Assembly (NCBI GenBank): GCA_964035545.1
Contig: OZ037772.1
Span: 4,809,733-4,873,732 of the forward strand
DNA from: Bugula neritina
Taxonomy: Eukaryota; Bryozoa; Gymnolaemata; Cheilostomatida; Bugulidae
Direction of reading: 5' to 3'
DNA: 64,000 nt
Positions 1-64,000 of this stretch are shown piece by piece. Numbering within the stretch: position 1 is the stretch's first letter; each line of letters opens with the position of its first letter. Under the pieces are notes generated by a model. The model was not told where the DNA came from and ran no database searches. It was given only the letters and a program-made list of their open reading frames with translations. The translations under genes and the position numbers were made by a program.

Positions 1-307
1 TACCATAAAGCTGTTCACGTGCACTAACCGTCATAATGTAAGAACTTCAATTACAGGAGGTTCTAATTTTACATGCCCCTCCTTTCAAATGGAAGGATAT
101 CACAATTACTAGACATCAAATTTTTATAAGCGCATTACAGAGATTACTTGGTTAGCATGTGAATAAAATCTTAGTTGTATATATTATATGCTTCACTTGG
201 TCTAATACATGAGCTGCCTACTTGTATGACACAGCAGATGTGCACAGCCAAAATCTACTACAAGATTACTAAATGATGTTTCAATTACTATATTATGTTT
301 ACTATAG

Positions 308-448
308 CATGTCTAATTTGGAGAATCTGGAGACTCTTGATATGTCACAGAATAACTTCAGTGAAGGACTACCTGATGTATTCACATCAATGACATCTCT
401 AAAGACATTGTATATGAAGAACTGTGAACTAGAAATGCTACCTGAGAG
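308..448 (+). CDS. Gene 1 LRR exon 1 (47 aa, two LRRs)
   Basis: The exon is 141 nt, between acceptor TTTACTATAG and donor GTTAGTG. It starts with the third base of a codon and ends after the second base (phase 2-2), so junctions with neighbouring copies read Ser. It encodes two LRRs with variable cores LETLDMSQNN and LKTLYMKNCELEML. Both flanks are of type a (upstream ATGTTTCAATTACTAT, downstream GTTAGTGAAAGCAACTC). The ATG-initiated frame across the acceptor is intronic read-through, not a separate small gene. Confidence 0.8.
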
Positions 449-1235
449 GTTAGTGAAAGCAACTCAATATGAAATGCAAATAAACTATTTTATCTGTAGT
501 ACACGACATCCAGGATTTGCCCGCATTTCTTTATATTTAAATTTTTTGCTGCTGAATAATTTCTGAAAATTCTTCAAACCTGTGAAATTATCTTTGCTAT
601 ATTGTGTATAATATGCAAATAAATGCACGCCAATAAAAAGAATATATGTAGTATTATGACATATGATTCTGGAAAATATAAAAAATGTTACAATACTTTA
701 ATTTCCTATATTCCTTAACGCTTGAATTAAGTAAAAGTTGATGAGTTAAGTTCAGTATATAGTTTTTTCTTGAAAAGATATACAGCTTTAGCTCTATTAT
801 ATAATATACCTGCAGACTAAAACTAGCCATTGATCTGACAACATAATGGTAATTGATATCCAAATTATACAACTTTTTATTAAACACAATGAAAATTGTT
901 AATTTGACAATCTTTAAATTTTAAAGTATAACAAAAACAAATTATTTTAGCAAATCACCTGTAATTATCGAAAAGAAATGATTTTAAATGTGAATAAAAT
1001 TTTAGTTGTACATCTGATGCTTTACTCAGTTTTAAAAAAAGCTCATGCTACAGTACATGTTTCACATGCATATGTAATATCTACTGTATATCTACTAATG
1101 TATTTTATTCTAACTTCATTTTCAATCAAATAAAATATGTATGTCAATCGGCAATTTTATGCTTGAATTACATTGCTTTAGCTTAAGATGGTTTTATTAC
1201 TATATGATGCTTCAACTGGTATATGTTTACTATAG

Positions 1236-1376
1236 CATGGCTAATCTGAAGAATCTAGAGACTCTTTATATGCCATATAATAACTTCAGTGAAGGATTAC
1301 CTGATGTAGTCACATCAATGACATCTCTAAGAGAAATGAATATTAGTTTCTGTCAACTACTAACTCTACCTGAAAG
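1236..1376 (+). CDS. Gene 1 LRR exon 2 (47 aa, two LRRs)
   Basis: A 141-nt phase 2-2 cassette with acceptor TATAG and donor GTTAGTG. The variable cores are LETLYMPYNN and LREMNISFCQLLTL. The second LRR has lost the usual Met on the strand. The flanks are type b (upstream CTTCAACTGGTATATG). It follows exon 1 by 928 bp, which makes up one a-b dimer. Confidence 0.78.
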
Positions 1377-1542
1377 GTTAGTGAAAATGAATCAAATAAA
1401 ATATTTATTAGTGTGAAGGATATATAGTTCTGCAATAGAAGTACTTATTTTTTATTAAAATTTTCTACAGGTTTTAAAGTTCTACAGTTTTACAAACTTT
1501 CTGAATTTCTTAAGTGCAATATATTAGGTTCACAGTAGAATC

Positions 1543-1650
1543 ACAAGTACCAACTGTGTTACATACTTCCCATTGGAAGTCAACTACCGGCTTGCCAGCT
1601 GATGCACTAACCATTATACTACAAGGGTAACCCTAACACTCCATGCAACC
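1543..1650 (-). repeat. tRNA-like SINE remnant, amplified with the LRR array
   Basis: Read on the - strand, this intron segment has a tRNA-like run with an A-box-like TGTAATGGTTAGTGC and a weak B-box-like GGTTGACTTTC. The same segment follows other type b cassettes in gene 1 at about 3373-3480 and 6612-6715. In gene 2 it occurs near 44365-44465, 47122-47225, 48035-48135 and 49890-49982. It was copied together with the exon units, so the insertion predates their expansion. A SINE origin is inferred from the boxes only. Confidence 0.45.
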
Positions 1651-2144
1651 AGTTATTCTAAACTCTGCTGGTCCCCTTACTACTCATTCAGTTTAAGCTT
1701 CCCGGGCCTCTCAATTCTCTTGGCGTACTACTAAAATGCTATACTAAATGTGAAAGAGCTTGCTAACAATTACACATGGGTCGTTAGGTAATCTCAACAC
1801 CACACTAAGCTGTTCACATGTGCATTCAGCTCCCTGCTACCGTAAAGCTATTCACCTGCACTAACCATCATGATGTAAGAACTTCAATTACAGGAGGTTC
1901 TAATTTTACATGCCTCTCCTTTCAAATGGAAGGATATCACAATTACTAGACATCAAATTTTTATAAGCGCATTACAGAGATTACTTGATTAGCATGTGAA
2001 TAAAATCTTAGTTGTATATATTATATGCTTCACTTGGTCTAATACATGAGTTGCCTACTTGTATGACACAGCAGATGTGCACAGCCAAAATCTACTACAA
2101 CATTACTAAATGATGTTTCAATTACTATATTATGTTTACTATAG

Positions 2145-2285
2145 CATGTCTAATCTGGAGAATCTGGAGACTCTTGATATGTCACAGAATAACTTCAGTG
2201 AAGGATTACCTGATGTATTCACATCAATGACATCTCTAAGAGTGTTGTATATGGAGAACTGAAAACTAAAAACTCTACCTGAGAG
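2145..2285 (+). pseudogene. Gene 1 LRR exon 3 with in-frame stop
   Basis: The acceptor, donor, 141-nt length and phase are all intact, but TGA at 2260-2262 replaces the conserved Cys codon of the second LRR (TGT in sister exons). First core LETLDMSQNN. If spliced in, it truncates the protein before the Roc domain. Because the exon is symmetric, skipping it would leave the frame unchanged. It may be dead, or act as a poison exon. It lies exactly 1,837 bp after exon 1. Confidence 0.75.
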
Positions 2286-3065
2286 GTTAGTGAAAGCAAC
2301 TCAATATGAAATACAAATAATATGATTTTATCTGTAGTACACGATACCCATTTCTTTATACTTAAATTTTTTGCTGTCAGGTAATTTCTGAAAATTTTTC
2401 AAACCAGTGAAATTATTCTTGCCATATTGTATATAATATGCAAATAAATACAAGCCAATAAAAAGATTCTATGTAGTATTATGACATATGGTTCTAGAAT
2501 ATATAAAAATGTCACAATATTTTAATCTCCTATATTCTTTAACGCTTGAATTAAGTGAAAGGTAATGAGTTATGTTCAGTATATAATTTTTTTTCAGAAG
2601 ATATACAGCTTAAGCTCTATTATATAATATACCTGCAGACTAAAACTAGCCATTGATCTGACAACATAACGTATAATCAATATTTAAATTATACAGTCTT
2701 TCATTAGATACAATAAAATTGTTAATTTGACAATCTTTAAATTTTAAAGTATAACGAAAACAATTTACTTTAGGAAATCACCTGTAACTATCGAAAAGAA
2801 ATTATTTTATATGTGAATAAAATTTCCGTTGTACATTTTACGCTTTACTCAGTTTTGAAAAAAATATCATGCCGCAGCACATGTTTCACATGCATATGTA
2901 ATATCTACTGTTTATCTACTAATGTATTTTATTCCGACTTCATTTTCCATCGAATATAATCTGTATGTCAATATCGGCAATTTTATGCTAGAATTACATT
3001 GCGTTAGCTCAAGATGGTTGTATTACTATATGATGCTTCAATTGCATGGTATTTTTTTACTATAG

Positions 3066-3206
3066 CATGTCTAATCTGAAGAATTTGGAGACTCTTCATA
3101 TGCCAGGGAATAACTTCAGTGAAGGATTACCTGATGTACTCACATCAATGACATCTCTAAGGACGATGTATATGCAGAGCTGTGAACTACCAACTCTACC
3201 TGAGAG
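3066..3206 (+). CDS. Gene 1 LRR exon 4 (47 aa, two LRRs)
   Basis: A 141-nt phase 2-2 cassette with TATAG acceptor and GTTAGTG donor. The variable cores are LETLHMPGNN and LRTMYMQSCELPTL. Type b flanks (GTTAGTGAGAATGCATC downstream). It lies 1,830 bp after exon 2, its type b counterpart. Confidence 0.8.
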
Positions 3207-3981
3207 GTTAGTGAGAATGCATCAAATAAAATGTTCATTAGTGTGAAGGTTATAATTCTGCCATAGAAGTACTTATTTTTTTTATTAAAATTATCTACAG
3301 TTTTTAAAGTTCTACAGTTTTACAAACTTTCTGCATTTCATAAGTGAAATATATTAGGTTCACAATAGAATCACAAGTATCAACTGTGTTACATACTTCC
3401 CATTGAAAGTCAACCACCGGCTTATGCCAGCTGACGCACTAACCATTACACTACAAGGATAACCCTAACACTCCATGCAACCAGTTATTCTAACTTCTGC
3501 TGGTCCCCTTACTACTCATTCAGTTTAGGTTTCCCGGGCCTCTCAACTCTCTTGGCGTACTACCAAAATGCTATACTAAATGTGAAAGAGCTTGCTAACA
3601 AATACACATGGGTCACTAGGTAATCTCAACAACCCACTAAGCTGTTCACATGTGCATTCAGCTCCGTGCTACCATAAAGCTATTCACGTGCACTAACCAT
3701 CATGATGTAATAACTTCAATTACAGGAGGTTCTAATTTTACATGCCCCCTCCTTTCAAATGGAAGGATATCACAATTACTAGACATCAAATTTTTATAAG
3801 CGCATTACAGAGATTACTTGATTAGCATGTGAATAAAATCTTAGTTGTATATATTATATGCTTCACTTGGTCTAATACATGAGCTGCACACTTGTATGAC
3901 ACAGCAGATGTGCACAGCCAAAATCTACTACAACATTACTAAATCATGTTTCAATTACTATAATTATTATGTTTACTATAG

Positions 3982-4122
3982 CATGTCTACTCTGGAAAAT
4001 CTGGAGACTCTTGATTTGTCACAGAATAACTTCAGTGAAGGATTACCTGATGTATTCACATCAATGACATCTCTAAGAGAGTTGCATATGAAGAATTGTA
4101 AACTAGAAATGCTACCTGAGAG
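3982..4122 (+). CDS. Gene 1 LRR exon 5 (47 aa, two LRRs)
   Basis: A 141-nt phase 2-2 cassette with type a flanks, exactly 1,837 bp after exon 3. The cores are LETLDLSQNN and LRELHMKNCKLEML. Its first residues are MSTLENLE, with Thr where most copies have Asn. Confidence 0.8.
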
Positions 4123-4907
4123 GTTAGTGAAAGCAACTCAATATGAAATACAAATAAACTATTTTATCTGTAGTACACGACATCCAAGATTTGCCCGCAT
4201 TTTTCTATACTTAATTTTCTTGCTGCCAAATAATTTCTGAAAATCTTTCAAACCTGTAAAATTATTCTTGCTATATTGTAAATGGTATGCAAGTAAGTAG
4301 AAGCCAATACAAGGATTCTATGTAGTATTATGACATATGGTTCTAGAACATATAAAAATGTCACAATACTTTAATTTCCTATATTCCTCAACGCTTGAAT
4401 TAAGTAAAAGTTAATGAGTTAAGTTCAGTATATAATTTTTTTTAGAAGATATACAGCTTAAGCTCTATTATATAATTTACCTGCAGACTAAAGCTAGCCA
4501 TTGATCTGACAACATAACCTATAATTGATATCTAAATTATACAGCCTTCTATTATATACAATAAAAATTGTTAATTTGACAATCTTTAAATTTCAAAGTA
4601 TTACAAAAAGAAATTATTTTAGCAAATCACCGGTAATTATTGGAAAGAATTTCTTTTATATGTGGATAAAACTTTAGTTGTACATCTGATGCTTTACTTT
4701 GTTTTGAAAAAAGCTCATGCTGCAGTACATGTTTCACATGCATATGTAATATCTACTGTATATCTGCTAATGTATTTTATTCTAACTTCATTTTCAATCA
4801 AATAAAATCTGTATGTCAGTCGGCAATTTTATGCTAGAATTACATTGCTTTAGCTTAATATGCTTGTATTACGATATGATGTTTCAACTGGTATATGTTT
4901 ATTATAG

Positions 4908-5048
4908 CATGTCTAATCTGAAGAATTTGGAGACTCTTCATATGTCAGGGAATAAGTTCAGTGAAGGATTACCTGAGGTATTGACATCAATGACATCTCT
5001 AAGGACGTTGTATATGAAGAACTGTGAACTACCAACTCTACCTGAGAG
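4908..5048 (+). CDS. Gene 1 LRR exon 6 (47 aa, two LRRs)
   Basis: A 141-nt phase 2-2 cassette with type b flanks, 1,842 bp after exon 4. The cores are LETLHMSGNK and LRTLYMKNCELPTL. The downstream intron is shortened: the next exon starts only 455 bp further on and the usual SINE segment is missing. Confidence 0.8.
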
Positions 5049-5362
5049 GTTAGTGAGAATGCATTAAATAAAATGTTCATTAGCGTGAAGGATATAGTTT
5101 TGCAATAAAAGTATTTATTTTTTATTAGAATTATCTACATATTCACGTGCACTAACCGTCATGATGTAAGAACTTCAAATACAGCCCCTCCTTTCAAATG
5201 GAAGGACATCACAATTACTAGACATCAAATTTCTATAAGCGCATTACAGAGATTACTTGATTAGCATGTGAATAAAATCTTAGTTGTAGAATTACATTGC
5301 TTTAGCTTAATATGCTTGTATTACGATATGATGTTTCAATTACTATATATTGTTTACTATAG

Positions 5363-5503
5363 CATGTCAAATCTGGAGAATCTGGAGACTCTTCATATGT
5401 CAGGGAATAACTTCAGTGAAGGATTACCTGAGGTATTCACATCAATGAAATCTCTAAGAGAGTTGGATATGAAGAATTGTAAACTAGAAATGTTACCTGA
5501 GAG
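5363..5503 (+). CDS. Gene 1 LRR exon 7 (47 aa, two LRRs; mosaic upstream flank)
   Basis: A 141-nt phase 2-2 cassette with cores LETLHMSGNN and LRELDMKNCKLEML. The upstream intron is a mosaic: type a sequence is interrupted around 5287 by a type b stretch (GAATTACATTGCTTTAGC), then type a resumes before the acceptor. The shortened spacing to exon 6 and the mosaic point to unequal recombination. Confidence 0.78.
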
Positions 5504-6287
5504 GTTAGTGAAAGCAAGTCAATGAGAAATACAAATAAAATGTTTTATCTGTAGTACACGACACCCAGGATTTGCCCGCATTTCTTTATACTCAATTTTT
5601 TTGCTGCCAAATAATTTCTGAAAATTTTTCAAACCTGTAAAATTATTCTTGCTATATTGTATATAATATGCAAATAAATACAAGCCAATAAAAATAATAT
5701 ATGTAGTATTATGACATATGGTTCTAGAATATATAAAAAATGTTACAATACTTTAATTTCCTATAACGCTTGAATTAAGTAAAAGTTGATGAGTTAGGTT
5801 TAGTATATAGTTTTTTTCTTGAAAAGATATACAGTTTAAGTTCTATTATATAATATACCTGCAGACTAAACCTAGCCATTGATCTGACAACATAACTTAT
5901 AATTGATTTTTAAATTATACAGTCTTTTATTAGATACAATAAAAATTGTTAATTTGACAATCTTTAAATTTGAAAGTATAACAAAAACAAATTATTTTAG
6001 CAAATCACCTGTGATTATCGAAAAGATATTATTTTATATGTGAATAAAATTTTAGTTGTACATCTGATGCTTTACTCTGTTTCGAAAAAAAAGGTCATGC
6101 TGCAGTACATGTTTCACATGCATATGTAACATCTACTGTTTATCTACTAATGTATTTTATTCCAACTTCATTTTCCATTGAATAAAATATGTATGTCAAT
6201 CGGCAATTTTATCTTAGAATTACATTGCTTTAGCTTAAAATGGTTGTATTACTATATGATGCTTCAACTGGTATATGTTTACTATAG

Positions 6288-6428
6288 CATGTCTGATCTG
6301 AAGAATCTGGAGACTCTTAAAATGTCAGAGAATAACTTCAGTGAAGGATTACCTGATGTATTCACATCAATGGCATCTCTAAGGAGGTTGTATATGCAGA
6401 TCTGTAAATTACCAACTCTACCTGAGGG
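6288..6428 (+). CDS. Gene 1 LRR exon 8 (47 aa, two LRRs)
   Basis: A 141-nt phase 2-2 cassette with type b flanks and cores LETLKMSENN and LRRLYMQICKLPTL. The last two exon bases are GG instead of AG, so the junction residue is Gly rather than Ser when joined to the next exon. This is the last cassette before the Roc-COR exon; the 3.8-kb intron between them is filled by a MITE and a LINE. Confidence 0.78.
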
Positions 6429-6910
6429 GTTAGTGAGAATGCATTAGATAAAATGTTCATTAGTGTGAAGGATATAGTTCTTCAACAGAAGTCCTTTTTT
6501 TTATCAAAATTATCTGCAGTTTTTAAAGTTCTACAGTTTTTAAAGTTCTACAGTTTTACAAACCTTCTGCATTTCTTAAGTGCAATATATTAGGTTCACG
6601 GTAGAATCACAAGTACCAACTGTGTTACATACTTCCCATTGAAAGTCAACCACCGGCTTGCCAGCTGACGTTCTAGCCATTACACTACAAGTGTAATCCT
6701 AACACTCCATGCAACCAGTTATTCTAAACCCTGCTGGTTCCCTTACTACTCATTCAGTTTAGGCTTCCCGGGCCTCTCAACTCTCTTGGCGTACTACCAA
6801 AATGCTATACTAAATGTGAAAGAGCTTGCTAACAATTACACATGTGTCACTAGGTAATCTCAGCACTACACCAAGCTGTTCACATGTGCATTCATTTCCC
6901 TGCTATCATA

Positions 6911-7651
6911 GGATAGTTAAGGGCATCCTCACTAAGAATATCATAAATTTCTCTCAAAATGTAGTTTGGGTTCTTGAATAATATTGCTCTGCGGGTGGCA
7001 TGCGTGTTGCCTACTTGCAATTGTTTAGCCTAAGATCAAACTACAACCAGTAAGCAGCAACCTTCATTAGGACTGCGTCATTTATCAACATTACATTATG
7101 GGTGCTACATAAACAAAGTACAAAGCAAGCTATTCATTATAGCCTGCCAGCTAGCAAGCCTGTAATTAGCATGTATGCGCCAATATCTTCCCATCTCTAC
7201 GTGCTCATTGAAGCGTGAAGTGCTGCGCGCTGCTAGTTTCTTATGAGAAATATGGCATTTTCAGTGTATAAATCACCCATTTATGAGCAATCTAGCAGAG
7301 TTATTGAAAAAAAAATTGCACTGGAGAGATATCTCCGGATTCCAGCAGCGCAATTTTTATTCAGATATCATGTTTTGCTGCTGAGATATTTTACTGGTAC
7401 TGAAAAGTCAGCTTTTCTGGCAAAATTGGCCAAAATTGGGCAGTTTTTTGTCTATAACTTTGCAAAAAAAATGAAAATTGAAATTTTCCAAAAGGTTACA
7501 CTGGGGAAAAAGAAGATCTACAACATGGTTTTTAATTTTTGACTCTAGCATAATTAGGTGAGATTTTATTTTATTGGTACTGAATTCCTATATGATTACA
7601 ATGCATACCTCAGCAAGGCAGTTGCAGCTAAAAAGTTGCCCTTAACTATCC
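6911..7651 (+). mobile_element. MITE-like element, copy 1
   Basis: This 741-bp element begins GGATAGTTAAGGGCA and ends TGCCCTTAACTATCC, a perfect 15-bp terminal inverted repeat. Related copies lie at 26558-27308 (inverted) and 34819-35565. The left end interrupts the LRR array repeat at the point where other units read CTACCATAAAGC. The right end abuts LINE sequence directly. All three copies contain a similar open frame (7243-7542 here), but this copy has no recognisable transposase domain. Confidence 0.7.
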
Positions 7652-9900
7652 TGTGCAAGAATACATGGATGCTTCGAAAATTTAACCAATGGAACTTACT
7701 GGATTACATAATTATCAGGCAAAGGAATTTGAGTGAGGTTTTAGATACTTGAGCTGTAAGAAGAGCAGATTGTGGCACATATTATGTGATGCTAAAGTAA
7801 AAAATAAGGATTTAAAGAAAACACATTGCAAGAAAGACACAATTAAACTAAGCACTGTCATGCTGAAAGATCCAGAAAAAACAGAACAACTTAAAAAGAA
7901 ATTGAATAAGAATATAAAGTGTTGAGATGAAAATAATAATGAGATAGAGCAAATGTGGAAAATTTTGAGAACAGTGTTTTCAACTGATAGTGAAGTGGTT
8001 GAGAAGCAAGGCCGTAATAATCAGGATAGCTTAATGAGCATGATAAACTGCTACAACAGTTGATTGAGAAGAGAAACAAGGCAAGACAAGCTTTCTTCCA
8101 GTGTAATACCAGAGTGAAGAAAAGAGCTGCTTAAAAGCACAGAGCAGTCTTCAGAGGTATACCAGAGAAATGAAAAGTAACTGGTGGGAAGAAGAAGCAA
8201 TAGAACTCCAAATGACAGCAGACAGGAGGGACATGAAAGCATTATATTTAGGCTCAAAAGAAGCTTATGATCTGAAATCAAGAGTAATGATTCATCTCCG
8301 AGACCATAATGGACAAACAGTTTTACAAGAGAAGGGAAAAATATTAGAAAAATATCTGATCACTTCAATCAATTGCTTAACATACCAGGCGAGCTGGATA
8401 AAGCAGCAAAAAACATAGTGCAAAAGTCGCCTGTTGCATTTTTGGATGGTTCTCCCAATATGGATGAGCTCGTGTCAGCAAATAGCTCAACACAGGATGG
8501 AAAAGCTGTTGGCAGAAATGGTATTCTATCTTTGGTATGAAAGCATGGTGGTCAAAAAATGACAGGTGGTCTTTACAATACAGATTTTGTTGGACACCGA
8601 GACAGTACCACCAGACTGGACGGAAGCAAGCATTGTCCAATTTTTAAGAAAGGCGAAAGGAAAGTAAACAGGAATTATTGGGCATAATCTTGTATCTATT
8701 GTAGACAAGATTTCCTCTTGCATACTATCGGCTAAATGCATATACTACCCAAGAGGTGCTACTGGAGTCTCAGTGTGAATTCAGGAGTGGAAAGAAGCGC
8801 AAGTGTAAGAGAGGTGCAGAAAACATAATATGCTACTGTCCACAGCATTTTTTGACCCTAGTAAAGCATTTGATATTGTATATATTGCAAGCCTTTGGCA
8901 GGTTCTTAAAAGGTTTGACTGTACAGACAAGTTTATTTACATCAAGGAAGCTCTTCATACAGGCATGCAAGCAAATGTGGCAGTGGGCAGTTCCATCTCA
9001 AATAATTTTGCAGTAACAAATGGAGTCAAACAAAGGTGTTTCCTTGCACTAACACTTTTCTCACTCTACCGGTCAGCAATGCTTGAGGTTGCGTTCAAAG
9101 ACAGCTCCGAAGGAGTATCATAAAAACTAGAAAAGAGGCAGATCTTGTTGACGTTGCTCATGTCAAGTCAAAATTTAAAACCACTACTGAGTGAGTAAAA
9201 GATTTGCTATTTGCTAGTGATAGTACTTTAGTTGCTCTTCATTCTTATGCTATACAGACTCCAGTCAACAGATTTGCCAATGCTGCAAAATATTATAATC
9301 TCAAAATTATCATCAAGAAGACAGAATGCCTCTACCAGCTTGCAAATTTTGAAAATGCAGGTGTACCGTGCTACGTTACTCGCTGCCTTACTGTATGGTG
9401 TTGAGACTTAGAACATACACAGTGTGCTAGTAGACAGACTGCAAGCGTATGTCATGCAATATCTATGCTCAATCATGGGTGTCTTTTAGAAGGACAAGAT
9501 TACTAACCAAGAAGTATTAAAGAGAGCTAGCTTAGCATCTCTAAAATCTATCCTTATTCAAATGAACTTGAGATAGCTAGGACATCTCGAGACGACAGAT
9601 CATGGCCATTTATGTTAACAAATTCTCTATTCGCAGCTGAAAAAAAGTACACAAAGCCAAGGAAGGCCAAGATTTAGATTTAAAGACACTGTAAAGCGAA
9701 ATATAAAAAAGTTGGACATGTACAGAGATAGCTGGCAAAGGAAGGGTTAATGTAGATATGGATGGAGACGTTTGATCAAACTAAATTGAAAAGAGTCATT
9801 GTCGCACCGACAGACTGCTCTGATGACGACAGTGATGGTGATGATGATAATGATGATGATAATGAAGATGATGATAATGATGATATTGATTCTCATTATT
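7652..9900 (+). mobile_element. Decayed non-LTR retrotransposon (endonuclease end plus reverse transcriptase)
   Basis: Broken frames match the common invertebrate endonuclease-reverse transcriptase LINE type. At 7655-7752 the end of the endonuclease is visible (NTWM, then LLDYIIIRQR). RT fragments occur at 8830-9123 (DPSKAFDIVYIASLW, then AVTNGVKQRCFLALTLFSLY). At 9200-9340 there is a degraded LLFASDSTLVA box, where intact elements have FADD, and KKTECLYQ. A C-terminal fragment appears around 9390-9800. Many stops and frameshifts show it is dead. It lies in the sense direction inside the last long intron of gene 1. Confidence 0.8.
9826..9890 (+). repeat. GAT-rich microsatellite
   Basis: A run of GAT/AAT triplets at the 3' end of the LINE remnant. 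In the LINE frame it would read as an acidic Asp/Asn tail. It probably grew from the element's own sequence. Confidence 0.8.
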
Positions 9901-10248
9901 ACTTTTGTTGTTATTTTAAGATCATAAAAAAATAGATATTTAATTTGTTTTAAAAAACAGTTAGGTTTGATGTATCATATTATATTTCATGATATTTTGC
10001 TGTATTTAGTTTGCTTCCAAGCGATGCTGAAAAATTTCTACAGTAAAACAGTTGCATAGAGTTGAGGTTTTTTAAATGACGTGTTTAAGAAAAATTCCCC
10101 GTGATGAGTTTGCAGACATCTTTGCAAATGCGTTATCGTCTGAAATAGGTGAAATATATTTTTTTAAAGATCTTCAAAAGCTATATTCAGAAGCGACTTG
10201 TTTGTTAGAATCTGACTTATTATATATCATATTTTATCTGAATTACAG

Positions 10249-12170
10249 TTTGCAGTATTTGGAGAATCTGGAAGTTCTGAACATTGGGCACAACAACATG
10301 ACTATAATTCCAGAGGCTGTCTGCAACTTGAAAAAATTATACAGACTAGAAGTTTCTGGATGCAAAGCTCTAACCACTCCCCCTTATGAAGTCTGTACAC
10401 AAGGATTATCAGCTATCAGACAATACTACAAAGATCTGGCAAAAGGTAAAGGTGAAAGTCTTCCCCTAGTCACCATTGCCGTGATTGGTCACACAATGGC
10501 AGGGAAAACGAGTCTCATCAGAACATTGCAGAGTGAAGAGCGAAAGCGAGTGCTGACAAATCGTGGACCTGAGTTTGAAGTTGACGAAACAACTAAAGTC
10601 TTTAAAGTTGAAGAGTTAAAAGTAAATAACACAGTTCTGAGACTAATAGACCTGGGAGGACAGCCAGTGTATCACATGACATACCAGCTAACACTTAAAC
10701 AAAACTGCATGCCGATAGTAGTGGTGAACATGGAGCACTATGATCTGCTGGCAAAGGAGAAAGGAGACAGAGAGGCTGTGAGAAGACTGGCTTTTGATTG
10801 GCTGGCTCATTTATATGTGGCAAATCCTGGAATTAGACAACCGAAACTGGTTTTTACTCACAAAGACAAGTTTGAAGAGGAGAATTTCACAAAGCTGACT
10901 TCTAATTTCACCAACACAGCTGATCTACTAAAAGATGAAATCATCAGAGAAGAGAAACAACTAGACCAAAGCATAGCAGAGATAGAACATTTCCATCAAC
11001 ACAAAGAGCTGTTCCTGCGTAAGGATATCTACTCAGTTGGGAAAGAAGATACTTATCAAATTTTTGAGAATATGAAATCTGCCATCTTTAATTCAGCTCA
11101 AAAATTTGTAAAAGTGTTGCCAAAACTATGGGAAGATGTGAATGAGAAGATTTTAGGATTGCAGACAGCATTCAGTACATTTGATGAAATACTTCATGCA
11201 GTGCAGCAAGTAGGTAGAGGTATCACACCTGATCAACTCACCACGATCCTCACCTACATGCATGATTGTGGTAAGATCTTGTGGTACAAAGATATCAAGG
11301 AGTTGAACTTGATTATTTTTCACAAAATTGCGAAAGTTACTGAGCTACTCAAAGTCTTGTTTCAGCATGATGAAAATGTGTGGCAGATTCGGCAAACAAG
11401 TTTCAAACCACAGCTTCTGACTAACGGAGCTTTTCTTGAGGAAGAACAGTTTGAGAAATTTGTAGGAGATTTCTTGTCAGCAGGAATCATGGAGAGCCAA
11501 CTTCTAGAACATTTAATCAAAGCTGAGACAGCATTCTTTGATGAAAATGCATACCTACTTGCTGTCACTTTGCTGCAGAAATTCAGCATTCTCTACGGAC
11601 CAGCTGATCTGGAATCAAGGAGCTGCTTCATTGTTCCCTTCTACTCTCCTGATTACTTAGAGAACAATCTTACTACTGATGAAGACATCATTCTCCATGC
11701 TGAGATCATGTTCAAAGGTTTCTCAATTCCACAATATGTCTACCAGCAGATGAGTGTTGTTGTCCTACAAATGTTCCCGGATGAAACAAGTGTTTCCCTT
11801 GTTAGAAAAAACGGAGTAAAGGTTTTCCACGATGACATCTCAGTGCGCCTTGTCCATGATGGTCTCTCAAGAAAGGCAGATGTAACAGTGTCTGGAGCAA
11901 CAGAGAAAATCACAGATTGTTGGAAACACATGGTCAGCATAACCAGGCAAATATCCAAGGAGATTCGGCGTTCATGGCCTGCCAGCAGAATGGTACACAA
12001 GTCTAGTTGTACACACTGCATTCTGAAAGATGACTCCAGTCCTGAGTTTCAGGTTACTCCCAGCTGGTGTCTTGACTTTCAAACTGAGAAGCCATATCAA
12101 CAGTTTCAGAGGAAGACGGTGACAGTTTTCTGTAGAGGGGAGAAGATTTTGAGCCCACTTGTTCACCCCT
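10249..12170 (+). CDS. Gene 1 exon: last LRR pair, Roc GTPase and COR domains
   Basis: The acceptor TGAATTACAG at 10248 gives phase 2 entry, matching the LRR cassettes (AG+T, Ser). The first ~50 residues are a more conserved LRR pair (LENLEVLNIGHNN), followed by PPYEV and QGLSAIRQYY, a linker typical of ROCO proteins. Roc motifs are P-loop GHTMAGKT (10487-10510), DLGGQ (10649-10663) and THKD (10856-10867). The COR region follows, from about 11110 to the end. The donor GTAAGT at 12171 leaves phase 1. ROCO proteins are GTPases in which COR mediates dimerisation. The reading frame is open back to 10076, but that upstream part is more likely intron; an alternative first exon there cannot be excluded. 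Confidence 0.88.
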
Positions 12171-12263
12171 GTAAGTCAGTAATAAGTAGTTTTGTAATGT
12201 TTCAATTGCAATACTAGTTACCTGTTACCAACACTGAGAACATGTCTGCTGTTGCTATTTCAG

Positions 12264-12353
12264 GCACCCCTTTGACAAGCCAAGATACTCAACGACTTAA
12301 AAACACCATTGCAGAACTGAGAGAAAAAAAACAAGGGAAAAGCTTCAAAACTG
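12264..12353 (+). CDS. Gene 1 exon: linker after COR, GC donor
   Basis: The acceptor is GCTATTTCAG at 12263. The exon enters in phase 1 and encodes about 30 residues starting CTPLTSQDTQRLKN, a basic helical stretch. It ends at a non-canonical GC donor, TG|GCAAGTC. The GCAAGT context is the usual one for GC-AG introns. No domain is recognised. A GT-type donor giving a coherent frame was not seen nearby. Confidence 0.6.
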
Positions 12354-12611
12354 GCAAGTCACCATTGTTATTTAACATCTAGTAAATTCTTTCCTCATTT
12401 AGTATGTTGATGTATAACAAATATATATATGTCAAGTTTGTTGTTGTTGCAATACCAAAAACATTTTAAAACAAAAAAAACTAGGGCAAGGTGACCGATG
12501 CAAAAGTTATTGCAGGAAAAAATACTAGAAATCTAAGTGTCTGCATTTATACATTTTTATTCTATCAGCATATTATTTTAATAAAACAATATGATTATAT
12601 TCACAATATAG

Positions 12612-12796
12612 AAACTGTCAAATCACATCAGCAAACCACAACCACCTCTGTGGAAGATGAGCTGAGTGATCTCTCTGATGATGATGAATATATTCTACCT
12701 CCACCATCTGCTGTTGACAAAATAAAACATCTTAAGCAAGTCCCTGTCTTTACAACTAAACAAAGTATAAAAGAGCTCTTTTCAAACACTGAGAAG
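12612..12796 (+). CDS. Gene 1 exon: acidic linker before the caspase domain
   Basis: The acceptor CACAATATAG at 12611 enters in phase 1 and the donor GTAATG at 12797 leaves in phase 0. It encodes about 62 residues: a Ser/Thr/Gln-rich start, an acidic cluster EDELSDLSDDDEY, a PPP turn, then a Lys-rich helix. The acidic Asp cluster lies between COR and caspase, a plausible place for proteolytic release of the caspase; that is inference. Confidence 0.7.
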
Positions 12797-12993
12797 GTAA
12801 TGTAACAGCTTTACGTACAACTCTATGGAAAGCCTTCAGCATTGCTCAAAAATACATGTATAGTAGTAATTTAAAAATATTTGTACTATTTTTATTTCAC
12901 AATTATAAAAAAAAGTGTGTTATTAGTATTAACTTCCTAGCGTGCCTGTGTTATGCTCTAAGGGTATGTATGAACCTTATGTATTCCAATTAG

Positions 12994-13158
12994 GTGTTTG
13001 GTATGACAATGCCAAGAGGAACCGCTTTGATAATCAACAATGAAAAGATAACCAATAGCTCAGACAGACCAGGTTCTCAAGTTGATGTTCAAAATCTGAG
13101 TGACATGCTACGATCCTTTCAGTTCAATATTGAGATGAAAACAGATCTCACAGCTGAG
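12994..13158 (+). CDS. Gene 1 exon: start of caspase p20
   Basis: The acceptor CCAATTAG at 12993 and the weak donor GTGGCA at 13159 are both in phase 0. The 55 residues begin VFGMTMPRGTALIINNEK. They contain RPGSQVDVQNL, which matches the caspase motif Arg-x-Gly-Ser/Thr-x-x-Asp. This Arg forms part of the S1 pocket and selects Asp in substrates. The chain then runs through a helix and FNIEMKTDLT, as in caspase p20 subunits. This marks a true caspase rather than a metacaspase or paracaspase. Confidence 0.85.
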
Positions 13159-13420
13159 GTGGCAGTTATGACCAATTTTGTTGTTTCTTTTAATTAATTT
13201 TAAGCTATATAATCACAAGTGTTGTTATAAAGCAAATTTGACTCAGATATAATATAAGAGCTGAGTTTAAATCTTTTGATTTCTAATAATTTATAAGTTA
13301 AAAGTTACAATTGTGCTTCTCATTTGCTTTTATATACTGTTAACCGTCTGAATTGTTTTACAAAAGCTCACAACTTTTACACAAATATACTCATTATTTC
13401 CAATTTTTTTAAACAAACAG

Positions 13421-13640
13421 GAATTATACCAAACGGTTAAAGCAGAAATTAACAACAGCAGAAATGCTGACCACGGAATGTTCTTTCTGTTCATTGGTTC
13501 TCATGGAGTTGAGAATCATGTGTATGGATCAGATGGAGAGTTGGTAAAACTGACAGACCTGTATGACCTGCTATCTGTTCCTCAGAATCCAGTGGTTGCT
13601 GATAAGCCTAAACTGGTTGTCATCCAAGCTTGCAGCATTG
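13421..13640 (+). CDS. Gene 1 exon: caspase p20 catalytic His and Cys
   Basis: The acceptor AAACAAACAG at 13420 enters in phase 0 and the donor GTGAGT at 13641 leaves in phase 1. The catalytic His is in GSHG (His codon 13502-13504) and the catalytic Cys in KLVVIQACSI (Cys codon 13631-13633). Classical caspases read QACRG at this site; here Arg-Gly is replaced by Ser-Ile. Spacing between the two catalytic residues is normal for the family. Both catalytic residues are retained, so the protease is predicted to be active. Confidence 0.88.
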
Positions 13641-13758
13641 GTGAGTATTCTATAACCTGCATCTTACTATAAGCCAATGTATTACAGCATCAAAAGTACC
13701 TCTACCAATCAAATACAATATATGAATCATTTAGATCTACCTAAATCTAAAAAAACAG

Positions 13759-13875
13759 AACACCCTGGTGCTGAGACTGCTACACCTTCAGTTTCTGTTG
13801 CTAGTACCAGAGACAGAAGTCTGCTGGAGAGACGTCATGGTGAAAATTTATATGTTATGAAAGCTAGCTTTCCGT
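13759..13875 (+). CDS. Gene 1 exon: caspase inter-subunit linker and start of p10
   Basis: This acceptor (AAAAACAG at 13758) is chosen because it is the one nearby that restores phase 1. The upstream TTACAG at 13687 would give the wrong frame and an early stop. The exon reads EHPGAETATPSV, then a Ser/Arg-rich stretch with ASTRDR, then GENLYVMKASFP. The last part matches the caspase strand leading to the p10 substrate loop. The ASTRD site might be cut during processing. The polypyrimidine tract is poor, so the exon start is less certain than its end. Confidence 0.65.
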
Positions 13876-14085
13876 GTGAGTAAAAAATTCTCTTTTTTGG
13901 ATTAGTGTGTTCTCTGTAGATATTTGCTTTTACATCTAAACATAAAATTGTTCTGTATGTGCTAACTTTTTCACAAATAACCAAAATATTGCATTCCAGT
14001 TTATGTCAGTTAGTAGAGCAATATCCACGTTATTGACTATAGCTCTTCAAGTACTAAAAGTTCAGCTTTGTTGTATGTTATATAG

Positions 14086-14195
14086 CTTATAGTGCCTGGA
14101 GATTTTCTGACTGTGGATCTCTATTCATCAGATGCTTTGTCAGAACCATGTACCGACATGCCTGTCATAGAGACATGCATGAGATCTACAAAATT
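14086..14195 (+). CDS. Gene 1 exon: caspase p10 substrate-binding segment
   Basis: The acceptor GTTATATAG at 14085 and the donor GTGAGTG at 14196 enclose a segment reading YSAWRFSDCGSLFIRCF. It matches the caspase p10 signature (Tyr-x-x-Trp-Arg followed by Gly-Ser-x-Phe-Ile). The Arg contributes to the S1 and S3 pockets. Phase 1 in and phase 0 out agree with the neighbours. The frame lacks an ATG and is short, so only the splicing logic reveals it. Confidence 0.8.
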
Positions 14196-14454
14196 GTGAG
14201 TGTGCTACATTCCATCTGATATAATATAGTAACATATAGCTTCTTTCAAAACTTGTTAATGTATTCTGTGTCTCATCTCTTTTGTTTTCATAACGTGAAA
14301 GACCATAGTAATTAAGTGAAAATAACTCAGAACAAAATAGAAACACTTATTATGTTGACTTTCTCATGCTGAATTTATTTCTAAATTATGTTTCAACTTA
14401 CATTTAAGTCTAAGCAATTTTTTTGTGGTGACATGTTGCATTATTTTTATGTAG

Positions 14455-14805
14455 GTACAAAATCGGGTTAGAAAATTTTGTACGGAGAAAAGACTTCCTC
14501 TTGGACAACTACCAGTTGCTATAGACACTCTGACACACCATAGAAAACTCTACCTGTTTCCAGGATATGATGGAAGTTCTGGTCGAGAGAAGGAGCTGAG
14601 TTTACTTCAACTCAGGAAGAGATGCCAACATCCTCCATCCAAGCCGCTTCTGTCCAGTCTAGCTGCACAGTCCACACTGTCAGAGTCAGCTAGCACTTCA
14701 CAGCAGGCAGAGAGTGGGCAAGGCAGCAAATCAAATAACCAGAAGAGAAAATTAGACTTCAGCAAGGATAGCATCCAAATTATAAAACACAAAAAAATTG
14801 AGTGA
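14455..14805 (+). CDS. Gene 1 last exon: end of caspase p10 and basic tail
   Basis: The acceptor TTTTTATGTAG at 14454 is in phase 0. It begins VQNRVRKFCTEKRL and continues to HHRKLYLFPG, the terminal strand of caspase p10. A roughly 60-residue Ser/Gln-rich tail follows, containing QKRKLDF, which resembles a nuclear localisation signal, and ending in KHKKIE before TGA at 14803-14805. An AATAAA overlaps the stop (14805-14810); it is too close to be trusted as the polyadenylation signal. Confidence 0.85.
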   Translation, partial: VQNRVRKFCTEKRLPLGQLPVAIDTLTHHRKLYLFPGYDGSSGREKELSLLQLRKRCQHPPSKPLLSSLAAQSTLSESASTSQQAESGQGSKSNNQKRKLDFSKDSIQIIKHKKIE

Positions 14806-17197
14806 ATAAATTTGGATGCAGGCTTTATAAAAATACCTGAGTATCTAAATTGGCATGTCTTTGGTTTTTGTACAGCTCAAAACAAACACTAGATGTTGCT
14901 AAAACCATTGAGCATAGCTGACAAAAAGTGCTTGGAAAAAGTATTCAATATGATTCACACACATCACTATGTTTGCTAATATTTGTGTGAATTTACTGCA
15001 ATTATAAGTAATGCCAGCAAGTTTCTTTTTTAAACTATATATATTATTAACCAGTTTCATATTCTACTAACTTAAATAATTATATAGTGTCAGCTTTTAA
15101 AAAGGACTATCAGCTTAGTTAATGTTCCAAATTAATGAGATAATTTACCTTCCAAATATGTTATAAGGCTGCATATTCAGGACCAATATTTTGTTATCTA
15201 TATAATCTGTTAGAGTCATATTAAACTTTATACCACTATGATAAGATGTTACGTGTTATTATTATCATTAGCTCTTAGCATACAATTGTTCTACTTGCTG
15301 TTATTTTGTATCCCTACCCTTATACTTGATGTATGTTACTATTTGGACTCTATTATTAATTCTGTCTGTTTGAACTCTGATACTATTGTTTAGTGTGCTT
15401 TGCTATATAATTAAAAAATTCAAATTTTTTTTAAAACTTATATGCCTATTTCTTGTGAACAAAATATAATATTATGTGAAAAGTCACAGTTCAAGAAGTT
15501 TCTAGTTCTTCACAGTTGACTTTTTATAAAGTTGAAACAGCAATTTGAATGACTATCAATTTGAAATCTAACACTTTACTAAAATGGCAACAATTATGAC
15601 AACATATTATGACTGTATATAACATAGTAGTTCCTATATCCCTGGATTTTTAGTAGACCATTGGAATCTTAGGAAAGTTTACTGTATGCATGGAGTTGTT
15701 TGTTATTACTGCATGAATCAGACGATGATTGACAACGGTATAATGTCATGTTCTGTATATATATACATATGAGATATGGATATTTACAAATAGAGAGATA
15801 GTTTTAGCCCTCTTAACCAAATGTAGTTTCTCCAGCATAAAGATAATAGCTGCTGCAACTAACACAAAATAAAAACCATCCTCATGTCTCTACCAGAGAT
15901 GATGTCCTGAGCTGAACTTGTCCACCTTAAAAGGATACTTAAAGAATTGCAGATTCTGAGCTAAGGTAGAGATATTCACCAATGGGGTCGAAGGTTGTAA
16001 AACTAAAATTCTGTTTATTCAGATAAAATATGGTTCTGGTGTACCATGTTACTCAAATTCTGATAGTCACGGCTGCATTGTTGTATAATACCATGCTACT
16101 TTAATTCCGATATAGAGCATTTGACAGCTATACTCCTACATGGCCATATAATCTATAGGCTCCAATGCTTTTCAGTAAAATTATTGTTATATCTACTGGT
16201 TAAGGAGCTCCTGCATCACTGGACACAGTTCATTGTGTCTTCCTGTATAACATTAGCTGTTGCATGTCTGATCATTACTTCTAAGACAATGGTTACTGTA
16301 GTCTAACATGATTAGTATCGACTGGGTGTATAATAATTACAGTAATATGTGCTAGCTTTATACATCCACATTTTTGTCTGATTTACTTTTAATGAGGCTG
16401 TAAAAGCTGACTAAATATTTTATTGATTTATAGATGACTTGACTAGACTTTAAATAAGATGTTTTTGAGTGTAGAAACATTGTGATGGGCAAGTTTATTA
16501 TGATTGATAAAGTCAGATACATACTTTCTCATTATATAATCAAAGTTTGAAATGAAGCAGAAAACTACAATACATAACTCATATATAAAGTCAATATATA
16601 AGATAGCTAATTCTTGTGTAACACAGCGTAAATATGCGTGGTAGATAACTCCTATGTAAAAAAGAGTGAGTATACATGATGAATAAATCATGTGTAATAC
16701 AGAGTAAATACACTATTGTAATATATAGTCATTATGTATTCACATAATATAGGTAACTATATACTAACTAATACTATAACTATATACTAATCTGTAACAT
16801 ATGGTATAGATGATACATGTATATAAATGTGCATTATACTATAATATTATTACTAAAATGACATGCAAATCGTGTTGGCACAGACTAAAATTTTTAGTGG
16901 TAATGAATCATGTTGATAGAGTTTCCTTGTAAGCTGAAGGTCAGTATATAACACTATGTGCATGTATGTATTCTGTAACCGGCACTATGAGCAGTGTATA
17001 TAGCTAAGAATAGTTTCTAATATATAAGAATATTAGTAATTATGTATATTTATTATAAATATATTTTAGTTTATAGTCATAATCCCTGTGAGAAGCCTTT
17101 GATGAAAAAGGTTTTTTCATTAAGGCAAACTAAATATTTATTCAAATGAGGCACAAGAGCAATTATAATTGGATGCTCTTCCTAACATCACATATGG

Positions 17198-17272
17198 TCT
17201 TTGTCGACGCTTGAACCCATGACCTCTTGTTTATTAAATAAACAATCAAACGCATAGACCATTGCTGCTCTC
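17198..17272 (-). repeat. Possible tRNA-like SINE fragment
   Basis: On the - strand it reads AATGGTCTATGCGTTTG, then GGTCATGGGTTCAAGCG. The second part resembles a B box. The anticodon arm is disrupted by an AT-rich stretch, so this is not a functional tRNA gene. Confidence 0.3.
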
Positions 17273-17829
17273 TATAGTAATAAGACATAGATTTCACAAA
17301 AATTTAAAAAGGAAATAAAACATGTTTATACCAATTTGTGCTACTTGCTTCTTTGATTTGTGAAAAATAATTATTATCATATCAAAGTTATAACAGTCAA
17401 ACAGGTAAAAACAATATTTACCCACGTGCTTCATTGATGAAGCTTATTAAGATATGATTAGTAAAAATGGTATTGATCTAGCATCAGTTTATACCCAAAT
17501 ACTGTTGCAAAAGTATCAGATAAATAAACCCCTTGTATTTGTATAACATATTCCAAAGTATATATAAATGTTGGCTAATTTTCCAAATAGAAATACTAAC
17601 CAATGCAATATGTTTTTTAATATTGTGCTCAGATTTCCAATAAGCCATTAAAGTTCCTAAAAATTAAATAAGTTTATTATATTATATTATTCAATAAACC
17701 TGCATGGATGTCCATTTCATTTTCCTACTTACCGTGAGTTGCCTTCCTTATGTTACTTTGATATAAATACAAAAGCACTGACATATGCGTGTATAAAAGC
17801 ATGTCCACAAGCACAAAGAGGCACACACC

Positions 17830-17912
17830 GAGATACACCTGTAAACAAAGACACACACACTCACACTCACACACACACACACACTCACACGCACACTCAC
17901 ACGCGCCTACAC
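17830..17912 (+). repeat. CA-rich microsatellite
   Basis: Interrupted (CA)n with CACT and CACG variants. Confidence 0.85.
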
Positions 17913-20900
17913 CATTAATTTCACACCTAAGTCAGACCTAATTTAGACTCAATTCACACCACTTTGCACCTGGTACCCAGTATATATACACTCAAATAAC
18001 CTTTTATACTAGGGTGCAGAAATTGTGGGATGAAAGTAATAAACAGAGCTATGTTGTGTTTAAAACTAATTCAATATGTAATCTTTTCATGGCTGTCATT
18101 CATTTAGTGATGAGTGTTTGCAGCATCGTTTTATAATTCTATAAGCCACATAAAAATGTTTCTAATAATCTCAGAAAGTTATAACAAGCAAACATATTGA
18201 ATTTGGCCAACACTGAGTATTATGTTGTATTAGACGACACTTTCTTCACCATCAAGGTGTAATAAATTTTCGTTCATTGTCTCTTCTAATATAAAATAAA
18301 ATCATATATATTATATGACTGCTCCTTTAACCTAACTAGACTTGTTCTTTCACTAAATGCACTACATTATTGTTTTCACAATACAGAGCTATCGAGCCTT
18401 CCATTAAAACGAGGTTTCCCAATTGCAACTTTTGCTTTTGCTACTCCTTTACACAGACCGTGCTCATTCTATCCTCTTAAATTGTTTCAGCTCATTCTAT
18501 GATGTATTTAGTCCTGTTCAATACTAAATATGTTGACCAAAGTGAATATTATCTTTTCCTTTTAATTTATATTTATATTTAGCAATATAAAAATCTGAAA
18601 AGCAAAATTCATCTTTCAAAGCAGATGTTTACTTATTCATCACAAACTAAGATTTTTCCAATCTGCTTCAGCTACGAATAGTGACAAAGGGTATGACTTC
18701 ACTGCATTTTGATTTTTTTAAACAGATCCATATGTTAATATCTTGTTTATCTAAAGACCACTTTAGGAATCAGAATGTAGATTGCAGTTTATTGGCAAAC
18801 TCCTTCAAATTGTTTTTGAGAGACCGAAGAAGTCAAACATTTAACTTGGCATAGATTATTGACATTCTGAGTGATGTACAAGTATGAATTGTTTTATTAG
18901 TTTGTATATTGCATGATGATTACATACAAATGGAATTAATTTCATACACTGAACTAACTCTTTAGTTTGAGTTATGAGAGTTTATTGATTTTGAACTCTT
19001 TTTCTTATCCAATTGTTAGTTGGCATTTATTCCTAGCAATATATTTCCACTAACAAATTATCTATACACAAGTTAACATGAGTGAATTATTTGCAGTCCA
19101 AAACGTTTTGTAACAACATTTGGGTCTTATCCGTTCAATAATTACTTATCTTTTAGAATAAATTATAAAAATAAATTTTACGAGTTTTAGGAGTTTTATC
19201 ATATCAAAATTTACATTGTGAAACTAAAATTTAAGTAATGTGGATACAGATTAGTGGTTATATTGAAAAAACATGATGGTATAATCTAAATAAATGAGTT
19301 ATGTTAGGCAAGTCAATAACAATGTTTATCAATTTTTAGACTCTTTTTAAACTTTTGATAAAACAATGTATGTTATATCTAATTTTTAATTTCTTAGCTG
19401 ATTTTTATTACTCGCTGCTTATATTTTGGAGAAAGTTGGCTATGGAAAAGAACAATTAGAAAAAGACTTCTATTTAAAAAACATGCAGTTCACCAATAGA
19501 CAACTGGAAAGTAGACATTTGGGAAATGAAAAATTTTCAACATAGACTGGTTATGCAGGAGAAGACGTTTAGCATCCGACCAGGTTTAAAATAGCTTTTA
19601 ACAAAAAATATAAATTTTTAATCAGTTAGGTCTATAATGAACATTCAATTAGTTACCTAATAGTTTCCATTTTAAATTGTAACATTATGCAAAAAACTAT
19701 TTCAGACTTGACCAGATGCTGAATGCTTTCTCCCGACTGGTCCATGTTTAACATTTTAATAATGGTCGACACAAAGTATTATGTTGTATTAGACGATAGC
19801 TTTTTATCATCAATATGTAATAGTTTTTCTTGATTGTTTCTTCCAATATAAAATAATATCTTATATTAAATGAATGCTCTTCTAACCAAACTACTTGTTC
19901 TTACAGTGTATTCACTACAATTTTGTTTTCACACCATATACCTATTGAGCTTAGCTTCTATCATAATGAGGTTTCCAAATTGCAACTCCTGCTTTTGCTA
20001 TACTCTTTTCACTAAACTATGTTGATTTTATCATGTTTAATTTTTCAGCTCATTCAATAGCGCATTAAGTTTTTTGCAATATTAATTAAGTTGACCGAAG
20101 TAAGTATTCCCTTTATTGTAAATTTATACATTTAATTTGCAATATAAAAACCTGAAAAGCAATTAATATCTTGCTTTAAAACAGATATTTACTTATTCAT
20201 CACAAACTAAGATTTTTTAATCTACATCAGCTACGAATAGTCACAAAGGGTATGACTTTACTGCATTTTGATTTTGTCAAACAGGTTCATGCTAATATCT
20301 CGTTTATCTGAATACCACTTCAGAAATCAAAATTTAGATTGCAAACTATCGGTAGACTCCTTCAAGAGTCCAAAGAAGTCAAACCTTCAACCTGGCACAG
20401 ATTATTGACATAATGAGTGATGTTCAAGTATGAAATGTTTTAATAGTTTGTATATTGCATGATTATTGCATACAAATGAAATTAATTTCATTCACTAAAC
20501 TAACTCTCTAGTTAGAGTTATGAGAGTTTATTGATTTTGAACTATATTTCTTATCCACTTGTTAATTGGCATTTAATCCTAACAACATATTTCTACTAGC
20601 AAGTTATCTATACACAAGTTAACATGAGTGAATTATGTGCAGTCCAAGATGCTCTGTAACAACATTTAGGTCTTCTTTGTTCAATTATTACGAATTTTTT
20701 GCAATAATTTATAAAAATATATTTTACAAGTTTTCAGATTTATTATCACACCAAAATTAACATTGTGAAACTAAAATTTAAACTTTTGATAAAGCAGTAT
20801 ATCTGAGGTTCTTTAGTTGCTAATTTTTTATTTTCTCAGCTGATTTTTATTACTCGCTGCTTATATTTTGGAGAAAGTTGGCTATAAAATATAACAATTG

Positions 20901-22488
20901 GAAAAACACTTCTATTTAAAAAGAAGTGCAATTCGCCAATAGACAACTGGAAAATTGACATGTGGGGAATGAAGAATGTTCAACATAGAAACGGCGTTTA
21001 GCGTCCTGCCAGGTTCAAGATAGCTTTTAACAAAAATTATAAAGACTAAATCAGTTAAGCCCATGAGGAAAGAATAATTAGTTATCGAATAGTTTCAATT
21101 AAATTGCACTATTTTGAATCCGACCAGACTCTGAATGCTTTTTATTGACCAGTCTATGTTTAATATTTTTCATTTTCTAAATAAGTGTTTTTTAATTTTG
21201 ATTATCTTTCCAATAGTCATGGATTCTTGAAGAAAACTCATTGTAGAAGTTTGAGAGAGCTATCGTTACTGCCTCCCACTACTCTGCTTGTTTATGATTT
21301 ATAAGATTATAACATAAATACATTGGATGTATTACTGAGATTTTCACCATCTTCAAAACATTTGCATTACTACAAGCACTACATAACCCTCAAGTTGTTA
21401 ATAGCTGAAATAATGTAAATTTATGATAGTAATTTGACTTGGAACTGTATACATCTGAGCAGAAGTTAAAGTTGTTAACAGCTAAAATATTATAGGCTGA
21501 AGATTGGAGATTGAAGTTGAACATTTAAACTGGCACTAAAACTATTGACATAATAAGTGATTTACTGAAAAGGGCTGCTTTAATAATATATCATATATGT
21601 CAAATAGAAACGCAATGTTGCTTGCATACAAGTAAAAATTATTTCACACGTACAGCCAACTCTTTAATTAGCAAAAGTTGTACTACTTTTTTTGTGTGTG
21701 TTATTTCTCATGAAAAAAAACTTTGCATTTATTCTTGGCATTTTTTTTTACCTACAGTAAATCAGCTATAGATAACTTCACTTTATATACCAAGGACTCA
21801 TCCACAGTCCCAAATGCCTCCAAACAATATTTGGGTCTCAATTGGTTCAGAATTATGCATCACTCTGTAATTTATAAAGTGAAACTTTGTATTTATGCCA
21901 ATTTTACCAACACGCTGTATAGGAATTTAATAATAAAACTTTGAATCTGCAAGAGATCTGCAATCAAATAGTCTGGATACAGATTGTTGGCACTTGAACT
22001 AAAGATGATTATGTAATCTAAACTATTGGTTGTATCAAACGACCAATAACATTGTTTATCACATTTTGGTTTTGTTGAACTTATTTCAAAACAGCGTGTT
22101 ACTGTCATTGCTGTAGTGTACTGTACTTTTTATCTTTTCTTCTGTTAAGTGGAGCATTTCTGCATGTGCTAGTGCTTTTGAGAAAAATGAGTTATTTTAA
22201 GTTATTTGCAGAATTTCATATTTGAGATACAATATTTAGGACTTTATTAAAGTATTTCGACAGATTTCAAAGCAAACAAAAAAGGTAGAACTTTCATGAA
22301 AACAAGACCAGCTGGTTTTACACACAACATACAAATATTCATTTACATCACAACTTACAATTAATTGTCAATTTTACTCTAGAAAGAACAAAAGTTAAAA
22401 TATTTTAGTGACTTTAAGCACTTGAATAGCTTATGCAATTCAATAACAATACAACATTCTGGAAATCAAAATAAGATTATGTGGATTG

Positions 22489-22532
22489 TTAGTTGATTCC
22501 TATAGGTCGAATAACTCTGTGAGAACGTGTAC
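22489..22532 (-). pseudogene. Duplicated C-terminal fragment of the GPCR
   Basis: It is nearly identical to 24137-24180 and encodes the last residues of the receptor ([12 protein letters not shown] and stop). Homology ends exactly where a large AT microsatellite begins, so the duplication breakpoint or a later expansion lies there. Confidence 0.75.
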
Positions 22533-22835
<303 letters not shown>

Positions 22836-24136
22836 AGAAGCATAATACTATATATATTATAGTATGAGAAGTATAATACTAGGTCAAACTTGTCCAGCTG
22901 TGGTAATATATTGAAAAGCCTCATTGAGTTTAAATATTCAATTAATTTAGGAAATATTGTGCAATTTTATGTTCTTGAAATTAATAGATTTTCTTCAATT
23001 TTATATACACTGTTTCATAAACATAGTGTATTGCAGCTTTTTTAAACGGACCCTTAAGCAAATGTCAAATTTGTCTGAAAACACTTTCAGCAATAGAATT
23101 GCAGATTGCAATTTATTGATAAACTTCTTCAACTTGCTTCTGACAACCATAAACGTTGAACATGTAAATTGGCACTGAAATTATTGACATAATAAGTCAT
23201 GTACTAAAATGGGTTGATTTACTAGTATATGATATATATCTAATAGAAACGCAATGTTGCCTGCATACAAGTAAAACTTATTTTATGCATACAACCAACC
23301 CTTTAATTGACAAAATTGTAGTATTTTTTTATTTTGCATTTAATGTTAGCAATTTTTTTTCGCCTACAGTCAATCAGCTATAGATTACTAAATTTTACAC
23401 CAATGACTCATCCACAGTTCCAGATGCTCTAAAAGAACATTTGGGTCTCAGCTGGTTAAGAATTATGCATCACTCTGTAATTTATAAACTGAAACTTTAT
23501 ACTTATGCCAGTTTTACCAACACTCTGTAGGACTTGAATAGTAAAGCTTTGAATCTGTAACAGATCTGCAATCAAACAGTCTGGATACAGATTGTTGGAA
23601 CTTGAACTAAAGATGATAATAATATAATCTAAAATATTGACTGTATCAAGCAATCCGATAACATTGTTTATCACGTTTCAGGTTTTTTGAACTTATGATA
23701 AAACAGTGTTCTACTGTCATTGCTATAGTGTACTGTGTTTTTTATCTTTTCTTCTGTTGATTGTTAAATTCCTGCATGTGCTAGTGCTTTTGAGAAAAAG
23801 GAGTTATTTTGAGTTATTCACAGAATTTCATATTTGAGATACAATATTTAGCACTTTATTAAAGTATTTCAACAGATTTCAAAGCAAATAAAGAAGACAA
23901 CTTCAAATAGAATTTTCATGAAAACATGATCAGCTAGTTTTACATACAACATATAAATATTCATTCACATCACAACTCACAATCGACAGCATTTGCGACA
24001 ACAGTTAATTCTCGATTTTACTTCAGAAAGAACAAAAAGTTAAAATATTTTAGTGACTTTAAGCATTTGAATAGCTTATGCAATTCAATAACAATACAAC
24101 ATTCTGGAAATCAAAATAAGATAATGTGGATAATTG

Positions 24137-25099
24137 TTAGTTGATTCCTATAGGTCGAATAACTCTGTGAGAACGTGTACCTATTCTTAAAATGTTTCTC
24201 ACATGATCAATGTATTTTGGATGAAAATAAATAAACATGAAAACATTCACAATCCCATACAATGAAAACAGACTTGCACTGACTGTCTCTAATACAACAG
24301 CTAATTTTGCAAGAAAACTAAAACTCTGACAAATGAGAAATACGACACCGAGCGAAAAATGAAGTTGATAAAGCAGATAACTCCATATAATATATTTACT
24401 GGCTGATATCACCAACTCATCTCCTGGTAAATTTCTTTGAGCCATTAGCTTCAGTTTTTTCCATACTTTGACAAGGAAAAAAGATGTAATGAATGACAGA
24501 GCTAGGAGCTCGAGTGCATACAAGATATACACTACACTGTATCCCCTCTCTCTTGACACAACTTGTATTGCTATCGCAGTCCAACAGAATTCTACTGTTG
24601 GTATCATATTAAGTGCAAAACAGTTTAACACTCCTAGAAGATAAATTGTTCCAGTCATAGACTTTATATTGTTAATGAAAAGGTGTGTGCCATATCTGTA
24701 TGGGTGACACACTCCAATATATTTCTCAACGCTTGAAACTAGAAACACAAGAACTCTTGAAAAGGTTCCACATGCGATTATAGAAATTAGAAGTTTTGAA
24801 ACCCAATAAGCTGCTTGTACACCGAGCTGTAAAACAATTTCTTTAAGTTTACAACTGAAGAACACAGCATCCGAAATGCTGTATGTTATGTCAGATAAAC
24901 CGATGTTTACCAAAACCCAGAAAAATTTGGTTCTCTTAAGTTCTTTCATTCGGTTGAGTATAATGAGATGCAAGACATTGACAATAATAGAGAGGCAGTT
25001 TATTCCATCATTAATCTGTACAAATGAGTGGTAACACTTCTCTGTCTCATTGTGACATGGTAAAATCTCGTCATATGATGAGGTGTTGTTTCCTTCCAT
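24137..25099 (-). CDS. Rhodopsin-like G protein-coupled receptor, single exon
   Basis: The 320-residue protein has seven hydrophobic segments at roughly residues 33-53, 60-82, 92-118, 146-166, 185-208, 233-258 and 265-292. The extracellular N terminus has an N-glycosylation site (NNTS) and Cys residues. Cys in FFSCKL before helix 3 and in VEFCW of loop 2 could form the usual disulfide. The DRY box is EKY (VEKYIGVCHPYRY). The helix 7 NPxxY is degenerate (NVFMFIYFHP). The ligand is unknown; divergence suggests an orphan invertebrate receptor. The ATG at 25097-25099 is the first in frame. It lies opposite to, and between, the LRR genes. Confidence 0.8.
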   Translation of the reverse strand: MEGNNTSSYDEILPCHNETEKCYHSFVQINDGINCLSIIVNVLHLIILNRMKELKRTKFFWVLVNIGLSDITYSISDAVFFSCKLKEIVLQLGVQAAYWVSKLLISIIACGTFSRVLVFLVSSVEKYIGVCHPYRYGTHLFINNIKSMTGTIYLLGVLNCFALNMIPTVEFCWTAIAIQVVSRERGYSVVYILYALELLALSFITSFFLVKVWKKLKLMAQRNLPGDELVISASKYIIWSYLLYQLHFSLGVVFLICQSFSFLAKLAVVLETVSASLFSLYGIVNVFMFIYFHPKYIDHVRNILRIGTRSHRVIRPIGIN

Positions 25100-25174
25100 T
25101 TTCTATAGCAAGAGAAAATATATAATTAGTAAATCCACAAAATGATATGTATATACAAACTAACTATATATTCT

Positions 25175-26150
25175 TATTTTATATATTACGCAGGTCAAAA
25201 ATTATACTGATTGTTTTGCATAAAAAATAAATTAGAGTTGACAAAAAAAAATATAGATATCCAAGTATAAAAATGGCAAGAATTAGTGAAACTATGCGAG
25301 AGTTGAGTAGTGTGGAGCTATTGATATAGTTTTAGTGGTATGGAGTAATTTTGTTTATTTAGTTGCGGTTTTATTTGTTTAATGTAGAGAGCTTCGGCTA
25401 CTTTTCGATGGTGGATTCCTTTAAATGAATGATTTAAAACTGTTACATTGTCTATTGATATGTTTCCATGATTAGTGGTGGAAGAGTGTTGGTGACGGAC
25501 TACTTAGTGAAAAAGACAACAGGAAACACATTTTACTCCAGCTGCCTTATAAAGGAGTAACAGGAGAAAAACTAATCCGCTCCCTCAATAAATTAATTAC
25601 AGACTCTTTTTCAAATGAACTCAATGCCCGGATTTTATTTAAAGGAACCCCCTTAAGTTCACATTTTAATCTCAAAGATAAAACCAATAAAGAACACATT
25701 CACAACCTAGTCTACAAAATAACCTGCCCTGAAGCTACCTGTCAACAAACATATGTAGGCGAAACCGGACGTCGCCTATCACACAGGATACATGAACACT
25801 GCCATGACATCAATTCCAAAATTTATCAACACTCTTCCACCACTAATCATGGAAACATATCAATAGACAATGTAACAGTTTTAAATCATTCATTTAAAGG
25901 AATCCACCATCGAAAAGTAGCCGAAGCTCTCTACATTGAACAAATAAAACCGCAACTAAATAAACAAAATTACTCCATACCACTAAAACTATATCAATAG
26001 CTCCACACTACTCAACTCTCGCATAGTTTCACTAATTCTTGCCATTTTTATACTTGGATATCTATATTTTTTTTGTCAACTCTAATTTATTTTTTATGCA
26101 AAACAATCAGTATAATTTTTGACCTGCGTAATATATAAAATAAGATTCTC
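25175..26150 (+). mobile_element. Penelope-like element 3' fragment inside a long inverted repeat
   Basis: The arms at about 25175-25490 and 25828-26150 are inverted copies of one another over about 320 bp, with very few differences by eye. The central part and right arm form an open frame ending in TAG at 25998-26000. Penelope-like elements carry a C-terminal GIY-YIG nuclease and often show terminal repeats in direct or inverted orientation, as seen here. The reverse transcriptase part is missing. Confidence 0.8.
25509..26000 (+). pseudogene. Penelope-like GIY-YIG endonuclease domain (no start codon)
   Basis: This is a 164-codon open frame without an ATG. It contains LVYKITCPEATCQQTYVGE, then GRRLSHRIHEH, and later EALYIEQIKPQLN. 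These match the GIY-YIG nuclease core: LVY and YVG for the two name motifs, the Arg, and the catalytic Glu. The Cys pair around the first strand is typical of Penelope elements. The frame is intact to its stop, so the insertion may be fairly young even though the element is 5'-truncated. Confidence 0.8.
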
Positions 26151-26557
26151 TCCCTAAGTTTCAATAATTTACAATAACTGCCACTCTCTACTCTTTGTGT
26201 CATGCATAACGTCTAACGTAACATAATAATTTTTGAATTTCATTCATTGCTACTCTGAAGATGGGTACAGTGGTACCCGAAATATTAGTAGAATTATTTT
26301 ACCTATAATAAAGTAATAAATCAACAATGTTTCTCGTATACCTATTTATAATATATATATATATATAGGTAACTTTAGAGAAGAATAAAGATATTCCCCA
26401 CAAAGAAGCTGTCAGGCAAAGTAATATATCAAGCAACTGTAGAAGCTGCTAAAATTTTTGAAAAGCTTTTTAAAAATAAAATTTAATAGAAAATACATTT
26501 AAATGCTATTAACTAGTTCATTTGAGGCCAAACGATTTTGTAAGTTGTTAGCACACA

Positions 26558-27308
26558 GGATAGTTGAGGGCAACCTTTTAGCTTCAACTGCCTTGCTGAA
26601 ATTTGCATTGTAATCATATAAGAATTCAGTACCAGTAAAATAAAATCTCACCTAATTATGCTAGTGTCAAAATTTAAAAACTATGCTGTAGATCTTCTTT
26701 TTCTCCAGGGTAACTTTTCTGGAAATTTTAATTTTCATTTTTTTTTGCAAAGTTATACACAAAAAAACTGCCCAATTTTGGCCAATTTTGCCTGAAAAGC
26801 TGACTTTTCAGTACCAGTAAAATATCTCAGCAGCAAAGCATGATATCTGAATAAAAATTGCACTGCTGGAATCCTGAGATATTTTTCCAGTGTAAATTTT
26901 TTTCTTTTTCCAATAGCTCTTCTAGATTGCCCACTAATTGGTGATTTATACACTTAAAATGCCATATTTTTTCATAGTAAATTAGCAACGCGCAGTGCTT
27001 CACGCTTCAATGAGCACGTAGGGATGAGAAGATATTGGCGCGTACATGCTAATTATAGGCTTTGCTAGCCGACAGGCTACAATGAATAGCTAGCTCGGTG
27101 CTTGGTTTATGTAGCGCCTATAATGGAATGTAGATATATAACACAGCCCTAATGAAGGTTGCTGCTTACTGGTTGTAGTTTGACCTCAGGCTAAACAATT
27201 GCAAGTAAGCAACACGCAAGCCACCCGCAGGGTAGTATTATTCAAGAACCTAAACTACATTTTGAGAGAAATTTATGATATTCTTAGTGAAGATGCCCTT
27301 AACTATCC
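26558..27308 (-). mobile_element. MITE-like element, copy 2 (inverted)
   Basis: About 751 bp, the same family as 6911-7651 but in the opposite orientation. Ends GGATAGTTGAGGGCA and TGCCCTTAACTATCC (one mismatch). The shared internal frame lies at about 26753-26953 on the - strand. Confidence 0.75.
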
Positions 27309-27804
27309 TGTTTAACAAAATCAAAACGAATGCCAGTGGTTGACGACAAGTTTCAGGACAAACTCAAACAAGACGAAATATTGTGTAATTCTGAAAGTGG
27401 TGACCTAAAGGTCAATGAAGGAGACCCAAAGCTTTTATATGCCTTTCATGACATCATCCAAGAAGCCTGGAACATTGCTACAGTTCCTTAATAAAAAGGC
27501 AATAAACAAAGTATACCTTTGTGCATAATATTAATAGATGTTACTAACGCGTTTGACAACTTTGACCAGACTACTCTGTGGAAGATGCTCTGGAAACTGA
27601 TACCACCAGATCAAACTTTGTATTGTACTACTGACAACGTAACACAGCGAGAGAGAACCCTCTGATGCTATGTAACTGACAGAAATAGAATTTCATGAAT
27701 ACTCATTAGTTTAAACATGCGCTACGAACTAGTTGCTTGCCTTCGAAAAATATAGACATGAAGTTTGCAAATTAAATTTCCAAATTTGGCCTTTTTAAAG
27801 ACTT

Positions 27805-27870
27805 TTTCACACACACGCACACGCACACGCACACGCACACACACACACGCACACACACACGCACATATAT
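27805..27870 (+). repeat. CA/CACG microsatellite
   Basis: Repeating CACACG and CA units. Confidence 0.85.
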
Positions 27871-27935
27871 AATGTATAGTCACTTGAGCACTCTGGCTTA
27901 GGTTCTAAATATGTTTTAGTAAAACCATAAGTTTC

Positions 27936-28050
<115 letters not shown>

Positions 28051-28296
28051 AGGAAAAGAGCAATTTAATTATATAGATGTTGTTTTATTGTACTACTAAT
28101 AGTTTCATGCCTTTTCGGCACTCCTCAGGCACAATATTGACAAATTTAAATTTTTACATTAAGAAAATCAAAATGCTAAACACAAGGTAAAACGTAACGA
28201 AAACATAGCAGTGGCTGTATTGTTATATAGGTTTGTAGGTGTAAATTAATATATAAAAACCATAATGTAAAGTAAAAACATAATTTATAGCAGATG

Positions 28297-28298
<2 letters not shown>

Positions 28299-28382
<84 letters not shown>
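28299..28382. repeat. (AT)n microsatellite
   Basis: About 84 bp of AT dinucleotide. Confidence 0.95.
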
Positions 28383-28387
<5 letters not shown>

Positions 28388-28849
28388 CAATAAAATTAAC
28401 AATTGCATAAATTTTTTAGTTCCTAAATTTACTCAGAGTGTCTTAGATGTCACTATGCAAAGTTAAGTTATGGCAGTTGTAGCTTGCAAACATTTTGTGC
28501 TCTATAAACATTTATTATATGTTCAAAGATTTTCTCTGTGTTATTAAAACAGAAAAAAACAGCTTAATAAGTAACATTTAGCTTAAAGCATTAGCATCTA
28601 TTTTCCAGATTTTTTGAAGATAAGCTATTTGGTATATACTAGACCTAATTTAGCTATTGAGATTTATTTACACTTACTATATATCATATATAGCCTGTGT
28701 TATTTACACTTATCTTACATTTTCCTAATTTTCGAATATTATAATCTTCAACTTACTGAGAAAAATTAGTTTCTAATAATTTATTAAATAAAAGACTTGG
28801 TGCCCGGCTTACAGCTGCCATCAAAAAGCATTAAGAAAATGTCAACAAA

Positions 28850-30375
28850 AAGAGTATATATATATACAAAAGACGCATCACTCAATCGTACACACAACAA
28901 CCTGATGATCAGAGTCAATAAAATGAATATATAAGTTTATTTCATATCTAAAATTATATCAGTACCAAATATAAATAGCCTACTCAATTTTTCAAAACTT
29001 CGAGATCTTTTGATTCATTTTTTAATTGTAGAAATTTTACAGCTTATTTTTAAGAATTGCAAGAACTACTTGAATGGTATTAAGAAGATATCAAGAGAAT
29101 CTATTAACCTAGAGTAAATTTATATGCTCATTGAGTACTGCATAAGCCTGCTGACAACATTTTTTTTAGGCAATTTGCTTACAAGAGGTAAAAAAAGTAT
29201 TTGTACAAATTTATAACATCTAGTATAACAAAATGATCAGGCTAGTTACGGAAAGCAGTATAGAGGACTGGTACAGCAGCATATTGTATTAAAATGAACT
29301 TTGATGTAGAGAGATGACAACTCTGGTTAGCAACCTATTATTTCAATTAATATTGATTGGCAGAACTAGCTGCTTTTATAAATTGCTCTGAGCTAAATTA
29401 TTTATATTGCATAATATGCTAAAAAAGCGAAGTGTAAACAATGATATTATTTACTTTCCAATTAAACCAAAACACTATTAAAGAGTTAGTATGTTTAATA
29501 ATGTCATTTGACATGAGAAGACAACTACATAATCATCCGGTGTTCTGTCTAATTGTCATAATTACATAAAGTAAACTGCAAACTACAAACAAATAATGGT
29601 AATCAATTTACATCCTAAGGTAATAAATCAATTTGATTTCCCGTTAATTTTACTTTATGTTGAGTCAAAATTATATACATGAAAATCTATTCTAAACATG
29701 CCAGAAAATTTTAAGATAGTAATTGATTTTATGGGAAATAACTCTTCACTTTTCACTATTAGTTATGTAATATTTCATCAATAAATCACTCCAAGCTAAA
29801 CTAAGAAGGTAGTGGTATATACACAAACCCTTAACAATACAACACTATTTATTATCGCGCTTCTTAGAAACAACTTGGCTTAATTAATACTCGAGAGAAC
29901 TTTATATAAATTATTGAATGGTTCAAAATGTAATTATATCCCTAGAAGAATGTAGTTTATATATTATATATCTTTTTGTGAATTGTGTTATGTTTTGTAT
30001 TTCAATATTAAATACTTAAAATTTAGAGAGAGTAGAGATTGTGAGCCTATAGCGACTCTAAATATACCAGCGTAAATGAACCAACTATATTGGGTGATAG
30101 AGAGAGTAGAGTATGTGAGGTGCAGAGTGAATGACTAACTTATAAGCAATCCGCACACAATTAACCAGCATGCAGAGCACTGGAGCATTAAATTGAAAGA
30201 TGCACTACAAATAAAATGAGACCATTTTTCTAAATTCTTATCCAAGTTAAATTATAATTAAAATGTAGAATTATACCAAATAATACACCATAAATTATAT
30301 ACCGTACATATTAAACAATAAAACTTAAAGCAGTGTACACCAATGCTGCCTTTGTAATATTGTATATATAATATT
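28850..30375. other. AT-rich intergenic sequence, no gene seen
   Basis: Unique AT-rich sequence without a credible frame, RNA gene or repeat structure. Confidence 0.5.
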
Positions 30376-30378
30376 TTG

Positions 30379-30557
<179 letters not shown>

Positions 30558-31069
30558 CCTATATATATATGTATGTATTGTATGTATTCTGATATATGGA
30601 CAGCAGCTGTTTTGGCATTTCTCCTCTCATCAGTACAAAACAGAATATTGTGGCTCCTGACTTTGCAATATTAGAGTTACGTTAGTATTGAAGTTGCTTC
30701 AAAAGTTTTTGTAGGCGATGTTATTAATATATAGCTTAGTAATCTACAGATAAATATAAAAAATCGAATCTGAATTAATGAATAGCAAATTTTCAATCCA
30801 ATAAAAAGTTATTAAATTATGCACACCTAGTTAATTTTATTCAGACATTTTTCATAAAGAAAGTATAATAAACAAAATTGTTCAAATTGCAATTTTATGC
30901 TTGGTTTTATTAAATTTTGTTATTGTTTTGGTTTTTCCAGTTCGTAAGCAGTCGCTTTGAGGTTGCTAATTGAAATGACTGATTCTATATTGAGAATTTT
31001 GGTCTCCTATCACTTTGAACGACTTTTTAGAATAGAAAATGCACTTAAAATGCTATTGACTAGTTAATT

Positions 31070-32050
31070 CAAGAGAAAAAACTTTTGTCACTCATTGGTA
31101 ATTAAATAAAACCTATTACCAAAAGTTGAAGGCAAATTTCACAATAATTTCAAACAAGCCGTATTATTATGTAAATTTGAAGGTGGTAGCTTAAAGGTTA
31201 ATAAAGGAGACCCAAAGCTTTTATCTGCCTTTCTTGACATCATCCAAGAAACCTGGAATATTGCTACAGTTCTTCAAAAAAAAACATTAAATAAAATATG
31301 CCTTTGTGCATAATATCCATTGATGTTACTAACGCCGTTGACAATGTTGACTGGACTACTCTGTGGAAGATGCTCTTGAGGCTGAGATCTCCAGATCAAA
31401 TTTTGCATTGCATCACTGATAAAATAATACCGTAAAAGAAGAGGCTCTAAAGCTATTCATATGTCAAAAGAAATTGTTTTTATTCTAACTCTACAAAACA
31501 GTTACCTTCATTTCAAAACTATAAACATGAAAGTTTGCAATTTAAACTTTGAAATCTGGCATTTTCTAGGAATTTTCTCAAAGCTTAGAGCAATGTGCAT
31601 ATACAAATGAATAAATTGTCAGAATTTTTTAGTTTTTTGATTTACTCATGTAAAATGTCCTAGGTGTCACTATTGCAAAAGATATGCTAGCAATTGTGGC
31701 TTATAACAAAAACATTTTGTGCTCTATAAAAATGAACAATAATTTAATAATACAGAAAAACAGCCTAATCAGTAACACTTAGCTTAAAGCATTAGCAAAT
31801 ATTTTTCTGATTTTTTAAAGATGATCCATTCAGTATATACTAAAACAATTTAGCTAACCGAATTGATTTAAACTTACTACATATATATCGCCTGTGACCT
31901 TTACACTTATCTTTTATTTTCTTGGTGATCTAATATTATATATAACTTTCAGCATATAACTGAGAAAATCTGGTTTCTCATGAATTGATAAATCAAAAAC
32001 TTAATGCCTGGCCTACAGCTGCAATTAAAAACTCAATCAAAACCATTCAG
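31070..32050 (+). repeat. RT-bearing repeat, copy 2
   Basis: A diverged direct copy of 27320-28850, lacking the AT microsatellites. It shares the broken RT-like block (CTCTGTGGAAGATGCTC at about 31357) and downstream AACA.TTAGCTTAAAGCATTAGCA sequence. Confidence 0.6.
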
Positions 32051-32710
32051 AAGTGTCAACATAATGTTAAACTTATGATAACCAGTGATGTTCTTAGGAC
32101 TAGCAAATTTCCCGGGTAACTTATAAAATTGTTGGTATAGCGTACCCATTATTATACTTGAAGTACACATAGTTAATCTGACATAAACAGTCTATTATAT
32201 AGAGCTGTATAGTATTTTATATACTCATCTAGGGTTTCACTGTTTTTCAAACTTTAATAGGTTTGTTGTTTTAAATTATGATTCATGTTTTTAGCATATC
32301 TACATGTATAGGTTTGTTTTAGTGTCATTGATTATTATATTCTACTTTATTAAATTGGACTGGATTTTAATTGTAAACCTGCTTGGAAATATGCTCCTAT
32401 AACAAGCGTTTTGCATGCTGTCTAAATTTGAAAATTTGTCAAAAAGCCGTACAGGTAGTGATTGAGTTTATCACAAGTAGCTATTATTTATATAATTGTA
32501 GACTATTCTTCAACGTCAATTGATACAACATTTAGCATCAAATGGTGTAATATAATAACATGGCATTTTAAATTTTCCTGAGTCGATATAGATATATATG
32601 CAACGCATATGATTCAATATCTATATATAAACGATGTAACTTGCTTCACAATACATTTTAACCAATCACGTTAAATAATATTGTTAGACTAAACCAATAA
32701 TTCACCTTTT

Positions 32711-33012
32711 TATATATAAATTAACAAATATTCAAATAAAGTTTTAAGCAATCATATTGAGTTGATCCTGAAGTAGAGCCAATCAATGGCGTTGACTGAG
32801 GAGATTTGAATCACGTGATGCTGGCTCAGAATTGTTGCTTGAAGCCTAAATTTAGCGAAAGAGATAAGAGATAAGAGATAAGAAATAAGAGATACACTGC
32901 AATACATCATTAAAGATTCAGCAACAGCACACTAAAGGAACACCTGAGAAAAATTAAAAAACCAAACCAGATCAATTAATAGTCGAGCTTAGCTGTTTTA
33001 ATCTGTCTGCTG
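32711..33012 (+). promoter_or_regulatory. Candidate promoter and non-coding first exon of gene 2
   Basis: A TATATATAA run (32711-32719), CCAAT (32779-32783) and an E-box CACGTG (32812-32817) precede an (AAGAGAT)n tract and a transcribed-looking stretch that ends at a strong donor, CTG|GTAAGC (33013). It could splice to the acceptor at 33770 ahead of the first coding exon. The arrangement is suggestive only; transcripts would decide. Confidence 0.3.
32858..32896 (+). repeat. AAGAGAT microsatellite
   Basis: About five imperfect heptamer units within the candidate first exon of gene 2. Confidence 0.8.
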
Positions 33013-33621
33013 GTAAGCGTCATCCACTTTAAAAGATAATTTAGTCACAGAAGTCAAAGGTACAATTTATTTTTGTTGGATTTGTTGTTTTTAATTTACA
33101 CACGTTATAATTATTATATGGCATTGTTATATATATAGTCATGCTAGTATATCATGTAAGTGTATTTAAAGTTAGAGTTTGAACTGTACTCAGCTATAAT
33201 AAACCACCTGTTATCAGCTAATGCATGTAAACATTATTTAGAATATACTTTGATAAGATGACCTTTACTATAATCTGTTACTGTGTAGTTACAGTATACA
33301 CAGTGACACACACAGGCACACTGCAGTAGCAGGTAGGTGAGGCTACTGTTGAATTCTTAAACATTATAATATATAATAGTATATAATTATTATATCATGT
33401 TATATGTTATATATAGCATTTAGGATTGTTGTATTTCTGAGTTGAACAAGACTGATTAAAATATGTACAAAAAAGTTTTGTAAACATTGAATGGTAGTAT
33501 TAAGAAAACAACTATATATACATGTATATGTTTTGTGAATTCACCAGAATATTTGAAATAATGACATGAATGGGCTTACATATCACCACTAACTCTTATA
33601 TACCAGCTTATAACCAATTCT

Positions 33622-33727
33622 ATAGACACACAGACAGACTATTTACTGTAGACACACAGACAGACTAGTTATCGTAGACACACAGACAGACAGCTTACTG
33701 TAGACACGCAGACAGACTACTCACTGT
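33622..33727 (+). repeat. Minisatellite, about four 32-bp units
   Basis: Units read TAGACACACAGACAGACTA followed by a variable TTACTG-like end. It lies just upstream of the first coding exon of gene 2. Confidence 0.85.
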
Positions 33728-33770
33728 ATCATTGATACCTGAAATATTTCATTACCTTTTCTAATTGTAG

Positions 33771-33880
33771 ATCATCTAATAATGGAAACACAAAACTAGA
33801 ACATCTTCAACTGCTACAGATAAAAGTCAACATTAAAAAAAGTGTGGAGAAACTAGAAATGAGTCGAGACTCATCTACAG
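33771..33880 (+). CDS. Gene 2 first coding exon (candidate)
   Basis: The acceptor CTAATTGTAG at 33770 and the donor GTATTC at 33881. The frame that joins the next exon in phase 1 is open throughout, and its ATG at 33859 has a favourable context (GAAATGA). From that ATG it encodes only MSRDSST before the splice. An earlier out-of-frame ATG at 33782 opens a five-codon upstream ORF. If the true start is in an earlier exon, the whole exon codes (37 residues, helical, Lys/Leu-rich). Confidence 0.5.
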
Positions 33881-34029
33881 GTATTCCACCATGACTATAG
33901 GTTTCTCTTTCTTTCATATATTATGTTGAGTTGTTCACTGAACATGTATAAAACTACTAAAACTGTGCTACCAACAAAACATTTTAGCCGAGAATTTTTA
34001 TACTCTTCAACCATATCATATAATTACAG

Positions 34030-34258
34030 ATACGTACAGTGTCTGGTTCAGACACTCTGGAGAAGATCCACCCGATTTGTCATGGTTTCAAAAAGACACA
34101 CAAAAATACACCGTAGATGATATAAAGGAAGAGGTTAAAGGTCACACAATCACCCACATGATAGTAAATGGTGCTCTACCAGATAATATTCATCTGCTGG
34201 CTCCAGAGTTGAGACACTTGAGAGTGAAGAATGTGAAATCTGTCTCTAACCTGTCTGA
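34030..34258 (+). CDS. Gene 2 N-terminal exon, leads into the LRR array
   Basis: The acceptor ATAATTACAG at 34029 and the donor GTAAGT at 34259. It enters in phase 1 and leaves in phase 2, the phase of every LRR cassette. The 76 residues begin DTYSVWFRHSGEDPPDLSWF and end in LRR-like HLRVKNVKSVSNLSD, an N-terminal half-repeat. The middle (DIKEEVKGHTITHM) is not a recognised domain. The matching end phase and LRR-like end make it the natural N-terminal cap of the array. Gene 1 probably has a counterpart left of the window. Confidence 0.7.
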
Positions 34259-34818
34259 GTAAGTATCGGGTTATTATTAAATATATAAAGAAATATAAGA
34301 ATATCTTTAGTGGAGGTGACAACAAACACCAACGAGCTACCAATAGCTAGCAAAAAATTTAGCTCCCAAAAAAATTAACATATAAGCAGATTCTATATTA
34401 AAGTAATGTTTTTTCCCTCATATATATGATACTCTGTGTGTAATTTTGTAACATATCATCCATCTGATCTGCTTTGGTAGGCTTACATCTTGCCCAGGGT
34501 TTATAAAGTAAATGAGAAATAGTAAATAATACAGCATATATAATTTTAGAGTCTAAAGTCTAAACTCTCTATGAAGAATGTAGAATAACTCAATTTAAGA
34601 CCAATTGTTGAGCTATCTTACAAAATTACTTCCAACTATTAGGTTACATAGCTAGCTTCATTATGCTCATCTAAAATATTTCTAAATACAAGCAGAGGCC
34701 ATAGAGAATGCATAAAGTATAACAAAGTAATCTTTTCTGTTTTTATATTATTTACACTGTGCTGTGACCCTAATTCAAGCGTATTATGCTTGTATACCTT
34801 CATGTCCGGGCTGTCAGC

Positions 34819-35565
34819 GGATAGTTAAGGGCATCCTCACTAAGAATATCATAATTTTTTCTCAAAATGTAGTTTAGGTTCTTGAATAATACTACTCTGC
34901 GGGTGGCATGTGTGTTGCCTACTTGCAATTGTTTAGCCTCAGATCAAACTACAACCAATAAGCAGCAACCTCCATTAAGGCTGTGTTATCTATCAACATT
35001 CCATTATAGGCGCTTTATAAACAAAGCATCGAGCAAGCTATTCATTATAGCCTGCTAGCTAGCAAGCCTATAATTAGCATGTAAGGGCCAATATCTTCTC
35101 ATCCCTACGTGCTCATTGAAGCGTGAAGTGCTGTGCGCTGCTAATTTACTATGAAAAAATATGGCATTTTCAGTGTATAAATCACCAATTTGTGGGCAAT
35201 CTAGAAGAGTTATTGGAAAAAGAAAAAAATTTACCCTGGAAAAATATCTCAGGACTCCAGCAGTGCAATTTTTATTCAGATATCATGCTTTGCTGCTGAG
35301 ATATTTTACTGGTACTAAAAAGTCAGCTTTTCAAGCAAAATTGGCCAAAATTGGACAGTTTTTTGTCTATAACTTTGCAAAAAAAATGAAAATTGAAATT
35401 TCCAAAAACTTGTCCTGGAGAAAAAAAAGATCTACAGCATAGTTTTTAAATTTTGACTCTAGCACAATTGGGTGAGATTTTATTTTACTGGTACTGAATT
35501 CTTATATGATTACAATGCAAACCTCAGCAAGGCAGTTGCAGCTAAAAGGTTGCCCTTAACTATCC
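34819..35565 (+). mobile_element. MITE-like element, copy 3
   Basis: About 747 bp with the same 15-bp terminal inverted repeat as the copies at 6911 and 26558. Its internal frame (35161-35442) is close to those of the other copies. It sits in the first long intron of gene 2. Confidence 0.75.
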
Positions 35566-36211
35566 TGTGTAGGTACTTTATTAAAAGCATATGAGATGCA
35601 ATATTAGGCAGATTTTTGACCATTTGGCATCCATACTCTGGACCCTTACTAAACATTAGCCTATGTATTATATTGTAACATGTTAGTCATAGCGTCTTCT
35701 CCTAGTCTTCCCGTTTGGCATGCGGGAAGACAGTTTGACTGGTATATCCTGTGAAGCTACTGTCCGATCAGCTTGGATATAGGCACGTGACCTGACCCTT
35801 ATAAACAGTACCTTCCAGCGCGCAGAGCAGAATCGGCTAGGCTAGCAACTGGATAGAATGTATTCTTGTATTATTGTATTCTTGTGTTTTTTGACTCATG
35901 AAAAGCTTTTCCTAATTATATCTTATGTGTAAAACATATCTATTCTCTCACGTTCCTGACTACACATTTGACTATACATGTGATGCAATAATTGGCAACA
36001 TACAAAACATACCCACAAACTATAGTTTTGAAAACTATAACAATGGTGGCAGCGGTGAGATATTGCATGCAATGCAACTGCCATTGGGACAGTGAACCAG
36101 GATTAGCGTGGCAGAAATTGATTCCGGAGTACCCCTAGTGGCAGAAGGGCCGGCGCAGTCTCCATGACCTATGGAAAGTTAGCCTATACGTAAAATAGAT
36201 GAGAGGACCCC

Positions 36212-37006
36212 GTGCCACAAGGTGAGCAGGCGTACAGGTGTTGCCTGAAAGCACTTATCTTGACTGGCCAGGAGGATTTTGAACAGGTCACCCAGAAATT
36301 CAGCGATATAGTAGCCATTACACAATGGTCCCCCTGTGTGGCCCTGATACAGTTGTGGCTGGCGTTGGCAAAGAAGGCCAAGCACTATGGGCTAGGACCT
36401 AACGTCGACAAGATATTTGCTGCACTGTGAGCCTGCTTTGGCTCTCCGCTGTAGACGTCAGAGTCCGCCTGCAAGGGTTGCGGCGTGACCCACGTACGTC
36501 TCTCCAGGAACATGCGGTTACGGTTGAAAAGTTGGCACAGATCACGTATGGCGACTTGCCACCTGTTAACCAAGAGCGTTACACCTTTGATGCTTTTATT
36601 CAGTCCTTTAATGACCTAAGTCTCTATTACCAGCTTCTGGCAAGAAGAGTCGTGATGGCCGAGGACGCTTTGCGCGAAGGCGAGGCCAATCTATTAGATA
36701 CCCACCTTTGTGGGGGTCGCGTGAGTTCTCGACAGGTCAATGTAGATTAGAGAGAGGATCACTATGGCCATCCCCCACTCACGTAGCGGCAGCCTCGCAA
36801 GCTTTTCATCAGACGCAGAGGTTACCCATATGCATGAGAAGATGGGGAAGCCAGTGGCAGCCCTAGCTCAATCCAAGGCGTCAACTTCTGCCACGTGCTG
36901 GGATTGTGGCGGTCACGGACATCTCCACGAGGAGTGCCCAAGGATGAGAAGGGAGGTAAACTCTCGCGGCCCCCAAATGTTTCCCTTCACCAGGAGCCAC
37001 GAGTGA
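36212..37006 (+). pseudogene. Gypsy-like gag remnant with CCHC zinc knuckle
   Basis: Three fragments in two frames (36212-36430, 36427-36750, 36764-37006). The middle one contains DPRTSLQEHAVTVEKLAQ, as in capsid regions of gypsy elements. The last holds CWDCGGHGHLHEEC, a Cys-x2-Cys-x4-His-x4-Cys nucleic-acid-binding knuckle. Base composition is clearly less AT-rich than the surrounding introns, which marks the insert. Confidence 0.75.
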
Positions 37007-37329
37007 GGGACTTCTTATGGGGAAACTGTCAGCCGTCCAAACGGATGCAACAGACCACCCCGCAAAGATGGCAAGTGCCACGCAGGACAGATCGACCGTA
37101 TGATAGATCCGATACCTTTACCTTGCCACTCTACAATACCTTCGACGGGTTGTCTAAACCAGAATCTGAGGGAAGACAAGACTTAGCATCTGAGGGAATG
37201 TTTTCCCCCCTCAAACACCCACTTGTGGCCGCCAGAGGTCACATCAGTCGCAGCTCAAAGCGAGAGAGTTATCTCCTGCAGAGAAAAAGCACGCTAGGGG
37301 GAGTAGAGGTACAACCCTACAAAGGCAGC

Positions 37330-37710
37330 TACTTCTTACCAGGCAAAGTAGCCAACAACGTTGTCATCTTCTTGTTGGATTCAAAATGGACCACAAACCT
37401 CCTAAGTCGCTAACTCTTTGACACCCTCAGCGCTAGAGATAAGGCTGGGTTGCAACCGTACGACGGGGAACATGGCACGTTGGCAGACGGCTCATGTATG
37501 CCTTTTCATAGTATAGTCAAGTTGACAGAACATGTGCGGGATCAAGCTATCTAGGAAACTTTCATTGTCGGTCAACTCAGTGAGGATGCTAACTTCGGGA
37601 TGGCGTTCTTGAAGAGAAACGATTGTTATATTGACCTTAGCAAAATTGCGGTGGTTATGACTGGGCGTGAGCTCATCTGTGTCCACAAGTTTGGCAATGC
37701 TCTCAAAGGA
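37330..37710 (+). pseudogene. Gypsy-like aspartic protease remnant
   Basis: It reads VIFLLDSKWTTNLLS (Asp codon 37378-37380). The catalytic Asp-Ser-Gly triad has become Asp-Ser-Lys, and a stop follows at 37411-37413. Downstream stretches (IVGQLSEDANFGMAFLKR) still match the protease family of vertebrate-type and invertebrate gypsy elements. Not functional. Confidence 0.7.
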
Positions 37711-37714
37711 GGCG

Positions 37715-38255
37715 TGCTGAGGCATTTTCAATAGATTGTAACATAGTGAGAAAATGCAGCTAACTGCTAATGTAAAATAGAGAACATTATATTGGCAGAA
37801 TTCCAATAGATTGCAAAGTTGTGCGAGAGGGTAATATGTTATTGTGATAGCGTCCAGAGCGGCAAATGTACTAGGAACGTTATAATTAGTGACAGGAGCG
37901 TAGCTAGAACCACCATATGCATAATCTAGATAATTGCAATAAAACTTTCATAATGGTATATGTTTTGACCAAATTGCAAAAAGCATAAACATAATTTTGA
38001 AGAACAAAGAAAGTATATTAGAGAAAACATAACAATGAATGTCAAGTTTAAAATTTAGACTTGCTAAAATGAATTCCCTGTGCTACAGCAGTGGAACATG
38101 GAGGGTGTTAAATTTTACTTATTGTGCAACAAATTTTTCAGAATTTCTTTTTTGAAAAATCAAAAAATATATGAAAGGGGAATGCAGGAGCTATCTTTTC
38201 ATGTTTAATTTGTTAATGTGAGACAAAAACTATTTGAGCTATCCCTCGAAAATAG
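37715..38255 (+). repeat. Dispersed 540-bp repeat, copy 1
   Basis: A close copy lies at 60390-60930 in the same orientation (GTGCTGAGGCATTTTCAAT at the start, GAGCTATCCC at the end). It has no coding potential. Here it sits between the protease remnant and the right LTR of the gypsy-like element, so it may be part of that element or inserted into it. Confidence 0.75.
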
Positions 38256-38624
38256 AAGCTCTCTAGACCCTACTAAACATTAGCTTATGTATTATATTAT
38301 AATTTGTTAGTCAAAACGTTTTCTCTTAGTCTACCCGTTTGGCATAGGAGAAGAAAGCGTGACTGGTATATACTGTGGAGCTACTCTCTAATCAGCTTAA
38401 ATATGGACTTGATCCCATTCTCTCACATTTCTGACTACCCATTTGGTTGATTACATGATACACGTTTTTACTTGGGGAAATAAACAGTTCAAGCTTCATT
38501 GTGTAATATCCTGCAGACTAAAATCAATTGCGTTGAGTTAGCAATATATAATAGTAAATAAGTTTTTGGTTATATATATTTTGTATTATTTAATTTGTAT
38601 TATATAATTTACTGTCTGCTATAG

Positions 38625-38765
38625 CATGCCTAATCTGAAGAATCTGGAGACTCTTGATATGTCAAGTAATAAGTTCAGTGATGGATTACCGGATGTAGTC
38701 ACATCAATGACATCTCTTAAGGAGTTGATTATCAGTTTCTGTGAGCTACCAAATCTACCTGAAAG
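38625..38765 (+). CDS. Gene 2 LRR exon A (47 aa, two LRRs)
   Basis: A 141-nt phase 2-2 cassette with TATAG acceptor and GTTAGTA donor. The cores are LETLDMSSNK and LKELIISFCELPNL. The first LRR has SDG instead of SEG. It is the first cassette after the N-terminal exon. Flanking introns are more diverged than those in the later part of the array, suggesting an older copy. Confidence 0.8.
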
Positions 38766-39370
38766 GTTAGTAAAACCAACTGAATATGAAATACAAATAA
38801 ACTGTTTTTATCTAGGGTTTTGCATAAATGTATTTTTCTAGACTCATATTTTTTGGTTGCTAAATATCTTGTGAAAATCTCTCAAGTTTCTTGCAATTTT
38901 TTGCAATATTATAACATAAATATGCAGATAAATATATGCTAATAAAGCAATGGTATGTATAAAATTATAACATGTGGCTAAATAGAATATATTATATGTG
39001 GGAAACGTTACAACATTTTAATTTTATATGCTTGAAATGAGTAAATTAGGTAAATTATAAGTTGACCTTATTAGCCTTTTCTTGAAAAATAAAAAGCATA
39101 AGTTTCAATATGTAATATCCTGTAGACTAAAATCATACTTTGATCTGCCAATATAATGTATATAACTGATATTTAAATAAGTCATACTGTCTTTTGCTAT
39201 ACTATAAGCAGTAATAAACTTTAATGAACGTGTTATAAACAATTAATCTGTATTTTGAAGCATAAAACAAAAGTGAATTATTTTAGCAAATTACCTGTAG
39301 CTATATATGTTAGATGTTAGATGGTTGTACTATACTATTTCATGTCTCAACTAGTATATGTTTACTATAG

Positions 39371-39511
39371 CATGTCTAATCTGAAGAATCTGGAGACTCT
39401 CGATACGTCAGGGAATAGGTTCAGGGAAGGGTTTCCTGAGGTATTAGCATCAATTACATCTTTAAGAAAGTTGGATATGCTTTACTGTGCGCTACCAACT
39501 CTACCTGAAAG
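39371..39511 (+). CDS. Gene 2 LRR exon B (47 aa, two LRRs)
   Basis: A 141-nt phase 2-2 cassette with cores LETLDTSGNR and LRKLDMLYCALPTL. It has unusual changes (Thr for the strand Met, GFPEVLASITS) and diverged introns. Confidence 0.78.
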
Positions 39512-40349
39512 GTTAGTAACAGCAACAAATATATATATAAAAGAAAAACAAACCAACTGAATATGAAATACAAATAAACTGTTTATCTAAGATTTTGAAT
39601 GCCTGCATTTTTCTAGACTCATATTTTTTGTTGCTAAATATTTTGTGACAATTTCTCAAAACTGTTAAAAATCTTGCTATAGTTACTATTACATAAAATG
39701 CACAACTAAGTGTACAATAATAAAGATATGCTATCTATAATATTATAAAATGTGGTTAACTGAATTTATATAATATATTGGAAACTTTACAATATTTTAA
39801 TTTCGTATCCTTGAAACGGGTAAAAGCTAGCAAGTTGAGTTGATTGGTTTTCCTTCATAGATAATAAAAAGCTCACGCTTCAATATGTAATATCATGCAG
39901 ACTAAAATCAGACTTTGATCTGGCAATATAATGTATAATTCATATTTAATTGAGTCATACAGTCATACAGTTATAAATTTTTTTGTTATGCTCTAAGCTT
40001 TAATATACTTTAAAGATTTAGAAACAATTATTTTGTATTTTGAAGTATGAAACAAAAATGGATTGTTTTCAAAAACTGCCAGTGATGATAGAAAACATTA
40101 TTATATATACTAATAAAATGTAAATTGTATAATTTGTATTCAGCTTAAGGTGTTGAAAAGAAGAACTCATGCAGTATATTTCACACACATATGTGAGAGT
40201 TATATCTAATAATGTTTTTTATTCCAACTTCATTCTCTATTGGATAAGATTTACCTATCAATAAAAAGATTTATGCTGAAATTACATTTATTTTACTTTA
40301 GATGGTTGTATTACTGTATGATGTCTCAACTGGTATATTTTTACTATAG

Positions 40350-40490
40350 CATGTCTAATCTAAAGAATTTGGAGACTCTTAATATGTCGGAGAATAACTT
40401 CAGTGAAGGATTACCTGATGTATTCACATCAATGACATCTCTAAGAGAGTTGCATATGAAGAACTGTAAACTAGAAACTCTACCTGAGAG
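40350..40490 (+). CDS. Gene 2 LRR exon C (47 aa, two LRRs)
   Basis: A 141-nt phase 2-2 cassette with cores LETLNMSENN and LRELHMKNCKLETL. The upstream flank is type b-like and the downstream flank type a, so the exon is a recombination junction. A MITE lies in the following intron. Confidence 0.8.
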
Positions 40491-40857
40491 GTTAGTGAAA
40501 GCAACTCAATATGAAATACAAATAAAATGTTTTTATCTGTAGTACACGACATCCAGGATTTGCCCCCAGTTCTTTAAACTTGAATTTTTTGCTGCCAAAC
40601 AATGTCTGAAAATTTTTCCAACCTGTTAAATTAGTCTTCCTATTTTGTATATAATGTGCAAACAAATATAGGCCAATAAAAAGAGTCTATGTAATATTAT
40701 GACATGTGGTTATAGATTATATAAGATATGTTACATTATTTTAGTTTCCTATAATGCTTGAATCAGGTAAAAGTTAAGGAGTGAGGTTCAGTATATAGTT
40801 TTTGTCTTGAAAAGATATACAGCTTAAGCTCTATTATATAATTTACTTGCAGACTAA

Positions 40858-41303
40858 AGTTGCGTTTATACCTTCACGATCTCGGTCAAAATTTCAATTT
40901 GGCCGGGTTGAAATTTTTCCGAGTTGCATTGCATTGTAAAAGCCACTTGTTGAAAATTTTGCACTGTGATAACGTAATCGGCCAATTTTAGAATAGGAGT
41001 AATAACTCCTTGTAAACATCGTTATTTAGTTATTACTTTGGCGATTAGACAACATACTTATACGGTTATGATTATATAGCCTACGCCTTCTCAATTATCG
41101 CTTTTAAGCTTTCCGCTTCACTAATTCACGACATTTACAAAGGGCATCAAATAGCTATTATGCGAGTCAAATTTCAATTTCAGAAAGTGAGCAACCGCAT
41201 CAATATAATTTCAACGAGTTTAAGTTTGACTATAAAGGGGTACCCGGAAAAGCGTTATTAACTTAAACTCGTTACTTTTTTCAGCAGAGGTATAAATGCA
41301 ACT
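40858..41303. mobile_element. 446-bp MITE with TAA target duplication
   Basis: The ends AGTTGCGTTTATACCT and AGGTATAAATGCAACT form a terminal inverted repeat with one mismatch. TAA flanks both sides (40855-40857 and 41304-41306). Sister units of the array carry the empty site, GACTAAAACTAGCC, with one TAA. A 3-bp TWA-type duplication is characteristic of PIF/Harbinger elements. The interior has no coding frame. Confidence 0.85.
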
Positions 41304-41699
41304 TAAAACTAGCCATTGATCTGACAACATAACGTATAGCCTAATTGATATCTAAATTATACAGTTTTTTTATATACAATAAAAATATTCAATTTGACAA
41401 TCTTCAAATTTTATAGTAAAACAAAAACAAATTGTTTTAGCAAGTCACCTGTAATTATCAAAAAAAAATTTTAATTGGTGAGTAAAATTTAAATTGCACA
41501 TTTTATGTTTTACTCAGTTTTGTACAATAAACTCATGCTGCATGCAGTACATATTTCACATTCATATGTAATATCTACTGTTTATCTACTAATGTATTTT
41601 AATCCAACTTAATTTTCCATTCGATAAAATTTAAATACCAATCGACAATTTTGTGCTAGAATTACATTGCTTTAGCTTAAGATAGTTGTATTATTAAAT

Positions 41700-41795
41700 G
41701 ATGCCTCAAATTTAGTAAGGAATTATACCTGATGTAGTCGAGGGGTATTGGGTATTGGATATCAATTACTGTGAACTACCAATTCTACCTGAGAG
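41700..41795 (+). pseudogene. Gene 2 LRR exon D, remnant
   Basis: Only the second LRR is recognisable (INYCELPILPER) up to an intact donor GTTTGTA. The acceptor and most of the first LRR are gone; the sequence jumps from the upstream intron (GATGCCTCAA) into ACCTGATGTAGTC. It is probably not spliced. Confidence 0.7.
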
Positions 41796-42095
41796 GTTTG
41801 TAAAAGCAACAATTTTATTTAATACAAATAAACTGTTTCTATCTGGGATTTTGCATAGCTGTATTTTTCTAGATTTAAATTTTTTGCTGCTTGATTTCTT
41901 GAAAAGAAGAACTCATGCACTATATTTCACACACATTTGGGAGATTTATATCTCATAATGTCTTTTATTCCAACTTCATTTTCCATTGAATGAAATTTAT
42001 ATATCAATAAAAAACTTACAGCTGGAATTAGATTTCCTTTGCTTTAAATGGTTTTATTACTATATGATGTCTCAACTGGTTTATGTTTACTATAG

Positions 42096-42236
42096 CATGT
42101 CTAATCTGAAGAATCTGGAGTTTCTTGATATGTCACAGAATAAGTTCAGTGATGGAGTACCTGATGTATTCACATCAATGACATCTCTAAGAGAGCTAGA
42201 TATGAGAAGCTGTGCACTGCCAACTCTACCTGAGAG
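42096..42236 (+). CDS. Gene 2 LRR exon E (47 aa, two LRRs)
   Basis: A 141-nt phase 2-2 cassette with TATAG acceptor and GTTTGTA donor (shared with remnant D). The cores are LEFLDMSQNK and LRELDMRSCALPTL. Confidence 0.8.
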
Positions 42237-43127
42237 GTTTGTAAAAGCAACAATCATAGGGAATACAAATTAACTGTTTCTATCTGGGATTTTGCAGGCT
42301 TGCCTTTGTTTAGACTTGCCAAATACTTTGTGAAAATTTCTCAAATCTATTAGGTACAAAAGCAACAATTATATGAAATACAAACAAACTGTTTCTATCT
42401 AGGGTTTTTAATGCCTGCCTTTATCTAGACTTGTCAAATACTTTGTGAGAATTTCTCAAGTGTATTAGGTACAAAATCTTGCCATAATTATTACATAAAA
42501 TAGGCATATAAATATACGCTAATAAAGACATGTTATGTATAATAATTATTATAACACATGTGGTTAAATAGAATATATTATTAATAGGAAACTTTACAAT
42601 GTTCTAATTTCCCATGCTTGAAACCAGTAAAAGTTAGTAAGTTGAGTAGTTATTAGCTTTTTCTTGAAAAAATATACTGTCTCTGCTTTATTATGTAATA
42701 TTCTGCAAACTACAGTGTGGCTTTGATCTTCCAATATAATATATAATTCATATTTAAATAAGGCATACAGTCTTTTTTTATACCTCAAGCAGTAATAAAC
42801 TTTCAAGTTTTAGAAACAAATAATCTGTATTTTGAAATATCAAACAAAAATGTATTATTTTCAAAAACTACCAATAACGATAGAAGATATAATTATATAT
42901 ACAAATATAATGTGAATTTCATAACTTGTATTCTGCTTAAAGTGTTAAAAGAAGAACTCATACATGCAGTATATTTCACACACATATGTGAAATTCATAT
43001 CTAACAATGTTTTTTATTCCAACTTTATTTTCCATTAGATGAAATTTATATATCAATAAGAAACTTTCCTTTGCTTCAGATGGTTTCATTACCATATGAT
43101 GTCTCAACTGGTATGTGTTTACAATAG

Positions 43128-43268
43128 CATGTCTAATCTGAAGAATCTGGAGACTCTTGATATGTCATGGAATAAATTCAGTGATGAATTACCTGATGTA
43201 TTCACATCAATGACATCTCTAAGGACGTTGTATATGCAGAACTGTGAACTACCAACTCTACATGAGAG
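43128..43268 (+). CDS. Gene 2 LRR exon F (47 aa, two LRRs)
   Basis: A 141-nt phase 2-2 cassette; the acceptor is ACAATAG. The cores are LETLDMSWNK and LRTLYMQNCELPTL. The conserved LPE near the end reads LHE, and SEG reads SDE. Confidence 0.78.
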
Positions 43269-44058
43269 GTTAGTGAAAGCAACTAAATATGAAACACACA
43301 TAAAATGTTTTTATCTGTAGTACACGACATCCAGGATTTGTCCGCATTTCTTTATACTTAAATTCTTTGCTGGCAAATAATTTCTGAAAATTTTTTTCAA
43401 ACCTGTGAAATTATTCTTGCTATATTGTATACAATATGCAAATAAATACAAGCCAATAATAAGATTCAATGTAGTATTATGACATATGGTTCTAGAATAT
43501 ATAAAAATGTTACAAATTTCAGTTTCCTATATTCCTTAACCCTTGAATTAAGTAAAAGTTAATGAGTTGTGTTCAGTATATAGTTTTTTTAAAAGATATA
43601 CAGCTTAAGCTCTATTATATAATATACTTGCAGACTAAAACTAGCCATTGATCTGACAACATATTGTATAATTGATATCAAAATTACACAGTTTTTTATT
43701 GAATGCAATAAAAATTGTTAATTTGATAATCTTTAAATTTTAAAGTATAACAAAAACAAATTATTTTAGCAAATCACTTGTAATTATCGAAAAGAAATTA
43801 TTTTATATGTGAATAAAACTTTAGTTGTACATCTGATGCTTTACTCAGTTTTGAAAATTAAGAGCTCATGCTGCAGTACATGTTTCACATGCATATGTAA
43901 TATCTACTGTTTATCTACTAATGTATTTTATTCTAACTTCATTTTCAATCGAATGAAATCTGTATGTCAATCGGCAATTTTATGCTAGAATTAAATTGCT
44001 TTAGCTTAAGATGGTTGTGTTACTATATGATGTCTCAACTGGTATATGTTTACTATAG

Positions 44059-44199
44059 CATGTCTAATATGGAGAATCTGGAGACTCTTGATATGTCAGT
44101 GAATAACTTCAGGGAAGGATTACCTGATGTATTCACATCAATGAAATCTCTAAGGACGTTGAATATGCAGAACTGTAAACTAACAACTCTACCTGAGAG
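44059..44199 (+). CDS. Gene 2 LRR exon G (47 aa, two LRRs)
   Basis: A 141-nt phase 2-2 cassette with type b flanks and a SINE copy downstream. The cores are LETLDMSVNN and LRTLNMQNCKLTTL. Confidence 0.8.
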
Positions 44200-44963
44200 G
44201 TTAGTGAGAATGCATTAAATAAAATGTTCATTAGTGTGAAGGATACAGTTATGCGAATAAAATTACTCATTTTTTATTAAAAGTATCTACAGGTTTTGAA
44301 GTTTTACCTTTTTACAAACTTGTTGCATTTCTCAAGTGCAATATATTAGGTTCACAGTAGAATCACAAATACCAGCTGTGTTACATACTTCCCATTGAAA
44401 GTCAACCACCGGCTTGCCAGCTGACGTTCTAGCCATTACACTCCAAGGGTAATCCTAACACTCCATGCAACCAGTTATTCTAAACTCTGTTGGTCCCCTT
44501 ACTACTCATTCAGTTTAGGCTTCCCGGCCTCTCAACTCTCTTGGCGTACTACCAAAATGCTATACTAAATGTGAAAGAGCTTGCTAACAATTACACACGG
44601 GTCACCAGGTGATCTCAACACCACACTAAGCTGTTCACGTGTGCATTCAGTTTCCTGCTACCACAAAGCTATTCACCTGCACTAACTGTCATGATGTAAG
44701 AACTTCAATTACAGGAGGTTGTAATTCTACATACCCCTCCTTTCAAATGGAAGGACATCACAATTACTAGACTTTAAATTATTATAAGCGCATTACAGAG
44801 ATTACTTGATTAGCATGTGAATAAAGTCTTATTTGTATCTTTTATGCTTCACTTGGTCTAATATATGAGCTGCACACTTGTATGACACAGTAGATGTGCA
44901 CAGCCATAATCTACTACCGTATTACTAAATGATGTTTCAATTACTATATTATGTTTACTATAG

Positions 44964-45104
44964 CATGTCTAATCTGGAGAATCTGGAGACCCTTGATATG
45001 TCAGGGAATAACTTCAGTAAAGGATTACCTGATGTATTCGCATCAATGACATCTCTAAGAGAGTTGCATATGAAGAGTTGTGAACTACCAACTCTACCTG
45101 AGAG
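44964..45104 (+). CDS. Gene 2 LRR exon H (47 aa, two LRRs)
   Basis: A 141-nt phase 2-2 cassette with type a flanks that closely resemble those of gene 1 exon 1. The cores are LETLDMSGNN and LRELHMKSCELPTL. Confidence 0.8.
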
Positions 45105-45890
45105 GTTAGTGAAAACAACTCAATATGAAATGCAAATAAACTATTTTTCCTGTAATACACGACATCCAGGATTTGCCCGCATTTCTTTATACCTAAATTT
45201 TTTGCTGCCAAATAATTTCTGAAAATTCTTCAAACCTGTGAAATTATTCTTGCTATATTGTATATAATATGCAAATAAATACAAGCCAATAAAAAGAATA
45301 TATGTAGTATTATGGCATATGATTCTAGAAATATAAAAAATGTTACAATACTTTAATTTCCTATATTCCTTAACGCTCGAATTGAGTAAAAGTTAATGAA
45401 TTTAGTTCAGTATATAATTTTTTTTCAGAAGTTATACAGCTTAAGCTCTGTTATATAATATACCTGCAGGTTAAAACTAGCTATTGATCTGACAACATAA
45501 CGTATAATTGATATGTAAATTATACAGTCTTTTATTAAATGCAATAAAAATTGTTAATTTGACAATCTTTAAATTTCAAAGTATAACAAAAACAAACTAT
45601 TTAAGCAAATCACTTGTAATTATTGAAATGAATTGCTTTTATATGTGAATAAAACTTGAGTTGTACATCTGATGTTTCACTAAGTTTTAAAAAAAGCTCA
45701 TGCTGCAGTACATGTTTCACATGCATATGTAATATCTACTGTATATCTACTAATGTATTTTATTCTAACTTCATTTTCAATCGAATAAAGTCTGTATGTC
45801 AATAGGCAATTTCATGCTAGAATTACATTGCTTTAGCTTAAGATGGTTGTATTACTATATGATGTCTCAACTGGTATATGTTTACTATAG

Positions 45891-46031
45891 CATGTCTAAT
45901 CTGAAGAATTTGGAGACTCTTCGTATGTCAGGGAATAAGTTCAGTGAAGGATTACCTGATGTATTCACATCAATGACATCTCTAAGAGAGTTGAATATGC
46001 GGTACTGTGTGCTACCAACTCTACCTGAGAG
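45891..46031 (+). CDS. Gene 2 LRR exon I (47 aa, two LRRs; b/a chimera)
   Basis: A 141-nt phase 2-2 cassette with cores LETLRMSGNK and LRELNMRYCVLPTL. The upstream flank is type b, the downstream flank type a, so the switch happened within or beside the exon. Confidence 0.8.
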
Positions 46032-46825
46032 GTTAGTGAAAGCAACCCAATATGAGATACAAACAAGAATTTTTTATCTGTAGTACACGACATCCAGGAT
46101 TTGTCCGCATTTCTTTATACTTAAATTTTTTGCTGCCAAATAATTTCTGAAAATTTTTCAAAACCTCTTAAATTATTCTTGCTATATTGTAAATAATATG
46201 CAAATAAGTAGAAGCCAATAAAAAGATTCTATGTAGTATTATGACATATGATTCTAGAATATATAAAACATGTTACAATACTTCAATTTCCTATATTCCT
46301 CAACGCTTGAATTGAGTAAAAGTTGATGAGTTAAGTTCAGTATATAGTTTTTTTCTTGAAAAGATATACAGCTTTAGCTCTATTATATAATATACCTGCA
46401 GACTAAAACTAGCCATTGATCTGACAACATAATGTATAATTGATATTTAAATTATACAGTCTTTTATTAAATACAATAAAATTGGTTACTTGACAATCTT
46501 CAAATTTTAAAGTATAACAAAAACAATTTATTTTGGCAAATCACCTGTAATTATCGAAAAAAAATGATTTTATATGTAAATAAAATTTTAGTTGTACATC
46601 TGATGCTTTACTCAGTTTTAAAAAAAAGCTCATGCTGCAGTACATGTTTCACATGCATATGTAATATCTACGGTTTATCTACTAGTAATGTATTTTATTC
46701 CAACTTCATTTTCAATCGAATGAAATCTGTATGTCAATCGGCAATTTTATGCTAGAATTAAATTGCTTTAGCTTAAGATGGTTGTGTTACTATATGATGC
46801 TTTAACTGGTATATGTTTACTATAG

Positions 46826-46966
46826 CATGTCTAATCTGAAGAATCTAGAGACTCTTTATATGTCACAGAATAAGTTCAGTGAAGGATTACCTGATGTATT
46901 CACATCAATGACATCTCTAACTACATTGTATATGCAGATCTGTGAACTACCAACTTTACCTGAGAG
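46826..46966 (+). CDS. Gene 2 LRR exon J (47 aa, two LRRs)
   Basis: A 141-nt phase 2-2 cassette in a short frame. Acceptor TTTACTATAG, donor GTTAGTG. The cores are LETLYMSQNK and LTTLYMQICELPTL. Type b on both sides. Found from its splice sites and similarity to sister exons. Confidence 0.8.
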
Positions 46967-47729
46967 GTTAGTGAGAATGCATTAAATGAAATGTTCATAA
47001 GTGTGAAGGATATAGTTCTTTAATAGAAGTATTTTTTTTTAATAAAATAATCTACAGTTTTTAAAGTTCTACAGTTTTACAAACCTTTTGCATTTCTTAA
47101 GTGCAATATATTAGGTTCACAGTAGAATCACAAGTATCAACTGTGTTTCATACTTCCCATTGAAAGTCAACCATCAGCTTGCCAACTGACGCACTAACCA
47201 TTACACTACAAGGGTAATCCTAACACTCCATGCAACCAGTTATTCTAAACTCTATTGGTCCCCTTACTACTCATTCAGTTTAGGCTTCCCGGGCCTCTCA
47301 ACTCTCTTGGCGTACTACCAAAATGCTATACTAAATGTGAAAGAGCTTGCTAACAATTACACACGGGTCACCAGGTGATCTCAACACCCCACTAAGCTGT
47401 CCACATGTGCATTCAGCTCCCTGCTACCATAAAGCTATTCACCTGCACTAACCGTCATGATGTATAAACTTCAATTACAGGCGGTTGTAATTTTACATGC
47501 CCCTCCTTTCAAATGGAAGGACATCACAATTACTAGACATCAAATTATTATAAGCGCATTACAGAGATTACTTGATTAGCATGTGAATAAAATCTTAGTT
47601 GTATATTTTATGCTTCACTTGGTCTAATATATGAGCTACACACTTGTATGACACAGTAGATGTGCACAGCCATATTCTACTACCATATTACTAAATGATG
47701 TTTCAATTACTATATTATGTTTACTATAG

Positions 47730-47870
47730 CATGTCTAATCTGGAGAATCTGGAGACTCTTGATATGTCATGGAATAACTTCAGTGAAGGATTACCGAATG
47801 TATTCACATCAATGACATCTCTAAGAGAGTTGCATATGAAGAGTTGTGAACTATCAACTCTACCTGAGAG
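47730..47870 (+). CDS. Gene 2 LRR exon K (47 aa, two LRRs; a/b chimera)
   Basis: A 141-nt phase 2-2 cassette with a GTGAGTG donor, stronger than the usual GTTAGTG. The cores are LETLDMSWNN and LRELHMKSCELSTL. The upstream flank is type a, the downstream type b, the reciprocal arrangement of exon I. Confidence 0.8.
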
Positions 47871-48640
47871 GTGAGTGAGAATGCATTAAATAAAAAGTTC
47901 ATTAGTGTGGAGGATATAGTTCTGCAGTAGAAGTACCTATTTTTCATTCAAATTATCTACAGGTTTTAAAGTTCTACAGTTTTACAAATTTTCTCCATTT
48001 CTTAAGTGCAATATATCAGATTCACAGTAGAATCACAAGTCCCAACTGTGTTACAAACTTCCAATTGAGTCAATAAGTCAACCACCGGCTTGCCAGCTGA
48101 CGTTCTAGCCATTACACTACAAGTGTAATCCTAACACTCCATGCAACCAGTTCTTCTAAACTCCGCTGGTCCCCTTACTACTCATTCAGTTTAGACTTCC
48201 CGGGCCTCTCAACTCTCTTGGCGTACTACCAAAATGCTATACAAAATGTGAAAGAGCTTGCTAACAATTACACATGAGTCACTTGGTAATCTCAACACCA
48301 CACTAAGGGATTCACATGTGCATTCAGCTCCCTGCTACCATAAAGCTATTCACCTGCACTAACCGTCATGATGTAAGAACTGCATTTACAGGAGGTTGTA
48401 ATTCTACATGCACCTACTTTCAAATGGAAAGACGTCACAATTACTAGACATCAAATTATTATAAGCGCATGACAGATATTACTTGATTAACATGTGAATA
48501 AAATCTTATTTGTATATTTTATGTTTCACTTGGTCTAATACATGAGCTGCACACTTGTATGACACAGCAGAGGTGCACAGCCAACATCTACTACAATATT
48601 ACCTAATGATGTTTCAGTTAGTATATTATGTTTACTATAG

Positions 48641-48781
48641 CATGTCTAGTTTAAAGAATCTGGAGACTCTTATTATGTCAGGGAATAACCTCCGAGAAGG
48701 ATTATCTGAGGTATTCACATCCATGACATCTCTAAGAGAGTTGCATATAGAGAACTGTAAACTACCAACTCTACCTGAGAG
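48641..48781 (+). CDS. Gene 2 LRR exon L (47 aa, two LRRs)
   Basis: A 141-nt phase 2-2 cassette with type a flanks. It reads MSSLKNLETLIMSGNNLREG and LRELHIENCKLPTL, distinct from other copies but almost identical to exon N at 57514. This shows a recent duplication of a block containing L. Confidence 0.8.
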
Positions 48782-49578
48782 GTTAGTGAAAGCAACTCAA
48801 TATGAAATACAAATAAATTATTTTATCTGTAGTACATGATATCCAGGATTTGCCTGCATTTCTTTATACTTAAATTTTTTGCTGCCAAATAATTTCTGAA
48901 AATTCTTTAAACCTGTGAAACTATTCTTGCTATATTGTGTATAATATGCAAATAAATGCACGCCAATAAAAAGAATATATGTAGTATTATGACATATGAT
49001 TCTAGAAATATAAAAAATGTTACAATACTTTAATTTCCTATATTCCTTAAAGCTTGAATTGAGTAAAAGTTGATGAGTTAAGTTCAGTATAAAGTTTTTT
49101 TTAGAATATATACAGCTTAAGCTCTATTAAATAATATACCTGCAGGCTAAAACTAGCCATTGATCTGACAACATAACGTATAATTGATATGTAAATTATA
49201 CAGCCTTTTAATAAATACAATAAAAATTGTTAATTTGACAATCTTTAAATTTTTAAGTATAACAAAAACAAATTATTTTAGCAACTCACCTGTAGTTATC
49301 AAAAAGAAACTATTTCATATGTGAATAATATTTTAGTTGTACATCTGATGCTTTACTCAGTTTTGAAAAAAAGCTCATGCTGCATACAGTACATGTTTCA
49401 CATGCATATGTAACATCTACTGTTTTTTTTTTAATAATGTATTTTATTTCGACTTCATTCTCCATCGAATAAAATCTGTATGTCAATCGGCATTTTTATG
49501 CTAGAATTACATTGCTTTAGCTTAAGATGGCTGTATTACTTACTATACAATGTTTCAACTGGTATATGTTTACTATAG

Positions 49579-49719
49579 CACGTCTAATCTGAAGAAACTG
49601 GAGACTCTTAATATGACAGGGAATAAATTCAGTAAAGGATTACCTGAGGTATTCACATTATTGACATCTCTAAGGACGTTGTATATGCAGAGCTGTGAAC
49701 TATCAACGTTACCTGAGAG
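49579..49719 (+). CDS. Gene 2 LRR exon M (47 aa, two LRRs)
   Basis: A 141-nt phase 2-2 cassette with a GTGAGTG donor and type b flanks. The cores are LETLNMTGNK and LRTLYMQSCELSTL. The first Met is Thr (ACG) and the second LRR begins after FTLLTS rather than FTSMTS. The repeat unit behind it is interrupted by the 7-kb element. Confidence 0.78.
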
Positions 49720-50171
49720 GTGAGTGAGAATGCATTGAATAAAAAGTTCATTAGTGTGGAGGATATAGTTCTGCAGTAGAAGTACCTATTTTTTATTCAA
49801 ATTATCTACAGGTTTTAAAGTTCTACAGTTTTACAAATTTTCTGCATTTCTTAAGTGCAATATATCAGGTTCACAGTAGAATCACAAGTCCCAACTGTGT
49901 TACAAACTTCCAATTGAGTCAATAAGTCAACCACCGGCTTGCCAGCTGACGTTCTAGCCATTACACTACAAGTGTAATCCTACACAGAGAGAAATATTAG
50001 TGTTAGAGTGAACATTAGCTGACAACTAAAACAGCTCGTTTTTTGGCTCCTAAATTGACCAGCAGTGAATAGAAATTAGTGTCAGGTACTGTTAACAGTG
50101 AATAGTATGTTAGATCAATGTTGATATAAAGAGTTGTGAAGTTGATTCTCTGTATTTATCACAATGAGCCA

Positions 50172-50425
50172 AGTTACGTTCAATGGTGATCTTATATAAT
50201 ATGTTCAATGGTGAGCTTATTTATGCTCAATAGTGATATTATATATGTTTAATAGTGATCTTATTTATGTTCAATAGTGATATTATATATTTTCAATGGT
50301 GATCTTATTTATGCTCAATAGTGATATTATATATGTTTAATGATGATCTTATTTCTGTTCAATGATGATCTTAGATATGCTCAATGCTGAACTAAGTTAT
50401 ATTCAAAGCTGAACTTATAAATGTT
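50172..50425 (+). repeat. Minisatellite, about ten ~26-bp units
   Basis: Units read ATGTTCAATAGTGATCTTAT with variants. They lie near the left end of the 7-kb element and decay toward the right. Confidence 0.85.
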
Positions 50426-50964
50426 CCATGCTGCTCTAATTTTTGTTGGAAATAAGCTTCTGCAAAAATTATTACTGATCACTCTGAACTAACTTGTCAT
50501 AACTTCTAACCAGTATGAGAGTATAGTAATGTGGATTTTATTGTATATGATAGTTGAATATAAGAAATGCAACAAAAAATAACTTTTAAAGATTAAAATA
50601 AGAAAAAAAACATGAAAATAAGCATTTGCAGAACTTTTCTACGACTGTAAATTCAGTTAACTTTTCTCAATATTAGCAGAACCTGCTAAGACCATAGTGT
50701 GTGTCATTACATTCTTGCTCTGTAGTGTAGCGATAACCAAGCAGTTGTGGTGTGTAATGGTTAGCACACCTGTGATCAAGTCCGAGGTCTGTGATAGTAA
50801 CCCAAGTATGGGAGGGGGGAGGGGGAAGTTTTATAACTAATTCTAGCGGTTAGTAAAGTGTGGTAGAACTCCGAGAGGATTTGAGTGGTCAGGGAAGCTT
50901 GAAGGAGTAGTATAAAAAGGCAGCTGAGTTCTTGAAAAGTGGGTAAGGTGTAGTGTCGAGAGCA

Positions 50965-51030
50965 CCCAGTGACGCTTGTAATGTAGTGGTGAGTGCGCCT
51001 GCTTGCAGGCTGAAGGTCTCAGCATGATTC
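50965..51030 (+). repeat. Possible tRNA-like SINE fragment
   Basis: It reads GTAGTGGTGAGTGCGCCTG, resembling an A box, and ATGATTCAAAG in the B-box position. A second such stretch, TGTAATGGTTAGCACACC, lies at about 50733-50752. Too degraded for tRNA genes. Confidence 0.3.
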
Positions 51031-52120
51031 AAAGTTTTGTAGCGGTCAAATTCTTTTTTGTGCTCCTATTCAGAATCCTTGAGTGCATGTTCTTAAAAAA
51101 TGTTATGGGATCTACAACAAAAGATAAAAGTTGGGTAATATTTAAACTGTATTAGTATGAACAGTAAACATTTGGTTAAGATATACAATCACAAGCAGCT
51201 TATAAATTAAGTTCAACTTTGAAGAAGCTGAAGTCTAAGGCCAAAACTAATAGTACCAATAATGTTAGCTATGAATCTTTCAGCATATTTTCAGCACCGT
51301 CGCACCAATCGTTTGATTCTGAATAACCATACAGGCTTTGACAAACTTATGATCATTATGTTGCGTAGTGTTTGGGTTAGTTTGAGCTTATCAAAATTTA
51401 GTTACAATTTTGGCCATTGTTTTATTTTACTTCTTTCCTAATTACAAATGCAAGAGCTAATGGGCATAATTAGTTTAGTTAATAGAAGCTTCTCTGCATT
51501 AAAAGTATCTCAAAATGTCAGTGAACCACAATTTAGGCTGGAGTCAGCATTTTATATAGACCCCTCATATCGAGATAACAGATATTGAGAAGTTTCAGCA
51601 TGTCTATAAATTGAAAAACAAATAAAGTACTACCAAGAAAAATATTGCTACTTATACATGTTTTTATATTTAATTGTGCTGTGCAAAGATAAATAAAAGA
51701 ATAAACTGGTGGCACGGAAGTTAATAAAAATTTTTGCCAACTCACCACTAATATTGGCATTTTGGTACTTAGCTATAAAACAAGAAGCTAGCTTGGCAGC
51801 TGCTTAAGGCTAATAACTACTAATAAACTGCATTATTAACAATACTTCTACAATGGGGGGGGGGGATTTAAATTAATGAATTTAGCACAAATTGCTAGAA
51901 GGTGAAGTGGAAATGAAACGCTAAATTTTTTGAAAATATATTGTTACAGGAAAACTTGTATCAAATTGATATAGGAACAGAGTAGTTTGGGAAATATCAG
52001 TTAATGTGGTCTCTTAAAAGTTATAGTTGCCCAAATTCAATTATCTGTCTACAGCAATAGTCATACTGTCATTGTGATATAAAATCAAAATGACAACGTT
52101 AAGCAAATGATTGAGCTTAC

Positions 52121-52235
52121 CTTTTGCTGCAATGACAACTTCAGTTCCTAACTCTGAAAGAAAGTGATCATCTTCTATCTCTGAGAGGTAGCTGCAATCT
52201 TTACCCATGTGATGAAATGATTCAATGTTTTCCAT
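52121..52235 (-). CDS. Exon-like coding piece inside the 7-kb element
   Basis: On the - strand an ATG at 52235 opens MENIESFHHMGKDCSYLSEI and runs to a good donor, AAAAG|GTAAGC (intron starts at 52120). About 38 residues, acidic, no recognised domain. It may be the first coding exon of a gene carried by the element, such as a spliced transposase. A downstream exon was not identified. Confidence 0.4.
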
Positions 52236-54194
52236 GTTGTGAGGTTGTTTGGAAGCACAAATTCACTGAATTTCAAAGCACAACTTCTTAGTCTGAGCCT
52301 CTGGTGTTCACTATGCCGGCAGAATATTTCTTCTGTCAATAGCAGTGAATGAAAACTATGTGCTGTTATGTAATAACCTTTGTTTTGCTCTTTCGATGCT
52401 TGGTAAGCCAGTTTCTTGCTTTTGAATTACAATTTAAATATTTCCTTACTATAGCTCTGTTATGCAACATCTTCTTTTGTTCCACCAGGTAGTTTACACA
52501 AGGCTTTTGAAGTGGTTCACCTGATCCACAATTGACTATTCAGTAGCTTGTTTCATTGTTAATTTTAAGCTTCTTGTTTGAAACACATTTGCTGATAACT
52601 GAGTACATTGGAGTTTAATGGTGCATCTCCCTGATTTCTCTTTTACACACATTTTAAATTAGTTGGCTTTCCTTTCCATGAATGAAATTGACTAGTGAAG
52701 CCTAAACTACCTATGCAAGAAATATGTGCAGTTGAAATTTTTTGTTGATAAATTCAGCTTAAGTGTTTGATTAACGGAGTGGGGTAATGTTTAATAGTAG
52801 TCTGGTAACAAGCTATTTGAAAATGTCTTGGGTTCAAAAAAATTTCGAAATCATAAACAGCTAGTAGGTTGAAGGAGTTTCATTCCACTTATATGCCCCC
52901 CAGTTAGGTTGTATTTTTTGTTTTGGTACTAAGTATTATATACCTATATACCCTTATATAACTTTCATATCAATTGCTAAACATAAAATAACCATTAATA
53001 TGATATATTTGCAATAATATTTAAATTTTTCCAAATTTGTGTTGAAAAAAAAGCATTAAATGCATTAATAATAACATTTTTTCAAAAAACAAAAAATATA
53101 GAAAATGCAAAATTAATAGGTTTATGCAGAGCAAGGAAATTTATTTGTGTGCCAATTATAAAAAGCAATTGACTCAAATTTATTTAAATGCACATATATT
53201 TCAATAGTATTCAAATAAATTGCACGTAAAATGTATAAATAGCATCTAACTGGGAAGCACCAATCGAAATGACCCAAATGTCGGGTTCAACTCTATCCTA
53301 GCTTCCTATAAAGGTTTGTGATCATCATTAGTGCACATGTGAACGAATAATGTTGTTAGGTGAACAACTGCCGATTGTTCCATAATTCTTATGTAAATAG
53401 AATTTTGCTTGAACATATGTAGTTGTAGCATTGATCTCACTTTCTGCTCCTATCAATTACTGTTTAGCTTCATTAAGACCTATAGTCTAGAAGTAACCTT
53501 CCAAAAAGTGCTCAAAAAATTGGCTTATTACACTTTATTAGGTGGCCACTAAAAAAAAATTGTTTCTAGATCAGAATTTTGTGCTGATTCTTAATCTACA
53601 AACTCTAGAATTCTATTTCTACCCAAACTCAAGTTATTGCAAAAAAACAAATCGACATTTTGGATGGGTGATAAAAAGAAATGCGGATTGTGCAAAATAG
53701 TATCCAATTTTATCAAGCTATCTTGAAAAAAAAAATTTATTTGCTGAAATATCAAAAATAATTGCCTCTTTCTTAGAATTATATGCTGATACTGAATTTA
53801 AAGACTGCAAGACGCTATCTCAAATTAAAACCAAGTTGTTTATATAAACATATATGTTTGTTATGAATCGACATATTGCATGCGGCATAAGCATGCAGAA
53901 TAATTGTATGACCAAGCTATTTATACAAAAATAAAAAAATTCATGCTGATGTGTGAAAAAAACTATATTTATAAAATTATAGTACAAAATAATTAATGTT
54001 GAAATAAATAAGTATTGAAATCTTTTGAGCACAGTCCAAGTGAATCATTTGCTAGTCTGTCAGTATAGCCGTTAAACGTCTGCAAAAATCAACAAGATTC
54101 TGTAAAATTATTTAGAGAAACAGAAGCATGAGAGATGATCAAAATTAAATTGGTTGCAGCAAAATATATAACAAATGTCTAAAAATAGTGCTTT

Positions 54195-54360
54195 ATTATG
54201 AAAAAGTATTCTCGCCATCATTGTCACTGCCGTCAGTCTCATCAGCTTCTTCCCCAATATAGAGCTTCTTTTCAGACAATCCTTACATTGACAAACATCA
54301 GTGCATGCACTGCATTTGAGACTTCTGACATCCACATCTTGATATGTTGCAGCTGGTCTT
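54195..54360 (-). pseudogene. Cys-rich coding remnant inside the 7-kb element
   Basis: On the - strand one frame reads DVDVRSLKCSACTDVCQCKD, a Cys-rich stretch. Just after it a different frame gives an acidic run (EEADETDGSDNDGE) to a double stop. A single-base indel would join them, which suggests a decayed C-terminal end of a protein with a Cys cluster, as some transposases have. No family assigned. Confidence 0.35.
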
Positions 54361-57300
54361 ACAGGAGCAGTTTAAACTTTACAATATACATGTTCAGGTG
54401 CGGAAGCTTGAATCATCTACTTTATATTTATGCTGCCATGATTCTCAACAATCTTTTCATAATGTTTTGGGGGTGGTGCATCAATATAGGCTGTTGTCAC
54501 CCTTCTCCAAATGGCTGCCTGATAATTTGCTCTTTTTACGTGCAAATTTAATTCATCTTTTGTTGGAGGCAAACTGTTTTAAGTTATTTTAGACGGTGAA
54601 TGAAATACAGTGTATCAGACATTATCTATATTTGAATTTCCTGCTCCATAAAGTTTATAGACAAATAACAAATTGTTCTACTAATTCAGCCGCTGTAATG
54701 GCTTACAGCTTAAAATACTTCCTAAGGTGTTCAAAGCTTCCCATACACTATGGATATTTTCCCAAAAGAGAGTAGGCTATGCGCCATCCTTTTTCATAAG
54801 AAGCACTATAGTCCAATAACAACCTGTTAAAGCATGAAATCCAGTAAGTGCTGCACACAACTGCAGTCCAGATTTATTTGCTGCAATGTTTACTTCCAAA
54901 TACCTTATATGATTATGGTTTTCTCCCAGATAGACCCTGTTTTTATTTTGTTACCATATATATATATATATAATAATATTACCTATATAACTGTTGTATT
55001 GATTGCTAAATAGCTAATATGCTAATAGCTATAGCAGCTAACATGAATTATCTAGAATAATATTCTATTATTTTTACGAATTTGTGTGAGGCAAAAAGTA
55101 GTAATACATTAATAATAGACACTATCTTTAATGGATACTTATTAACTAAATATTTTTTCAAACAACAGGCAAGATGTATAAAATATACAAAATTACTAGG
55201 TTAATGCAAATTAAAGGAATTTATTTATGTGCTAAATAACAAGCAATTGATCCAAGTTTATTTAGATATACATATATTTCAATAATATTAAAGGAAGTTG
55301 CACATGAAAATACATTTTACCAAAATAAATAACTAGGGTCTATGTAGGAAATTTAGCCTAGCCTGATCTATCTATAATATAATATACTATAATATATTAA
55401 TATAATATAATTGGTAAGAAGGTAATGTTTTGCAAACAGCGAGACTTGAGATGAAAACATCAGTGTCTTAAGATTTGATTATTACACGTAGGATTATGAT
55501 GTTCATAAAATACTTTGCATGTAACAAAGTTTGTGTACCTGCCTTCTCATGATCTAATTGTAAGCATTTGAGTTCTGCTTTCTTAGGAATTCCACCATGT
55601 TTGAAAAATTGTAGCTGAACGCAATTTTTTTGGGTATGCAACAACTATAATAACAATATTTTTACTTCATATTTCACACAAAAATGCACCAGTCTCAAAT
55701 TCAGCTTGTTTTATTTGCTGATAAGAAATTATTATTTTTGTGACAAATGGCACACATAAAAAAAGTACATGCCTATGATCTTTGAATAAGGCAGCCCAAG
55801 ATCATTTTGCTAATGGGTGGCCTAAATGTAACCATATATATTTTAAATTATAGGGAAGCTTTAGGGTATTCCTTCTGTAACTATAACTGAGCTAAATTGA
55901 CTCTAGAGTCATTCTATCAAGATAGTATAAAAATATCCATTTAATTTAACCAATAGCATTGTTTTAAAAACCAAATTGCTTATTTATATATAGTTCAGCC
56001 TAAATTTATTGGCAAAGCTTGATTGCACACGTTTAAAATATTTTGTTCCGGAGTCCAGATCAACCTGCTCATGCTTTTCATTACTTTTTTTGTAAAAGTA
56101 ATTATCATAATAACAATCGTGAAAAAAATCATTACTAGACACAGATTTACTTATAATTCGGCTTTTTTATAGCCGATCAATAATAATGTTTGCCTTATAA
56201 CTGAAAAACCCATTCCTTTGCTTGTTTTCGTCCATATAGTCCACTTTTTTTCAGATTTTTAGACAAGAAAATCACTAGAATTAAACTCAGAGAAGTGAAA
56301 AGCACATCTATGAATATCTGCAAAAGTTTTTGCTTGTACATATAATAAACTAGCTTCAATAATTTCAAGATAATATTTAATAGATTTGGACAAAGTTGTG
56401 GGGAAACAACTCCTGTAAAATTTTAAAGAGTTTTTGTGACTAACTAGGTGGATAGAAAAATTTAGAGTTTTTATAACAGAATAGTGAAAAGAGCATCTAT
56501 AATTATCAGCAAAATTATTTTGCTTATATAAAATAAATTAGCTTGAATAATTCCAAGATATTTAGCTGATTCACAAAAACGTTAAGAGAAAACAACTCCT
56601 GATCAATTTTAAAAGTTTAAAGCACTTTTGTGGCTAGCTGGGTGCACAGAAGAGTCTAGAGTTTTCACAGATTAATTAGGACCCTACAAACTCTCCATTT
56701 CGAAAAAAATTGCGTGGCCACCTCTCGGAGTGTAATGAGTGAAAGATAATTGGAGGTTACTTCTAGACTACTAGGGATGATAATTATGTAATACTTGTGA
56801 AAAGTAGCGTTGACTTAACAACTAAGTGGTTTCAGAGCTACTACAAAATATTTTTCAGCTTACACTAATCGGATTAATTTTCAATTTCATCAAAATAAGT
56901 GCAGGTCTAACAACTATTAGAGGTGTGGTGCAGGCTATACCGACAATAAAAGGCTCTTTGAACAACTTTAGTGCAAGCACTGCACTAATATTTCTCTCTG
57001 TGTAACACTCCATGCAACCAGTTCTTCTAAACTCTGCTGGTCCCCTTACTACTCATTCAGTTTAGACTTCCCGGGCCTCTCAACTCTCTTGGCGTACTAC
57101 CAAAATGCTATATAAAATGTGAAAGAGCTTGCTAACAATTACACATGGGTCACTTGGTAATCTCAACACCACACTAAGGGATTCACATGTGCATTCAGCT
57201 CCCTGCTACTATAAAGCTATTCACCTGCACTAACCGTCATTATGTAAGAACTTCATTTACAGGAGGTTGTAATTCTACATGCACCTACTTTCAAATGGAA

Positions 57301-57513
57301 GGACATCACAATTACTAGACATCAAATTATTATAAGCGCATGACAGATATTATACTTGATTAACATGTGAATAAAATCTTATTTGTATATTTTATGTTTC
57401 ACTTGGTCTAATACATGAGCTGCACACTTGTATGACACAGCAGAGGTGCACAGCCAAAATCTACTAAAATATTACCTAATGATGTTTCAATTAGTATATT
57501 ATGTTTACTATAG

Positions 57514-57654
57514 CATGTCTAGTTTAAAGAATCTGGAGACTCTTATTATGTCAGGGAATAACCTCCGAGAAGGATTACCTGAGGTATTCACATCCATGAC
57601 ATCTCTAAAAGAGTTGCATATAGAGAACTGTAAACTACCAACTCTACCTGAGAG
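57514..57654 (+). pseudogene. Gene 2 LRR exon N with mutated donor
   Basis: The acceptor and the 141-nt frame are intact, and the exon is nearly identical to exon L. The donor GTTAGTG has become ATTAGTG, so normal splicing out of this exon should fail. This is the last LRR cassette in the window. Its core is LKELHIENCKLPTL. Confidence 0.75.
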
Positions 57655-58099
57655 ATTAGTGAAAGCAACTCAATATGAAATACAAATAAAATAATTTTAT
57701 CTGTAGTACCAACATCCTGGATTTGCCTGCATTTCTTTATACTTAAATTTTTTGCTGCCAAATAATTTCTGAAAATTTTTCGAACCTGTGAAATTATTGT
57801 CGCTATATTGTATATAATATGCAAATAAACACAAGCCAATGAAAAGATTTTATGTAGTATTTTGACATAAGCTTCTAGAATATATAAAAATGTTACAATA
57901 CTTTAGTTTCCTATATTCTTTAACGCTTGAATTAAGTAAAAGTTGATGAGTTAAGTTCAGTATATAGTTTTTTTTAGAAGATATACAGCTTCAGCTCTAT
58001 TATATAATATACTGGCAGACTGAAACTAGCCATTGATCTGACAACAGAACGTATAATTGATATCTAAATTATACAGCCTTTTATTAAATACAATAAAAA

Positions 58100-60000
58100 T
58101 TGTTAATGTAATTAATTGGAATGCCAGTGAAATTTCCTGCTCTCATCAAAACAAACAAAGTTAACCAATGTGCCTATAATTAGAAAACCATTGCATTAGT
58201 CATGTATATGTAGCTGTTTTGCTTTTATGGCTATGACAATTTTGCACACGACAGTCAACATGATTTCCTCATGTGTACGATTTCACTATGACTAAGTTAT
58301 ATAAATAGTTTTTTACACCATCAGCTTCCGGAAATGATTCATTCATTGAAGTATAGTTTACTCTCAGCTCTCCTTTTATGCTACACTTTCAGTCAGCTAA
58401 CATGTAGCATAAACTGCTGAGTAACCTTTCACTTAGGTTATGTTAAAACTTTTGTTGCACAGTTGGTTTAAGGTCATACTTTTCATTTTCTGGCTCTTTG
58501 CCAGGTGCTTTATGTTCTATATGAACAATGTTCCACTGATAGCTCGAACAGGTTGAATGTCACAGGAACAAAAAAAATATGAAAAGATAAAGAAACTCAT
58601 GTTCTCCAATATACTTTTTTATTTTTTTCAAAAGCCAATTCATGTTTAAGTTATAGCTTGTTGAAAAACATAGTCCCCCTTCCACATTCTTTTCAATTTA
58701 TACGCTCCTGACTTGTTATTGTGTCTCAATAATATGCCTTGTATTTGAGTGCTTGTTAGTCTCGCTTCACTAACTTTGCCTATACTTCACAAGTGCCAGT
58801 GCTGCTGGCTCAAAAGCTAAATGTTATAAACTGTCAGCTAAAACCCAATCTTGTATTCCTAGGTTGGTTGGCCTAAATAAAACAATAGTCAAATCATGAT
58901 TTCATGTTTTAAAAATTTACTCTATTCTAACCTGCTGCCTAGCTAGTTCTCTTTTTGATGTATAATTACAAAATTTGTGATACATTTTTTTGGCAACCAT
59001 GTGATTTATAAAATGCAGTAATGGTACTTATAATATTATATTATTATCATTATAATATATTATATAGTATTATGTGTGTTTTTATTATACTGCATAATAT
59101 CTATTTTATTATTGTTGTTGCGCAAACAAGTTCAATTAACCTAGTTTTCAAAATGTACCTCTAAATTATCAGAATATCAGTTTAGATATTTTCATGCTTT
59201 GTTAGGTAAACCTAAAAAAAGAGGCTGTATTCCCAAAGTAAAGGGTGTTGAACTATGAACTATATTAGATTAGCCACTCTGCTACCAAGTGCATCAGTAT
59301 AATATTATATGAATAGCTCTGATGCTTTGTCTCCGGTGGCTGGCTGCGATATGATAACTTGGCCAACTTCCAAGAGTTTAAAATTGGCGCAATTATTCAA
59401 GAGGTTACATGCTGCACAGAGCTAGCAGTGATAGTAACCTTGCTATTGGCAGTACTTATTACAACTGCCAGCATATAAGCTGCATTGTAGAATGCTGTTG
59501 GGGTAGGCTAGTAAAACCAAATTCTGCTCTCTAATATACCTAAGACACAATGCAGCAACATAATTGTTCATTTCAAATTACATTGCCACCCTTACATGAG
59601 CTGTGGGCTTCATAAAGATTCATATGATTAGAGATTTATGCTATAGGCTAGCTATGATGAAAATAACACACCATTGTCAAAGTTAACTTCAAGTATGTTG
59701 TTTTCCAGAAACTCAGTAATGTCCATTTATCTCTCGCATACAAATACTTATGTAATACCATACAGTTTAAGTTTTATTTTAGAGCACATCTGCAAACTCT
59801 ACAATAAGAGCTTGCTTTACCAGTCTATTTCAGACCTGTTTTTGTAGCTAGTAATACGCAAGCTACTTATTTTTAAACTTTTGGGTTATTTGTTCAAAAC
59901 CATTTGCTTTGACTGCTATCAACATGAATTGACAGCCTAATAATTATAACCCATTTGCGCGCGAAATATTTATGTAATGATAGTCACTCAAATAGTGCAC
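58100..60000. other. AT-rich sequence with no recognisable gene
   Basis: The array repeat ends near 58105 (after TACAATAAAAATTGTTAAT). The remaining sequence is unique by eye, without a credible frame, and may be intron of gene 2 or intergenic. Confidence 0.5.
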
Positions 60001-60011
60001 GTTTTAGAAGC

Positions 60012-60085
60012 ATGACTGCGTGGTCCAGAGGTTAGAGGCGTCAGCGACGAGTTGGTTGGTCATGGTTCAACCCTGTTTTGTTGCA
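60012..60085 (+). repeat. tRNA-derived SINE
   Basis: It has an A box, TGGTCCAGAGG (60021-60031), and a B box, GGTTCAACCC (60064-60073), with 32 bp between them, as in tRNA-derived SINEs. It is followed by a T-rich stretch. The arms do not fold as a clean functional tRNA. Confidence 0.5.
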
Positions 60086-60389
60086 ATTTTTTTTGTCAAC
60101 TTATGCAAATCCTACGCATGTATAATAAATATGGCTATAATTGTAAAGTTTTTTTTTAACTTTTGTTCAACAGTAAGACAACATACATGCATAATAATTA
60201 GATACTGAACACTAGACTAAACCTTAAATTGATCTTATAGAATACAATGTACTTAAAATAATCATATGTGAATTAGAGAAACTGAAAGTATACACCTGCT
60301 GCGCTATAGACAGACCTTTACTGACAAGACTGCAAAGTGAAGTGATTTAGCTGAAATTAACTCTGCCAAACAAACAAAGAATTATGTTG

Positions 60390-60930
60390 TGCTGAGGCAT
60401 TTTCAATATATTATTGTAACATAGTGAGATGATTCAGCTAAGTGCTAATGTAAAACAGGGAACATTATATTGGCAGAAATCCAATAGATTGCCAATTTGT
60501 GCGAGAGGGTACTATATGTTATTGTGATAGCGCAGAGCGGCAAACGTACTAGGAATGTTATAATTAGTCACAGGAGCGTAGCTAGAACCACCATATGAAG
60601 AATTTAGAAAATTGCAGTGAAACTTGCAAAATGGTGTATGTTTTTACCAAATTGTGAAGAGCATAAACAGAATTTCAAAAAACAAAGAAAGTATATTAGA
60701 GAAAACATATCAAGGAATGTCAAGTTTAACTTTTAGACTTTATAAAATGAATCCCCTGTGCTACAGCAGTGGAACATGGAGGGTGTAAAATTTTACTTAT
60801 TATGCAACAACTTTCTCAGAAATTTTTTTATTGAAAAATTAAAAAAGTATATGAAAGAGGAATGCAAGAGCTATCTTTTCATGTAAAATTTGTTAATGTG
60901 AGACAAAAACTGTTCGAGCTATCCCCTGGA
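60390..60930 (+). repeat. Dispersed 540-bp repeat, copy 2
   Basis: A direct copy of 37715-38255, about 22.7 kb away. No LTR or gag sequence flanks it here, so it exists independently of the gypsy-like element. Confidence 0.75.
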
Positions 60931-60959
60931 AACCGTTTATATATAACATAAAGCAGTGC

Positions 60960-62088
60960 ATGAATCTGGAAAGTAATGACCTTAAACTAACTGTGTGCAT
61001 TTAAATCAATATTATCAAAGTAGGAAATAAATACCTACTACATTAACATCAAAGTTATAAGCTCCATTCCTGGATGGTCTAACAAGGTAATTATTGTTAT
61101 TGTAGTATTTTTGACAATCATTTATGGCATTTGTATTATCTTTTTTAATATCAAGTTTAATAATTTAGATGGTGTATACTGATTTTTATAGCAAGACTTG
61201 TTCTTCACTTGAAGCTTATTAGTTAGTGTCAAGTTATCACTGATAAAAGTTTTATCACATATTATCATTCATTATGGCATATTCACAATTTCATTAATTG
61301 TAGTTTTAACGACAGTTTTACCAATAAAACATCAGTAGAGACTGAAGACCACATTGTGCCTGTTTACAAACCAGGGATGATAGTTTACAGTGAAAACTTG
61401 CGACTGGAGTAAACAGCTTACTACAACCAGTGGCTTGCGCTAACTTGAGACCAGCGAGACGAACAGCAGCTAGAAAAGACAACTACTGATCCAGCCCCAG
61501 CATTGTTAGATCAGTATAGCATCCATCAACTCTACTGCCAAGTCTTCGGCATTGTCAACAATAGCTACACTGCCAACCACTATAGTAACCAGCACTCACA
61601 CTCCTGTCATACATACAAGTTACAGCTAAGTAACCATTACTTCTAAGAATTCATTCACTGCTAATCACACAAATTAGCAGTATCAGACTCATTGGAATTC
61701 AGTAGAACGTTGCTAGCTTTGATCAAACATTACACAGAAACTTCTTTTTATCACACGAGACTTGATTAAAAAATAATTTATTTTCTGGGTATTGAAAATA
61801 TTTGTCTTTTTGTAGTCATAGGGAATCATTTCCTTATGCTCATTCTGTAAATCTGTTCTTTATATTATTTATCACTAGACACTAGGTATCAAATTTACTT
61901 GTGTAATAGTGAAATCATACATATAGAGGCAGTCTTATACTGAAAGTAGGTGCATTATTCATTATTCAAATTTAGCTACATATATTAGACAAATACTACT
62001 TAGTTCGCATGCACTATTGCACAATCATACATTAGAAACTTTTTGAGAGCAATTAATTTCATTGGTTGGCACTCAAATTTAGTAGCCT
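60960..62088. other. Upstream region of the BEL/Pao-like gag ORF
   Basis: AT-rich; it may contain the element's leader and LTR, but no second LTR is available for comparison. A stretch GGTTGGCACTCAAATTTAG just before the ORF could serve as a primer-binding region; this is a weak suggestion. Confidence 0.35.
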
Positions 62089-63825
62089 ATGAGTCATTAT
62101 CATAGCACACGGCTGCGTGTTCAACAACACTTAAAGCATATAAAAATATCATTAGAAATTATTAGTGAATTCCATTTGCTAATAACTCGAGAATTGGTGG
62201 ACAACATTACATTAATTCGTGCAAAAGAGCTGCAAAAACAGCTTCTAAACAATCAAACTGTACAAGAAGCCGAACAACATTTAACAGAAGCTCGCGGTTT
62301 AGGTATAAGTGAGGAGAAGCTGCAAAATATACTGCGTGAATTTGATCAGATTGCAGGCGATAGAAAAACTATTTTAACAAAACTTGAGCATTGGCTTCAT
62401 ACAACGGACGCCAATAGTTCTGACGGCAAAAATAGCACTTTCAAAATAGCAAAAGTTGTTGTGAGATCTCGCGTGTTACCATCCATCTCTCCCTCAGATA
62501 TTTCAAAAATTGTCAAAACGCACGCAAAAGCTAGTCATTCCTCTAGTAAGTCAAAAAATTCAGTCAAGTCGGAACACGCTGGACCTGCAAAATCCGTCAG
62601 CTTACATAGTTTTTATTATCAATCTAATCACTCCAAGTCTAAGAAATCGCATTATTTTAGTCACCATATTGGCAATTCCAGACATTCTGAAGCTAGTGAC
62701 ATATCCTCATCTCATGCACCTGATTCTGCTAGTAGCACTTGGAAAACAAGAGCTACTGGTACGTCTAGATCCTCCAAATCTGATGCATCATACTATAAAG
62801 CTCAATTAGCTAAATATGTGGCTAAAGTTGCTGCTGCTGAAGCAAAGTTTCAAGCAGAGTGTGAAGCTCGGCAGGTTGAAGAGGAAATACAGAGTTTTGA
62901 GCTCAAGCACAAAGAGCAAATCCTCACTCGCAAAGGCCACATTGCCGAGCTGAAACTCAAAGCTGAAATCGATGCAGAGAAAGCTCAGCTCAATGCATTT
63001 CAGCAAGCCCTAGACGATGAGCTTGAAACTGAGCTTAGAGATACTCTCATGAGACCCCCTTCTAGAGCATCTCATAACTCATTGAAGCCTTCACCATTTC
63101 TGCAATCTCCACATCATATTGACCTCTCAAATCAATTCCCATCAACTGGAGGTCAACCAGTTCTCGGTATAAAGCAGTCTTTAATGACTAAGGAGGAGTT
63201 GCCTCACCAAAGCCCAGTTATCCACGAAGATCCTTATGAAAAATATCCACAAGTCAACTCAGCTGCTCATCTTCCCACACACCAAAATACTCATCCCACA
63301 CTTACACACTTGCAATCACCTAACCCACTTACTAATCTGACCACTACAGATTTATCTGCTGCTATAGGGAAGAGTATAGGTGACTCAATGGCCGCCGCTA
63401 TGACAATGCAAGCCAATCATCTTCCCACTCTTGACAAGTTTACTGGTGATCCGGTTGGGTACGCAGATTGGAAGCTGGCCTTTGATGGTTTGATTGGTTC
63501 TTGTCCATATACCGATTTACAGAAGCTCCATTTGTTGAGAGAGTATGTGGATGGCGATGCCAAGCAGGCTATAAGGGGCTATTTCTCATTGCAAAGTCCA
63601 AATGCGTATCAAAATGCATTACATGCTCTCGAAACTGAGTTTAATTCGGAAGAGCTAATTGAAGAGCAGTTTCTAGATCGACTAGAAGCATGGCCTAGAG
63701 TAACTGATGCCAAATCTCTCAAGAGTTACAGTTACTTCTTAACCCTTTCGCGATCAACTTTGAAGTTACGTAATTTTATGCCTCGTTTGAGTTTATCGCG
63801 AATTTTGCTAGCAAATTTTGCATAA
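62089..63825 (+). CDS. BEL/Pao-like retrotransposon Gag, truncated
   Basis: A 578-residue frame; an in-frame TAG lies two codons before the ATG. The N-terminal ~130 residues are helical; residues about 135-240 are Ser/His/Lys-rich; residues about 245-325 form a charged Ala/Glu/Lys coiled coil. A Pro/His-rich linker leads to a DUF1759-type domain starting at LPTLDKFTGDPVGYADWKLA (about residue 444), followed by KLHLLREYVDGDAKQAI. This architecture is that of BEL/Pao Gag. The match ends near 63740 (SLKSYS); the last ~28 residues are foreign sequence leading to a stop. Protease, RT and integrase are not present. Confidence 0.82.
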   Translation: MSHYHSTRLRVQQHLKHIKISLEIISEFHLLITRELVDNITLIRAKELQKQLLNNQTVQEAEQHLTEARGLGISEEKLQNILREFDQIAGDRKTILTKLEHWLHTTDANSSDGKNSTFKIAKVVVRSRVLPSISPSDISKIVKTHAKASHSSSKSKNSVKSEHAGPAKSVSLHSFYYQSNHSKSKKSHYFSHHIGNSRHSEASDISSSHAPDSASSTWKTRATGTSRSSKSDASYYKAQLAKYVAKVAAAEAKFQAECEARQVEEEIQSFELKHKEQILTRKGHIAELKLKAEIDAEKAQLNAFQQALDDELETELRDTLMRPPSRASHNSLKPSPFLQSPHHIDLSNQFPSTGGQPVLGIKQSLMTKEELPHQSPVIHEDPYEKYPQVNSAAHLPTHQNTHPTLTHLQSPNPLTNLTTTDLSAAIGKSIGDSMAAAMTMQANHLPTLDKFTGDPVGYADWKLAFDGLIGSCPYTDLQKLHLLREYVDGDAKQAIRGYFSLQSPNAYQNALHALETEFNSEELIEEQFLDRLEAWPRVTDAKSLKSYSYFLTLSRSTLKLRNFMPRLSLSRILLANFA

Positions 63826-64000
63826 CTTTCAATTTCATTATTAAAAGTTACACTTGCTTTTGGCCTTAAATAAACTGGTTATTATATTTCTAAGAGTATT
63901 TTATATTATAAAAAAAAATTCTTAAAGTGACGGGAGACCTTAATTCTAGCTAAAATCAGTCATTTTAATTTGACCTCTCAGAACCGCCATTTTGAAATTG
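63741..64000. other. Unidentified sequence truncating the Gag ORF
   Basis: It begins TTCTTAACCCTTTCGCGAT and is AT-rich, with no recognisable coding potential beyond the tail of the chimeric frame. Its abrupt start inside a conserved Gag domain suggests an inserted element or a rearrangement. Confidence 0.5.

Follow-up and report, generated by a model that had tools for sequence, protein, structure and literature searches.

The window is a stretch of 64,000 nucleotides from the bryozoan Bugula neritina. Between positions 10249 and 14805, eight exons, with their splice signals checked, join in phase to give a product that runs LRR–Roc–COR–acidic linker–caspase. From the Roc exon onward all eight have open frames and in-phase splice signals, and the analysis confirms, as a prediction from phase-consistent exons, a gene for one chain of LRRs, Roc-COR GTPase, acidic linker and caspase. 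Further LRR exons lie upstream of 10249, across a 3.8-kb intron that contains reverse-transcriptase remnants; no first exon or start codon was found for the gene in the window. The features, in order, are these.

308..448, + strand: LRR exon, 141 nt, phase 2-2, two repeats; AG acceptor, GTTAGT donor
1236..1376, + strand: LRR exon of the same type as 308..448
2145..2285, + strand: LRR exon copy with an in-frame stop; skipping it leaves the frame unchanged
3066..3206, + strand: LRR exon of the same type as 308..448
3982..4122, + strand: LRR exon of the same type as 308..448
4908..5048, + strand: LRR exon of the same type as 308..448
5363..5503, + strand: LRR exon of the same type as 308..448
6288..6428, + strand: LRR exon of the same type as 308..448, the final one before the intron with reverse-transcriptase remnants
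10249..12170, + strand: large exon with the last LRR, Roc GTPase and COR-A/COR-B
10487..10510, + strand: Roc P-loop GHTMAGKT
10649..10663, + strand: Roc switch II DLGGQ
10856..10867, + strand: Roc G4 motif THKD
12264..12353, + strand: linker exon, first part; GC donor
12612..12796, + strand: linker exon, second part, acidic
12665..12679, + strand: conserved linker motif SDLSD (S[DE][LIVC]S[DE])
12994..13158, + strand: caspase p20 exon 1; S1-pocket Arg codon at 13066-13068
13421..13640, + strand: caspase p20 exon 2; catalytic His codon at 13502-13504, catalytic Cys codon at 13631-13633 (QACSI)
13735..13875, + strand: intersubunit linker and start of p10 in one exon
14086..14195, + strand: caspase p10 exon with SAWR
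14455..14805, + strand: last exon, end of p10 and basic C-terminal tail; stop TGA

A ROCO half and a caspase half

The sequence-only reading had picked out the Roc motifs GHTMAGKT, DLGGQ and THKD, and all three are present in the large exon, where Pfam Roc passes by the narrowest of margins (27.1 bits against a cutoff of 27, profile search of the joined protein). The COR-like region it placed after Roc is borne out by structure, lying directly C-terminal of Roc; Pfam COR-A and COR-B both fall below cutoff in the joined protein. The Roc-COR fold resembles LRRK/ROCO structures, with 13-17% identity in the top structural rows (these figures are from VIA-align; the Foldseek listing mixed both domains and gave high rmsd). 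By sequence, the Roc-COR exon scores highest among ROCO chains against Chlorobium tepidum Roco (1e-9), which has the same LRR-Roc-COR order but is bacterial and lacks a protease. A scan of prokaryote genome contigs, limited to two short patterns, turned up no relative. On its sequence and modelled fold we place this half in the ROCO family, as a predicted GTPase.

The animal ROCO proteins LRRK1, LRRK2 and MFHAS1 have the LRR-Roc-COR order and fold of the window gene, but beyond COR they either continue into a kinase and other domains or simply end, where the window gene has a caspase. The profile search of the joined protein found no protein kinase there and no NACHT or NB-ARC STAND ATPase. 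MFHAS1 has been described as an LRR-ROC-COR protein (PMC4104024).

The caspase p20 and p10 that had been traced through phase-consistent exons are recovered in the eight-exon join, with Peptidase_C14 at 116.6 bits (1.8e-33; Pfam cutoff 21.4) and a match to caspase-1 (7.2e-23) spanning p20 and p10. Alignment to caspase-1 matches the His and Cys as well as the glutamine and both arginines of S1, and we take these residues to have the same catalytic (His, Cys) and S1-pocket (Arg/Gln/Arg) roles. Caspase-1, -4/11, -9 and CED-3 share the p20/p10 fold, His-Cys dyad and S1 pocket with the window gene. Initiator and inflammatory caspases carry a CARD or DED prodomain, whereas here LRR-Roc-COR stands in its place and the active site reads QACSI. 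Since this departs from QACxG (QACSG is found in the copy at 4.88 Mb), we describe the product as a caspase-domain protein whose motif is a variant.

The two halves are joined by a conserved linker exon, found at 51 of the 64 places between a listed Roc-COR exon and a p20 exon. Its motif, S[DE][LIVC]S[DE], is conserved across copies (SDLSD in the window gene) and missing from one sampled Roc-positive locus, L019. The same pattern matches twice within the LRRs of P0015, so it is meaningful only in the linker. Leu at P1' is unfavourable for caspase cleavage, and the motif would place Leu there, which makes phosphorylation an equal candidate to a caspase site.

A family in Bugula and its likenesses elsewhere

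In this genome, 65 of the 69 scored Roc-COR exons are followed on their own strand by a caspase exon no more than 6 kb away; the same scoring found none upstream and none on the opposite strand. A shifted control gave a mean of 3.0 against the 65, which rules out chance neighbourhood in a caspase-rich genome. Further COR-A matches are paired with a caspase in 19 of 22 cases, bringing the total to at least 84 Roc-COR-then-caspase loci with 84 different caspase exons; 4 of the 69 exons and 3 of the 22 matches are unpaired at 6 kb. For 46 of 132 p20 exons, the 8 kb upstream contain no listed Roc-COR. Exon-by-exon search of the genome gave 4 matches to CARD, 3 to DED, 11 to Death and 1 to NACHT. 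For NB-ARC it gave 0, weak evidence because the domain is long and the search went exon by exon. Several paralogues have altered S1 residues (E, V or L for Gln; SxWR lost) and in the copy at 4.88 Mb a K replaces the second P-loop Gly, so some copies need not be working GTPase-caspases. In the LRRs, concave-face residues vary fastest. On the best reading, these loci would make up an expanded family of receptors inside the cell, with the caspase of each chain gated by a GTPase dimer.

The same architecture, which the sequence-only reading had suggested seeking in related genomes, turns up in four predicted proteins of another bryozoan, Watersipora subatra, with LRR, Roc, COR and caspase in the same order (two are named 'MFHAS1 homolog' and two 'uncharacterized'; Pfam Roc is below cutoff in all four). 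The named full-length matches to the window chain are bryozoan. Public databases also hold predicted proteins from the annelid Owenia fusiformis and the brachiopod Lingula anatina with Roc, COR-A and caspase in one chain, as in the window gene but without an LRR match; one Owenia chain adds Bcl-2. In the Roc-COR tree these are nested among ordinary animal ROCOs, and the bryozoan-type chains form a remote clade (100/100) on a long branch (3.7), with a program warning of long branches meeting. Given the separate positions, the Owenia and Lingula fusion likely arose separately from the bryozoan type; a single origin of all Roc-COR-caspase chains is unsupported by this tree, long branch included. 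The deeper forks of the caspase tree have no firm order.

How new is all this? Among the open-licence papers listed by our searches, no title or abstract opening described an animal Roc-COR-caspase protein, and to that extent the earlier claim that no standard animal family has a caspase in this position stands. It does not extend to database predictions, given those from Bryozoa, Owenia and Lingula, or to bacteria, whose LRR-GTPase-COR proteins with a caspase are in print (PMC8195603). There, caspase is among at least 24 C-terminal domains of LRR-(AP-GTPase/Roc)-COR counter-invader proteins, which share with the window gene the succession of LRR, Roc-type GTPase, COR and effector, as well as several paralogues per genome and rapidly evolving LRRs. 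Their caspase, however, is one in the broad superfamily sense, whereas the Bugula domain is a metazoan-type p20/p10; and their effector varies from copy to copy, whereas in the Bugula family the effector is constant and the sensor varies. AP-GTPases of bacterial systems are also treated in PMC7159879, where the words Roco and Roc occur in the reference list only. Amphioxus has LRR-caspase and TNFR-caspase 'shortcut' proteins, likewise a receptor domain fused directly to a caspase; no GTPase switch is mentioned for them, and neither Roc nor COR appears as a word in the main text of PMC2575513. In the LRRK2-FADD death pathway (PMC5823876), a ROCO protein feeds the extrinsic death machinery, but through an adaptor in trans, where the window gene has everything in one chain.

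A proposed receptor, switch and protease on one chain

We think it probable that the gene encodes an intracellular receptor in which dimerisation of an LRR, Roc-COR, acidic linker and caspase chain brings two caspases to mutual activation. The concave face of the LRRs, given its rapid change, would bind a variable non-self or damage ligand; binding may then shift the Roc-COR dimer to another GTP state, a mechanism already suggested for ROCO proteins elsewhere; and dimerisation would place two C-terminal caspases close enough to act on one another, in the manner of initiator caspases. The linker, disordered and carrying the S[DE][LIVC]S[DE] motif, could be a hinge regulated by phosphorylation or self-cleavage. 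The net effect would be an inflammasome collapsed into a single molecule. With sensor, GTPase switch and protease on one chain, threat sensing, and likely cell death, would proceed without adaptor proteins.

In textbook caspases, activation comes in trans, from adaptors or STAND platforms; in the window gene a GTPase with the LRRK2 fold shares its chain with a true caspase, a layout repeated at 84 loci of one animal genome and apparently in print only for bacteria until now. It poses two testable questions: can GTP cycling in Roc-COR drive a C-terminal effector directly, through dimerisation, and how are intracellular threats sensed in an animal with few CARD, DED, NACHT and NB-ARC matches? 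Caspase cleavage might also serve as a read-out for ROCO activation. A bolder proposal, which we hold at even chances, is that bryozoans have largely replaced the classical death-fold and STAND platforms and now have most of their caspases in cis with a ROCO GTPase. The repertoire would be the animal answer to a bacterial defence design, one chain long and 84 or more genes strong, its diversifying sensor exons open to in-frame shuffling or skipping and its caspase halves swapped between copies.

What suggests an immune role is the variation of the LRRs, together with the number of copies and the parallel in bacteria. Regulated death is also part of normal colony life in bryozoans, cyclic polypide degeneration being an example, and ROCO and caspase parts would suit any such death; the chain, moreover, is without a known ligand. 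That the gene is a switch of this kind, its LRRs reading an endogenous signal, is a credible minority view. Yet the 84 loci, and the rapid change of concave-face residues in the LRRs, fit many variable ligands better than one endogenous signal, and the bacterial look-alikes are predicted counter-invader receptors (PMC8195603).

We doubt rather more that the caspase half acts as a protease-like signalling module or decoy whose cleavage after Asp has been altered or lost. QACSI in place of QACxG and the changed S1 residues of several paralogues would suit a decoy, but in the window gene every catalytic and S1 residue named above aligns with caspase-1. Pooled dN/dS against three copies is also low, 0.17-0.33, on both halves, although in the comparison with the 4.88-Mb copy the caspase sum counts a spurious 7-codon match to exon 2, lacks exon 6 and has saturated dS. 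The same pooled values, and the eight open, in-phase exons, make it very improbable that this copy is decaying within a gene array, despite a stop in one LRR exon, retroelement remnants in an intron and a GC donor.

Least probable of all, and rejected on the interval 12170-12994, the paralogues and Watersipora, is a pair of neighbouring genes, a ROCO ending near 12171 and a caspase whose start falls within the exon at 12994 or ahead of it: the chain is indeed a prediction from exons, a caspase-only copy exists (C8 4.902 Mb) and the fourth codon of the p20 exon is an in-frame Met, but the single chain is supported by in-phase exons, the joined Watersipora predictions, the one-sided 65 of 69 pairing and the recurrent linker exon, and no Met precedes the last codon of the open frame (12485-12805) that contains the second linker exon. 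Polyadenylation between the halves, named beforehand as a sign of separate genes, likewise finds no support, AATAAA/ATTAAA occurring twice in the interval (12580 and 12721) against 3.1 expected by chance. One of the two lies inside coding exon 3; the other, intronic, has no counterpart in the close copy at 5.04 Mb, although the matching interval of the 4.88-Mb copy contains three such hexamers.

A GTPase and a caspase predicted on one chain

The window gene's Roc exon lies within an open frame, read directly from the sequence, at 10076-12217. In the gene model it runs as follows:

10249 to donor GTAAGT at 12171, + strand: Roc exon, preceded by an acceptor

Seven exons follow, with AG acceptors throughout and GT donors after the Roc exon, the sole exception being a GC donor at 12354. 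The sequence-only reading had claimed an LRR-Roc-COR protein running through phase-consistent exons into a C-terminal caspase, and this held: all eight exons agree in phase, and the frame terminates at 14805. The joined exons encode 1060 residues. Pfam upheld the caspase comfortably (Peptidase_C14, 1.8e-33) and Roc barely (5.5e-6; 27.1 bits against a cutoff of 27.0), but not the COR, since COR-A and COR-B, like the LRR, stayed below cutoff. In sequence searches of solved structures, the caspase part found caspase-1 (7.2e-23) and CED-3 (2.4e-19), and the Roc-COR exon found the Chlorobium tepidum Roco protein (1e-9). Aligned with caspase-1, the gene retains both arginines of the S1 pocket, the first in SSDRPGS and the second in SAWR, as well as the catalytic histidine in GSHG and the glutamine and cysteine of QAC; QACRG of caspase-1 reads QACSI here. 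Past p10, the C-terminal tail (14740-14802) is rich in Lys and Arg (QKRKLDF, KHKK), possibly a nuclear localization signal.

Pairing across the genome

The assembly containing the window is 216 Mb. We scored 69 of the 266 candidates from a Roc-COR exon search, and 68 were free of internal stops; a query with a p20 exon located 132 places. For 65 of the 69 Roc-COR exons, the 6 kb that follow on the same strand contain a p20 exon; no Roc-COR exon has one within that distance upstream or on the opposite strand. Widening the limit to 8 kb gives 67 downstream, one upstream and none opposite. When each exon was shifted by 10-40 kb over 500 rounds, a mean of 2.96 and a maximum of 8 of the 69 were paired. 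A COR-A search added 22 places, 19 of them likewise paired, and the 84 pairs involve 84 distinct p20 exons. Seen from the p20 side, the 8 kb upstream include a listed Roc-COR or COR-A exon in 86 of the 132 cases; in the other 46 they do not. These counts are lower bounds because 197 Roc-COR candidates remained unscored. An earlier count, using a set of 150 places, had paired 55 of the 69. Among 12 hand-picked caspase loci, with 4 kb examined, eight carried a Roc-COR frame; adding L004, L007, L008, L001 and L002 made this 11 of 17, the last two being scored negative on 1.5-kb flanks only.

The linker exon bridges the two halves. Its acidic motif, S[DE][LIVC]S[DE], is shared by the window gene and the two other full copies on the same contig (C8), and 10 of the 11 Roc-positive loci sampled have it too (L019 is the exception). 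It occurs in none of the six sampled caspase loci without a visible Roc-COR in the stretch examined (L001, L002, L006/L020, L023, L025 and L026). Searching the genome with the 53-residue linker gave 64 places, the window's own included (E 2.6e-4). A p20 exon lies downstream of every one of the 64, and a listed Roc-COR upstream of 51; two of the other 13 are L024 and L029, where Roc-COR was detected in the locus sample.

Genome-wide matches to other domains were few: CARD 4, DED 3, Death 11, NACHT 1, Bcl-2 8 and NB-ARC 0, numbers that the exon-by-exon search depresses. Even so, they fall far short of the 84 ROCO-caspase loci.

Diversifying repeats and a mosaic history

The LRR exons are 141-nt units of phase 2-2, 21 of 22 copies being stop-free (window plus locus L009). 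At predicted concave-face residues, which we placed from LRR geometry, dN/dS is 1.21 versus 0.58 at other positions; dN(face)/dS(all) spans 1.17-3.10 (5-95%, column bootstrap, from pooled pairs that are not independent). A second LRR array (38625-57654; 13 copies fall inside the window, and one of them has lost its donor) leads toward a second ROCO-caspase gene, L010, about 10 kb past the window's 3' edge.

When the window gene is compared with the C8 copy at 5.04 Mb, Roc-COR has a dN/dS of 0.32 and the remainder 0.29; against a caspase-only copy at 4.902 Mb it is 0.33. Against L010, the 4.88 Mb copy (C8:4884196-4889000), Roc-COR dS is 0.33 (dN/dS 0.24), whereas the caspase exons are saturated at about 2.2 (dN/dS 0.17). 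By this disparity the halves differ in history, as if one had been swapped between copies. The P-loop of L010 (419-2404) reads GHTMAKKT in place of GHTMAGKT, so its product may bind GTP abnormally. The S1 glutamine of QAC has become E, V or L in paralogues L004, L024, L027, L028, L003, L005 and L008, which suggests an altered P1 preference; some paralogues lack SxWR.

In the intron preceding the Roc exon, 8809-9120 is a reverse-transcriptase remnant (RVT_1 3.4e-4, below cutoff), with similar sequence in the 5.04 Mb copy. A 321-aa open frame (24137-25102, minus strand) has, by eye, the look of a seven-helix receptor; Pfam gave no match. Another, at 62086-63822, has DUF1759 slightly under cutoff, a domain that occurs in BEL/Pao-type elements.

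Relatives and a possible mode of action

A full-length protein search, in which the 7993 best candidates were scored, yielded 20 proteins. Fourteen are Roc-COR frames on metagenome contigs, the top one 85% identical over 61% of the query; two are an Owenia fusiformis protein and a metagenome LRR-Roc-COR protein. The other four, predicted proteins of the bryozoan Watersipora subatra, cover 85-93% of the query (E 4e-115 to 5e-148) with alignment continuous across the linker; the architecture proposed from sequence alone recurs in these predictions. All four carry the linker motif and a Pfam-confirmed caspase, with Roc below cutoff; three have LRRs, and the fourth, P0018, begins within the P-loop.

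With the Owenia protein as query, Roc, COR-A and caspase also occur together in Lingula anatina P0024 and P0025 and Owenia P0022, among 120 listed of 618 matches. A 26-row Roc-COR tree sets nine bryozoan-type rows apart (100/100) on a long branch, far from Owenia and Lingula P0024, which group together (100/99) among ordinary animal ROCOs. We therefore read these chains as probably at least two fusions, with the length of the bryozoan-type branch as a caveat. Owenia P0022 carries Bcl-2 (5e-23), Roc-COR and caspase on one chain; by eye the N-terminal part of Lingula P0024 also resembles Bcl-2, though Pfam does not match it there.

Sequence and models show the domain order of the predicted chain, its intact motifs and folds, its selection, its copy number and the variation of the LRR face. 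As for how the protein might work, the LRRs would sense ligand, the GTP state of Roc-COR would gate dimerization, the linker would serve as hinge and the caspase would be activated by proximity, presumably in immunity. GTP-gated dimerization has already been proposed for ROCO proteins (PMC4104024). The nearest design in print, described by Kaur and colleagues, is prokaryotic: LRR, AP-GTPase (a Roc-type GTPase) and COR, with rapidly evolving LRRs, followed by a domain drawn from 24 or more kinds, caspase included (PMC8195603). Those proteins are predicted counter-invader systems, which favors an immune reading here (PMC8195603). A scan of prokaryote genomes with two short patterns, which has little power, found no close relatives of our Roc-COR part, and a search of open-licence papers found none on an animal Roc-COR-caspase protein. 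The novelty lies in an animal version that carries a caspase of metazoan type, in its scale, in the conserved linker and in LRR exons that are diversifying. Direct receptor-caspase 'shortcuts', LRR-caspase and TNFR-caspase, have been described in amphioxus (PMC2575513). Lingula P0140, a predicted protein fusing a caspase (2e-57) to a RIG-I-like helicase including its C-terminal domain, is by its domains another.
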